Below are positions 1 to 64,000 of a stretch of DNA of 64,000 bases, piece by piece. The notes beneath the pieces were generated by a model. That model did not search any database and was not told the DNA's origin. It was given only the letters and a program-made list of their open reading frames with translations. Each line of letters starts with the position of its first letter. Within the stretch, counting starts at the first letter, position 1. This DNA is from Magnolia sinica (lineage: Eukaryota; Streptophyta; Magnoliopsida; Magnoliales; Magnoliaceae), in NCBI RefSeq assembly GCF_029962835.1, contig NC_080577.1:30672501-30736500 (forward strand), read 5' to 3'. The position numbers and the translations under genes were made by a program.

Positions 1-807
1 CAACGTCCATGACTTATGAGCATTGGAGAAAAAATATCCAAGTTAGAGGTGACCTTTTCTTGATTGTGAAAGTCTTAATTTTGGCTTTGTCAATGAGGTG
101 GACCTTCGTTTAATTAAATGCTAGCCCCATCGACCGACATGAGCGATATGGGGCCAATGGGCAAGTGCAGCCCATCCACAGAGCAACAGGTTAGATGAAC
201 AGTCTGGATTGCTCTATTTATCATTTTTTCTCTCTATTCACAGTTTAACAAAAGAATGGCCTTTACCGATGCCACGTCAAATAATTAGAACTTATAACAA
301 CCTGTGATTTTGGGTGTGTGTTTATCCGTACCTGAGTATGTGTACAAGCATTTATCAACCCTACATATGTAAATTGATTGATTTTAACCGTTAATATCTA
401 GTCTAACTTGAATATAAACCATGGGGAGGCTATCCAAATATCGAAAAAAATCGTTCATTATGAATCTCGTATTGTACTCATCAAATCTACTGATTAGCTT
501 TCACATTATTAGCTGTACACACGCCGAGCTTTGAACTATAGATACATACAGGTCGTTAAAGTACATTTGGACCACCAATGAAAGGTCATGAGCCAAAATT
601 GTACTCATAGGATAGTACTCGTGGAGTTGCGAGCCGTAGTTAAAACTCACTCTGTTTGTATTTGTAAGAGGAAGATGATAGCCGTCCTGTCTCTTTATTT
701 GTAAGATATTATAAAACAGAGGAAGCAATGAGAAGAAGTGTCTTTCTAAACGTGTAGACATAGGTCCCACATTTTCGATATTTACTTTTTTATATCCTGT
801 TCATCAC
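1..807. other. Non-coding flank, nothing recognised
   Basis: AT-rich sequence without a supportable gene, RNA gene or repeat boundary. Only short chance reading frames occur and none shows a known protein motif. The stretch ends at the CTA target duplication of the Harbinger-like element that follows. Confidence 0.6.
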
Positions 808-810
808 CTA

Positions 811-2249
811 GGGCTTGTTTGTTAAGGCTGAATTTTTGTACTTAACATGGAATTTGAAAAATATTCCATGTTTAGTGGTGTTTGTTAATGCAGAAGAAGG
901 AAAGTTCTCTACTATTTTACGCCGAAATTTTACCGTGCCATGATTATTTTTTTAAAAAATCTAAAATTGTTTGACAAAGATTTTCTCCCTTGTGTTATAT
1001 ACATCTCAACTTTTAATAAGGGGCACTTCTTTGAGCCCACCATGATTTATGTGTTAGATCCACACCGTCTATTAACTCTTCTATATCATTCTAAAGCATG
1101 ATCCAAAAAAAGATGTACATCCAAAGCTCAAGTTAACCACACTACATAAAGTAGTGGGACTGGAATGACTACTGTTAAAACCTTTGTAATGTCCACTGTG
1201 AAGCTTATTTGCCATCAAATCTCCTTATAAGGTCACACATACTTGGATGAAGGAAAAACACAAAAAAATAGCTTGATCAAAGCCTTATTCGGCCCCAAGA
1301 AGTTTTCAATGATAGGCACCCAATTCCCTTAGTGTCTTGTAGTGTGGCCCACTTAAGCCTTAGATTTATCTTGTTTTTTGTCTTAATTTCTAAAATAATA
1401 TGAAAAAAATGAATGGATGGTATCGATAAAACATATATATATATATATATTATAGTAGGCTCCACAAAGCCCTTAATTGCCCATATTTAGGTAGATCTTA
1501 GTGGGGTAGTACGCAATCCCCTCGGAGATTTGGGGTGCCAATTATGTACAAATGCATTTCGCAAGAAGTTCATGCGCTGGAATCTTAGGTGGAATCCATT
1601 GTTATGTTTGTGATAAATCTAATATGTCCATTCATGTTTTGAAATCATTTTAGGACTTGAGAAAAAAAAATGAGGAGGATACAAGACTTAAGTGGGCCAC
1701 TTTAAAGGAAAATGTGGGTAGGAAAATTCCTACTGTTGAAACCTCCCCGGGGTTGATAGTGATGTTTACATGCCATCAATATCGTTCATACTATCATTCA
1801 TAGTGAGATGAACTCAAACCACAAATATTAGCATGATTGAAAACTTTTATGATCCCACAAATATTTTAATTATGGGCGTCCAATCCTCAAATTTTCGGCC
1901 CATTTGAGTAGTGGATACGGCTCATTTTTAGTACTATGTCCTAAAATGATCTCACAAAATGGATGAACAAAGTCGATTTCACACAAACATCACGGTGGGT
2001 CCCACCTAGATTTCCAGCGGTGTACTTCCCAGGAAAGGCTTTCCCATGGAATTCATGAAGTTTTTAGAGGTAGGGATTCAATCACAATTGTTTATATGGG
2101 TAAATGTGTCAAATTAATATATTTCAAACATTTCAAACGTTATTTTACAAACAAGTTATTCTAGATTCATTATTACTTTTCCGACTTCAGATTCAGGTTT
2201 CAAATTCAGACTTCAGATTTAGATTTAGATTTAATTAACAAATAGGCCC
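811..2249. mobile_element. Harbinger-like non-autonomous DNA transposon
   Basis: The termini are inverted repeats: the left end starts GGGCTTGTTTGTTAA and the right end, read on the other strand, starts GGGCCTATTTGTTAA (13 of 15 match). Both ends are flanked by CTA (808-810 and 2250-2252), a 3-bp target duplication as expected for PIF/Harbinger elements; the GGGCCTGTTTGG-like terminus is typical of that superfamily. No transposase is visible, so it is non-autonomous. Its middle (about 1018-2050) holds a fold-back module with GAGCCCACCATGATTTATG at one side and CATCACGGTGGGTCCCACC at the other, probably a second insertion. A hAT assignment is the main alternative, but no 8-bp duplication is seen. 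Confidence 0.6.
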
Positions 2250-2252
2250 CTA

Positions 2253-2302
2253 GTCTTGAGTATCAATACATATGGACCATACATGCATTATATGTTTGTA
2301 TA

Positions 2303-2341
<39 letters not shown>

Positions 2342-3468
2342 ACAAAACTCTAAGAAGTTCATTTTAATGGTGGCTGTCACACAATTTATTCATCATAGTG
2401 TGGCCCACTTTATCATTGGCTCCATTTCATTTTTGAAATCTTGCCTCCCGTGATCCAGCCACACCTGATGATTAGTGTAGATTATCCTCATGACTTACAT
2501 AGTGGACCCCATCTCGTCATCATAGGCAGCTCACACGCGTAAATTATTATAAAATAACAAAAAAAGTATTTAAAAATAAATAAATTTGAGATAATCAAAT
2601 CTCTCCCTCGTATCTCTCAACCTTTCAACAATTCTGCACAATTCCGTGTTCTTAAGGATGTAGTCATGAGTGGAGGAGATCCGTACTTGGGGGAAAAAAA
2701 AACGAAAAGAGAAGAGAGAGATCTAAGGGTCCCACATTTATTTTTTATTTTTTACATGCAGTCTTATAAGTCCTTGCAATAATTGGTTTTATGGCGAAAA
2801 GTTTTATTTTTCCAAACATTTTATTTGGAAACTCACTAAATTCCTCAAGTAAATGTTTATATATTGACATGCTTTCGCTGTAAAATATTGTTTACTTTTT
2901 AACGCTTTGGACAAATCCAAACATGGCCTAGGTTGGCCACAATTCTATGGTGTACCAAGTAAAATTACGACTAAAATTTCTTTTTTAGCCATTCATTTGT
3001 TTGATATGTTGTGGCCCACCTGATGTGGACTATAGCTTGATTTTAATGTCAAAAGATCGGAGCAAAAAGAGTAACTCACCTGGTGGAAGGCTCAGGTCTC
3101 CTGTACATGTTGTGACACATGATCCTATCACTGGGTGTGTAGAGCTCCTATAGGCATGTATAGTTAAACCTAATTTTGAAGGCTTAGGGTTTGATGCCCC
3201 CACGTAGTGTGACGATACATAGGCAATTAATATTTTCATGAAAATTGCATACTTACATAAAAGTAACTTTTGCACTTATTCGGTCATCTGAGTATGAGAT
3301 TGGTTGACATTTATTGGACGGTTGAAGGCAATGGTCCTACTTGTCACGAACAAGCAATTGTTAGGATTATTCAACTAATCTGATCTTGGGACTGTGATAT
3401 GGTGGCAATGAGCTCTACAATCTAATTGATTTAATTCGAGTTAATACATACCACATGTATAATTGCTA
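2253..3468. other. Non-coding, degenerate repeat remnants
   Basis: AT-rich DNA with a (TA)n microsatellite at 2307-2337 and short remnants of the dispersed GTGGCCCAC module (around 2400 and 3010). No gene can be supported. Confidence 0.5.
2307..2337. repeat. (TA)n microsatellite
   Basis: Uninterrupted TA dinucleotide run of about 31 bases in AT-rich non-coding DNA. Confidence 0.95.
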
Positions 3469-3484
3469 AGTTCATGTGTGTCAA

Positions 3485-3620
3485 TGGGTCCTTGCTCTTA
3501 CTCCAGTGGTAGACTCTCATGAGTTTCAACACCGTTGAGGGTTCGAGTACCCATTGGTGGTGAAATCCCACTAAGGCGTGAGTGTGTGGTGGTGTGTGTG
3601 CGTGTAAAAAAAAAGAAAAA
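3485..3620 (+). mobile_element. tRNA-derived SINE with target duplications
   Basis: The head resembles a tRNA with internal RNA polymerase III promoter boxes: an A-box-like stretch with CCAGTGGTAGAC near 3503 and a B box GGTTCGAGTAC at 3540-3550 (10 of 11 to the consensus). The body ends in a GT-rich stretch and an A-rich tail (about 3606-3620). Near-identical direct repeats flank it: 3469-3484 (AGTTCATGTGTGTCAA) and 3622-3635 (the same with one TG unit fewer). This is the hallmark of LINE-mediated insertion. It is a SINE and not a functional tRNA gene: no tRNA cloverleaf was found. Confidence 0.8.
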
Positions 3621-3714
3621 GAGTTCATGTGTCAAGCAGCATACATTGTTAAAGCATGGAATGACTCTCAAAGAAGAAATGAGAAGCGTAATTACAACAA
3701 CTGCAAATGACAAT

Positions 3715-4504
3715 TGTTGAGGTTAAAATCTGGGCCACCCTCCACCCCCGTGTGAGGAACCCTCGACGAACCCTGGCCCTGCACAAAATGTGAGCAAAAG
3801 AGACCCTGGCTAAGCTAGGGGACCGTCCGATGCCTAAGTTAGGTCAAGGGAATCCGGGTCTAAGTTAAAAGGTAGATGGAGAGTGCACGATCTTGCGTAC
3901 CTGTAGCATGAGGTCTTGATGTATTTATACTTAACTGTCGGATGGTATGAGTCCGTTAATCTCGGCACGATTCACTCAATCAGGAGGATTTTTAGATCGT
4001 GAGGATATCGCACGTAATGGAAGGATCGTGTAAGATATTATGCACATCATGCGTATCGGCGAGCGAAATAACCGGCCACGTCCACTTATGGTAGTTTCTA
4101 AGCTTAGCTCGTGGAACGTTCACCTCAGGATCTGGCCTCGGCTCAATCCTTCTGACAGATAAGGTCTCAATCAGAGCGGTTACAAGCCTTCGTTGAACAG
4201 TGGCCGCATTTACAGTCCAAGCCGAGCTGATGGCCTTGGCCTCTTGCCAGTCGGACGTTCTGAACGGCTTTTTCATGAGGTCCGAGGTGAAGTTTCGGGC
4301 CTATTCTATCAAGTAGAGTTTCCTCCTATTTTGGTCTTAGATCGTCTCGAACCGAATAGGTCATTAATCTCAGAGCCGAAGCAACTTTGAGGCTCATCGG
4401 TGAATCCTTTAGTTGTGAGCATCACATAGGGTAGGCGTCTGTTCGACCGGGTCAGCATGACATTGGCCCTTGGAATTGTAAGGGGCTCGGATTTTCCCAT
4501 AACA
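3715..4504 (-). mobile_element. Solo LTR, 790 bp, TSD ACAAT
   Basis: A 790-bp segment begins TGTTGAGG and ends TAACA, with a perfect 5-bp duplication ACAAT on both sides (3710-3714 and 4505-4509). No internal retroviral region or partner LTR is nearby, so it is a solo LTR left by recombination. On the minus strand a TATA box (TATAAATAC, about 3920-3928) lies roughly 580 bp after the LTR start, which sets the orientation. It is more GC-rich than its flanks. Gypsy versus copia cannot be decided from this alone. Confidence 0.8.
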
Positions 4505-4509
4505 ACAAT

Positions 4510-5560
4510 CGTACAGGAAATATTGGTATTTGTTTTGATAGTAAAAAATAAAGTCCAAATTTAGTTAAGAGAAAACGAAAATGCTAAAAATTTGACCATT
4601 AATGAATAGTATAGGTTTAACATGGTTCAGACTAAAGTGAAAAACTGCTACATATATGTATATGAATGTTATGTAAATAAGGTTGAAAGAGAAGTTTTTT
4701 TAATTAAAATAGTTTGAATTTCTATTTATATGGACAATAATGCATATAAATAGTCAAGTATTGTTCTTTGCCTCTCTTAAATCATTCCTTTCTAACTAAT
4801 CTTACTATGAATTAATAATCTCTATTAAAAAAATTCTCCTCCTAATTTTATCAATGGGTTGTGACCACCAACTTCAATTTCTATGCTTAAGTTGCCTCCA
4901 TTTTATTTATTTTTTAACAAAACCTCTTTATGAAGGAAAAAAAAAGAGGTTCATTCGAGCTGCCTAAAAAAACAAGTGTTTTTTTTTTTCTTGCCTATCT
5001 TTCGGAATATAGGGAATTTTAAGCGTTTAATCATGAGGCTATATATATATATATATATCCCAAAACCATGCGGAGGAACTAAGTAATAAGTCGGGGACCT
5101 TCGAGCATCATCTGCTGCTATCATTTTAACAATCAGCTTGACGTCGGGAGCTGAACCGGGTAGACCGCACCTTGAATCGGTTCGTACCAGACTGCCCAAG
5201 AAAAGGGCGTTACTCCGGTCCGGTTTTTTTAAAACACTGTTTGATGCCCAAAGGATGCGGATCAAGCGATTCTACCGGTCAGAATTTTGACCTCATTTTT
5301 ACAGCTGTTCATTTTTCACGAAATGATTCTAATCCAAGTGGGTTCTACTAAATGAATGGTTGAGATTGATAATTAGACTTCTGTTATTAATGATTGTAAC
5401 CATCAATTTCGTAGTACTTCCTCGAGCGGATGAATAGAATCATCTGACCGTGAGAATTTTTCATAATGACCTACCAAGAGTCGTCCGGGCAGAATGGACG
5501 GTCTAGATTGAGTATCAAACATTGATCCGTTTTATTTCTACGTTTGCTCTGAAAGCAAAT
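4510..5560. other. Non-coding stretch, nothing recognised
   Basis: AT-rich DNA with a (TA)n run at 5040-5059 and a GC-richer patch (about 5080-5280) whose 104-codon minus-strand frame matches no family I know. No support for a gene. Confidence 0.45.
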
Positions 5561-6240
5561 TAGATGGCCAGGATCATCCCATCTTTGTACTTTTAACGAC
5601 TTGCAATCACTAGGGACAGATGGTCATGAATCCGCGTGAACCGTGCAGGGACGACTGGACAATTTTTCTCAGCCCGCCGGGTCATCTTGTTTCTGAGTGG
5701 ACAAATGTGGCTCTTCCCCACTTTCAACGAAGGTGTGATGAGTGGACATGCGGACGGTCCAACTGGCGCAACAATTGCAACGGTCCACATCCACAGAGGA
5801 ACTCAGAAGACGGACGGTTAAGATCATTTCCCAAACTTGCACGTCTCTTTGGTAAGACAAATCAGAATGTTTCTGGCCTTTAGCTCCCTCAATCCGGTAG
5901 ACACGGAGAGAGGACCATTCAACCCTTCTACTGGGCGCCACTTTGCTTGTAACCCAGGTTTACATAGCCCTGAGACCCGAAGCTCTGTGGGGCCCACTGT
6001 GATGTTTGGATTACATTTGTTCCCTTCCACCCATTTCATAAGCTCATTTAAGATAATAAGCCCAAACATGGGAGAAATCCAGAACACAAGTGGACCGCAC
6101 CACAAAAAGCAAGGGAGATTGGACGTCCACCATTGAAACCTTCTTAAATCTATAGAGGTCCTGGAAGGGGCTAATATTTTGCTTTCCTTCGTTGAAGTTG
6201 AAATCACATTGTTGGCACTCGAATTGTTTTTTGTCATGCA
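5561..6240. repeat. Remnant of dispersed fold-back module
   Basis: Around 5985-6140 the sequence carries the module found many times in this window (GTGGGGCCCACTGTGATGT, then AAGTGGACCGCACC, then GTCCACCATTGAAACC). The region has overlapping short frames on both strands but no protein motif; the longest (175 codons, minus) runs across the boundary of the neighbouring LTR and is therefore a chance frame. Confidence 0.5.
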
Positions 6241-6245
6241 TGGTG

Positions 6246-7028
6246 TGTTGGGGGCCTTGCACAAAACCTTAGGATGTAGCCTCCCAAAGACATCAGAAAT
6301 ATGAGATAATAAAACAATGAAATAAATCAAATCATAAACCATACGATACAATAGATTTTACGTGGAAAACCCTCAAAGAGGTAAAAACCAAGGGACCTCG
6401 TCCAGATAAACAATCCACTATGAAGTAGAACGTTATAAACGATCACAAGCATATATCGCTTGAATCAAACCTTCTTCACTCACGTAGGAGCGGATAAATA
6501 ATAAGAGAATAAAAGACAAACGGAGCGATCTCACCGATTACGAGGACGTAGAAGCACTGAGATGTAAAGTGCACAGTAGATCACCTCTATGAGCATAACC
6601 TCCCTTTCACAAGCTTCCTCTCTCTCTTTCTCTCTTACACGCCTTTGATCCCTAAACCCTTTAACAAACCCTTGCAAAGCTTTAGGAAACCCTCGTGCAT
6701 TCCCTAGAGAAGCCTTAGGAACTCCTATTTATAGTTTAAATAACTCTCTTTTGCACCTCTTATGAAACCGCATCAAATTTCCGCAGTTCGCACAAAATCT
6801 GGACTCAAATCTGCGTAACCTTGATTGGTCAAGCAAAGTCCTCAACCGGTCGAGCGGCCCACTCGACCGGTCGAGCACCTCCCTCGACTGGTCGAGCACC
6901 TCGAAAAAAATTAAATGAAACTCGCTGGAGTTTAAGTTGAGCCAGTCCTCGACTGGTCGACTGGCACCCTCGACCAGTCGAGTGAAGCTCTCGACCGATC
7001 AAGCCATCATGAGGAGAAATCCCCATCA
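6246..7028 (-). mobile_element. Copia-type solo LTR, 783 bp, TSD TGGTG
   Basis: The segment runs from TGTTGGGG to CATCA and is flanked by TGGTG on both sides (6241-6245 and 7029-7033). The tract reading ACGTGGAAAACCCTC near 6360 is a hallmark I associate with the 3' part of plant Ty1/copia LTRs read in reverse, and on the minus strand a TATA-like AACTATAAATAG lies at about 6727-6738. No internal region is present, so this is a solo LTR. Its upstream part (6830-7000) carries a run of palindromes listed separately. Confidence 0.75.
6830..7000. repeat. Palindromic CGACCGGTCG-type motif array in LTR
   Basis: At least five near-copies of a palindrome of the form CTCGACCGGTCGAG occur in about 170 bp, with variants in which CCGG becomes CTGG or CCAG. 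The array sits upstream of the minus-strand TATA box, where U3 enhancers lie, and could bind a dimeric factor; that role is inference. Confidence 0.7.
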
Positions 7029-7033
7029 TGGTG

Positions 7034-8036
7034 TGTCTGGGCATGCCAATATTGATTTAGTGGCTCAATTCAAATCAATCAACTTAACCCCAAGCATCCA
7101 AATAAGTAGATACATCAATCTTGATAGTATATGACTGTGATATGAGGAGATTAGTCGCCTCTTCAACCACTCGCAAAATATTTGTAATGATTAGGCAATA
7201 ATTGAAAGATGGGGTTCTTCCTCCAAAGATGAGTTGCACCTTACTTTTCACAAGAAATGATTGTTCCATATATTCGTGCAATCAAACAAAAGAAAAACTT
7301 ACAATCGTTCATCGAAGAGCGACTGCAAGAATGTGTCTCTTAAAAGAATACCTTGTATTTTAATAAGGATCAAGTTCAGTGTTTGAGCATAAACCTGAAT
7401 TACAACTAAGAAATTACCACTACAGGATTATCACTACTCTTAAGATAAATTGAGTAAAATAAATTGATAGATTTAATTTGTTTGTTGGATTTAATTGTGT
7501 TTTTATTTCTCTATTCTTCTTGTTATTTTTAGATATCTTTTATAGTTTTTCTTCAATTGTTTCTCTTCTTTATTGGACGATTATGGCAATTGAGGCGTTG
7601 CCATCTAGATCCTTCTCTTGTTACATTTCTCCTTTTGGCTATTCCTCTTCTCTCAGCCAAGCGTTACTCTTCTTAGCCAAGGCTTACTTTGTCAATTGTG
7701 TTTCACTTCTAAATGTCTCGGCTGCACTACTTTATCGATCACCTAATGATGTGTAGTGTTAAATCAATGCCAGTTATGATTATGAAAAAAAGTGCTCCAA
7801 ATATCTCAAAAAATCTTTTCATACACCTCTTATATATATCTCGTGTAATGCCACATGTCACCCTCTTATTGGCTTTTCTTGGAATGGTCAGAAATATGGT
7901 ATAATATCCCCCCTAGTTATGGGTAAAAGGTGAAAGCAACGCTATGTGGTTGCCCAATGCAATAAATGCGAACTGTTGTTCGTTCACATGTCAATTCCCC
8001 ATTGATTCCACTCGATTGAGGATAAAACTGAATGAC
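7034..8036. other. Non-coding, nothing recognised
   Basis: No gene supported. AT-rich sequence between the copia solo LTR and the gypsy fragments. A 92-codon plus-strand frame at 7478-7756 is hydrophobic through T-richness and shows no family motif. Confidence 0.5.
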
Positions 8037-8640
8037 GGTCCTTACCTCTTGTTTATCGTCCATAGTCAATACTTGTCTTTTGGTGTGGCTCGATTTAAAT
8101 GCTTAATATCAATACAGATTCTGAGTTTACCAATTTTCTTAATAATAAGTATTACATTATAGATCCATTCAGCATACTTAATGGATCTAATGGACCATGC
8201 TTTCAAAAGTCATTCAATTTCTTCCTTTATCTTTTAGGTAACTTCAGCCACCATCTGCCTAAGTAGATGTTTATGTGATTGATAGCCATCCTTTAGAGGT
8301 AACTTGTGTTTGACCAAGTTTTGGTTTATTCCAGGCAACTCATGATAGACTCATGAAAAGCAATCAGTGAACTCTCTGAATCGAATAGTCTGCTGATGAA
8401 AGTAGGTTCATGATGTTGCTCTGTTCCCAAATTTACTTCAACTAAAGGATCTTGGACTTAAGCTTGAAAATCATCTAGTTTTCCTAGAACTTGCTTTAAA
8501 TCCTTCAAATCAATACCATCTTTAGCTATTTGATCGGCTGGTACTTATATTTCAACCATATCAACAAAGTCTCCATTATTATATTTTTATAGACTCTCTT
8601 CGAGTTGTCTTAATCTGGCCTACACTTCTATTTCAGCCAT
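8037..8640 (-). pseudogene. Ty3/gypsy reverse transcriptase fragment (Tat/Athila-like)
   Basis: Minus-strand translation from about 8640 down to 8040 gives the start of a gypsy-type RT: a segment like YHELPGINQNLVKHKLPLK, then a KEEIE-like helix, then GKLRICIDIKHLNRATPKDKY before a stop. The wording of this block (LPGI...LV.H.LPLK.G) is that of Tat/Athila-type elements and differs from the neighbouring gag-pol, so the two fragments come from different elements. Several in-frame stops are present. The segment ends abruptly after the first RT blocks; the catalytic aspartate motif is absent. Identification from family knowledge, not a search. Confidence 0.65.
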
Positions 8641-11607
8641 GTTCTTCCTTAGTTCGAGAATATATTAGGATGTCTTCGATAAAGGCTATAATGAACTAGT
8701 CTAGGTAAGGCCTAAGTCCATTAAAATAGCTGGAGCATTCGTGAGGCCAAAGGGTATTACTAAAAACTAGTAGTGTCCGTATCTTGTCTTAAAGGCGGTC
8801 TTCAGTATATCCTCATCCTTGATCCTTAACTAATGATAATCAAACCTTAGATCAATCTTTGAGAAAATTTGGGCTTCCTTAAGTTGATCAAAAAGGTCAT
8901 GTATGTGAGGAAGGGAATATTTGTTCTTTATCGTCACTTGGTTCAAGCGACGGTAGTCGATGCATAACCGTAAGGATCCATCCTTCTTTTTGACAAATAA
9001 AATTGGTGCACCCTAGGGGGATACTTTTGGCCAGATGAATCTTTGACCCAAGAGTTTTTCTATCTGTTTCTTGAGTTCTTTCAATTTGATTGGTGCCATA
9101 CGAAAAGTAGACAGAACTATCGGAGCGGTTCCTAGTACCAAGTCAATGCTAAAGTCTACCTCTCTCGTAAGTGGCAAGCCAGGTATTTCCAGGAATACTC
9201 CAAGAATTTTTTTGACCACAGGAATTTGATCCATAAAGACTTCTTCTAAACCCATTACTTGCTCTATGAATCTTCTTTTTTTCTTTTTTTTTTTTATTTT
9301 AATTTTTTTAATTTGTATTGTAACAGCGGGATGTCCAAGTTAGGTAAAAGTGACCCTTCTAGCTCTACTTTCCAGGATCACATCGGTTTTATTGAGCTAA
9401 TCTATTCCAAGGAATTCGTCAAATCCTTTCATGTTCATCATTACTATGTTAGCAGAAATCTTGACATCTGCCACGACAATGGGGTAGTTTTCACTATTTT
9501 TGGTTAGTTCTACTATCCTTCTCAAGGGCGAAGCTAGCGTGATAGGTTCTTTTAGGTATTTTAATTTTAGGTTTAAGAGTTCCACCATGGAAGTTGAGAT
9601 AAAATATAAGGTAGCTCCATAATCAAACAAAAGAATAACTGGGACATCTTTGATAAAAGTCGTACCTTCCACTAAGCTAGGCGCAATCTCAGGGTCTTCG
9701 GGTGATGTTATGGCATAGAGACGACCCTATGGTTTCTGGGACACAGATGGGGCAATTTGCTGCCTTTGAGTCGGTAAGGGGCGACCTTCATCTTTCAGCT
9801 TCTTAGAACAAATCTTCGAGTCATGGCCAAACTTCTTGTAGTAGTTGCAGCCAATTGAGTTGTCTTGCTGCTTTTTCTATTCTAGATCGGTGTTCTATTG
9901 TGAGGCAATCCTTGGACTTTTACCCTAAGTCTGAGGCATGCTAAAATTGGTCATAAACTTCTTCCGTGGTTTGTAATATTGCAGTCAGGCCTGTGCTTGC
10001 CGATCATCATCCTACTTGGCTCTGGTGGGTTTATCTACTACATCAGCGTAGCTTGGCAAATCCAGGCAACATATCTTGGAGTGAATTGAGGGTCTTAGGC
10101 TTCTTTAAATCGTTTAATCTTAAAGTCTTCATCCTCAATTAGCTTATGCGTGTACTATGACAATTCAAAGAACCTAGCTTCATACTAAGCAACTGTTATC
10201 TCGCCTTGGGTAAGTTTTAAGAATTTGGACATCTTCTCATCCTAATATGACTTTGGGAAATACTTTTTAAAAAACATCTTTTGAAACTCCTGTCAGGTCC
10301 ATGCTTGGTCCACGGGAACCATCCTTTCGGTCACCTACAACCAAATAATGGCCTCTCCCATGTGGCTAGAGGGACCTTGAGGAGGTCTGCGCATCCCATT
10401 GTTTTCAACTTCCTCTTAATATATTTTATCCAATGTTCTGCTTCCACTGGGTTAGGGGTGCCCCAAAAATCTAGAGGTCACAACTTGATGTAGAGTAGGT
10501 CGCGGATAGTTACATGGCCAAGATGGATTAGAAAAGACTTGGTTGACGACATAAGTGATCCATACCATCGAACCTTAAATCGGGCGTATATCGCAATCCG
10601 GAATGAGTTATCTGACATAAAATATATGATTTTGGGGTAGAACGAGCTACTTTAGCCAACCAACCCATCTATGCTAGGTTACCCAAGCCGGATTTGTGAA
10701 ATACCGCTAGATCGACGGTCATTTCCCTGTTTTAATTTCGTTTTTACTATAAATAGTATGTTTTAGTTTGATTATAATTCTACATCTGTTGGGCTTTAGG
10801 AGTTGCGTCCAACATGAAAAGAGCTTAGAAAAATTAGGAGAACGGTTTGGTGAAGCCAAATAGGACACTTACTATTTTTGGCCAAAAACCTTGCACACTA
10901 GTAGACATCACGACCGTCTATAAATAGTAAGTTTACTATTATAGTAAGTCGCGAATTCTAGGAGTTTTAGTTGTAGTTTGATTCTGATTTCTTTCCCATT
11001 ACTTGGTACCCCTATTTAAAGGGTTGTGAACTCATTTTTATTCACTCATTAATCAATTTTGAATTTATTAGAATTTATTTCTATTTTCTACTTTCTTTCC
11101 TCGTGGAATCGAGAAGCCCTTGTGAGGAGTCTAGAGAAGTTTTGTGGATTCGGAATAGTTATCCTCTTGAGGAAGATAGTGCTCGACCTCATGTCCTTCC
11201 CTGCGTCACAACTTTAGGAACTTTTCTAGCATAACTGACTCCTCATGGTATTCAGGCCAAGGTGGCACCGATGGGACCACGCGAGTAGATGGTGCAAGAG
11301 GTGCTATAGTCTTTGGGGCGGAGTTATGGATTTGTTGTTATAGATCATCTAGTGTTTGCTAAGTCCTCTACATAAACATCTCCATTCGCCCTAGGATGGC
11401 ATAGAGTGACACCCATATTTGCGCATTAGGGGGTGCTGGTCCCGGGGGTGGTCTTAGGAGTGTTGTCTCTTAATTAGTTGCAGTTGGGGATGGTTTAGAC
11501 TCCCCAGTATGCGTCTTCTGTGGGTCACCATTCTTAGGTGTGTGCTATGGGTGAGTTAAGGCTATAGAGTTGGCTCGAGAAATTTTCTTCTTTGATTTGG
11601 GGGCCAT
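8641..11607 (-). pseudogene. Dead Ty3/gypsy gag-pol (gag, protease, partial RT)
   Basis: Read on the minus strand, a gag frame opens at an ATG at 11607 (MAPKSKKK) and is followed by a gag domain (EHWIKYIKRKL and EITVAQYEAR-like blocks near 10200-10450, with stops). A CCHC zinc knuckle, CNYCKKFGHDSKIC, is at about 9808-9849, the retropepsin motif LFDYGATLYFIS at about 9600-9630, and the RT start (VDFSIDLVLGTAPI, then PWGAP and KKKDGS blocks) at about 9200-8960. The RT ends with [15 protein letters not shown] at 8690-8640, where the first catalytic Asp of the usual F-x-D-D is Glu. RNase H and integrase are missing. Many stops look like CAA, CAG or CGA codons changed by C-to-T. A solo LTR (10486-11208) splits gag. 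It is inactive. Confidence 0.85.
10486..11208 (+). mobile_element. Solo LTR inside gypsy gag, 723 bp, TSD CAACT
   Basis: The segment begins TGATGTAGAG, ends CTGCGTCA and is flanked by CAACT at 10481-10485 and 11209-11213. The gag reading frame of the host element stops at one border and resumes in register at the other once one CAACT copy is discounted, which independently supports the boundaries. A TATA-like CTATTTAAAGGG near 11012 suggests plus orientation. No internal region remains. Confidence 0.8.
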
Positions 11608-12564
11608 ATCCTTTGTCCAGAAGGAAATGTGTTCAGGTGGTGACTAATGTGTAAGGGAGAATTTCAAAGTTAGTGCTACACTCCATATGTGTTTATTGGT
11701 TTATTTTGTTTATTTATTCAATTTCCTAGAATATTATACAATGACTCTCCACTATTCGAGATCTCCCTCTTCTTCTTTTTTTTTTTGGGTAACTCTAGGG
11801 ACGGTTACAAGAAGTCCAATCCCTTGTCCAGCTTCTTGTGTCACTTTTTTTTTTTGTTAAAGCCGTAAATTCTAAAAATGGTTTTTTCTTGACAGACTTC
11901 CACTAAATTTTTTTTAGTTCCCATACTATTTACCCGAATGATCTGAAATTTAAAAATTATGTCCCAGACTTCTCCTTATGGCTCTAAAAAATTTCTCAAG
12001 TTGAGTTTCCATTTATTGATCAGTGTTTCATCCCTTAAAGGGGTAAAAATGCTTGCTGTCTAGCAACATTTTTTGGTAAAATATTGTTATTGCTTGAATT
12101 TTATAGAATTCTTTACAGATTCAATCAAGCTAAAATTTTATAGGGAGGTTTCCAGAGACTTAAGTGAGCTACCAGAAAAGTTTCAAAATTTTCCAATAAA
12201 TCCACTTATTAAAACTAGTGGAGGTTTCTTATTGTGTCAGTTTTCACCAAAATGATTAAAAATTTTGGAAAAATTTTGGGGAACTTGTTTTTTTATTTAA
12301 AAATCCATTCTAAGATTATTTTTTAAAAAAAATTATGGTAATTTTGAGAATTTTCTCCCAAAGTACCTAGATCCATGGTCTCTCTAGATTTTACGTCTTT
12401 CTTAACAATTTCAATGGGGGACTTGAAGATGGATATCTAATTCCTCAACTTCCTAGTTCCTTTAGGAATTTACCTATGTATAGATATCTAATTCATGATC
12501 CTATCTTAGTCGCATAAAGCTTATGAAGGTACACGCCCTTGGGCCTTGTTAGTTTCATTCTCAT
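11608..12564 (-). other. Leader region of the dead gypsy element
   Basis: Non-coding sequence between the gag ATG (11607) and a PBS-like site (12565-12576), where the untranslated leader of the minus-strand element should lie. It includes T-rich tracts near 11780 and 11850. No gene seen. Confidence 0.45.
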
Positions 12565-12576
12565 GCATTGATCCCA
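12565..12576 (-). other. Degenerate primer-binding site
   Basis: On the minus strand TGGGATCAATGC lies just inside the LTR end; it matches the initiator-Met tRNA primer site TGGTATCAGAGC at 9 of 12 positions. Its place between the LTR end (12580) and gag supports the call. Confidence 0.45.
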
Positions 12577-12579
12577 ACT

Positions 12580-14306
12580 TGTAACGCCCCAAAAATCGAT
12601 TCCTGTGTATCTTGCACGGGATCCGCGTTCTGTGGTGTTAGACATTGTAATCAAGGCTTAACCCCTTGTACATTACATTCATTACATGCATTTTCATTCG
12701 CAAAGGTACCCATTCATGAGAATAAAACCAACCATACTATATAATTCTTATTCCATTAGAATATAAAAGTTCAACTAATCATTTTAATGCTCACTCAGGT
12801 GGGAGCTTATTACAAATATCCAAATTCACAATATGAAACATAAATAAAGCTAAGCTAGAATTTAAACATCAACACTATCATTCTTCATCACTCGGAGTAT
12901 TCTTCTGTAGGGAGATCATCATCTGTATCTTCGATATGCACATCACCTGCATCATTTGTATGGTTGGAGAGGGTCAATGCCCTACTTATAGTGATGGTTA
13001 TCCTTTAAGATTAACAATATTTCAAGTAATTCATCATAATAATAATATTAGGGTTGCGATACACCTCGTATTCCACCATTACGAGTGGTATCATTATGTG
13101 TAACCAATTTACATGAATGCTTGCCTAATATAGTATGTGCGACTCATCATACATAGTGATCACCACATTGTGGAATATAATTCATGAAAATTCGGTTCAC
13201 TTTGCGTCTTATAATTATAGAGGTTCGTCAGCTTGTACAACACTACCTTGGATTTATATAACATGTCGAGATAGTACAACACATGGATTGGATGAATTAC
13301 AAAACACTATTTATTCATGGAGCGACTAATTGTAATATCCAATACCAGAAAGGTGATGTAACATGCATTGTAGATTACTTACATCAATGTATGCACCACT
13401 ATCCAAATCTAAGAATTTACGCATCGACTAAGAGGGTCATTACCTAGAGTGTATTACGCCAACGATAAAACATACAAGTCATTATTGCGAGACCTTCAAC
13501 ATATCACTTGTGTTAACGAGAAAAGAATGGTGAGATTTAAATCATGCTTTAAAGAAAATTATCGTGTGACTAAACCATTCTCACAAATCTATCTTTAGAT
13601 TCCATAGAAATCATAGAAAAATCCTTATTAGGCAAAAATAAGAGAAGTAATGTATCAACCAACGTATGCTTACTTAAACTTAAAGGAATCCCTCACCTGT
13701 AACGTCAGATCTCCCTCAAGTGTTGTTAGAGTTTAGTGCACGCACTTTAGACTCAACTTCAACTATAGATTACACAAATTATATGATTATGGTTTAATCT
13801 AGGATTTCATCTTTCATCTATGTCTAAGTTAAAATAATTATTAGTCAAATTAAGAAACTTAACATAAATTGTAATGTAAATGGCCAACTTACGTTGATCA
13901 GCACCTAAGTCTTGTCCCCAAAAAAATAAAAATAAAATAGTTCAACACTACTCTTTCACTGAGTTAACTCGATCACAATCTACACACGTTTTGGAACTTT
14001 AAGTTTGATTGAAGGTTTATATATTAATGTTGATTTAAATTTATCTTCTACAGAAGATTACAAGAGAGATCTAATAAATCAACTCACCTTAGAAGTTTCT
14101 ATGAATTAATTCCGATTTGGTCTCGTTTCTTCTCTCTCTTTCTCCCTCTCTTTCCGTCTCTTTTCTTCTTCAATTTTTTGTGATTTCTTCCTTATAAAGG
14201 AGAGGTTTTTATATAGGATTTGAAAGGGGCATGTGTGAAGGCAACATTAATCAGACGCTAAGTTTTGTAGCATGTGAGAATAGGTTGCGTGTGATATGCT
14301 TGAACG
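12580..14306 (-). mobile_element. Degraded 5' LTR of the dead gypsy element (part)
   Basis: The plus strand starts TGTAACGCCCC at 12580, a typical gypsy LTR edge, next to the PBS-like site. On the minus strand a TATA-like TATATAAAAACC lies near 14208-14219, about 1.6 kb before the LTR end. The outer boundary was not found; the LTR is interrupted by a hAT element at 14307 and may continue beyond 14948. The middle has no coding potential. Confidence 0.45.
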
Positions 14307-14948
14307 TAGGGGTGTACATCGAGTTGAACCGAGTCGAGCTGGCCTTAACTCGACTTGGCTCGACAACTGGCTAACCTTAGCTCGAACTCGACTTAGCTCG
14401 GTCCTCGAGCCTGACTAGCTAGTTCGGCTCGGTTCGGTCAGCAACTCGGGCTAGCTTGGGCCAATTTTGAGCCAAGATCGAGCTGAGTTCACCATTGAGG
14501 CAATTCCACAAACACCTAGACTACACCTTCAAAATCCCTTTATATGTGAAATAAAAGCAATGGTTTTACGGGTATTTTATCTAACACCTTCTAAGCAACA
14601 TAAAAACCAAGAAAAACCAAGAAAAAAAGGGTATTTGTATCATGTACATACCTTCCTTGCCACCAGCCACACTTTGTTAAATCATTTTATCAAACACTTG
14701 GTGAGCAACATCAATGGCAAAGTAACCGAGTCACCGAACTGGTTCGATCCGAGTTCGATTCGAGCTGGATTTGATCCGAGTCGAGTCGAGCTGGGGCCTG
14801 CTTGAACTCAGCTTGAACTCATTTTTGGGCTAAAAAAATCATCTCGACTTGTCTCGAACTCAGCTTCGAGCCAAGTTGAATCGACCTTTTTCGAGTCAAG
14901 TCGAGTTGAGCCAGCTAACCTAGCTAGCTCGGTTCGTGTACACCCCTA
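14307..14948. mobile_element. hAT-type MITE, 642 bp
   Basis: Both ends read TAGGGGTGTACA inward, the terminus of a common plant hAT family. The flanks are 8-bp near-repeats, CTTGAACG (14299-14306) and CTTAAACA (14949-14956), which differ only by two G-to-A changes. The interior is built of short CTCGA/GCTCG-rich motifs and has no transposase; a 112-codon frame across it is incidental. Non-autonomous. Confidence 0.75.
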
Positions 14949-14956
14949 CTTAAACA

Positions 14957-15847
14957 CCCCACTAGAGTTGGATTTTGGGTATTCTCTCTCAAAAAACATT
15001 GATAAAAGTTTCTTGGTCTTGTTACCCTCTATGAGGTCCATCTGTTGGTTGTCCCAGATCTCTAAATCATGCTGTAAACCAAATTTATGTTTCCTATTGA
15101 ATTGGAGAAGATATTGAACTCTCCAATGATGAATTTCATGCTATTGGTTATTTCTTCATCGTGAATCTTGTGGACGTCTCTAATAGGTTTATAGAAGCTT
15201 CCGGGACTAAGAAATCATAGTTGTAGGTGATTTTATCTAGTGGGTTTCACAAGAACACTTTCCACACCTTGAAATCTCATTGCTGCGAGAACTTGGAGAA
15301 GCACATTCGAACCTGGTTTCTATGAGCCATTTTTGGTGTTGGAGGATTACAAGGACTCATGATAGGGGTTTTCATCTGGATATCTGCCATTCTTAGAAGT
15401 TTTCAAATTCGGTTTGGAGAAGAAGATCTATAGTGTTCGGTGTAGAAAACTCACACACTAACTTATTAAGACGTGTGATTGGCCTTTAGGGTTGATCGGT
15501 TAAGAGCTTCTCAATGAATGGCTATGATCTTACCATCATATTTGCCTTAATTGTGGGAGGTGGTTTCAGAAATTGATGTGTTTACTATTTCAAAAATTGA
15601 TGTGTTTACTATTTTAGTTCTGAATGCCAGCTCGAAGGGACATAGCTGGTTACGAAACATCAGGTGGGTCCCACCCTGATGTTATTCTGAGAATTCATTC
15701 TGTTCATTAGCTTAGTCGAGTCATGTTGACCCTCGAGTCTAAATATGAAGTCGATTCGAGCTTTAGGTGGGCCACACGTTATAAAACATGTGGGAGTGAC
15801 ATCCTCCGTTAAAACCTTTCAATAGCAGTAACACATAAGATGTCATG
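14957..15847. other. Non-coding, fold-back module remnants
   Basis: No gene. Contains part of the dispersed module at about 15650-15830 (CAGGTGGGTCCCACCCTGATG) and a short direct repeat of a GATGTGTTTACTATTT unit near 15577-15615. Confidence 0.5.
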
Positions 15848-17329
15848 TGCATTGTCACGCCTCAAACTCGGAAACCGGGCTCATAAAATTCTCGATCATC
15901 GAATCCGGTGCTGACAGCCTCCATAGTACCCCATTCTCGGCTCCGGCACCCATACACGAGGTTCTGACCCTGGGATCCCACAAGGAGGATTTTTAACATG
16001 AATTTGATTTGTAGTAAGCATAACCATAAGCATAACCCACAAACAACAGCCAACAACATCATCATAAATCCACTATGATAAAAAAAACTTTGAGTACAAT
16101 GCGCATAAAGGGAAATACAATAACAGAATCAGAAACTCCAGAAGTCTGCTGCACACCCCAATCTCATTGCTGATGCGGCGTCCTAATGTCATCTATATGC
16201 ATCAATCGTGCATAAGCTTATAAAAAGCTTAGAGGGTGGTGTAAGTGTGTGCGCAATATGAGCATGCTCAAAATACAATATCAGAGTAATATGGAATGAT
16301 GCTGATGAGTACATGAATGCAATCAGCCGTATTAAGGCTATACAGTGCAAGACATAAATGCTATCGGCTATATCAAGACCATGCGATGCAAGATGCAACT
16401 CAAGCATAGCAATCCTCATCTAAATCCACATACCAATGCAGCTCATCACTAGAGCATCAAATATCAGTATAGTTCTCATTCTGGACAATCACTGGGGTTT
16501 AGTACACTCCAAATGACACTGTCACTTTCCCACGCGCGCAGTTCAAGTGAGCATAAGAAACCTTACTATTTGCCTGACCAGTAGCCTGCCAATATCTATT
16601 TGGCATGTTGATAGCGAAACCATTCATAAGCTGGTCATACTCAGCCTAGCAATGCCCCTACCCTCGGGCGGGTAAGGCCATACCCCTTTCCAACCGACCA
16701 CGACATAGAAGGAGACGTGGCCTCTTAGTATTCGGCCCTCGTGCGTTCATGTATTCACTCAGTCTCGACGTTGGAGTCATCTTCTGGTACCATCAGGTTT
16801 AGAGATTTTCACCCAGAGACATTTATGACGCCCCAATGCTAATAACTGTATTTCCGGTGTCCGATCCGGTCATTCACGATATGCATGTGGAGGCCACAGC
16901 CCTGATGTTGCTAGGGCGTACAATAATCATATCATACAAATGTGAGGTGCATGAATCACACTATTAGTCATGCAACAATTCTACACGTACCGCGCGCTCA
17001 TGTGGGGCAATGCCACCTATCAGGGAGCCCCATAAACAGTCTACCTGAAGGCATATGCTATGATTAGTCACTCCTCATATTAAGCATACATATGATGCGT
17101 ATGAGCGTGAATCATGGAGCTATATTAAGCATGTTATATGGTGATGAACTCTATTCATAATGAAGATGGGCTTAGATGGCCTACACATAACAAGTATGGG
17201 CCTAACAATGGGCCCTAGGGAGACTTACAATGCAGACATTTAACCATCATGGCTTTTACAATGTGGATGTCAAACCATCATTACTCCCAAAGCATGGCCT
17301 GCTACATCAAGGTGAAATCACACATCGCA

Positions 17330-17540
17330 ATGGATGTCATATACAACAAGTGGGCCATATCAATGGGCCGCACTAATGGGCCTCATATACATCAAGTGGG
17401 CTGTATCAATGGGCTGCACCAATGGGCCTCATATACATCAAGTGGGCCGTATCAATGGGCCACACCAATGGGCCTTATATATATATATCAAATGGGCTAC
17501 ACCAACGGGCCGTACCAATGGGCATCATATACATCGTAAA
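17330..17540. repeat. TGGGCC-rich minisatellite in solo LTR
   Basis: About 30-bp irregular units of the form ATCAAGTGGGCC.TATCAATGGGCC are repeated several times. The same array occurs in the LTRs at 32930-33270 and 41930-42250, so it is part of this LTR family. Confidence 0.8.
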
Positions 17541-18296
17541 GGCCTCTCATGCAGGCCCAATGTACATCACATCAAGGTGAGGCCCATACATTATATGTCC
17601 ATTATATTATACCTACACCATTCATCTATTTTTAGGGATTATTTAGAGCATTACCAAAAAAATGAATCATATCATATCGAAAGATCATTTAGACCATACC
17701 ACAAATAATAGTGGAGATAATGATTTCCACTGTTTAATCCTCACAGGGCCACCATAGCATGTATTTTCCATCCAATCTATTCATATAGTCACAAAGACCT
17801 GAATAAAGAGGAAAAATAAATATCATATTGATCCGGAACTTCTGTACTCCCACAAGGATTTCAATGGTGGACGTTCAATCCCTCACTGGTTTGCAGTATG
17901 GTCCACCTGATAGACAGTTGGGATGAAGTACGTACATCAGAGGTGGGTCCTACCAAATGGACGGACAGCGCGGATATTTCTCATATACATCATGCGGGAC
18001 CCATTGAACTTGCTGCTGAAAACAGCAGCTATATAACAGGTGTGGTAGACCAGCCAGTCTGTGCCCATCGTCCAGATGGATGGTCTAGATTACAAATGGA
18101 TGGACGACGCTGATAAAACTCATACATCATGTGGGGTCTCGTCCAAATGGACGGACGGTGTGGATGTACCCCACATACATTATGGACCCATGGTCCTTGC
18201 TGTATTACAACAGTTATATAGCTACTGAAGGTATTTCAGCTAATCCGCTTCCAAAGCAGGTGGGTCCCACGTGGGGCCCACTACATACATATATGT

Positions 18297-18330
18297 ATGT
18301 GTGTGTATGTGTGTGTGTGTGTGTGTGTAT
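18297..18330. repeat. (TG)n microsatellite
   Basis: TG/TATG run inside the solo LTR. Confidence 0.9.
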
Positions 18331-19075
18331 ATTGTTTTGAATATCTCCAGCGTCCAGGCCCTAGACGGCCTGGATGTAAAACACATAAATCATGGTGGTG
18401 GTCCCCATCGTCCATACACTGGACGGTGTGGATATACATCACGTGTGAGCCCCACACGGAATGAATGGTTTGGATATGAAACATACCTCATGATCAGGGC
18501 CCACAGGACTTGATGTCATCCTTACCTCAACTATTAGCTGGGCCGGTCGAGCAATTAGATGGCTTGGATTAACAATTGCAGTGTGGTGGAGTTAATGCAG
18601 ATGGACGGTATATCACATATCTCAGGAGTGGGTCCCACCGTCCAAATGGACGGTGGAGATTAAAATACTTAAATCAAGGTGGTTCCACATGGTGGCTCAC
18701 TAGAGCTTGCTAATGTTTAAAGTAGCTCCAGTTGCTGGTGTGAGGTACTCCATCCAATCCATCAAGTTGGGTCGTGAATGGACGGTTTGGATGTAACCCA
18801 CGTAATTTGTTGACATCAATACAACAGGTACACCAGCCAATCTACTTTCTATAGTAGTAGGTCTCACATGCTGGGTACAACACATCTTCAAGGTGTGCCC
18901 CACGTTATGGATCAAGTTGATATTTGTGTTTTCACTCCATACAGGGACGCTAGATGTCTAGCGAATGGATGGACGGCTTGGATGAGGGACGTACGCCAAG
19001 TGGGGTCCACGTGGGTGGACGGCATGAATAAAATGCATACATTAAGGTTGGCCATGAAATAGGGAAGAAGGGGGG

Positions 19076-19077
<2 letters not shown>

Positions 19078-19136
<59 letters not shown>
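19078..19136. repeat. (GA)n microsatellite
   Basis: An almost perfect run of close to 30 GA units inside the solo LTR. Confidence 0.95.
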
Positions 19137-19138
<2 letters not shown>

Positions 19139-19918
19139 TATGAGAGGGGCCCTACCACTATGGGCCCCTCTCTTACAATACAACACATGCTTACATTATT
19201 TGGGTCCCACCGAATGTGGCCCCTCAAATCATCAAATCCATGCAATAAAAATACAAATCTAATCCTAGACAAGCACCCACCTTAGATCTTGGATTTTTTT
19301 TCTTCTACCAACGAGTTCTAGAGCTCCAAGGGATGAGATTCAACGGTTGGGGTTATTTTAGAGGGTCAGATGATGAGATTGGGTGGTAGGGAGGTGGGTC
19401 TCTCTTGGCTTCTTTCTCTCCTTATGATTTTTCTCTCATGGTTGTTTGGGATTTTGGTGGAGAATGGGATGGGATGGAGTGATGTATGGGAGAGAGGGAT
19501 GGTGTTGTAAGAAAGACGGGATGAGAGGGATGGGTGTTGTAAGAAAGGGTTGACTTTGGGAATGGGAGAGAGATGGGTAGGGTATGAGTTGGTACTTAAC
19601 TTGTGAAGGGATGTGTACTTGATTGATTGATGGATTGATGTGATGTATTATAGAGATTCTCTTGAAAATTGCAACGCGCAGTATTTTTCTCGAAATAAAC
19701 GTAGGCTGACATCTCTTGGCCCGGGCATCGTATTGGTGTGCGAGACGCGACATTGGAACTAGGGTACAAGTTTCGAGGTGAGCCGACTCAGAATCGTAGG
19801 ATGCGACTTAGGGTCACATGCAAACGTTGATTACAAGTTGCGGGTTGCCAAAATTAGACCGGGAGGACTGCGGAAGCCTACGGAACAATACGGTCTAGGA
19901 TACGGGACTTACATACAT

Positions 19919-20455
19919 GACATCCTTTATTTACAAATTTTTCTATTTTATTATCCTACCTTCTGTCATCTGTAATGTTTGAATCCACTGTCCAAATGTG
20001 TTGAATTTTGATAAGCAAACGATATTTTTCGTGTTCTTTTTATTGCTCAAATTTGGGGCCCAATCTCTCAAGGATGACCAAGAGGCTCCTTTAGTGGCTA
20101 GTACACTCTATGCTCTAAAACAATAGTTGTACACATCTACTTGAAATGATACCTGGTAGTTTGGGCATATGCCCTAATATCTTCATAATGATTGGTTTAT
20201 CCCATTATATGAGTGGCCCATTTGGCGGATCCAAATATGATGGATAGTTAGATGACATGCTAAACATAAAGAAGTTGGATGCAGCATCTTGATCATGTGT
20301 TTAGGAGATTGTGCAGTCAGTTTTCATGAACGGGTTACTAAAATAGTTATTTTTATCATTAAAGCGTCTCGTAGTGTGTTTAAGCGAGAAAAGAAGAAAA
20401 ATCTACATAATAATATAAACTTTTCTAGACCTAAGTATGGGAAATCTAGGTTATT
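19919..20455. other. Non-coding, nothing recognised
   Basis: Sequence between the solo LTR and the L1 remnant. The part above about 20190 may be decayed 3' L1 sequence, but no motif can be read. Confidence 0.4.
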
Positions 20456-22365
20456 ATACTTGGCTAGGAACATCTGTATTGTACGGATCAACGATAACCT
20501 ACCATTGAGGAAGAGAATGGTATCATATGCAAAAAGTAAGTGTAGGATAAGATGGCAAGTTTAAGGGAGGAGATAAGGAGAGAATTTTTCAGAAGTAAAC
20601 ATATTTTTAATCCCTTGGCTGAGAACTTCAGCTGCTAGAATAAAGATTACTAGAGATATAGGATCACCCTGTCTAATGCCCCTACTCGATTGTAAGAATC
20701 CTGACTGTTTGCCATTTATAAGAATTGAGAACCAAACTCCTTTCCGACAGCTCTGAACCAAGTTAATCCATCTTTGAGAGAAGCCAGACTTGAGAAGGAC
20801 TCTTTCTATAAAGTCCCATTCAATCTGATCATAAGCTTTTTCCATGTCAAGTTTGATGATAAGATTTTCTCGATGCGATTTCCTATCCAATTCATGGACC
20901 ATCTCCCTAGCAATGGAGATGTTCTCCACAATAGCTCTACCTTGGAGGAAGGCTCCCTGTTCTTCTAAAATGATATAGGGGAGGATAGAGGATAGCATGC
21001 AAGCAATACCTTTGGAGAATATCTTATAAAGAGGGTTGCATAAGCTGATAGGCCTGAAATCTGAGAGTAATTCTGGATTTGGCTTCTTAGGAATGAGGCA
21101 TATAGAGGTGCAATGGAAAGCTCTTGGTATAGGCCCACCTTTGAAAAATTCACATGCCTCATTATGGACATCATCAGCAATAATGTCTCAACAAAAGGTA
21201 AAAAATATCCTTAATAGCCATCCGACCCAGGGGCGCTATCAATAGGAATGGATAGTATAGCTTTTCTGACCTCTTCCCAAGAAGGTAGGGTTGTAAGCAT
21301 GCCATTAATGTGATTCGTTACCTAGTTTGGTATGCACTCCATAAGATCATTTTCCATGTTGGATCCTTGCGAAGTGAAGAGCTGCCTAAAGTATCTAACT
21401 GCTTGATGTTCTATCTCTTCAGTCGAGACTAGGTACGAACCAGATTCTAATTTGATCTTGTTTGTCGTCATTTTCCTTCTCCTTTCAAGCACGGAGTCAT
21501 GAAAAAATATTGTATTGTGATCACCTTCTTCGATCCAGGAGTTTTAAGACTTTTTCTTCCAGTAAATTTCTTCTTGGAGTTCAACTTTAACAAGAGTTTT
21601 TTTTTGCTTTCTTCAGCTTGGTAGTATCTTCTTCAGATAGGGAGTTTAAAAGAATATGTTCTGCTATGTTCACCTCCTCTTCGGCCCTTTGAATGTTGGA
21701 GAATATGTTTTCGAAAACATTTATGTTCCATTTCTTAAGGAAAGTCTTCAGTCTTTACATTTTAAGGAATAGACGATACATGGGGGTGGTTGTCACTTCT
21801 GTTTCCTAGTTATCTTTTACCACCAATAAGAGTTGATTATGCATGTACCACATCCTTTGAAATCTGAATTGTTTTGAGATAGTATTTGAATCTCTCCTCG
21901 GATTAAGCAGGAGTGGGGAGTGATCAGAATGAATTCTAGTGAGATGTTGAATGGAGGAGGAAGGAAAGGCTCACACCCATTCCAAGTTAACCAACATCCT
22001 ATCAAGTCTTGCTCATTTTCTATTAATCCATGTTCGATTATTACACCACATAAATTTAGAACCCTCAAAGCTTGTATCAATAAGAGAGCAATCATTTATT
22101 ACTTTTTGGAACTCTGCCATTGCCAAAAAATCCCCTCTCTTACTGCCCATACGTTCCTCTCCATTTATTGTAACATTAAAGTATCCACGCAAGACCCACA
22201 GACCCGAAACCATACACCGAGCTGCACACATGTCATTTCATATACTTCTTCTATTTGCTTTATCATAGAAGGCATAAATAACCAAGATGAAAACCACAGC
22301 CTATGTGTCTTCAATCAGGATTTTGATGGTGACACTTTATTTGGTTGCCATGATTGTTAATACTT
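20456..22365 (-). pseudogene. L1-type LINE remnant (endonuclease and RT)
   Basis: On the minus strand an apurinic-type endonuclease end (WVLRGYFNVTI near 22170-22200) is followed by a linker and an L1 reverse transcriptase. The RT shows EEQGAFLQGRAI, then KLDMEKAYDQIEWDF, then GIRQGDPISLVIFILA within 20561-20998. The catalytic block reads FAYDTILFLNG at about 20500-20533, where FADD is expected, so the first catalytic Asp is lost; the endonuclease GDFN is GYFN. There are several frameshifts and stops. It lacks the zinc-binding and RNase H tail seen in the L1 at 27.4 kb. Inactive. Confidence 0.85.
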
Positions 22366-22439
22366 AATAGAAATGGTGAGCAATCATATACTACATGTGG
22401 TGCTTGTATATGGAAAACGATTGAACATTAGTCAGATGA

Positions 22440-23930
22440 CGAGGCAACTGCTTCATCTACAAAAGATTGAAAAATTCTAGCTAAGATATTACGCCATTTT
22501 CCCTTGAAACCAATGTTACATATATTGTTCATGTCATCAAAAATAACTTCCTCTATGAAATGGTATTTCAAGAGTCGCACCAACAATATAATATTAAAGC
22601 ATCCTGCTTACTCTCCAATGCGAAAAACTTTTAACCACGACCACCCGACCTTTTCTTCAGATAGTCGCAACGTTAGACTCGGGTTAGCAGCTAGCGGTTT
22701 CAATCCATTCAAGACAATGAGTATTGCTTATAAGACATGACCTATTGTTCTGATGTCATATATATATAACTTACCACTATGAATGTGCATGAAGCAATCA
22801 TATCTTATGTTGTCCTTGCTTATTTATAGACCTTTTGAACCTTGTAATGACATTGACATATATATGTAACCTCTGATAGATGAGTTGAAGGAATTGTAGG
22901 AAGTTGGCACATACACTTATGATGACTCAAGCAATAAGATATTTCCTTGCATATACAAACATGTCTAGATGGAGCACTAAAGGATGCTTCGCTTGTCCTT
23001 GTTGCAATAAAGACACTCCATTAAATAGTTAAAATATGGTAAAAAGTTTATTTATATGGGTCATCGTCGATTCTTGGAATATGATCATAAGTTTAGAACT
23101 AATAGCAAATTTTTTAATGGTACAGAGGAATTTGGTGAGGCGCCGATTTCGCCATTTGGGTTTGATATGTTGGCTTAGTTGTAAGGAATTATCGTTACAT
23201 TTGGGAAGATGACTTCTAGCAATCATAGACATAAGAAAAGATGAGAGGATAATGTGAAAGAGCGATATAATTGGAAGGTAGAGTATTTTCTTCAATTTTC
23301 TATATTGGGAACATAATTTGTTGTGTCACAATATAGATGTGATGCATATTAAAAAGAATATGTGTGACAATGTGCATGGGACATTGTTGAATATTGAATA
23401 GAAAACAAAGACAATATAAAGGCACGTCTTAACCTGCAAGATATGGGTATAAGATAAATACTACATCTAAGGCAATGTTTATCGAATAAAATATACTTTT
23501 TGGTAAAGTCTTGAAGTGTGTGAAAGTTCCAAATGGTTATGCAACCAATATTTCACGATAGGTGCATCTCAAAGAGTGTAAAATTTTAAGACTCAAGAGC
23601 CATAACTATCATGTTATGATGCAACAACTACTTCTATTAGTGATACGAACAACACTGCCTCAGTGTGTGAGCTCAGTCTTACTTGAATTGAGCAGTTTCT
23701 TTAAGGAATTGTGTTCCAAAGTTGTCCGAGTAAAAGACTTCGATCGACTAGAATCTCGAATTGCGCTAACACATTGTCATTTAGAAAAGATTTTTTCATC
23801 AGTTATTTATTTATTTAATAATATGATACATTTGCTTGTTCATTTAGTGTCGAGGCCAAAATATTTGGACCGGTACAACATCGATGGATGTATCCCATGA
23901 CAAATCCGAAAGCCACAATATCAAGTCATT
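22440..23930 (+). pseudogene. CACTA transposase (TNP2 type) remnant
   Basis: Plus-strand translation with shifts and stops follows the TNP2/Transposase_21 family order: AKILRHFPLKP and FMSSKITSSMKWYF (22470-22565), DSRNVRLGLAASGFNPF (about 22665-22710), PLIDELKEL (about 22870-22895), CNKDTP and YMGHRRFLEYDHKFR (about 23000-23095), then DVMHIKKNMCDNVHGTLLN (about 23330-23390). A C-terminal block, LKSHNYHVMMQQLL, lies in the frame 23562-23900. In the family these parts form the catalytic transposase of En/Spm-like elements. It is broken throughout and cannot be active. No matching TIRs were located around it. The L1 remnant abuts its 5' side. Confidence 0.85.
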
Positions 23931-24644
23931 TAACTAATCTCAACCTGAACCAACCAGCCTCATCATTAAGGTAGATAATTATATGATATACATGCATATA
24001 TTTACATGTGTATTATGTCCTATATTATATATAGTTCAGTCAGTATACGATGATTGACATTGATTTATCATTTGTAGAATCACTTAGCAAAAAAGGGGAA
24101 GACTACAACTTACAGTAATACTGGGTTAAAATTTCGCACCAATTGAATAGTTCCTTTATTATGTTTTGAGATTATTGTGTTCTTAATTAGATGTAGTATA
24201 CAAATGAGTACTTATTTGATGCAATGCTTTGTGTTAAATAGTAAATTTTATTTGTAGGACGCGATCGAAGTTCTTCTTAATAGTAAGGATCCACTCTCAA
24301 AAGTAGGGGGCTCCAACTTAGATCTGCTTATTGGGAAATATCTATTCAAGTGGCAATGGTATGTTTGGAGGCTTTGATAAGACCCCATGGATGATACAAA
24401 ACAAATAAGGTGCACTTGGAACAAGTATTGCTTGGCCTGCTAGTTTATGTATGGTAAGATTTTATTATTATTATTATTATTATTTGCATATACAATAAAA
24501 CTTCTTATATAAGATTGTAAATATTAACTAATTTCTTTTTGTTATTTTGTTTTACAGGTTGCGACATAGATGGATTGAGCTAAATGGAGGGATCTCTCTG
24601 TTTTTTTTTTTTCATTATTTTTGAAAAATTGCTTTCATTTTGAG

Positions 24645-24685
<41 letters not shown>

Positions 24686-25011
24686 ATATATGTATATATA
24701 TAGTTTGGTTACAGTTTCTAGATTTACTTGGCTAAGCTTAGATTGAATTTCACTTTTAGCACTTTATTTTTTTGGTTAAATGTCATATCATCTCTTTCAT
24801 TATATTGGTTTTGCTTTGATCTTTGGAATCAATTTCCCCCTCTTTTTTGGTGAATCAAATAGAAGAAGACATCTCATGATTGAGGTTTTGCTATAACCTG
24901 TGTTGTTTTCTAAATTTCAACTATTTATGTGGATTGTGAGTTTCAATAGGATTTGATGGTGTTTTCTTCTGCAAAAGTTTACCTATAATTGTCATTGTTT
25001 GAAATGTCTAG
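23931..25011. other. Non-coding, possible element interior
   Basis: AT-rich DNA with a (TTA)n run near 24463-24484 and (TA)n near 24646-24680. Intron-like borders occur (a TTTTACAG acceptor-like site at about 24551), but no protein family is recognisable. Confidence 0.4.
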
Positions 25012-25093
25012 GTATACTCTACTGTTGGTATCCCTGATTATATTGCTCCAAAGGTTTTGCTAAAGAAGGGTTATGGAATGGAATGTGATTGGC
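25012..25093 (+). pseudogene. NDR-type AGC kinase exon fragment
   Basis: After an acceptor-like CTAG the plus strand encodes [13 protein letters not shown] followed by [13 protein letters not shown], the activation-segment region of plant NDR kinases (canonical TPDYIAPE in that place; here the APE glutamate is Lys). The frame runs into unrelated sequence after the conserved DW and stops. Only about 27 codons of a gene of several hundred remain, so this is a captured or relic exon. It lies about 1.1 kb beyond the TNP2 remnant. Confidence 0.75.
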
Positions 25094-25312
25094 GAGTATT
25101 TAGTTGGCAAGTCTTCTACTTATTGGCTGGATATATACAATCATTTTCATGGAATTAAACCTCATCTTTTTATTTCCCATTCCCCATCTAATATGCGTCT
25201 TTCTTGTTATTATGGTGCATATTGTCATTCTTCTTTACTAGAGGTTTACTATCAGTTTTTAGTTTGGATTGAATTGTATAAATTATTTATTGACCTTTTT
25301 TTTTCTATCAAG

Positions 25313-25438
25313 TTCTATGCCTGATGTATCTATATCATTATCCAGATATATGGTATGACTATGCTACATGGCATGCGAAAAGTGGTTCGATTGAAGTTGC
25401 AATTAAAGTATTCCAACAGGCTTTGAAGGCTCTTCCTG
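25313..25438 (+). pseudogene. CstF77-like exon fragment
   Basis: An acceptor (TATCAAG) precedes and a GT follows a 126-bp segment that encodes CLMYLYHYPDIWYDYATW and then AIKVFQQALKALP. This is a HAT-repeat segment of the 77-kDa cleavage stimulation factor subunit, which acts in mRNA 3'-end formation. The exon is open in frame and keeps both splice borders, but no neighbouring exons of that gene are present. It sits 220 bp from the NDR kinase scrap, which is not a normal gene neighbour within one transcript, so shuffling by a transposon is likely. Confidence 0.8.
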
Positions 25439-25439
25439 G

Positions 25440-26138
25440 TATTTATAGAATTTTCTCTTCTTTAAAACTTGTCAAGTAATTCATGCTATATAATATTAAA
25501 AAAAAGAAAACAAAGAAGAGAGAGAGATCGAGAGAAAGTAGTTCATACTGTCAACATCACTCTGATCATGTTTAATAGTCTGAGCTAGACTTCTCTCCTG
25601 TCTTAAATTATGATTTTTCCTTGGAGAACAAATTATGATTTGAATTTTGATTTAAAAAAGGATATGAAATCTAACACTCACCTTCTCAAGCCTCTAGTTC
25701 CACAATATCTCATTGTCATTTGAGGCTTGTACTATGTGCAGCATGGATGAATTGGGTCATTTCGAACTATTTAGTTATAATAGGGAATTTTCTAGATGGT
25801 TGAGGCCCTTCACTTCAGCACTATGGTATTAGATCCAATACCAGCTTGCCTATAAAGAAAACAGGGGTTGCCTCTAGGAATCCCAGGGCAGAGTTGTGTT
25901 TACTCGCTAATAAGCATTTTCCAACCCATTGAAGTGAGACTTGACTACTTGATTAGCTGGGTGGCAGGTTAATTACAACTTTCAAGAATATTACTTAATT
26001 TACTGTCACAGGACCTTAGAGGAAGGTAAGCCCCTACACTAAAGGCTTTATCTAAACAATTGCTTGCCTGAAATACATGACATGTTTGGATCTTCATTCA
26101 CTTGATAGAAAGAAATTATCTCTGTCAACACCCAGATC
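25440..26138. other. Non-coding, nothing recognised
   Basis: No gene or repeat border could be supported between the CstF77 scrap and the SINE. Confidence 0.45.
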
Positions 26139-26262
26139 CATAGCTCAAGTGGTAGACTGAGTGAAAGATACCTCATTTCAACACTGAGGTCTTAACATCG
26201 ATTCCCTAGTGGGGGTGGCTAACAGTAAAGTGTGATCTGATAGTGGGTGTACTAACAAGCTA

Positions 26263-26265
<3 letters not shown>
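26139..26265 (+). mobile_element. tRNA-derived SINE (second family)
   Basis: The head carries an A-box match, TAGCTCAAGTGGTAGACTG (about 26151-26169), and a weak B box, ACATCGATTCC (about 26206-26216). The unit ends in GTACTAACAAGC and runs into a (TA)n tract. A clear target duplication was not found, so the ends are approximate. Confidence 0.5.
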
Positions 26266-26293
<28 letters not shown>

Positions 26294-27429
26294 CCTCATC
26301 TATGTTCTAAAGAAACATGTTTCTATCACAAGGAAAGAAAAAACTAGAAAAAGTCTGTAAGAGTTCCTGTCATACCTTTTAGTAATGTATTGTGTTATTT
26401 ATTTGATGCAATGTATTGTGTTAAATAGCAAATTTGTCCCTCTTGCTACATATTTGTAATGTTATAAGTCTTAGGCTCCATTTGGTCATCACTTCAATCT
26501 TTATGAATATAAATTTTTCTCAAACCAATAGAGCTTAATCCCTTTTTTAACTCCGCTAATGCAACTTCTTGCATTGCTGGTCCTACGCCCAGGTAAAGGA
26601 GGAGGGAGAAGGGCGTCAAGATGAGTTGTGTCCTTTTCTTCCATTTTCTGAAGTTGTTATAGTTTTTGAGTTTACTAAAACTAGATAGCTCTGATTTTAT
26701 AAAACAAGGTGTGATCCTTCTAATTTGCTTAATGGCCTATGAATTTTTACAGGTTTATTGAATAAAAGCTCTTAAGTGAGTTATATCTACTCCTCATTAA
26801 TTTGTTTCTTTTTCTTTAAATATGAATGATTACTAGGGTTGAATTACTCAATCCTAGAAATTTCTTATGTAGCCTCTATGCAATGTAAGTTGTATCAGAT
26901 ATAATTTCTTCTTTTTTTTAAAAAAAAATTTTTTATAATAAAATTTTATTGCTGGAACCTTAGAACCCGCCTATCAAATAAACTATTTTAATCATTGGAA
27001 AAAACCCAAATCCAACTGCTAGTCTTATCCCTGCATATCTTATTGTATTTCATAGGGTTATATTTGATTAAACTTGAATATATTATCAGGTTGACTCGGA
27101 TTTTCATTTGCACCATGTTTTTTATGGTGGTGACGGGTGTTAGGGTGAGTCATACGAAGAGGGGCACACACATGTATGAGACGCAGACCACTCGTCCAGT
27201 TGGAGGCAGGCTCAAAGATGGTAGTAAATCGGGTCTCAGAGAACATGAGTAGTGGTATGTGTTCCTGATGAGTTAACCAGCCTAATTTTTAGGCAAGGTC
27301 ACGTCTAATATATAGTTAATTTTTTTTCTTACTCACACCACCCACATCAGATGAGCATTCAATCTCGTGTCTCTAACAGAGGAGAACTTGCTTAAATTTA
27401 TCTAAAAAAAGAGATGAGAGGAAAAGAAA
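26266..27429. other. Non-coding, nothing certain
   Basis: Starts with a (TA)n tract (26266-26289). Around 26577-26625 the stretch CCCAGGTAAAGGAGGAGGG resembles a sequence I associate with RTE LINEs, but too little is left to call. No gene. Confidence 0.4.
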
Positions 27430-29153
27430 AGAAAAGAACTCATGGGGAACCGTCAGAAGGAAAGAGAAAACTATACTGGATTAGTTGGAATAAGATTGCA
27501 AGGCCAAAGAGCGAAGGGGGCTGGGGTATCAGAAAACTGAAGGAGGTCATGTCAGCTCTTCATCTTAAGTTGGCGTGGGCCATGAAATATGGCAAGGATG
27601 ACAGCCTCTGGGAGTCGTTCATGTGAGCTAAGCATGGGTGTGATTGGTCAAGATCTGATGCTAGAGGTTCTGTGGCTATACCCTCCCCTCTCTGGAAGAG
27701 CATCGTAAGGTTGCTCCCCCTGCTTAATGCTAGAGTGTAGTGGATAGTTGGCCAAGGGAACTACAGCCTATGGCTCGAAGACTGGACTGTGATGGGCCCA
27801 CTAGAACTGCGGGCTGACAGACCGATTCCAGAGGATCTAAAATCATTGAAGGCGAAGGATTTTCTTAGCTTGGAAGGCCCCCTCCCCCCTTCTTCGATTT
27901 CAGCCTACCTCCCCCAAGAGGTGCTGGATCACATCTTTCGGGGAGGTTTATGCATGATGGAAGAAAGGGACTCGTATATATGGTCCCTCGAACCTCCTGG
28001 AATGTTTTCAGTCAAAATTGCATGGGAGATCAGTAAACAAGGAGGGCCTTGCAGGGGTTGGGCAAAATGGGTGTGACACCCCAAGATGCCACCCAAGATA
28101 TCCAACTTCGTTTGGAGGTTGTTGTAGGGGGCCATCTAGGTGGATGATAGAGTCCAGGTAAAAGGGGTCCACCTTTCATCGAAGTGCATTTGCCATAGTG
28201 AAGCTTCGAATCAGCGGCCAGCCATGGAGTCACTGAACCATCTGTTTGTCAACAGGAGCCTGGGAGTGAGGGTTTAGAGCCACTTCATTTCAATTTTCGA
28301 TATCACCTTTGTGGCAAACTAGCAAATCCACAAGAGGTTGAGCCAATGGTGGCTGTCTCCTTATTCGGGGACCAGAAATGTTGTGCTGAGTGAGTTGGCC
28401 CCATGTATAATCTCGTGAGAAATCTGGAAGGCCAGAAACACTATCAAATTCGACAAAAAACAAGTGTTGCCTGGGTCACCGAATATAAGAACCAATTCAT
28501 GGATGGCATGGCTAAGTAAGGGGTTGACCTTTTCTAAAAATCTGTCGATGATCCATCTGCTTTCCCTCAGGAAATTGGGGGTAATTCTCTTTAGCCCTCC
28601 AAGAGAAGAATACACTGCTACGAAGTGGATAAAACTAGACAAGGGTTGGGTAAAATTGAACATGGATGGGTTAGTTAAAGGGAACTCAGGGATGACGAGA
28701 GGCAGAGGAATTTACGAAGGGGAGTTTAGAGACCTCCTTTTTGCGTTCTTGATAGGGTACGGTGTGGGCTCCAACAACAGAGCAAAATTGTGAGCAGTGT
28801 ACAACGGCCTCGCCCACTGCTTGATCTTAAGCTAGTCTTAGGTAATGGTAGAATCAGACTTGAAGTTTGTGGTGGAATCTTTGAATTACACGTCCCAATC
28901 GGCCTGGAAATAGAGCCATTGGTCTATCAGGATAGAAAGAACGAAGAAGAGGGGGCTGTTTTGCTTTGTTCACGTCCTGAGATAGGGTAATGCTACAACA
29001 GATGGGCTGGTCCGTTTGGGGGGTGATCTTCAGGGGAACCTCTTCTTCGGCCAGGTGTCAGATCTCCCTCGTCCAATTCGGGGGCTTTTCTTGTTAGATA
29101 ACGTTGGGCTGGGCTCGATTAGAGTTTCGCATAGAGGGAAGTAGAGCTATTCA
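27430..29153 (+). pseudogene. 5'-truncated L1: RT tail, zf-RVT and RNase H
   Basis: Plus-strand translation starts within the RT C-terminal region (KLYWISWNKIARPKSEGGWG, 27460-27520), continues through a zinc-binding RT domain (a segment like WSLEPPGMFSVKIAWE near 27984-28030, then PKISNFVWRLL) and ends with an RNase H-like domain (WVKLNMDGLVKGNSG near 28650-28695; SNNRAKL near 28770-28795). In the RNase H domain the Glu expected at the RAEL position is Lys. Several stops and shifts interrupt it. Everything upstream is missing, as in 5'-truncated LINE insertions. Its 3' UTR and poly(A) are found 34.5 kb away, after the nested elements (63660-63849). Confidence 0.85.
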
Positions 29154-29667
29154 TGAAACACCCCGTACTTTTCAGTACTCGAGTGTTACCACGTAATCTA
29201 ACTAGTATAAATGCAAGCCTAGCTTAAGTGAACATTCATGTTCATTCTAGTCTAAATCCAACCATTGAAAACAATCCTAATCCATACATCAAGATATTTA
29301 TCTGTCAATTTCCAAGATGGATTATCATACCACCAAAGAGACCTATTTTCTTAGGATCCCAGCTTCATCGATGGACAAATCTAGCTGAATTGCGGATTTA
29401 CAATCCTGAATCATGAAATCCACTGTTCACCAAGTTTACAATGTCGTGTAGGACGATTCAAAACAAAGATCGGGTTATCTAGTTTCATATCCAACTCCCA
29501 GATCACACCTAAACATTCTTTATGATCCCAATGGTTATTGAAAATTTAATGTTGGTCAATCCAATCGGATTGTTTGAATCCTCACTAAACCATCATTTGG
29601 TAACTAGAGATTCATGTGGCGTGACCCACGTTGATGCACAACGAGTAGCCCACATCCTATATATAGG

Positions 29668-29775
29668 CATGATAATAATAATAATAAATAAATAAATCAA
29701 TAAATAAAGAGATAAATAAATAACAATGTGCATAGGTAATAACAATGATGATAATAATAATAATAATATAAAATC
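29668..29775. repeat. ATA/AAATA microsatellite cluster
   Basis: Consecutive (ATA)n and (AAATA/AATA)n runs with short interruptions. Confidence 0.9.
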
Positions 29776-31500
29776 ATGAGACAGATAGTCTTAATAACCT
29801 ACAGAGCGGGACCCACAACAGAAAATATATGCATACGTGAAAATAATAATAAAGTGAAGCAAATAATTATAGTAATAGTAATAAAATTAATAGTAATATT
29901 AGTATGTGGTTAGTAATATATTAAGAGTCTTATAAATGATCCATTAGGACCTTTTGACCGTTGATGCTTAGATTGAAATTGATTTGACTGTCAAATCAAT
30001 GTAGTTGACACTTAAAGAATGTAAATCAATTTATGAGCCCCACCTAGGCATTTCATCGGCCTGACCCTTCATCACGGACCCTGCTTGGGACCTCTAAGTG
30101 GAATAGATGGAGTGGATTTGTCGAAAGACATCACCGTGGGCCCCATGCACATGGTGTGTGTGCATAGGGTGTGCGCACACGCAGTGCACTGGACCACTAG
30201 CTCGGGTCAAACAGGCGCTGACTCAAGCCTTCTCGAAGAGGAAGGATCTCTCCTTCCTTTCCCACTTACAGCCGTTTGAAACGGCTTAGTTTTTCTCTCC
30301 CTGTTTGATCAAGATGTGGTCCACCGTCTCATCCTAGTTGGAGGATCCAAAGCGCCCATATGATAGAGCATCCACGGCTGACCGGAAACATGGTGATTTC
30401 ACATGTGGAAACTCACACACGTGATCACACTTCCTAGCACAACAGAGGGGTGTGCGGCTGTTTTGTTTTCAAAAACAGAAACTTTTGTTGTGCCTTCTAT
30501 TTTCCAGGCTGGCGATCCATGTGAGGATCTCTCCTCCAATCATAGCCCTTCTCCTTGGATGAATCCAAATCATCCACATGGATTAGGGTTCCACAAAGAA
30601 ACTGGTGCTAGGGCATCCTTTCCACCGGCTGTTTTCCAGAAAATCGAATACCAGGATTGAATCCTAGCCATCTAGTCTAATTCGACGGCTTTGAGAGATT
30701 TTAGGGCTCGATTTAAGATAAGAACGTTGAGTAGCAACGAGTCTCTCTCCCACTCCCTTGCCACAACTCAAAAACGGCCGTTTACTTCCTACCTTCGAAC
30801 CCACCACCCAAACGCACCTGGAGCTTCATTTTCTTATTTTTACAAGCACCATATGGAAGGTCTAGACTCTCCAGCAGCCTTGTTTTGATGAAAGGTGGGC
30901 CGCATTTGAATCCGTCATTAGAGCCGACCACCTCTCCACTGTTCTTCCACGCCGAGTTGGGTTGCGGTCCACATGGGTCTGAATCCCCTACGATCAGAGG
31001 GAGTTGGACAGAGAAGGAAAAAGAAGAAAGGGTGAAGGAGAAGGAGATGAGGTTGAGCCATTGCTCATGGTGCAATGTCACACCCCCACATGAGTCAGGC
31101 CGAGTCGCGGCTTGAATTGGTTGTGTCTTGGTCGCGCCTGATGTCTGTTGCTAGATGTTTAGCTGGAAGAAAAGAAAGTGGGAGAAGAAAGAAAGGGAAG
31201 AGAAATGGAGAGAAAAGTAGAGAGAGAGAGAGGAAGAAGGAGATAGGATGGAGAGAGAGAGGAGGTGAGTGTTACACCAACTCGACCAGGCTGAGTTCGG
31301 CCTGAGTTAGGTCTGGGCTAGGCTAAGGACCCTGCTGGTGTGTTGGTCCTAGTCGTTCCAAGTGAAAGAAGAGAGTGAGGGGAGTGGATCTGGCTAACGA
31401 GTCGAGGTGCGGTTCATGTCGAGTCAAGTCAAGTTGGCTACTGAATGGTCGACTTGCTCTACTCAGCTGGTACTGGTTTAGCCCAGGAACCCTGCTGGGT

Positions 31501-31505
31501 GTATG
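31501..31505. other. Target duplication GTATG, left copy
   Basis: GTATG directly precedes the TGTCACG start of the Tekay-type element; the partner copy is at 61252-61256. Confidence 0.9.
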
Positions 31506-33409
31506 TGTCACGTCCCAAACTCAGAAACCGGGCTTACAAAATTTTCGATCACCGAATCCAGCGCCGACAGCCTCCGTAGAACCCCATTCTCGGCTCCCAA
31601 CGCCCATTCGCCAGGTTCCGATCCTGGGATGCTACGAGGAGGATTTTTTTTTAACATCAGTTTGATTTGTAATAAGCATAACCAAAGGCATAACCCACAA
31701 ACAACAACCAAAAACTCCATCACATTTCCACTATGATAAAAAACTTTACAAGTACAATGAGCATAAAGGGAAATACAATGAAGATGAACAAAAACTCCAA
31801 AATGATCTGCCACGCGTCCAAGCCTCAGCGCTGTTGGGATCCAACGTCACCTGCATGCAACGGCCGTGCATAAGCTTATAGAAAGCTTAGAGGGTGGTGA
31901 AAGTGTATGCTCAAGGTGGTAATGTAGTTATGCAGTTTCAGAGTAATGCGGAACATGCTGATGAATGCCAAGAATACCATTAGCCGTACCAAGGCCATGC
32001 GGTGCAAAGAATGATGTCGGCCATACCAAGGCCATGCAATGCGAAATGCAACTCAAGCATACAAATCCTCATCTAAGTCCACATATCGATACAGCTCAAA
32101 ATCTGAAATATTACCGGGGTCTAGTACACTCCAAGCCAGATTGCCGTCCCATCGCACGCAATAAGATGAGTGGAAAAGACCTCACTATCCGTCTGCTAAT
32201 ATCGGGCTCGGCTCGTCAATAGGGGACCCATTCCTCGAGCTGGTCAGACTCAACCTAGCATTGCCCCTTACTCTCGGGTGGGTAAGGCCGCACCCCCTTC
32301 CAACCGACCACGACATAGTGGTAAGCATAATTGTCTGGTAATCGGCATTCGGTGCTCATGCACCTACTCGGTCTAGACGTTGGAGCAACCTCTTGGTACA
32401 ATAAGATTTTAGGGACTTTCACCCAGGGATATCTATAGCACCCCATGTAGAACAAGATTTTCGGTATCCAATCCTGTCAACCACGATACGACTGTGGAGG
32501 TAATGACCCTGATGTCCCTAAGGCATACAGTACCATATCACACAATGCGAATGCACGAATCATACTATCCAGTCATGTAGTAGTCCTGCGCGTATCGTGC
32601 GCTCATGTAGGGCAACACCCCCTATCCAGGAGTCCCTACACACTCTGCCCGAAGGCATATGCGATGATCAGTCATTTCTCATATTAAGCATACGTATGAT
32701 GCATATGATCATGAATCATGGAACTAAACATGTTATATGGGATGGATGATGTTCATAATGAAGATGGGCCTAGACGGCCTACACATTACACGTATGGGCC
32801 CTAGGGGAAGTCATAATGCGGACATTTAACCAACACTATACTTGCAATGGGGACGTCAAACCGCCATTGCTCCCAAGGTACAGCCCGTCGTAAACATCAT
32901 TACATAAATCATGGTGGGATTACACATTGCAATGGACCTTAGGTATATCCCATTGGGCCTTCAATACATCAAATGGGCCGTATCATATGGGCCTCATATT
33001 CATCAAGTGGGCCACATCAATGGGCCGCACCAATGGGCCTTATGTGCATTGCAATGGGCCATAACCCGTGGGCCTTAGAATGCATCAAATGGGCCTAATC
33101 TTATGGGCCTTATGTGTATCAAATGGGCCTCGCCAATTGGGCCCCATATGTACTTCAAATGGGCCTCAACCCATAGGCCCCAATACATCTTAATGGGCCT
33201 TAAACCATGGGCCCCTAGTACATCAAATGGGCCTTGACCCATGGGCCCTACATATATATCAAAGTGGGCCTCAACCATGAGCGACAAGTAAATTGAGATG
33301 GGCCTCCCACCACCAGAATATTATGTATAATATAATATATAATATGTATATATATATAGTACGTACAATATTATATATAACATAATATTTTATATACATA
33401 CATACATAC

Positions 33410-33446
<37 letters not shown>

Positions 33447-35555
33447 TGTACACACCCACACATGCACGCACAAGAACGCACAAACATCACAGTGGTCTCC
33501 AACGCTCAAATATCTCAGCGGGCTCCACCGTACAACATCACAGTGGGCTCCACCGTCCAGGCGGACGGTGGAAATAAAACACCTATGTCACTATGGGCTC
33601 CATGTGGGGCCCACCATAATGTTTACAGTCCATCCAACCCGTTGATAAGGTCACGTAGGCCTAGATGAAGGGTGAAAACAAATTTCACCCTGATCCAAAA
33701 CTTCTGTGGGCCCAGAAAGGGTTTCAAGGGTAGAGTCCAATTCACACTGTTTCCTCTGATGTGGGCCACCCGAGTCTTGGATGGACCTCAAATTTGGATG
33801 GTGGTCCACTGACCTTAGGGCCCACTATATAAACGGATTGGATGACAAATAAACATCAACTGGGCTTATGGAAATATTCGATTCTAGAAACTCAATCTCT
33901 ACTGTTTCCATGGTGGGTCCACTTGAGCTTCAATCTACCTCTTTTTGGGCTCATGCCCTCTGTCAGAATGAATGAATGGTGTGGACAAAACATTTAAATC
34001 ATGGGCTTCACAGGTTCCTCCATGGCCCCAGACAAGCAAAACAAGCCCAATATTGGGCATATTTCGTCGTATAGACAATCAGGGAAGGTTTCAATGGTGA
34101 AAACCTCCATTTGGTATGGTATGGCCCGCCCGAAGGTCTGATTGATCCCATCTTTCGGCTCAACGCCTAAAAGAGGCTTGGGAAAGGAATGGATGGTGTG
34201 GATTGAAGACATACATCAAGGTGGGGCCAAAATAAGTGGGCCTCCCCCATTGTCTTGGAACCAAGCCAATATTTATGTTTCCCAACCAAAACGTCCAGCG
34301 TCTTCGGACGCTGGACTGTCTGGCCGAGCAAGGTGGGCCTGCTCATGAGGGCCACCACTGATGGATGGTGTGGGTACAATATACGCAAAGTGGGCCCCAC
34401 TTGTAGGTGATTTAGATGGAATACATACCTTGTGGTGGGGTCCATTCAAGTGGGCCACACAACCTCCTTATCATCACATATAAAGAAAAAAAAGAGGGAG
34501 AGAGAGCGATAGAGAGTGGGACACGCGTGATGGAGGGACCCCGGCACTATGGGCCCTCCCTTGCACTAAATCATACATCAAGTGGGTCCCATTACATGTG
34601 GGTCCATGAAATCAAAATCCAACGGTGGAGATCCCTTCTCTACTAAAATAGACGGTCTAGATGACCCTAAGTATGTAAGAAAAATAAACATCATGATAGG
34701 GTACATGGAGAATGGCCCCATCATGGAATGATCATGATGATCCAAGTGGACCATCGACTACATCTTAGGATCCAAAGTGAGATCCAAACCATTGATCGGT
34801 TGGCCTCACTTGGCCCATCTTAAAAACATTAAAAACTACCCTTTCAAAGCACCCACCGCTTGATCTTCTTGCTCCCTTGGCTTCCTTAGCTCCTTGTGCT
34901 TCTCTTTAATGGAGGAAGATGAGAAATGGATGGCTAGGATGGGAGATCTAGGGATGGAAAGGTGGGCCACACTTGTAGCTTGGAAGAGTTGGAGAGCTCA
35001 TACGTATGGAATTTTTTGCTTAGGGAGAGTTTTGAAAATGAGGAAAAGACTTGTAAAGGGAGAGAAAGAGAGGGAGTGATGGGTGATGGAGTCATGGATG
35101 TGGTGGTGATGGGTGTAAGAGGCTCCTTTTTGACTTTTGTGGCAAAAGTTGTAAGAGAGGGTATGGGTTGTAAGAAACTTTTTAACTTTTGGGGCTTGCT
35201 TGGGTAAGGGTGAAAGGTGATGTGTACTTGACATGATGGGATTGATGGGTTAATTGATTGATGTGACACCTTGTAGAGATTTCCTCGGAATTCGCACGAG
35301 CGGCGTTTTCCTCGCACCGAACGCTGGCCCACATCTCCCGACCAGGGTATCGCCTCGACGCGCGAGTCGCGGCATCGGAACCGCGGTGACGACGCGGTCG
35401 CTAAGGTATAAGTCCTAGGTTGAGTCGACTCGGGTTGACGGTATGAGAATCAGGGTCGCACGCAAACACTGGTTAAGGGTCGAAGGTCACCGGAATTCGA
35501 CCGAAAAGACCGCGGAAGCCTAAGAAACGATACGATCTAGGATACGGGGCTTACA
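31506..35555 (-). mobile_element. 3' LTR of Tekay-type element, 4.05 kb
   Basis: Starts TGTCACGTCCC and ends GGGGCTTACA; because gag-pol lies on the minus strand this is the 3' LTR. It is adjacent to the polypurine tract at 35556-35570. It contains a TGGGCC minisatellite (32930-33270), an AT/AC-rich microsatellite (33330-33450) and a long fold-back-type module (about 33480-34460). Against the 5' LTR I count roughly 17 differences in the first 300 bases, mostly transitions. Short frames repeated in both LTRs are not genes. Confidence 0.92.
32930..33270. repeat. TGGGCC minisatellite in 3' LTR
   Basis: About ten irregular units of roughly 30 bp, each with a core like CATCAAATGGGCCT. TGGGCC/TGGGCY is the plant site II element bound by TCP factors; a regulatory role here is inference. 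Confidence 0.8.
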
Positions 35556-35570
35556 GCTCTCCCCTCCTAA
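35556..35570 (-). other. Polypurine tract of Tekay-type element
   Basis: On the minus strand TTAGGAGGGGAGAGC lies immediately before the 3' LTR, the position of the plus-strand primer in LTR retrotransposons. Confidence 0.85.
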
Positions 35571-35686
35571 TAAAAATTTCGTCCTCGAAATTTACACAAT
35601 CATTACAACTAAGCAAAACTCACAAGGAAGAAGAAACATAATCATCATTATATAACATCAGAGATAACATACAACATACAACACAA

Positions 35687-36409
35687 TTAATCATAAAAAA
35701 GATGGGGATATCGCTCTCGAATCTCGGCCTCGCACTCCCAAGAAGCCTCCTCAATAGAATGGTGACCCCACTGAACCTTCACCAACGGAATGACCTTGGT
35801 CCGGAGGACCTGCTCCTTCCGATCAAGGATACGGACTAGCTGCTTAATATAGGAAGCGTCCTCACGAACCTCTAACGGCTGCCAATCGATGACAGGAATG
35901 ATGCCTGACCCACACTTTCTCAACATGGAGACACGAAAAACGTTGTGGACGCCAGACAACTAAGATGGTAAGGCAAGCTGATAGGCCACGGCGCCAACGC
36001 GCCCAGTGATCTCAAAAGGTCCTATGAATCTCGGGACAAGCTTGCCCTTCACTCCAAATCGCACTACTCCCTTCATGGGCGAGACCTTGAGATACACACG
36101 GTCCCCTACATCAAACTCCAACGGACGACGCCGACGATCAGCAAGACTTTTCTGCCGGCTCTGAGCTGTGCGCATCCCCTGCCTAATGATATCAATAGCC
36201 TCTGACGTCTCTTGCACAAGCTCGGGACCTAGGAGACGACACTCTCCAACCTTGGTCCAACAACTCGGTGATCTGCATGGTCTGCCATATAGTGCCTCAA
36301 AAGGAGCCATACCGATGGTCGCCTGATAGCTGTTATTGTATGCGAACTCAGCCAATCGCAGATGCTCATCCCAGCTACCCCCGAAATTAATCGCGCAGGC
36401 CCGAAGCAT
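35687..36409 (-). pseudogene. Integrase C-terminus and chromodomain-like tail
   Basis: The frame 35960-36409 holds the integrase end ([20 protein letters not shown], then [12 protein letters not shown], a GDRVYLKVSP block and GPFEI). After one stop the frame 35687-35959 continues with VHNVFRVSMLRKC and VRILDRKEQVLRTKVIPLVK, then EEASWE, a chromodomain-type tail. The VRILDRKEQVLR wording is that of Tekay/Del chromoviruses, where the domain guides integration into heterochromatin. The third catalytic residue (Glu in [10 protein letters not shown], about 36410-36450) lies in the same register just upstream, next to a stop that replaces a Gln codon (HP-stop-TDG). Confidence 0.9.
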
Positions 36410-37719
36410 ATCTTCAAGGATCTGGTTAACCCTCTCGGTCTGGCCATCGGTTTACGGATGGTATGCGATGCTGAGCTGCAAATCAGAACCCATCGCTCTC
36501 TGGAAGCCCCCCAAAACTGAGACGTGAACCTCGGGTCTAGGTCAGAAACGATCGAGACTGGAACGCCATGTAGTCTCACAATATCCTCGATGAATAATCT
36601 TGCAAGCCAATCCAAAGGCCAAGTCGCTCGTATCGCAATAAAATGTGCCGACTTCATCAGACGATCAACGATAACCCAGATGGCGTCATGACCGCGTTGA
36701 GTCCTCGACAAGCCCATAATGAAATCTGTCGACACGTGCTCCCACTTCCACATCGGAATGCTCAACGGCTGCAATAGACAAGGGGGTCTCTGATGATCGG
36801 CCTTGACACGCTGGCATGTGTCACACTCGGCCACAAAACTGGCGATCTGGCGCTTCATCCCTGCCCAAAAATACTGTCGCCTCATATCGTGGTACATCTT
36901 CGTCGAGCCAGGATGGATAGAAAACCGCGATCGATGTGCCTCGGTCATAAGATCTCTACGTAACTTAGGAATATCTGTGACACATAATTGGCCTCTGAAG
37001 CGAAGTCCACCATCTGAACCAATTCGCCAATCTGCCTGACTCTCAGATGCTACCTTTGCTCGATAATCCTGTAACGACTCGTCTGCCTGCTGAGCCTCGA
37101 TCACCCTTGCGACAAGAGAGGGTTGAATCGACATGCTCGATAACTGCACAATAGAAGACAGCAAGTCAAACTCAAAGTCGTACTCTGCTATATCCTCGAG
37201 CATCCGCCATTCCTGAATCTTCGTATGCGCCACCAGGCCTCGTGGCTGACGGCTGAGGGCATCCGCCACCACATTCACCTTGCTCGGGTGGTATTGGAGA
37301 TCGAAATCATAGTCCTTCAGGAGCTCCATCCAGCGCCTCTGCCTCATGTTCAACTCAGACTGTGAGAAGAGGTACTTCAAGCTCTTGTGGTCGGAGAAGA
37401 GCTCGAACCTGACCCCATAAAGATAATGTCTCCACACCTTCAGTGCGAAGACAACTGCAGCCAACTCTAAATCATGCGTGGGGTAGTTCAGCTCATGGAC
37501 CTTGAGCTGGCGAGACGCAAAGGCCACTGGTCTCCCATGCTGCATCAGGACAACACCCAAACCAATATGCAAGGCATCGGTAAATACAATAAAACCATCA
37601 CTCCTAGAGGAAAGAGTGAGGACAGGAGCGGACGTGAGGTGGTCCTTTAGCTCCATAAATGCTCGCTCGCAGGCGTCGCTCCAAATAAACTCTGCACCCT
37701 TCCGAGTCAACTTGGTCAA
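36405..37719 (-). pseudogene. RNase H and integrase core of Tekay-type pol
   Basis: From 37719 downward one open frame carries RNase H (D48 in [11 protein letters not shown]85 in [10 protein letters not shown]110 in [10 protein letters not shown], and VADALSR at residue 151) and then the integrase zinc domain (H262 and H269, C299 and C302). The catalytic core has D332 (STDFIMG) and D393 (SDLDPRFTS). A frameshift follows near residue 405 (about 36505), so the remaining 90 codons of this frame are out of register. With the RT this makes the pol of a gypsy chromovirus that copies its RNA and inserts the DNA. Broken, but only mildly. Confidence 0.92.
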
Positions 37720-38804
37720 CGGGTTGCAATACGAGAGAAGTTCTCAATGAAACGCCGGTAGTAGCCAGCTAAACCAAGGAAACTGCGGATCTCAGACGCA
37801 GTCGTGGGCTGGCCCCACTGACGCACTGCCTCAACCTTCGAGAGGTCCACTGTGACACCCTCCCTTGTCACCACGTGATCAAGGAGCTTCACCTCCTCCT
37901 GCCAAAACTCGCACTTCTCCATTTTCGCATACAACTGGTGTGCGCGGAGGGTTTGCAGCGTAACCTCTAAATGCTGCTCGTGCTCCTCACGGGTCCTCGA
38001 ATAAATCAAAATGTCGTCGATGAAGACTATAACAAACTGATCGAGATACGGACGGAAGACCTCGTTTATCAACTGCATGAACATTGCTGGCGCATTGGTC
38101 AGTTCGAAGGACATGACCTGAAACTCGAAATGACCATAACGCGTCCTGAATGCTGTCTTCGGAATGTCCTCCTCTCGGACCCGAATCTAATGATAACCGG
38201 AACACAAGTCGATCTTCGAAAAGAACTATGCACCCTGCAGCTGATCAAACAAATCATCAATCCTCGGGAGTGGGTACTTATTCTTGATCGTGACCTTGTT
38301 GAGCTCGCGGTAATCTACGTAGAGCCTCAACGAGCCATCCTTCTTCTTCACGAAGAGTACTGGCGCTCCCCATGGCGAACTGCTCGGACGGATAAAGCCT
38401 AACTTGCGCAACTCTTCCAACTGCTTCTGCATTTTCCGTAACTCCAACGGTGCCATACGATACGGGGCCTTCGAAATAGGCGCTGTACCGGGCACAAGAT
38501 CAATCTGAAACTCAGTGAGTCAACGAGGGTGTAATCCCAGAATCTCCTGAAACACATCGGGAAAATCACAAACCACAGGCAACTGGTCGATGCTCACCGC
38601 TATGGGCTCCTCTATGACACATGACATCAAACAATACAACGGCTCTCCTCTGGGCTCAGCAATGAACTGGAACTGCGGCAAGCCAGGTATACAAAACGTG
38701 ACTGTCCTCGCGGAACAATCCAATATGGTGTGGTACTCGGTAAGCCAATCCATGCCCAGGATGACGTCGAACTCGGACATCGGCAGGCAAAAAGATATCC
38801 TCAA
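37716..38804 (-). pseudogene. Reverse transcriptase of Tekay-type pol
   Basis: The N-terminal part lies in 38520-38804 (FDVILGMDWL, the protease-RT linker). The frame 38226-38495 then gives [33 protein letters not shown] and [13 protein letters not shown]. After a stop the next frame (38114 down to 37716) has [24 protein letters not shown] with an intact catalytic DD, and [12 protein letters not shown]. At 37716-37719 the frame shifts into the RNase H frame. Single stops and shifts separate blocks that are otherwise complete, so the copy died late relative to the other gypsy remnants in the window. Confidence 0.92.
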
Positions 38805-39000
38805 CTAAAACGGGGTAAGACGAGCAAAATCGGCCTAACACTGCAGTCTTCCCCAAGGGAGTCGATACTGTCAACCCCTCATGAGCAGACTCCAATGGCA
38901 AACCAGTCGATCGGTAAAAACTCTCAGCCACAAAAGAATGCGATGCACCATAATCAAACAACACGCGTGCAATACATGCAGATACTGGAAGTATACCCTC
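38805..39000 (-). pseudogene. Aspartic protease of Tekay-type pol
   Basis: The motif VLFDYGASHSFVAESFY at about 38915-38967 marks the retropepsin domain. The usual catalytic triad D-S/T-G reads D-Y-G here; the same D-Y-G is seen in the unrelated dead gypsy element near 9620. A frame change follows within 200 bases. The domain would process Gag-Pol in an active element. Confidence 0.8.
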
Positions 39001-40332
39001 ATCGACTCCTCCAGATGACTGAGGATCCTGCTGGGCCGCATAGAATCGAGCCTGAGACGGCTGGGGAGGTGCCTGTCCCCTCTGATCGTGCTGCTGCTGT
39101 TACTGTGGCTGAGGCGGTCGAAACTGCTGCCTCGGCTGCTGCGGTCTCGGAGGCTGGTGCTGATGCTGCTACTGAGGTGGCCTCGGTGGTGGGGGCTGTT
39201 GTCGCTGCTGCTGTGGGGGTTTCTGCTGCTGCTGTGGGGGTCTCTGCTGCTGCTGCGGTAGTAGGAGCTGCTGTGGACCTCTCTGCTGCTCATGGGGGCG
39301 AGGACACTCCCACATACGGTGTCCTGCCGCACCGCACCTAAAACAAGTGCCGGTGAACTGTTTCGGAGGTGGTGCTAGAGGTGCTGCTGGCGCTCGGAAG
39401 GCTGGGCGACCTGTGCGCCTCTGCTGTGGTCGACCCTACTGGGTATCACTGGAAGGAGCCTGCCTCTTCCGTTCTCTCCTCTGACCACGATCAGACTGAG
39501 AACCGTCCCACTCAGCCTCAAAAATCTGGGCCTTCCTTACCACTTCCTTGAAAGTCGGGAGCTCATACCTAATAACACGGCCTTGAAGACCGTAATGCAA
39601 GCCACCCTCAAATCGGCGGGCTCTTCACTCCTCATCATCCACTAAGTATGGTGCGAATCGGGACACTGTTACAAAACGAGTGGCATACTGAGCCACTGTC
39701 ATATCTCCCTGCACCAAGGCCTTAAACTCTAACGCTCGCTGTCACCGGATGTGATCAGGAAAATACTGTCGGTCAAACTGATCCACAAAATCCTCCCAAG
39801 TCCATACAAAATCAGCGTCCGCTGCTCGGGAGACTGACGCCCACCAGTGCTCAGCCTCACCATGGAGGAGAAATACAGCTAATCGGACTCGCTGCTCAGT
39901 CGTGCATCCCATCATCTCAAATATCTTCTCTACATCGGCGCGCCATCTCTCAGCTACGGTTGGGTTTAGCTCACCCTAGAAATGCGGGGGATCGAGTCGT
40001 CGAAACTTACGAAGGAGGGCACTCGCGCGCTCCTGCTCTGCCTGCGCTGGTGAAACAATAGGGTGTCTTCTCTGCCTCTGAAGTGCGGCCATCATAGCCT
40101 GCAGCATCTGCTGTAACTGGAAAGCACTCACGGATACTGTCGGATCCGCACTGGTCTCTGGTGGAGGAGCTGCATCCATAGGCTGGGCAGCATGAATCCT
40201 TGGTAGAGGAGCGGCATCCTCAGGCTGGGCAGTAGGAATCTCTAGTGGTGGAGCAGGGATCGTAGGTGGTAGTGCGAGAGCCGCAGGTGGTGGAGCCGGA
40301 GTCGATCGAGTCACTCTCTTACGCAGTGGCAT
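39001..40332 (-). pseudogene. Gag of Tekay-type element
   Basis: Starts with MPLRKRVTRS at 40332 and a proline/alanine-rich leader (to 39976). After a stop the capsid region continues (VEKIFEMMGCTTEQRVRLAV, GEAEHWWASV, WEDFVDQF, MTVAQYATRF). A CCHC zinc knuckle, CFRCGAAGHRMWEC, lies at about 39300-39345. It is followed by a Gln/Pro-rich linker (39060-39290) made of CAG-type repeats on this strand, which produces a long but meaningless frame on the other strand. At least four in-frame stops interrupt gag. In an active copy it would form the particle that packages the RNA. Confidence 0.88.
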
Positions 40333-40488
40333 GTCCTACAAGAAAGAGCGAAGGCGCCAATCAACTTAAAGGCTCGCGAAGGAACGCACGTTAAGGGTTG
40401 ATAATAAAAGATCGCTAGACTATCCGAACTTAGGACTTAATTATTCATAGGAGACATGTAATGTTGTTCTTAGTTATTCCCGAGTTAT

Positions 40489-40500
40489 GCTCTGATACTA
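40489..40500 (-). other. Primer-binding site (initiator Met tRNA)
   Basis: On the minus strand TAGTATCAGAGC matches TGGTATCAGAGC, the complement of the 3' end of initiator Met tRNA, at 11 of 12 positions. It lies 5 bases inside the 5' LTR end at 40506. Confidence 0.85.
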
Positions 40501-40505
40501 ACTTC

Positions 40506-42335
40506 TATCACGCTCTAAACTCGAAAACCGGGCTCACAAAATTTTCGTCACCGAATCAGCGCCGACAGCCTCCGTAGAACTCCATTCTCGGCTCCCAACG
40601 CCCATTCGCCAGGTTCCGATCCTGGGATGCTACAAGGAGGATTTTTTTTTACATCAGTTTGATTCGTAATAAGCATAACTAAAGGCATAACCCACAAACA
40701 ACAACCAAAAACTCCATCACATTTCCACTATGATAAAAAACTTTACAAGTACAATAAGCATAAAGGGAAATACAATGAAGATGAACAAAAACTCTAAAAT
40801 GATCTGCCACGTGTCCAAGCCTCAGCGCTGCTGTGATCCAACGTCACCTGCATGCAACGGCCGTGCATAAGCTTATAGAAAGCTTAGAGGGTGGTGAAAG
40901 TGTATGCTCAAGGTGGTAATGTAGTTATGCAGTATCAGAGTAATGCGGAACATGCTATGAATGCCAAGAATACCATTAGCCGTACCAAGGCCATGCGGTG
41001 CAAAGAATGATGTTGGCCATACTAAGGCCATGCAATGCGAAATGCAACTCAAGCATACAAATCCTCATCTAAGTCCATATATCGATACAACTCAAAATCT
41101 AAAATATTACCGGGGTCTAGTACACTCCAAGCTAGATTGTCGCCCCATCGCACGCAATAAGATGAGTGGAAAAGACCTCACTATCCGCCTGCCAATATCG
41201 GGCTCGGCTCGTCAATAGGGGACCCATTCCTCGAGCTGGTCAGACTCAGCCTAGCATTGCCCCCTACTCTCCGGTGGGTAAGGCCGCACCCCCTTCTAAC
41301 CGACCACGACACAGTGGCAAGCGTAACTGTCTGGTAATCGGCATTCGGCGCTCATGCACGTACTCGGTCTAGACGTTGGAGCAACCTCTTGGTACCATAA
41401 GAGTTTAGGGACTTTCACCCAGGGATATCTATAGCACCCCATATAGAACAAGATTTTTGGTATCCAATCTTGCCAACCACGATACGCCTGTGGAGGCAAC
41501 GACCCTGATGTCGTTAGGGCATACAGTACCATATCACACAATGCGAATGCATGAATCACGCTATCCAGTCATGTAGTAGTCCTGCACGTATCGTGCGCTC
41601 ATGTAGGGCAACACCCCCTATCCGGGAGTCCCTAAACACTCTGCCCGAAGGCATATACGATGATCAGTCATTTCTCATATTAAGCATACGTATGATGTAT
41701 ATGATCATGAATCATGGAACTAAACATGTTATATGGGATGGATGATGTTCATAACGAAGATGGGCCTAGACGGCCTACACATTACACGTATGGGCCCTAG
41801 GGGAAGTCATAATGCGGACATTTAACCAACACTATACTTGCAATGGGGACGTCAAACTGCCATTGCTCCCAAGGTACAGCCCGTCGTAAACATCATTACA
41901 TAAATCATGGTGGGATTACACATTGCAATGGACCTTAGGTATATCCCATTGGGCCTTCAATACATCAAATGGGCCGTATCATATGGGCCTCATATTCATC
42001 AAGTGGGCCACATTAATGGGCCGCACCAATGGGCCTTATGTGCATTGCAATGGGCCATAACCTGTGGGCCTTAGAATGCATCAAATGGGCCTAATCTTAT
42101 GGGCCTTATGTGTATCAAATGGGCCTCGCCAATTGGGCCCCATATGTACTTCAAATGGGCCTCAACCCATAGGCCCCAATACATATTAATGGGCCTTAAA
42201 CCATGGGCCCTTAGTACATCAAATGTGCCTCGACCCATGGGCCCTACATATATATCAAAGTGAGCCTCAACCATGGGCGACAAGTAAACTGAGATGGGCC
42301 TCCCACTACCAGAATATTATGTATAATATAATATA
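40506..42335 (-). mobile_element. 5' LTR of Tekay-type element, inner part
   Basis: Starts TATCACG, where the first TG has become TA, next to the PBS. It matches 31506 onward along its whole length, including the TGGGCC minisatellite (41930-42250). It is cut at 42335 by the CACTA element; the rest of the LTR is 59039-61251. Total length without the insertion is about 4.04 kb. Confidence 0.92.
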
Positions 42336-42356
42336 CACTACGCCAAAACTGCGAAA

Positions 42357-42830
42357 AAAGGACGGTCCAAAACCGTCTCAAATGACCAAAAATGACGGTC
42401 ATGGACCGTCGCAAGGGCCGTCAAATTTTGACGTGTCGTATTACTTAAAGGACGGTCAAAAACCGTCATTTTTATTGACGAAAAAAAGGACGGTCATGGA
42501 CCGTCCTAAAAACGGACGGTCGTGAACCGTCCTTAAAAAAGACGGTCTCGGACAGTCTCTTATGAGCCTTTAAAGGACGGCCATCGACCGTCCTTTAAAA
42601 GGACGGTCATGGACCATCCTTAAAAAAGACTGTTATAGACCGTCTCTGATGAGCCTTTAAAGGACGGCCATAGACCGTCCTTTTTAAGGACGGTCATGGA
42701 CCGTCCTTAAAAAAGACTGTCATGGTCCGTCTCTTATGGCCCTTTAAAGGACGGCCACAGACCGTCCTTTAAAAGGACGGTCATGAACCGTCCTTAAAAA
42801 GGACTGTTATGGACCGTCCTTTATAAGAGG
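42357..42830. repeat. Left subterminal GACGGTC/GACCGTC cluster
   Basis: Many copies of short inverted pairs such as GACGGTCATGGACCGTCC, separated by A- or T-rich linkers (TTTAAAGGACGG, CTTAAAAAAGACGG), follow the terminus. Each pair is a near-palindrome able to form a hairpin. In En/Spm the subterminal repeats bind the TNPA protein; by position these are the equivalent. Confidence 0.85.
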
Positions 42831-43240
42831 ATCAATATACACCTGTTACATCATCATATTCTTCCTGATATACACCTGTTATATAATATATTTCATCATA
42901 TTCACATTCACATTCATGTAAACCTGAACTACGTAAATCCAACATAAACTACATTCATCCAAACATAAACTACATCCATCTAAACCCAAACTACATAAAT
43001 TACATTCATCCAAACACAAGCAATCTTATCCACATTACATTCATCCACACATAAATACATATAAGTTTAACATCATAACTAAAAAAAGAAAAAAAATTAG
43101 CAACAATTTTCTTTTTGTGTCTTTCACCTGAAAAAAAAAATATTAAACCAACAAAACATTATAATTCAGAATCATGAAAAATTGCATAAACTTCTTCCAA
43201 AAAAGTGAGCATTTTTTAAAAATAAAACTGATCATTAAAA
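42831..43240. other. AT-rich spacer in CACTA
   Basis: Contains repeated short units like TACATTCATCCAAACATAAAC (degenerate). No gene. Confidence 0.5.
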
Positions 43241-46200
43241 TAGGTTCAGGTTTAGGTTTTAGGTTTTAGGTGTTAGGTTTTAGGTTTAGGTTCAGGATTA
43301 GGTTTTAGGTTATAGGTTATAGGTTTAGGTTTAGGTTAAGGTTTAGGTTAAGGTAGGTTTCAGTTATAGGTTATAGTATATAAGTTATAGCTTTAGGGAA
43401 TTAAGAATAGGTTAAGGTTAAGGTTTAGGTTTAGGAAATCGGGTCCGAGTTCGGGATCGGGTTTAGGTTTGGGTTATTAAGTTTAAGTTTAAGTTTAGGT
43501 TAAGGAGTTGAGATTAGGATTAGGTGTAGGTTTAGGTTCAAGGATTTGAAAATACATTTCGATTTTAGGTTTAGGTTTATGTTTTAGGCTTATGGTTAGG
43601 TTATAAGTGCAGGTAATAGGTTTAAGTTTATGTTAGGTTATAGGTTAACATTTAGGTTTAGGAAATTGAGTTCGGGTTCGGGATCGGGTTTAGGTTTGGA
43701 TTAGAGAGTTGAGATTAGGATTAGGTGTAGGTTTAGGTTTAGGGGATTTGAGAATACATTTAGGTTTAGGTTAATGTTTAGGTTTAGGTTTAGGTTTAGG
43801 TTTAGCTTATAAGCAATAGGTTTTAGGTTTTGGTTTAAGTTATAGGTTACAGGTTTAGGTATAGCTTTAGGCTTAGGTTAAGGTTACAAGATAAAAGTTT
43901 AGGGAATTGAGAATAGGTTAAGGTTTAGGTTTAGGAAATCGGGTTCGGGTTCGAGATCGGGTTTAGGTTTGGGTTTTCAAGTTTAGGTTTAGGTTTAGGT
44001 TAGGGAGTTAAGATTAGGATTAGGTGTAGGTTTAGGTTTACGGATTCGAGAATACATTTACGTGCTAGGTTTAGGTTTAGGAAATTGAGAATAGGTTAAG
44101 GTTTAGGTTTAGGAAATCGGGTTCGGGTTCGGGATCGGGTTTAGGTTTTAGTTTTCAAGTTTAGGTTTAAGTTTAGGTTAGGGAGTTGAGATTAGGATTA
44201 GGTGTAGGTTTAGGTTTAGGGATTTGAGAATACATTAAGGTTTAGGTTTAGGAAATCGGGTTCGGGTTCGGGATCGGGTTTAGGTTTGAGTTTTCAATTT
44301 TAGGTTTAGGTTTAGGTTAGGGAGTTGAGATTAGGATTAGGTGTAGGTTAAGGTTTAGGGATTTGAGAATACATTTAGGTTATAGGTTTATGTTTAGGTT
44401 ATAGGTTTAGGTTAAGGTATAGGTTTAGGTTTCGGTTTAGGTTATAAGCAATGGGTTTAGGGAATTGAGAATAGGTTAAGGTTTAGGTTGAGGAAATCGG
44501 GTTCGGGTTCGGGATCGGGTTTAGGTTTGAGTTTTCAAGTTTAGGTTTAGGTTTAGGTTAGGGAGTTGAGATTAGAATTAGGTGTAGGTTTAGGTTTAGG
44601 GATTTGAGAATACATTTAGGTTTTATGTTTATATTTAGGTTATAGGTTACAGGTTTAGGTTAAGGCTATAGATTATAGGCTTAGGTTAAGGTTTAGGTTA
44701 AGGTTTAGATTTAGGTTTAAGGATTTGAGAATACATTTAGGTTTTGGGTTTAGGTTTAGGTTATAGGTTACAGGTTTAGGTTTAGGTTTAGGTTTATGCT
44801 ATAGGTTATAGGTTTAGGTTACGGTTTAGGTTTAAGTTTAGGTTATAAGCTATAGGTTTAGGGAATTGAGAATAGGTTAAGGTTTAGGTTTAGGAAATCA
44901 GGTTCGGGTTTAGGTTTAGGTTTGAGTTTTCAAGTTTAGGTTTAGGTTTAGGTTAGGGAGTTGAGATTAGGATTAGGTGTAGGTTTAGGTTTAGGAATTT
45001 GAGAATACATTTAGGTTTTAGGTTTATGTTTAGGTTATAGGTTATAGGTTTAGGTTAAAGTATAAGTTTAGGTTTCGGTTTATGTTATAAGCAATTGGTT
45101 TAAGGAATTGAGAATAGGTTAAGGTTTAGGTTTAGGAAATCGGGTTCGGGTTCAGGATCGGGTTTAGGTTTTGGTTTTCAAGTTTAGGTTTAGGTTTAGG
45201 TTAGGGAGTTGAGATTAGGATTAGGTGTAAGTTTAGGTTTAGAGATTTGAGAATACATTTAGATTTTAGGTTTATGTTTAAGTTATATGTTATAGGTTTA
45301 GGTTAAGGCTATAGGTTATAGGTTTAGGTTAAGATTTAGGTTTAGGTTTAAGGATTTGAGAATACATTTAGGTTTTAGGTTTAGGTTTAGGTTATAGGTT
45401 ACAGGTTTAGGTTTAGGTTTATGCTATAGGTTATAGGTTTAGGTTAAGGTTTAGGTTAAGGTTTAGGTTTAAGTTTAGGTTATAAGCTATAGGTTTAGGG
45501 AATTGAGAATAGGTTAAGGTTTAGGTTTAGGAAATCGAGTTCGGGTTCGGGATCGGGTGTAGGTTTGAGTTTTCTAGTTTAGGTTTAGGTTTAGGTTAGG
45601 GAGTCGAGATTAGGATTAGGTGTATGTTTAGGTTTAGGGATTTGAGAATACATTTAGGTTTTAGGTTATGTTTAGGTTATAGGTTTAGGTTAAGGTATAA
45701 GTTTAGCTTTCGGTTTAGGTTATAAGCAATTAGTTTAGGGAATTGAGAATAGGTTAAGGTTTAGGTTTAGGAAATCGGGTTCAGGTTTGGGATCGGGTTT
45801 AGGTTTTGGTTTTCAAGTTTAGGTTTAGGTTTAGGTGAGGGAGTTGAAATTAGGATTAGGTGTAGGTTTAGGTTTAGGGATTTGAGAATACATTTAGGTT
45901 TTAGGTTTAGATTAAGGCTATAGGTTACAGGTTTAGGTTAAGGCTATAGGTTATAGGTTTAGGTTAAAGTTTAGGTTAAGGTTTAGATTTAGGTTTAAGG
46001 ATTTGAGGTGTAGGTTTAGGTTTAGGGATTTGAGAATACATTTAGGTTTTAGGTTTATGTTTAGGTTATAGGTTATAGGTTTAGGTTTAGGTTAAGGTAT
46101 AGGTTTTGGTTTCGGTTTAGGTTATAAGCAATAGGTTTAGGGAAATTGAGAATAGGTTAAGGTTTAGGTTTAGGAAATCGGGTTTGGGTTCAGGATCGGG

Positions 46201-47463
46201 TTTAGGTTTGGGTTATCAAGTTTAGGTTTAGGTTTAGGTTAGGGAGTTTAGATTAGGATTAGGTGTAGGTTTAGGTTTAGGGATTTGAGAATACATTTAA
46301 GTTTTAGGTTTAGGTTAAGACTATAGGTTACAGGTTTAGGTTAAGGCTATAGGTTATAGGTTTAGGTTAAGGTTTAGATTTAGGTTTAAGGATTTGAGAA
46401 TACATTTAGGTTTTAGGTTTATGTTTAGGTTATAGGTTATAGGTTTAGGTTTAGGTTTGGGTTAAGGTATAGGTTTTGGTTTCGGTTTAGGTTATAAGCT
46501 ATAGGTTTAGGGAAATTGAGAATAGGTTAAGGTTTAGGTTTAGGAAATCGGGTTTGGGTTCAGGATCGGGTTTAGGTTTGGGTTATCAAGTTTAGGTTTA
46601 GGTTTAGGTTAGGGAGTTTAGATTAGGATTAGGTGTAGGTTTAGGTTTAGGGATTTGAGAATACATTAGGTTATAGGTTTAGGTTTAGGTTTAGGTTTGG
46701 TTTTGGTTTTGATTTAGGTTATAGGTTATAGGTTTAGGTTAAGGTTTAGGGCAATGTGGTTTTAATTTAGGTTATAGGTTATAGGTTTAGGTTTTAGGTT
46801 TAGGTTTAGGTTTTGATTTATGTTATAGGTTATAGGTTTAGGTTATAGGTTTTGGGATTTAAGAATGGGTTCGGGTTTAGGTTATAGGTTTTGGTTATAG
46901 GTTATAGGTTTAGGTTAAGGTTTATGTTTAGGTTATAGGTTTTGGGATTTGAGAATGGGTTCGGGTTTAGGTTATAGGTTTTGGTTTTGGTTTAAGTTAT
47001 AGGTTTTGGGATTTGAGAATGAGTTCGGGTTTAGGTTATAAGTTTTGGTTTTGGTTTTGGTTTAGGTTTAGGTTATAGGTTTTTGGATTTGAGAATGGGT
47101 TATGGTTTAAGTTTAGAAAATCGGGTTCAGGTTCGGGATTGAGTTTAAGTTTAGGTTTTCAAGTTTATGTTTAGATTTAGGTTAGGGAGTTGAGATAAAG
47201 ATTAGGTGTAGGTTTATCTTTAGGGAATTGAGTTTAGCTTATAGGTTTAGGGAAAGCTTAGGTTTAGGTTATAGGCTTTGGGATTTGGGAATAGTTTTAG
47301 GTTATAAGTATAGGTTTAGGTTAGGTTATAGGTTAAGGTTTAGGGATTTGAGTTTAGGCTATAGGTTTAGGTTTAGGTTTAGGTTTAGGTTTAGGTTAAG
47401 GTTGAGGTTTAGGTTATAGGTTAAGGTTTTAGGTCATAGGTTTTGGTTTAGGTTAAGAGTATG
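43241..47463 (+). repeat. Telomere-like hexamer array with higher-order units
   Basis: About 4.2 kb consist almost entirely of GGTTTA hexamers and variants (GGTTAT, GGTTAA, GGTTTT). They are broken by a recurrent block containing AAATCGGGTTCGGG and GGATCGGG, then TTTTCAAG, then GGGAGTTGAGATTAGGATTAG and ATTTGAGAATACATTTAGG. I count about 13 copies of the CGGGTTCGGG block (near 43436, 43663, 43936, 44113, 44250, 44495, 44893, 45137, 45526, 45771, 46176, 46546 and 47119) at irregular spacing. The G-rich strand is the plus strand. The plant telomere unit is TTTAGGG; this array is mostly one G short, so it is telomere-like, not a functional chromosome end. Confidence 0.9.
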
Positions 47464-47520
47464 GTCCCTGCAAATACAGATATAAACACGGTCATCCGAC
47501 ACAAATTGCCAGGCCCTTCC

Positions 47521-47975
47521 AATGCTGTCCATAAAAAATGGACAGCTTCATCATGGTCATAATAGTGGTTCCCTCTTTCCAGGGAACCCCGCTCTTCCGG
47601 ATAGCTCCGACGCACATCCGGGTCTGCTCCATCAATTTCGAGTTAATACATAAACATGGCCTATCCAAATGGTCAGGCCACTCCAATGCTGTCCATAGGA
47701 AATGGACAGCTTCATCATGGTCATAACAGCGGTTCCCACCTTCCAGGGACCCCCGCTCAACATCCGGATAGCTCCGACGCACATCCGGGGTCTGCTCGAT
47801 CAATTTGTATTAAATACATAAACATGGCCTGTCCAAATGGTCAAGCCACTCCAATGCTGTCCATAGGAAATGGACAGCTTCATCATGGTCATAACAGCGG
47901 TTCCCATCTTCTAGGGACCCCCGCTCAACATCCGGATAGCTCCGACGCACATCCGGGTCTACTCCATCAATTTCG
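47521..47975. repeat. About 165-bp tandem repeat, three copies
   Basis: Copies start AATGCTGTCCATA at 47521, 47685 and 47853. Each includes TTCATCATGGTCATAA, CCGGATAGCTCCGACGCACA and ACATGGCCTATCCAAATGG-type blocks. Open frames on both strands are produced by the repetition and match no family I know, although the unit could derive from a captured exon. Confidence 0.85.
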
Positions 47976-48025
47976 AGCTAATACATTTAAAAACAACATA
48001 ATTATATCTAAAAGCATCTGGATAC

Positions 48026-48117
48026 CTGGAGAAGGCCTCTCATATTCGTATTGTTGGTTACTCATCCCTTTGTTTATAAGCCACAATCGACCAACACTTT
48101 CTATTGCTACCTGTACT
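48026..48117 (-). pseudogene. Exon-like fragment, unrecognised gene
   Basis: On the minus strand a 92-bp segment has a good acceptor (GTTGGTTTCAG) and a GT donor (CCAG/GTATCC). One frame is open and reads VQVAIESVGRLWLINKG and on. I do not recognise the protein. Its place among other captured exons on the same strand makes a host origin plausible. Confidence 0.4.
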
Positions 48118-48129
48118 CTGAAACCAACA

Positions 48130-48970
48130 CAAATATAACTGGGAAACAATATAAGGAATAAGAAAAAATCAAGAAAACATTTACTAAATAAAAAATTTCC
48201 AATTTATCAGTAAGGTTCAATTTATTAGTCAGATACATCCAGCTAGACCAAATACTGCTTCTTTTTTTCTAGATTGAAACAGGGTAGATAGTTGATGATC
48301 TTTTCATATATAACCAATGTGACATATGGAGAGATGGACTCACAATTATGCCATGTGCCTCACTCAGACATCTCCTAACAAATTTTATTTCTAATACAAC
48401 AAAAAAGCTCATCACTTGTCCATCCTCTGTTCATGAAACAAAATGAAGGTTCTTCTTGACAATGCTGGGTTTCAAAATCAATTCGAAAACACTATATATA
48501 AGCGTGTTTTGCATAAATGATAAAAGCCATATATATAAGATTTTGATGTCACCAAAGAATATATCAAAATCAATTTGAAGGCATTGTGGATAAGTGCATT
48601 TTGCAGATAAGTATGATAAAAGGGTGTGAAATACCTATAGAGACTGTCCAGACATCACACGAACATATCATGACAGTTTTACATTCAAATAAACCATTCC
48701 ATTCATCCATCATATAGATGGATCTAGCAACTATAGCTAGTAATGAAGGCTTGCACATTCAGTTCCAAGTAATCATATACAACAAATGTATAGGAGACCA
48801 TAGGTACCTGCACATAACATAGTGGTAAGAGTAATGGAAAAGAAGTAAAACTAGTAAGTAGCAATCCCATGAAATAGGACACCCTTCTACAACCTAAAAA
48901 CTCACTTTCTTTTATAAGAAAGTGTGTGTGAGATACAGAGATAGGATATACCCTAGAGAGCGAGAGAGAG
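48130..48970. other. Non-coding CACTA interior
   Basis: AT-rich; includes a near-repeat of a CAAAATCAATT(C/T)GAA(A/G) block (about 48472 and 48565). No protein motif found. Confidence 0.4.
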
Positions 48971-48976
48971 GTTTAC

Positions 48977-49058
48977 CTTGACAACTGCTATAAACATCTC
49001 CCTTAAACTCCACTTCCTGAACCAACGGACACTCACACACCCTTCCACGGAATGTATC
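48977..49058 (-). pseudogene. Vacuolar sorting receptor exon fragment
   Basis: Flanked by an acceptor (TTTCTTCAG) and a donor (CAAG/GTAAAC), the 82-bp segment encodes [20 protein letters not shown] then DVYSSCQ. This is the cysteine-containing segment between the protease-associated region and the EGF-like repeats of plant vacuolar sorting receptors (BP-80/VSR), which carry soluble cargo to the vacuole. In the family the sequence here is of the form [10 protein letters not shown]. The splice borders show capture as genomic DNA and not through a spliced RNA. No other exon of the gene is present nearby. Confidence 0.75.
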
Positions 49059-49164
49059 CTGAAGAAATAAAGCAACTATCAGCATACATGGAAACATCTC
49101 AACTTGTATGCTAGGCTAATTGTACCCTTTAATGTACAGTCTCTTGAATTGGTGCAAACCATAC

Positions 49165-49367
49165 CTGAATTGTTGTACATATCATTTGATTTCCAACCTC
49201 CCCAGGGAGTAGATTGATCAGATTGAACGGCCTGCTTCATTGCTTACTTCTTTTTCATCAGCATCTGCACCTAGACATTCATTGCTTACTTCTTTTTCAT
49301 TAGAAATGGTGCTTAGCAAATGGAGGAAATCATACACATCTGTTACGACATCTAGATTTGATGCCAC
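49165..49367 (-). pseudogene. Exon-like fragment, unrecognised gene
   Basis: Between an acceptor (TTCTACTAG) and a GTATGG donor lies a 203-bp minus-strand segment. Its first frame reads VASNLDVVTDVYDFLHLL and includes a duplicated EKEVSNE motif before a stop; another frame ends QSTPWGGWKSNDMYNNSG. I do not recognise the gene. The duplicated 35-bp block inside suggests local slippage. Confidence 0.4.
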
Positions 49368-49739
49368 CTAGTAGAAAGAAGAAAGAAGGTGATTCATATT
49401 TATGCTTATGAAACGAAGTCTAATAGTTTACATAACTAGGTTATTAAACTAATAAATTCTAAGAAAAATAGCAAGTGCCAAGACCTATGGCATAAAAAAA
49501 TAATCGTTGAATGGATTAACAATCAAAGAACAATGGTAAAGGGAAGAAAACTAACTTCTTTCTTGCTCCACATAATCTAGTTGGGGCGTCATATTAGTTC
49601 ATGTAAGATTCGCGGACACCACATGCATATAAATTAGTTCATGTAAGACCTGAGGACACCACATGCATATAAATACAATCATTAAAATCTAAAAAACATT
49701 AAAATCAATCAATGTGCATTAGATAACTAGAAAAAGCCT

Positions 49740-50565
49740 CTAATTACCTTAGTTCCAATCAAAACAACTGAAAACAAGTACCCGGCATCCTCAACTCCCA
49801 TTGATTTTCATCAAATAAACACAAACTTCAAAAACTAATAAACAGAAAAGTATCTACATGACCACTCCATTTTTTAGATAATCCAAGTATGAAGAACATC
49901 TGGGTCAATACATATGCATCAAATTGCTTGAGAACATCCCAAGTTCCCTTTATCTTGGTCCCAAAAAAAAAAATCCCGGAAACAAGTACCCATCATCCTA
50001 AATTCCCATCAATTAATATAACATGATCACATAAACTTCAAAAACTGCCAAATGCAAAAGTACCCACATGAGCTTCGCTTACATGTAACATAAATGATGT
50101 GTACAACACTCCATTAATTATGCCAAGTCCAAATAACTTGAAAGTGCCCCAAATTCCATTGGTTTCAGTCCAAGAACACCCAAAAGCAACTACTAATCAT
50201 CAAAAACTCCCATTGATTCACATAAAGTAATCTCACAAATTTTAAGAATTGATAAATGCAAAAGCACCCACACAAGATTCCATCATCTTAACCACAAAAA
50301 ATTATAATAAATCTGCACAACACTTCATTTTTCAACCAATATGCATCAAACTGCTTAAGAACATCCCAATTTTCATTGGTTTTTCATCCCAAAACAATTG
50401 AAAACAACCCACACATCATCCTAAAGTCACATTGGTTTTCACCAAATCAAAGAAAGTTCAATTGAAAACAGCCCACACATCATCCTAAAGTCACATTGAT
50501 TTTCACCAAATCAAAGAAAGTTCAAAAGGAGAGATACCCACACAAGATATAACCAATGTTTCATG
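49740..50565. repeat. Degenerate about 200-bp tandem repeat
   Basis: Four or more diverged copies, each running through blocks like CATCCCAA.TTCCATTGGTTT, AAAACAA.TGAAAACAA, ACCCATCATCCTAAA, CCCATTGATTTTCA and AAATGCAAAAGTACCCACA. The last copies share a nearly exact 60-bp stretch (about 50410-50470 and 50470-50525). No coding potential. Confidence 0.75.
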
Positions 50566-50572
50566 CACATAC

Positions 50573-50640
50573 CAAGCCCAATTGCACCATGGCTCGACAT
50601 GTAAGAAGCATAAAAGGTTGTAGAGGTCTTCCAGATTATT
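50573..50640 (-). pseudogene. RAD5/HLTF-type SNF2 helicase, downstream exon
   Basis: After an acceptor (GGTTACAG) the 68-bp minus-strand exon encodes NNLEDLYNLLCFLHVEPWCN and ends at a GTATGT donor. This is the motif following the GTPIQ box in the SNF2 ATPase of RAD5/HLTF-like proteins (family form NNLEDLYSLL.FLRVEPW). The exon lies about 290 bp downstream, in transcript sense, of the ATP-binding exon at 50931-51159; the sequence that should lie between them (including the DEAH box) is missing. Confidence 0.8.
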
Positions 50641-50782
50641 CTGTAACCATTGTAAAACAGGCATTTTAATGGCTATTGTAATTTATTTAAGACCCACCAG
50701 CTAAAATGATAAAAAAATCAGGCAACAAGGCTATGTTTGGATGCGCTATTGACTGAAGTGTGTTCAACAATTGGAAAAAATG

Positions 50783-50970
50783 AAATCTCACCTTCCACTG
50801 GCCTAACAATGCCATTGGACAGACAACAATGTGCTATTTTAATTTTTCATTCAATTGCATCATTAAAAGAATGCCAACTTTAACTACAGGATTAGTAGTA
50901 AACATGTTATGAAATGAAACGAAATCTTACCTTCTACTGGCCTAACAATGCCATTGGACAGACAACAAGA
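50783..50970. repeat. Tandem duplication of an exon end, 140-bp period
   Basis: The stretch CTGGCCTAACAATGCCATTG with its TTACCTT/CTCACCTT splice-donor side occurs at about 50800 and again 140 bp further on. Only the second copy is attached to the SNF2 exon. Confidence 0.8.
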
Positions 50971-51159
50971 TTTCCTCCTTTAACTGTGGGTAGGCTTTTG
51001 TGTTTGAGGATCTTTCTGACCATTCTTTGTTTTCTTGTTGTCAAAATCCTGATTTTGTTCTTCAACTTGTTGGTCATCTGAACTCTCCCTAACTAGTTTT
51101 CCAAGTATTAATGCAATAGTCATTACAGTCTTTTCAAGCCCCATTGCATCTGCTAAAAT
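50931..51159 (-). pseudogene. RAD5/HLTF-type SNF2 helicase, ATP-binding exon
   Basis: A 229-bp minus-strand exon with acceptor (CAATGTAG) and donor (GAAG/GTAAGA). It encodes ILADAMGLEKTVMTIALIL, the Walker A region of RAD5-like SNF2 enzymes, with the second Gly of GLGKT changed to Glu. A charged linker follows (KKTKNGQKDPQ); then, after a one-base shift, VKGGNLVVCPMALLGQ is read, followed by a stop where Trp is expected. RAD5/HLTF proteins act in error-free bypass of DNA damage. The mutated Walker A, the shift and the stop show that this copy is dead. Confidence 0.85.
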
Positions 51160-51164
51160 CTACA

Positions 51165-51795
51165 TTGAAAAACATATAGTCAGATGGCAATAGCAGCAAA
51201 AGATCACCAAACAAAACCAACTTTTTCCTATACCATTGTACATTGTCTAAAGGCTCTTTGAATTATACGTAAAATGATGAAAGAAACCAATGTTGTGCCA
51301 ATGCTCTCTTTGGGCAGGTCTTCTCACATACAGTGATGCAGATGCTCATGTTGTTATCTGACACTAATCATAAATGTGAGGGTTTCCATGACTCACCATC
51401 CCAACATGAATTCGATAGCTCTTTGAGCAACAGTATCATCAAAAAAATCTGGGTCCAGATCCAATTAAATCAGATCAGATATATTCATCAAAAAATCAGG
51501 TTCAATATTTCAGGTATACAGAGATTTGTTACAATGAAGCACTGGAGTCAAATATCTTCAACTGTGCATTTTTCTTTGTTCTATGGAACATATTGTACAA
51601 TAAAATTTATGACCCCCATGTACCCCATACTACATTGTGCAGCCCAAATCCCTATATAGACTCAACAGATGCCAACCCAAAGTAAATGGAACAGCTAACA
51701 TTACACAAATAGGCCTGCTGCACAGTGCAAATCAATGATCAGCAAATGCTTCAGTGTGCAGCACAAAAATAAAACATGTTTAAAGACTTGCTAGG
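51165..51795. other. Non-coding CACTA interior
   Basis: No protein motif was recognised. A 108-codon plus-strand frame (51333-51659) runs against the strand of all neighbouring exon scraps and shows no family match. On the minus strand PDFFDDTVAQRAIEF is readable near 51400-51450 and could be another scrap of unknown origin. Confidence 0.4.
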
Positions 51796-51802
51796 AACAC
51801 AC

Positions 51803-51890
51803 TTGAGTTTGAGACATAAAATTCAGACAGTGGGAGATTAGCCAGGAAGATAACCGATCCAGTGAATTGGTTGTTCTGTAAGTGACTATT
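51803..51890 (-). pseudogene. LRR fragment, STRUBBELIG-like receptor
   Basis: The minus strand encodes HLQNNQFTGSVIFLANLPLS then EFYVSN, a leucine-rich repeat whose wording (LQNNQFTGS..VLANLPL) is that of STRUBBELIG-family receptor-like kinases. Only one repeat remains and there is no kinase domain. Other plant LRR proteins cannot be excluded from so short a piece. Confidence 0.6.
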
Positions 51891-52258
51891 GGAGAAAAGT
51901 GCCAAGTGCGAATAGCGTACATTTTCAGTGGAGACAAGGCCACAGAAAGAATGTTCAGTTTATGATTAGTGGAGTATTTTCCATCAACAATAGAAACATC
52001 ATATTTTATTACAGTTACATGCAAATTTAGGACAACATAAATAGGATTCCTATAGTGAACTAGGATAGTTCTCCTTTCTTAAAAAAGAAAAATAAAAGGA
52101 AAAAAAAATCAGTCCTAGGATAGAGAAAAATCAGAGCAATCCAGAGAATCAAAATCAGCCACATTGAAGTTTTGAGTACCCATTTGGCCAGCAACACCAA
52201 GGAGCATCTCTGCTTGAAAAAACTGTCATAAAGCCGTGTGTTTGAAGTAACCACATCA

Positions 52259-52522
52259 TCACGTGGTGAATCTCAGCAATATGATGACCACCAGTGTCGT
52301 GAGGCAGATGACGAACAATTTAACTGCCCGGTAGTAAATGTGCTCCTTCGTAGAGTACTTGTCATGAGCATGCATGATTACCAGATAAATAGCAACAACC
52401 ACAACCACATAGATCCAAGACAACAAATAGATAGCAATACTGGTTCTTTTATTGGCAATGCCAAGCTGGTATACAATCCCATACTGGAAGAAAAAGAAGC
52501 TAAGATCTAGAATTATCTCCAA
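52259..52522 (-). pseudogene. Callose synthase (GSL) C-terminal fragment
   Basis: An 87-codon minus-strand frame reads FFFFQYGIVYQLGIANKRTS, SIAIYLLSWIYVVVVVAIYL, DKYSTKEHIYYRAVK and a final hydrophobic stretch LTTLVVIILLRF. It corresponds to the transmembrane region near the C terminus of plant callose synthases of the GSL8/GSL10 type (family form FQYGIVY.L...SI.VYLLSWIYV and DKYAAKEHIYYR). These plasma-membrane enzymes make 1,3-beta-glucan. The frame is open but stops at once after the fragment, and the catalytic loop is absent. The longest captured piece that is still open. Confidence 0.85.
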
Positions 52523-52594
52523 ATCAAATGATTCAAGTTTACAAAGAGTAGATTATGCATTTTTACAGAAACAGAGAAGTAATTGAGCATGAAC

Positions 52595-52694
52595 CTGTAT
52601 CATGTCAGCTGGACCATAAGTTTCTGTCCGTATAATTACAAGACGATCTAACAGGCCAACATGTATGCCATGTGGACTGCTCATATCAGTTCCC
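52595..52694 (-). pseudogene. RuvB-like helicase (RVB1) exon fragment
   Basis: Following an acceptor (GATGTAG) the 100-bp minus-strand segment encodes GTDMSSPHGIHVGLLDRLVI then IRTETYGPADMIQ. This is a well-conserved part of RuvB-like AAA+ ATPases of the RVB1/Pontin type (family form GTD..SPHGIP.DLLDRLLII), subunits of chromatin-remodelling complexes. The arginine of LLDRL is kept; the exon ends at ATACAG followed by GTTC, a weak donor. It is in frame over its whole length but isolated. Confidence 0.88.
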
Positions 52695-52699
52695 CTACA

Positions 52700-53015
52700 T
52701 CATATGCATTGAAGAAAAATGACATGGGATAATATTTAGCAAATGGCTAATTATCATCTTCTAACAATACACTTTTTCAATGGATCTCCTAGCAATATAT
52801 TTCAAGCTCCTAAACTGGTAACGTGCTGACATCACTGTAGCTAGGAAGAAAGATGATTTGTGAACATAAGGGAGGCAAGTTTCTTGCCTCATTCTGCAAG
52901 TAGAGAACCATGGCAAGAAATAGTCATATTAAACTTCACATAGTGATATTACTATTTTAAGGTAAAAGGAAATGACACAAGTTATGTTAACTTCACATAA
53001 TGATACTACTATTTT
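52700..53015. other. Non-coding CACTA interior
   Basis: Intron-like AT-rich spacer with a short direct repeat of CTTCACATA.TGATA.TACTATTTT (about 52935 and 52991). Nothing coding. Confidence 0.45.
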
Positions 53016-53019
53016 TATG

Positions 53020-53240
53020 GGTTGGAAGAGAGTTGCCATCTTCATCGTCAATTCAAACAGTTTCTTCTGTCTCCCACTAAGATTCGAGTAGTCTACTTCG
53101 ACATTTTCCTCAACAGGCTATCCATTATCACCATCAACATGTTCTTCACCATCAGTTTTTTCTGCTACATCTAGTTTTTGTTCTTCATTTTAATCAGAGC
53201 CCTCTAAGAAGGATATACCTCTACCACTCCCCTTTTTAGT
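53020..53240 (-). pseudogene. Splicing factor SYF2 fragment
   Basis: The minus strand, through two stops, encodes an acidic stretch (EEQKLDVAEKTDGEEHVDGD) and then VEVDYSNLSGRQKKLFELTM. The block VDYS.L.GRQKKLFEL is characteristic of the pre-mRNA splicing factor SYF2, which acts in the Prp19-associated complex. The fragment ends where the family continues with K.NEARKAN. One Glu-like and one Gln-like codon have become stops. Captured scrap; not functional. Confidence 0.8.
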
Positions 53241-53394
53241 TTCTATAACAATACGTAAAATAGTCAAAATTGAGAAAGAATTAAATGATTGAAATGGATG
53301 AATCCTTACAATACTAGAATATAATATCATAATGTCTTCATGAGGCAATTGCGAGTTGTTTGATGCAACAAAATCCAATGAAGGAATTACGGAT

Positions 53395-53565
53395 TTTATT
53401 TATTTTTTGAAAGATGCCAACTTTATTAAAAATGGCAAAGCCGAAAGAAAAAAAAAACAAACAATAAAAAAGACAAAGAAAGAGGAAACACAAAAATTAC
53501 AAGAGCTGCAGCCCAACCAAAGAACTACATTGGCAAGGGCCGAAGAGAAAACACTTCTAGACGAA
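53395..53565 (-). mobile_element. 3'-end scrap of a LINE
   Basis: Read on the minus strand the stretch ends with AATAAAGTTGGCATCTTTC and an A-rich tail (TTTATTTATTTTTT on the plus strand at about 53397-53410), as plant L1 3' UTRs do. The upstream part is lost within about 170 bp, a typical 5'-truncated insertion, placed between the SYF2 and PPR scraps. No target duplication could be defined. Confidence 0.5.
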
Positions 53566-53576
53566 CCACATTTATC

Positions 53577-53690
53577 TCAGAAACATCTCTCATAAGCATT
53601 TTATCGAACAGTATGTGTGCATCTTTAATCTAACCACATTTTACATACATATCAATCAAAGAGGTCCCAACATACAGATCATCAAACATG
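53577..53690 (-). pseudogene. PPR protein fragment
   Basis: Minus-strand translation reads DLYVGTSLIDMYVKCG, a stop, then IKDAHILFDKMLMRDVS. This is one pentatricopeptide repeat of the PLS type (family form VGTALIDMY.KCG.I.DA..VFD.M..RDV), from an organelle RNA-binding protein. Only about 35 codons are present. Confidence 0.8.
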
Positions 53691-54255
53691 GGTTATCAAG
53701 TATGTGAAAGAAAAAAGTCACAAACGTGAGGAACTCAATCTAGCAGATGTAAATGTGTCTATGAAATCAACTAATCTAGATCAAGAACTGATATAACAAA
53801 CTATCATAAAACTAAAAAGAAATAACTAAAGGAAAAATATACTCCAAAAAATCCACATGGAAGAAGCATCAGCTAATAATTCCAGATATATACCATTTTA
53901 TAACTAAAAAAATAAGAAAAAATATCCTTAAATGGTCTGCAAAAATGTATGGACGGCGTGGATATACAACACATCATCAAAGTGGGCTCCATGGTAAGGG
54001 TAACACCACTAAGGTGTGTTACCCAAGTAACACCTAATCCACTCCTGTTACTGTCCTTAGAAAAATTTAAAAAGCTAGTTCATGTTTTTGCAAACTCAGT
54101 TCAACATCAAACATGTCAACATTGCTCGGTCTATTTTAAAAACACAGAACAAACAGCTTGCATGCAAGCCATCCATTAGGTGAGTACAGTCTTAAATATG
54201 TTCTGACCCAGCAATAAGATCAAGCCTACAATCTTTGCCTTTTGTCTCTGTCTTC
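53691..54255. other. Non-coding, module remnant
   Basis: Contains a piece of the dispersed module near 53948-53995 (TATGGACGGCGTGGATATAC) and inverted pieces of GGTGTTAC around 53998-54050. No gene. Confidence 0.45.
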
Positions 54256-54269
54256 GATTAACCAAAAAG

Positions 54270-54525
54270 ACGGACAAAAATCAAGAAAAGAATATATGAA
54301 AACTTAACAGTGGTAGCTGTGTTAGTTAATGGAGGAGCCGGTGTTGTGCCCAAGTCCTCATAGAACTTGTACGTCTCATACCTCAAATTGCAACTTGGTC
54401 CAACAACTCTCTCACCTTGTTTTCCATTACAACACGTAGGAATCCGACCCATAGCATCTTCTAAACACGCACCGCAATCTCTCCTCGGCAGATCGTTATT
54501 GTACTGCATAAGCCCATATGGTTTA
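54270..54525 (-). pseudogene. DUF26 (Gnk2-like) cysteine-rich fragment
   Basis: The minus strand encodes YGLMQYNNDLPRRDCGACLE, then GRIPTCCNGKQGERVVGPSC and NLRYETYKFYE. The C-X2-C...CC...C spacing and the RYE..PFY-like end identify the C-terminal half of a DUF26 domain, found in cysteine-rich receptor-like kinases and secreted antifungal proteins. The first conserved Cys of the Q-C-T.DL block is Tyr. No kinase part is present. A short frame upstream (54461-54655) may be unrelated leader sequence. Confidence 0.85.
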
Positions 54526-55020
54526 CCTTTGTAGATCGATTGGTAAACAAAGAAGATGACGAAGATCGACGGTGTCGGAGGGGAGCATTGCCAGATCGGA
54601 AGGTTTCATATGCAAAATCGATGGGATTCGATCTATAGGGGTTTAGGGTTTTCAAAGGGGCTAGGTGCGGATGATGATGGGGGTTTTGACAGGGATGAGT
54701 TTGAGGTTTTGGAAGAAAATGGGAAGGAGATGGGGGTTTTGAAAGGGGCTAGGTAGGAGGCTGGCGGACCTTGGCTGGAAGAAATGAGAAGAAAAATGAG
54801 AGCGGAAATCTATTTCTAACCTCGATCGAGAGAGATGAAAGGAATGAGACGTAGATACTTACCTCGATCGAGAGAGATGAAAGGAATCAGATGTAATACA
54901 TGGAGCGGTGGTTTTCGAGGGTGACGCACGGCAGAGGGCAGGGGTGAGTGAGAGAGAGAGAGAAGAAGAGGGAGGGCGGCGAGTGAGAGAATGGGGGGAA
55001 ATTGGGCGCGGCTTTGTTTT
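54526..55020. other. Non-coding, GA-rich, promoter-like piece
   Basis: Holds AAACCCTAA-type sequence on the minus strand (about 54640-54650), two tandem copies of a roughly 42-bp unit with CCTCGATCGAGAGAGATGAA (54821-54895) and a CT/GA-rich stretch (54945-54975). It could be captured promoter or 5' UTR sequence; this is a guess. No gene. Confidence 0.45.
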
Positions 55021-55029
55021 GAGCGCGCG

Positions 55030-57850
55030 CCCAATTTTGGGCAGGACCATGGACGGTGCTCTGTGGGCCCTACCATGATGTATGTGTTTCATCCACTCCA
55101 TTCATCCATTTTTAAAGATGATTTTAGAGCTTTATGCCAAAAATTAGAGGGATATAAATCTTAGGTGGTCCACACCACATGAGAACAATAGTGATTGGAT
55201 ATCCACCATTAAAATCCTCCTAAGGCCCACTATACTGTTTATTTGACATCCAATCTATTGATTTGGTCATATAGGACCAAATGAAGGGACAAAACAAAAA
55301 TCAGCTTGATCCAAAACTTTTATGGCTATCGAAATGTTTTTAATGGTCGACGCTCATTCAACACTGTTTCCTATAATGTGGTCCACTTGAGATTTGGATA
55401 AATTTCATTTTTAGTCTCATATTGTAAAATTATCTGTAAAAAGATATGGACGGCATGGATGAAATACATACATCATGGTAGGGCCACAGAGCACTGACCA
55501 CCGGCCATTGGCTGGTGTCAGGGAGAGTAGTCAATCTGTTCCAAGCGTACTAAGTAAATCATGTGGGCCTACTATGATTTATTCATTTTATCCACTCCAT
55601 CTATCCATTTTAACATATAATTTTATTACATAAGCTTAAAAATGAAGCCTATAAAAATCTTAAGTGGACCACATCATAGGAAATAGTATAAACTGAATGT
55701 CTATTATCTCCAAATTTTAAGAGGCCATTGGAGTTTTAGATCAAGTTGATATTTTAGTTTTCCCTTCATCCATGTATTTGTGATCTATTGAACAAATTAG
55801 ATGACAAACAAAAATCACTGTAAGCCATGGGAAGATTTCAACGGTGAGAATCATTATTCCCACTTTTCCTATGGTATAGTCCACTTGAGCTTTGGATATG
55901 CTTTAATTTTGGGCTCAACCACTAAAATGATCTGAAAAAATGAATTGACAGTATGGATAAAACACTTACATCACTGTGGGCTAAAAATGAAGCATATCCA
56001 AAGCTCAAATGGACCACACTACTGGAAAGAGTGTGAATTGAACATCTACCATTGAAAATTTCATGGGGGCCACAAAAGTTTTAGATCAATCTGATATTTG
56101 TGTTTTCATTTCATCCATGTCTTTGTGATATTACGAACAGGTTGGATGACAAATAAGCATCACCGTGGGCCATAGAAAGGTTTCAATGGTGGAAACATTA
56201 TTCCCACGGTTTCCTATGGAAAAAATCAGTTATATCTCAATCCCAAGTGGACCACATTATAGGAAATAGTGTTTAATGAACGTTGACCATTAAAAATGTT
56301 CTGGGGGCCATAAAAGTTTTGGATCAAGCTGATATTTATTTTTTCCCTTCATATGGGTATTTATGACCTAATCAACAAATTGGATGTCAAATAAACAGTA
56401 CATTAGGCCTTAGGAGGATTTTAATAGTGGATATCCAATCATTATTTTTTTCATATGGTGTGGTCCACCTAAGATTTATATCCCTATAATTATTATTTTT
56501 TTGTAAATTACTAAAATGATTTGTAAAAATGGATGAAACACATACATCATGGTGGGCCCCACGGAGCATCGACCACCAGCCACGGGGCTGGTGTCAGGGG
56601 GAGTAGCCAATCTGTCTCCTAGTTTTTAAGTCTTGTGGGGCCCATCGTGATGTATGTTATTTATCCACTCCGTCCATTCATTTTAACGGATTTTTTTAAC
56701 AGTTGATCCAAAAAAGGAGTCAGATCTGTGTGCCCCACCATGATGTATGTATTATATCAACATCGTCCATTCATTTGGAGAGATCATTTTATGGGATGAT
56801 TAAAAGAATGAGTCAGATCCAAATCTCAAGTGGCCCCACCATCGAAAACAATGGGGACAGTGACACCCACCATTGAGACTTTCCTAGGGCCACTATGATG
56901 CTTATTTGAGATACAACCGGTTAATAAGTATTTAAAAAAAAAAAAAAAAGACATGGATGAAGAGAAAAATCAAATATCAGCTTGATTCAAACTTTTGTAG
57001 CCCTCTGAAATTTTTTATTAGTAAGCGTTCAATCCCTACATTTTATTTTATTTTATTTTTTTGTGGTGGATCAACTTGAGATTTTGATCTGCCTCATTCT
57101 TTGACCCATGCCCTGAAATGATCTATATGGATGAATTTTTGTGGTGGACATTATTGTGAAACTATATAGGCCCCACCTAAATGACTATAGCTGTGACCCC
57201 TGTTTCCTGTGGTGTGGTCCACCAAAGTCTCCTATCTGCCTCCTTTTTAGCATCATAACCTAAAATGATCTATCAAAATAGATGGACAGAGTGGAGGTGT
57301 AGGATTTGCACGTGGTTTGGCAAGTGACCCCAACACCAGCAGTCCATAAGTCAAAGCTCTATAGGCTACGATGATGTACGGGAAGTTCCCATGAGGTGAC
57401 CTTATAGTACTATTACACTATTTTCGGTAACTCCTTCATGGGTGTTACTCTAACCATGTAGGGCCCACCTTGATATATTTTATGTATATCGACATCGTCC
57501 ATATATTTTTCCATCATATTTTAAGATGTGATTTTAAATCATAAGAACTAAATAATCTTAGGTAGGCCATACCAATCAAAATAATATGACGAATAACCAT
57601 TAAAAACCTTTTGAAGGCCACAAAAGTTTTGGATCAATTTGATCTTTGTAGTTTACCTTCATCTATATCTTCTTTACACTATCAACAAGTTGGATTGCAA
57701 ATAACATTACTAAAACCTTACAATGGGCTCTTTAAAATTTTTAATGGCGAGGTACTATATTATCATTCTTTCCAATGGTGTGGTCCACTTAAGATTTAAA
57801 TCTACACAATTATTTATACCCGGCCAAAAAATGGGTTGGAGAAACGTATC
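55030..57850. repeat. Array of fold-back modules
   Basis: Three or more copies of the dispersed module. The first (about 55050-55550) has long inverted ends: GTGCTCTGTGGGCCCTACCA...at the left and, on the other strand at the right, GTGCTCTGTGGCCCTACCAT, each running on to GATGTATGT and TTTCATCCA. The second ends near 56620 with the same GCTGGTGTCAGGG.GAGTAG tail as the first. Interior blocks recur (AAGTGGACCACA, GTTTTGGATCAAGCTGATAT, CCATTGAAA). No coding potential; structure like a large MITE or fold-back transposon. Confidence 0.7.
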
Positions 57851-57871
57851 GGCGGCAATGATATACAATAC

Positions 57872-58370
57872 TGTTATATAACTTTTCAATTTTTCTTGTT
57901 AAAATACAAAATCTAGTTTTCCTTTTTAAAAAATATTTTTTTTTTTACAATTTGACAATTTTTTCACAATTTTGTTTATTTTTTAAAATTTTCTTTTTCA
58001 AAATATCATTTTTTTAAATTGAAATCTCCCTTTTGTTATCTAACTTTTCAATTTTTCTTGTCAAAATACAAAATCTAATTTTCTTTTTAAAAATATATTT
58101 TTTTTTATAATTTGTCAATTTTTTCACATTTTTGTTTAATTTCTTAAATTATTTTTTTTAAATATCATTTTTTTAATCTCACTTTTGTTATATATAACCT
58201 TTCAATTTTTCTTGTCAAAATACAAAATCTAATTTTCTTTTTTTTTTTAAATATATATTTTTTTCAATATGTCAAAATTTTCACAATTTTGTTAAATTTT
58301 TTAAATTTTCTTTTTCATAATATCATTTTTTTATTGAAATCTTTTTTTTTTCAAAATTATCGATAGTTTT
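57872..58370. repeat. T-rich about 155-bp tandem repeat, three copies
   Basis: Copies begin GTTAT.TAACTTTTCAATTTT at 57872, 58034 and 58186, each with AAAATACAAAATCTA and TTTTTTCACA blocks. Very T-rich on the plus strand. Confidence 0.8.
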
Positions 58371-58497
58371 TTTTTTTTTCAAAATTTAAAATTTTCGTAA
58401 ACATTGTTAATTATTTTTCTAAGCTTCTTAACTATTTTTTTTTTTTCAAAATTCATAATTTTTTTGAGCGGCTTAATTGAGCATTAGAGATGATTAG

Positions 58498-59012
58498 GAC
58501 CATCTTTAATAGAAACGGTCTTTGACAGTCTCTAATAGAGACGGTCTTTGGTAGGGCTATAAGACGGTTTAGGACCGTCTCTAATAGAGACGGTCCTTGA
58601 CAGTATCTAATAAAGACGGTCGAGGGCCGTCTCTAATAGAGATGGTCTTTTACAGGATTGTAAGACAGCTAAGGACTGTCTCTAATAGAGACGGTCTTTG
58701 ACAGTCTCAGATTTGAAGTAAAAGACGGCCAATGACCGTCTCTAATGCAGACGGCCAATGACTGTCTCAGATGACCGCATATAAGACGGTCAAGGACCGT
58801 CTCTAATGTGGACGGCCAACGACCGTCTCAAATGACCCATATAAGACGGTCAACGACCGTCTTAAATGATTTGTGGACGGTTTAAATTTTTAAGACAATA
58901 TTAAGGACGGTTAGGGGCCGTCTAAAATTTTAGAGACGGTTTACGGCCGTCTCTAAAGCGTCTTTAAACCAAGCAATTTTAGAGACGGTCCAGAACCGTC
59001 TCTAAATCCGTC
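58498..59012. repeat. Right subterminal GACGGTC/GACCGTC cluster
   Basis: Repeated units such as AGACGGTCAAGGACCGTCTC joined by TAATAGAGACGG. The cores equal those at the left end, but the linkers differ (TCTCTAATAGAG here, CTTAAAAAAG there). Confidence 0.85.
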
Positions 59013-59038
59013 ATTTTTTTTTCATTTTTCACGTAGTG

Positions 59039-59043
59039 ATATA

Positions 59044-59104
<61 letters not shown>

Positions 59105-61251
59105 GTATATATATATATATAGTACGTACAATATTATATATAACATAATATTTTATATACATACATATATATATACACACACACACACACGTACACACCC
59201 ACACACGCACGCACAAGAACGCACAAACATCACAGTGGGCTCCACCGCTCAAATATCTCAGCGGGCTCCACCGTACAACATCACAGTGGGCTCCACCGTC
59301 CAGGCGGACGGTGGAAATAAAACACCTATGTCACTGTGGGCTCCATGTGAGGCCCACCATAATGTTTACAGTCCATCCAACCTGTTGATAAGGTCACGTA
59401 GGCCTAGATGAAGGGTGAAAACAAATTTCACCCTGATCCAAAACTTCTGTGGGCCCAGAAAGGGTTTCAAGGGTAGAGTCCAATTCACACTGTTTCCTTT
59501 GATGTGGGCCAACCGAGTCTTGGATGGACCTCAAATTTGGATGGTGGTCCACTGACCTTAGGGCCCACTATATAAACGGATTGGATGATAAATAAACATC
59601 AAGGTGAGGCCCACGCTACAGCCGTGGGTGCTGTCCGCTAGCCAGTCCACTCGGGCGCTGGTGCGCAGGCAGTGCTGCTGCCTCTTTGACACAGCAACCG
59701 ACGTTGCTCCGTCCAATGGCCCTCCATGGCTCCAGACAAGTAAAATAAGCCCAATATTGAGCATATTTCGTCGTATAGACAATCAGGGAAGGTTTCAATG
59801 GTGAAAACCACCATTTGGTATGGTATGGCCCGCCCGAAGGTCTGATTGATCCCATCTTTCGGCTCAACTCCTAAAAGGGGCTTGGGAAAGGAATGGATGG
59901 TGTGGATTGAAGACATACATCAAGGTGGGGCCAAAATAAGTGGGCCTCTCCCATTGTCTTGGAACCAAGCCAATATTTGTGTTTCCCAACCAAAATGTCC
60001 AGCGTCTCTGGGACTGTCTGGCCGAGCAAGGCGCGCCTGCTCATGAGGGCCACCATCGATGGATGGTGTGGGTACAATACACGCAAAGTGGGCCCCACTT
60101 GTAGGTGATTTAGATGGAATACATACCTTGTGGTGGGGTCCATTCAAGTGGGCCACACAACCTCCTTATCATCACATATAAAGAAAAAAAAGAGGGAGAG
60201 AGAGAGATAGAGAGTGGGACACACGTGATGGAGGGACCCCGGCACTATGGGCCCTCCCTTGCACTAAATCATACATCAAGTGGGTCCCATTACATGTGGG
60301 TCCATGAAATCAAAATCCAACGGTGGAGATCCCTTCTCTACTAAAATAGACGGTCTAGATGACCCTAAGTATGCAGGGAAAATTAAACATCATGATGGGG
60401 TCCATGGAGAATGGAACCATCATGGAATGATCATGATGATCCAAGTGGGCCATCGGCCACATCTTAGGGTCCAAAGTGAGATCCAAACCATTGATCGGTT
60501 GGCCTCACTTGGCCCATCTTAAAAACATTAAAAGCTACCCTATCAAAGCACCCACCGCTTGATCTTCTTACTCCCTTGACTTCCTTAGCTCCTTGTGCTT
60601 CTCTTTGATGGAGGAAGATGAGAAATGGATGGCTAGGATAGGAGATCTAGGGATGGAAAGGTGGGCCACACTTGTAGCTTGGAAGAGTTGGAGAGCTCAT
60701 ATGTATGGAATTTTTTGCTTAGGGAGAGTTTTGAAAATGAGGAAAAGACTTGTAAAGGGAGAGAGAGAGAGGGAGTGATGGGTGGAGTCATGGATGTGGT
60801 GGTGATGGGTGTAAGAGGCTCCTTTTTGACTTTTGTGGCAAAAGTTGTAAGAGAGGGTATGGGTTGTAAGAAACTTTTTGACTTTTGGGGCTTGCTTGGG
60901 AAAGGGTGAAAGGTGATGTGTACTTGACATGATAGGATTGATGGGTTGATTGATTGATGTGACACCTTGTAGAGATTCCCTCGGAATTCGCACGCGCGGC
61001 GTTTTCCTCGCACCGAACGCTGGCCCACATCTCCCGACCAAGGTATCACCTCGACGCGCGAGTCACGGCATCGGAACCGCGGCGACGACGCGGTCGCTAA
61101 GGTACAAGTCCTGGGTTGAATTGACTTAGGTTGACGGTATGAGAATCAGGGTCGTGCATAAACACCAGTTAAGGGTCGAAGGTCGCCGGAATTCGACCGG
61201 AAAGACCGCGGAAGCTTACGGAACGGTACGGTCTAGGATACGGGGCTTACA
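59039..61251 (-). mobile_element. 5' LTR of Tekay-type element, outer part
   Basis: Resumes the LTR at the ATA duplication and runs to GGGGCTTACA at 61251, followed by GTATG (61252-61256), the partner of 31501-31505. It parallels 33345-35555 closely. Differences include a much longer (TA)n tract at 59049-59102 and, at about 59600-59720, a segment with GCTGTCCGCTAGCCAGTCC that has no counterpart in the 3' LTR. Confidence 0.92.
59049..59102. repeat. (TA)n microsatellite next to CACTA border
   Basis: A run of about 54 bases of TA directly beyond the CACTA target duplication; the sister LTR has only about 14 at this place. Confidence 0.9.
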
Positions 61252-61256
61252 GTATG

Positions 61257-63654
61257 TGCCTGAGTAAAGAGAAAAAAGAGAGGAAGGAGAAGAAGGAGGA
61301 GGGAGAGAAGGAGAGAGAAAGATTAGGTGGGTGGTTGTGTTGAGCCGGGTCAATTTGGCTGGAACCGAGTCAACTTGGTTGGGACCGAGTCCAGTTGGGT
61401 CGGCTCATGCTCGGGCCTTGTCCAGGCCTTGTTGAGTTGGTTCGAGTTGGGAGCAGATCGAGCTTGTATGTCTAATCATGTTGACGTAGGTGAGTCGACA
61501 CTTTCTTCCCATACTAAACTCATTTTAGTATATTATTATCATTGTTACCATTCTTTCAGGGTTAATAACATTAGATATGATTAGCCATTAGTAGGTTATT
61601 TGTGCTCAAATTAGTTATAATAAAGAAAAATTTTAATTATCAAATAGTGGTAGTTTAATTATTACTCTCAAATATTCTCCTTAATAATAGGTCATAGTAG
61701 TTATTGTCATCATAATAATTATTATTACTATGTTAGCTACTATTAATTACAACACTAATGTTAACAATTATTTTCTAATTATTAAATTAACATTGTAATG
61801 TATTTTACACCCACCACAATTCAAATCCTAGAATCTATGTTTAGGAGTAAACTCAAGGACAAAACCCTAATTATACATCAAACCCTAAGAATAATTAATT
61901 CAAATAATAAGTTAAGACCCTAACCCCAAATAGTGTGTAAAGCTGGATCTAACTGTACAACTTTGCGATTTATGGTAGAATTTGATTATAAGGGAACGCA
62001 CATTTCTTAGCAATGATGCAGGTGGTTCAAAACTACAAGGTGATGATTTCTTCCCCTTAAGCTTTCCATTTCCAAATTGGTTAAGTAATAGTCTTTATCA
62101 GAATCACACATGTTATCTTATAGGATGTGGTCTCTTACATTAGTCATAAAATCTTAAGACATGACTTATATTTGATTTATGATTGTATGTAATAGTTATT
62201 TACATGATGGCTCCCATTTAAATTTCATCCATGATCTTTGCGATTATTATGTAGCGAGTGCTTCACTTACATTTGGCATGCTATATCTATATGCTTTCAC
62301 ATGAATTGTTGTAGGCAACTTATGAATCTCTATTTACTACACGTACTAGTGGGTAATTCCCTCTTGTGTACATGAACCCATACTTAGGATGTAACAAGAT
62401 GGGTTGTGGTAAGAAATGGGCTATTGATTTAGAGGATATATGGGATATGGAACATTAATGTGAGATTTACCATCCATAGGGCATACGGCTTGAGTGGCTT
62501 AGAGATGATCTCTTTTAATCGCTCTGATTTAGCCTTGCTTGACCATTTTTGCCAATTGATTTGATGTTCCGTGTACCCTTTTTGTTGCTGCGATTTGACA
62601 TCTGTCCCATGTTTTGAGTTTTGACCGATGTGGCTTCGATGACCTATACCATATGATGGTAATCCCTACTTATTAAATTTGATTGGCCACTGGTCGACAG
62701 ACATCCATTAAACATTCTAAGATGGGAAAACCTTATGAGCCGAGGATGGTGTCATGAGACACTATGCCCGAACTGTCGGCCTACGCTAGTTGACGAGACC
62801 CTCGTAATGACCTTTGAGTTTACTTAAATTGGTAGGTTGTAATTAGAATAATAATGGTTTGGCTAATCATGCATTCATAGTATATTGGCGATGACGGGTG
62901 GCTAATTCTGGATGTTGTAGCACGTGCCCTTAAGTTTAGTGGGGTATCGTTTCGCTAGCTCCCAGACCATCGACTATCAACCTATATACGAGATATGTAC
63001 AATGACTTGGTCACTATGCTGTATAAGATATGCTACGCTGGTGACCAGTCTTATGCATGAGTGATGAGCCAAAGTCCGACTTGATGAGCATCCCTGGGTC
63101 GATGTGCATTCACACATCCATGCATTTAAAAAGACTGCATAATGTATTATTTTAAATGCCTTATTGTTTTTAATTATGCTTAGCTAAGGCAGCAGTGTGT
63201 AATCTTGAGGAAAATTCACACTGAGTTGGTCACTCATCCATCAAATATATAACCATACAGGTAGCACAGGTGACTTAAATGATATTTAGGTTCAGACTGA
63301 TGAAGAGCTGGGAGTAATTTTTCAAGGGTGCATGATTATACCTGCCAAGAGAAGTTGCCTGATCGTGCGACTTACGTCTAAATGCATTTTAATATTTCTC
63401 ATGTGTTAAATTTTGTAAATCTTGTATTTGTAAATATCAAGACATTAGTTTGTATAAGTCATTATGGTCAGCCTCTTGTATATTCTAAATATAAATGTAA
63501 ATTTTCATTTACATTGATTTATTCATCCTACGCTAAACTGCTAACTCTGAAAGATGAAAAAATATATATATGAAATTTGGCTCTCTATAGGTCAACCCTC
63601 ATGTTTTTGGGAAACGATTCATATACTCGGGTCCCGAAAACACGGGGCGTCACA
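61257..63654. mobile_element. Old solo LTR, right part (TSD ATTCA)
   Basis: Continuation of the LTR begun at 29154. It starts in GA-rich sequence (61262-61320), passes through AT-rich non-coding DNA and ends CCGAAAACACGGGGCGTCACA-like (shortened here) at 63654, followed by ATTCA. No coding sequence is recognisable in it. Confidence 0.8.
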
Positions 63655-63659
63655 ATTCA

Positions 63660-63849
63660 TGTGTTCCTTTTTCGGTCTTTTCCTCCTTTTTCCCTTGCTT
63701 GGGCTAGGCCCAACTTGCTGTGAATAGGGTCGACAATAAGATAGGCTGCCTTGGGATTTTTTGCCTAGGGCAGCCTGAATGTCATACAGTCTTGTAAAGC
63801 TTATTCTTGAAATGAAAAAATATACATCTTCTGAAGAAAAAAAAAAAAA
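63660..63849 (+). mobile_element. 3' UTR and poly(A) of the interrupted L1
   Basis: Directly after the ATTCA duplication comes non-coding sequence that ends GAAATGAAAAAATATACATC and a 13-base A run (63837-63849), as an L1 3' end does. Together with 27430-29153 it completes the L1 that received the nest. The matching plus orientation and the shared ATTCA support this. Confidence 0.7.
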
Positions 63850-64000
63850 CACCTTTCCTTGCCTTATAGGATTTTGAAGATATGTTCACTAACTGTGCAT
63901 TGATTGGAATCAAAAGAATGGGGGAACTCGATGAAAAAACATCCCAGGCGGCTTGTGCATTGAAGTTTCCAAGAGAATTAGCATAAATTAGAACAATGGA
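63850..64000. other. Flank beyond the L1 tail
   Basis: No feature seen. This should be the L1 target-site side, but no duplicate of it could be found near 27430. Confidence 0.4.

Follow-up and report, generated by a model that had tools for sequence, protein, structure and literature searches.

A 16.7-kb non-autonomous CACTA element carrying pieces of ten host genes in a single orientation

Results

Structure and termini of the element

Positions 42336-59038 of the window (the whole 64,000-nucleotide stretch analyzed here, from a plant genome of 1.84 Gb) correspond to a non-autonomous CACTA element of 16.7 kb that is flanked by a 3-bp target site duplication (TSD). Its cargo includes pieces of ten identifiable host genes, namely, a vacuolar sorting receptor (VSR), a RAD5-type SNF2 helicase, a GH1 beta-glucosidase, an SBP-type transporter, a STRUBBELIG-family LRR protein, a ferric reductase, a callose synthase, RVB1, SYF2, and a DUF26 protein, and all ten are in minus sense (Table 1). 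We consider it very probable that this is a non-autonomous CACTA (En/Spm) element of the Pack-CACTA kind, made composite by capture and fusion and moved in trans. As such, it is filed as a further member of the gene-capturing CACTA type already described, of which it is an unusually rich example.

The element runs from CACTACGCCAAAAC to TTTTTCACGTAGTG with ATA at each flank, so that both the CACTA termini and the ATA duplication claimed in an earlier note on this DNA were read at 42336 and 59038. The terminal inverted repeat starts with CACTA (CACTACGCCAAAAC/CACTACGTGAAAAA), and short GACGGTC-type subterminal repeats occur in both orientations at both ends. Allowing up to two mismatches, the left-terminus 30-mer had 734 genomic matches (reversed control, 0) and the right-terminus 30-mer had 452 (control, 0); the pattern CACTACAAGAAAA is a different terminus from those of the element and was the basis of no element count. 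Both ends were read in five copies, counting that in the window, and each of the five has a perfect 3-bp TSD (ATA, CCT, AAG, CAT, and ATC); their end positions give lengths of 16.6 to 17.1 kb, while the near-complete copies on C8 and C13, with one end read each, stand outside this count.

Helitrons produce no TSD, and Mutator-like elements produce one of about 9 bp. Both Helitrons and Pack-MULEs also gather many fragments, up to 12 in maize Helitrons in the excerpted text of one report (PMC3288121), but because the ends here are CACTA termini with subterminal repeats and the duplications are 3 bp in 5/5 copies, either type of element as the carrier of these fragments is refuted and keeps a negligible probability.

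Table 1. Features of the element and its flanks (window coordinates)
Feature	Position	Strand	Details
TSD, left copy ATA	42333..42335	.	flank read
Left terminus CACTACGCCAAAAC and subterminal GACGGTC repeats	42336..42840	+	734 genome matches to first 30 bases
Degenerate telomere-like TTTAGG/TAGGTT tandem array, 4.2 kb	43240..47459	+	221 TTTAGG in 4220 bases
VSR fragment	48591..49133	-	exon 48977-49058 with AG/GT flanks; PDB match Vacuolar-sorting receptor 1, E 1.3e-6
Module common to class A, class B, and element	49130..49862	-	exon-like 49165-49367, AG/GT in 28/28 loci compared
Junction zone, class-A-like left, class-B-like right	50461..50557	.	overlaps 64-bp tandem duplication 50395-50525
SNF2 helicase fragment (presumably RAD5 type), rearranged pieces	50557..51372	-	frameshift and in-frame stop relative to gene
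GH1 beta-glucosidase exon end	51367..51439	-	93% to C15:23209416; intron start GT kept
Solute-binding transporter-like gene remnant	51444..51634	-	82 bp 100% to C18:1350925
STRUBBELIG-receptor-family LRR fragment	51634..52094	-	PDB match STRUBBELIG-RECEPTOR FAMILY 6, E 3.9e-5
Ferric reductase (FRO-like) fragment	52115..52265	-	95% to C2:22931526
Callose synthase fragment	52265..52522	-	94% to C5:5808104
RVB1 (RuvB-like 1) fragment	52525..52886	-	pieces 52525-52719 and 52710-52886; PDB RuvB-like protein 1, E 8e-11
Fragment with its intron, presumably SYF2-like	52880..53587	-	90% to C6:105313200 and C1:209400
Dispersed repeat with most of PPR-like reading	53579..53928	-	93-95% identical to at least 16 other sites (among 40 of 1840 candidates scored)
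DUF26 (Stress-antifung) gene end and downstream sequence	53922..54519	-	Pfam PF01657 1.8e-7; 90-92% to genomic matches
GC-rich stretch of CT/GA repeats, a putative promoter or leader of a leftward transcript	54520..55020	-	sequence alone
Repeat-derived filler with self-similar blocks	55020..57870	.	
AT-rich ~154-bp tandem repeat	57872..58342	+	
Right subterminal GACGGTC repeats and right terminus ...TTTTTCACGTAGTG	58480..59038	+	452 genome matches
TSD, right copy ATA	59039..59041	.	flank read

Copies of the element in the genome

The cargo, window counted, was present in at least 7 near-complete, 1 split, 21 left-part-only, and 4 right-part-only copies (33 scored of 5585 candidates), i.e., six near-complete copies besides the window, one split, and 25 partial. 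Pairwise identity among six full copies, window included, was 97.9 to 98.7%. A search with the full element, in which 3 candidates were scored, was excluded from these counts. The copy on C121 lies in a small contig and aligns as two pieces overlapping by the duplication.

That C121 alignment in two overlapping pieces might suggest a mis-joined assembly or, in place of a transposon, an ordinary cluster of pseudogenes, but the order of the cargo is identical at seven places, window included, and each of the 5/5 copies read at both ends has its own 3-bp duplication. Since the arrangement recurs near-identically across the genome, a mis-join is ruled out as the explanation, and this whole alternative has next to no probability; the search for other copies with the same cargo that the earlier note proposed, with its six further near-complete ones, refutes it. 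The cargo has moved as part of the element, with near-complete copies elsewhere and 5/5 carrying their own duplications.

Host gene fragments in the cargo

The earlier note had named eight genes, seven of which (VSR, RAD5-type SNF2, STRUBBELIG family, callose synthase, RVB1, SYF2, and DUF26) were confirmed, all in the single orientation that it described, and three further fragments had been overlooked (GH1 beta-glucosidase, SBP-type transporter, and ferric reductase). The eighth, a PPR protein, did not hold up: the ORF at 53525-53629 has no Pfam match, and the reading falls mostly inside a dispersed ~350-bp repeat. Searched against Pfam at E values up to 1, the window ORFs of VSR, STRUBBELIG, callose synthase, SYF2, PPR, GH1/transporter, and the 49130-49862 module (ORF 49218-49367) gave nothing. 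The VSR and STRUBBELIG pieces were identified by comparing their sequences with those of proteins of solved structure, and the callose synthase, GH1, transporter, and ferric reductase pieces through their matching loci.

The VSR fragment is 97% identical to the C16:31375 locus (L073), and its border at 48591 is the end of the fetched locus rather than a proven border; 67 pattern matches crowd its putative donor, and the clear VSR gene seen reaches 80% over 126 bp. Along similar lines, more than 40 element copies would crowd any donor match to the 49130-49862 module. The helicase piece, which we take to be of RAD5 type, matches SNF2-rel_dom at 3.6e-4, below the curated cut-off, and its ORF had no match in a PDB search, while the matching gene at C14:75754800 gives 9e-12 and 2.6e-15 for the same domain. 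The GH1 piece is also 78 to 93% identical to several places other than C15:23209416, where the next exon matches Glyco_hydro_1 (9e-9). In the C18:1350925 locus, a transporter exon matches SBP_bac_6 (1.6e-5); this exon is missing from the window via a deletion with AGAT microhomology at 51522-51525 and is present in class B relatives. The STRUBBELIG piece is 96.5% identical to the C8:29960300 locus (L052), the C2 gene matching the ferric reductase piece runs on into Ferric_reduct (9e-12 and 4e-11), and the C5 callose synthase match falls in a 419-aa frame with Glucan_synthase at 4.5e-64. RVB1 matches TIP49 (1.1e-6), with its matching locus at C10:29491900. The fragment that we assume to be SYF2-like has a GC 5' splice site in the window and GT in related loci, and the next exon of its C6 locus matched one PDB chain. 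The gene at C1:7852000 matching the DUF26 fragment has PF01657 at 1.5e-40. PDB searches with L049 and L051 gave no match.

The best-matching loci of the fragments are on different contigs, with distinct breakpoints, and introns are kept. These separate locations contradict a single-locus origin with the parental genes in this order. Exact overlaps (1, 4, and 7 bp) were found at 3/11 junctions; the other eight show gaps of 3 to 31 bases, which we read as later mutations or filler, and therefore no joining mechanism is claimed.

A mosaic of two classes of relatives

Relatives of the element hold overlapping yet different subsets of the cargo and, together with matching loci on different contigs, bear out the repeated capture that the earlier note proposed; the best-matching loci, as candidate parental genes, lie in the same genome on separate contigs, with introns retained in the fragments. 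Several of these loci (L045, L050, L052, L055, L070, and L073) may themselves be captures, of greater length, and not the gene of origin. Two classes of relatives make up a mosaic: class A has 47460-50461 in common with the window element, and class B retains longer transporter and RAD5 pieces than the window. The telomere-like array is present in the relatives of both classes looked at. At the other end of the cargo, class A loci L024, L029, and L033 are 79 to 88% identical from about 54934-54940 into 55.1-55.6 kb, so that only the last ~80 bases of 54520-55020 are common.

The element appears to have arisen by fusion of one cargo-bearing relative of each class, although the mosaic could instead derive by loss from a larger ancestor. 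Under fusion, capture at the DNA level would have brought short stretches from ten or more host genes, along with their introns, into the interior of such elements, a step deduced from sequence comparison rather than from an observed capture or excision event. A class-A-like element (left terminus, telomere-like array, and VSR) would then most likely have been joined with a class-B-like one (RAD5 through DUF26), small deletions would have followed, and the composite may have been mobilized whole by a transposase acting in trans. The cargo probably has no selected function.

A transposase subfamily linked to the left terminus

The element contains no transposase: no PF02992 match fell in its interior among 150 scored of 1669, and the longest stop-to-stop frame overlapping it is 163 aa. 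Among all 150 matches scored, 1 was near one of 100 listed left termini versus 0.20 expected, and so most of these transposases probably belong to other families; that 1/150 is by itself no evidence of linkage, which rests on a follow-up with that one PF02992 hit. In the subfamily retrieved with it, 8/40 scored copies were at most 25 kb inside a left terminus (100 listed of 734), all in cargo sense, and none of the 40 fell in the other three position/sense classes. One of these eight is the query's own source; without it, 7/39 copies were near left termini versus 0.05 expected (100 listed of 734). With 100 listed right termini, there was 1 copy inside and 1 outside, and the ~2 kb that follow the one linked gene fetched showed no right end. 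The subfamily is thus linked to the element at its left terminus and is a candidate for the Transposase_21 of its autonomous relatives. The sense of the cargo is that of the linked transposase in 10/10 fragments.

Discussion

What the single orientation may mean

A transcript in the transposase direction, perhaps from a leftward promoter that the composition of 54520-55020 suggests, would contain every fragment in sense orientation, and some of them could be spliced. Antisense RNA against the genes, as the earlier note had suggested, is not favored, since such a transcript is sense to all ten. The common orientation that was said to permit one chimeric transcript stands, in the transposase sense, and the transcript itself is possible, with broken frames. 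A stronger proposal is that the orientation is functional: the element would produce a single spliced chimeric mRNA with coding capacity, and selection on it would maintain the cargo in sense. The agreement of 10/10 fragments with the linked transposase would fit it, as would the GC-rich CT/GA stretch at the upstream end, canonical splice sites at 11 of 13 examined in the window (two of the 11 within the 49130-49862 module; of the others, one is GC and one shifted), and soybean Tgm-Express1, whose fragments are spliced within a host gene according to the excerpted report (PMC1947982). However, the reading frame is shifted and interrupted by a stop in the RAD5 piece and interrupted by stops in the SYF2 piece, whose GC splice site is common to 12/12 loci compared, and the longest minus-strand stop-to-stop frame in 47400-55050 is 115 aa. 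Across loci, 9/188 canonical splice dinucleotides are altered, about 2.4% per base (two copies entered as two loci each and shared ancestry uncorrected), near background divergence; splice sites drift at about the background rate. We regard selection for such a transcript as quite improbable.

Chance, or a few multi-gene blocks and hence few independent events, is a serious possibility, if short of probable. The finding was picked because of its orientation, the right part is common to class B as a block, so that its fragments share a lineage, and a related C9 locus carries one plus-sense fragment, with a CTLH domain. On the other hand, the ten genes have their best loci on different contigs and separate breakpoints, a two-sided sign test for 10/10 gives 0.002 if the fragments are independent, and a methyladenine-glycosylase-like piece (below the curated cut-off) that is present in class B and absent from the window is also in minus sense. 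We entertain only tentatively, as rather unlikely, that capture or retention in this CACTA family is directional, almost only in the sense of transposase transcription.

Comparison with known elements

In the excerpts of the literature compared here, one close likeness is to Tgm-Express1, a 5.7-kb soybean CACTA with five host gene fragments (PMC1947982), which is likewise packed with exonic and intronic pieces of several unrelated genes but is a third as long and has half the number of identified fragments. Its fragments splice as exons, from which we take their orientation to be common, and its transcripts begin in the interrupted host gene, whereas the present cargo is multicopy and its transcription only putative. 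Pack-CACTA elements of Arabidopsis and maize are likewise non-autonomous, with CACTA termini and DNA from several loci; those of maize drew on the most distinct loci among the types compared, and growth by joining neighboring elements was proposed (PMC8903248). Here, in contrast, the same genome contains what look like the two parents that were joined (classes A and B), and the sense of the cargo is compared with that of the transposase, a comparison that the excerpted text of that paper does not give. The Tpn1 family of Japanese morning glory resembles the present family: its non-autonomous CACTA copies number in the hundreds, their ends are conserved while captured host sequence takes the place of the interior, the duplications are mostly of 3 bp, and copies with transposase genes are rare (PMC5105172). 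It differs in that the excerpt holds no fragment-by-fragment orientation data and in that our element also contains a telomere-like array of 4.2 kb. Jozin elements of Chenopodium also combine captured gene fragments and tandem arrays, one 16.5-kb member having an array, but each element has captured a single gene or domain family and retains coding sequence (PMC8978399).

How CACTA elements collect DNA from unlinked genes is an unsettled question on which this element bears, and a 2026 review, as excerpted, allows for a mechanism yet to be discovered (PMC13317346). Because a single genome contains the composite along with both of its apparent parents, further related forms, putative donor loci, and the transposase subfamily linked to the left terminus, the order of capture, joining, and orientation is testable largely by sequence. 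A fragment-by-fragment orientation count over the 734 left-terminus matches would decide whether capture is directional. If it is, either capture would be coupled to transcription or antisense cargo would be removed, and the element would accumulate exons in sense orientation downstream of a promoter of its own.

Element structure, copies and insertion site

The window corresponds to C5:30672501-30736500, and its element is a CACTA transposon with GACGGTC subterminal repeats at its left and right ends and ATA on either side as a 3-bp duplication. It lies between two direct LTR-like copies and, as far as the sequence tells, appears to be nested in an older LTR retrotransposon. Ty3-type pol ORFs, recognized by eye, are associated with these two LTR-like copies, and elsewhere in the window there is a LINE-type reverse-transcriptase-like ORF, seen by eye only (see the table). 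A degenerate TTTAGG-type array inside the element, present also in the partial relatives (classes A and B, below) that were looked at, could derive either from telomere repeats or from internal expansion.

The element is a transposed unit. Other copies with the same cargo, which the earlier note had proposed looking for, do exist: using positions 47460-55020 as the query against the genome (1.84 Gb, 127 contigs), with 33 of 5,585 candidates scored and counts that are thus lower bounds, we found at least seven near-complete copies, including the window's. The copy on contig C121 was split into two aligned pieces. At least 21 further copies aligned in the left part of the cargo only (class A) and at least four in the right part only (class B), while a subsequent, shorter query brought in at least two more copies, on C2 and C8, that span the whole of 51780-53240. 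All five copies read at both ends had their own perfect 3-bp duplications; those on C8 and C13 were read at one end only, and the C13 copy has an altered terminus. Pairwise identity among six full copies (window included, C13 copy excluded) was 97.9 to 98.7%. By eye, the end of the C13 copy adjoins transposase-like sequence (locus L069, C13:36067700-36068800), and there is a Transposase_21 match at C13:36063808. Genome-wide, the left terminus had 734 matches and the right 452, with none for either reversed control. With 100 left and 96 right places as input, termini paired within 40 kb delimited 21 elements of 9.7 to 39 kb, 17 of them between 13.8 and 18.8 kb.

Features of the window, captured fragments and target-site duplications
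Feature	Position	Strand	Detail
Left terminus	42336		CACTACGCCAAAAC
Right terminus	ending 59038		TTTTTCACGTAGTG
Degenerate TTTAGG-type array	43240-47459		4.2 kb, inside element
LTR-like copies	33318-35556; 59074-61252		direct, 93-95% identical
Ty3-type pol ORFs	35960-38186	minus	by eye
LINE-type reverse-transcriptase-like ORF	20561-21187	minus	by eye
VSR		minus	window ORF vs Vacuolar-sorting receptor 1, E 1.3e-6
RAD5-type SNF2		minus	matching gene C14:75754800 runs on into another SNF2 exon
GH1		minus	73-bp match to C15 and to several further places; next exon Glyco_hydro_1 9e-9
Solute-binding transporter		minus	82 bp, 100% to C18; SBP_bac_6 1.6e-5
STRUBBELIG family		minus	E 3.9e-5
Ferric reductase		minus	C2 gene, Ferric_reduct 9e-12
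Callose synthase		minus	C5 gene, Glucan_synthase 4.5e-64
RVB1		minus	E 8e-11; matching loci on C10, C1, C8, C12 and others
SYF2		minus	matching loci on C6 and C1
DUF26		minus	C1 genes, Stress-antifung 1.5e-40
Window copy			duplication ATA
Copy C3:17574317			duplication CCT
Copy C3:101990847			duplication AAG
Copy C9:2838496			duplication CAT
C15 copy			duplication ATC

Captured host-gene fragments

Ten host genes were identified in the cargo. The SNF2 fragment is presumably of RAD5 type, and the name SYF2 is likewise presumptive, backed by one match to a PDB chain named in its entry as a cyclophilin-type protein. A pentatricopeptide repeat (PPR) piece claimed earlier did not hold up, lying mostly inside a 350-bp repeat found in at least 16 other scored places and having no Pfam match. 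Since intron sequence is kept beside exons in the VSR, RAD5, RVB1 and SYF2 pieces, capture took place at the DNA level.

Some loci matching the fragments may themselves be longer captures, as their sequences bring pieces together: RVB1 and SYF2 at C12:15451600, callose synthase, RVB1 and SYF2 at C7:36760000, and a STRUBBELIG piece joined to a ferric reductase piece at C8:7437500. A clear VSR gene (C11, locus L072; 80% identity over 126 bp) is at most a candidate donor of the VSR piece, the genome having 67 matches to a degenerate VSR pattern.

The element has the Pack-CACTA features that were tested. Tgm-Express1 carries five fragments (PMC1947982), compared with ten identified here. Maize Pack-CACTA hold the most distinct loci among the element types compared (PMC8903248), and maize Helitrons carry up to 12 fragments (PMC3288121).

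Proposed assembly from partial relatives

Class A relatives have the left terminus (C2 copy), the array and 47460-50461 in common with the window and differ beyond. In class B, followed at length in the C19 copy only (L039/L019), the order is the array, a short shared segment, a piece resembling methyladenine glycosylase, the module 49130-49862 and then RAD5 onward. The glycosylase-like piece, absent from the window, is minus-sense (Adenine_glyco 3.3e-4, below the curated cut-off). A transporter exon kept in class B is deleted from the window element, with a 4-bp AGAT microhomology at the deletion. The simplest reading is that an A-like left part and a B-like right part would have fused at 50461-50557; alternatively, the mosaic would reflect loss from a larger ancestor. 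Growth of Pack-TYPE elements via joining of neighbours has been proposed (PMC8903248). An insert of ca. 1.07 kb (L019 426-1500) between window-element positions 51877 and 51891 is common to all three of the class B loci retrieved, L019, L027 and L036.

Orientation and linked transposase

The single orientation claimed in the earlier note was borne out for this element, with all 10 identified fragments in minus sense (0.002 by a two-sided sign test were the fragments independent, which they may not be; the finding was also selected because of its orientation). The bias is not absolute, because at the related C9 locus L058 (C9:22941700-22950600) a CTLH piece (4.4e-8) is plus-sense; it lies next to another kind of CACTA-like end and may or may not belong to the same element. 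That end is at 3134 of L058, and the locus holds some 5 kb more of gene-like pieces, which include, besides the CTLH one, a minus-sense, CoA-ligase-like one (weak, E 0.034).

Among 150 PF02992 matches scored of 1,669 candidates, only one fell no more than 25 kb from a listed left terminus, where 0.20 would be expected, which is no evidence by itself. With that match as a DNA query, 8 of 40 transposase copies scored (of 596 candidates; query's own included) lay 3.7 to 22.5 kb inside one of 100 listed left termini, all in cargo sense and none outside the termini or reversed; without the query's own copy, the count was 7 of 39 against 0.05 expected. Relative to 100 listed right termini, one copy was inside and one outside. 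Because all left-terminus-linked copies are in cargo sense, the cargo faces the same way as the transposase linked to the left terminus. Among the titles and abstract openings retrieved, there was no description of shared orientation of captured fragments in CACTA elements, a weak negative given that most subscription journals are outside the coverage.

Transcription and coding potential

A GC-rich CT/GA stretch near 55.0 kb suggests a putative leftward promoter. The earlier note had suggested antisense or small RNA against eight genes. Simple antisense silencing of the ten genes is disfavoured, since a transcript in the transposase direction would read all ten in sense. Eleven of the 13 splice sites examined in the window were canonical, two of these being in the module 49130-49862, which has no gene for comparison; the SYF2 site was GC in all 12 loci compared, and at the DUF26 site the GT was shifted one base from the gene's position. 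Over all loci compared, the window's included, the 11 canonical sites gave 188 dinucleotides, 9 of them changed, a count in which two copies enter as two loci each and which ignores shared ancestry. The change amounts to ca. 2.4% per base, close to background. The reading frame is shifted and interrupted by a stop in the RAD5 piece, and stops also break up the SYF2 piece. Given this near-background splice drift and the broken RAD5 and SYF2 frames, the cargo reads as passenger DNA, perhaps transcribed and in part spliced, rather than as a maintained coding gene.
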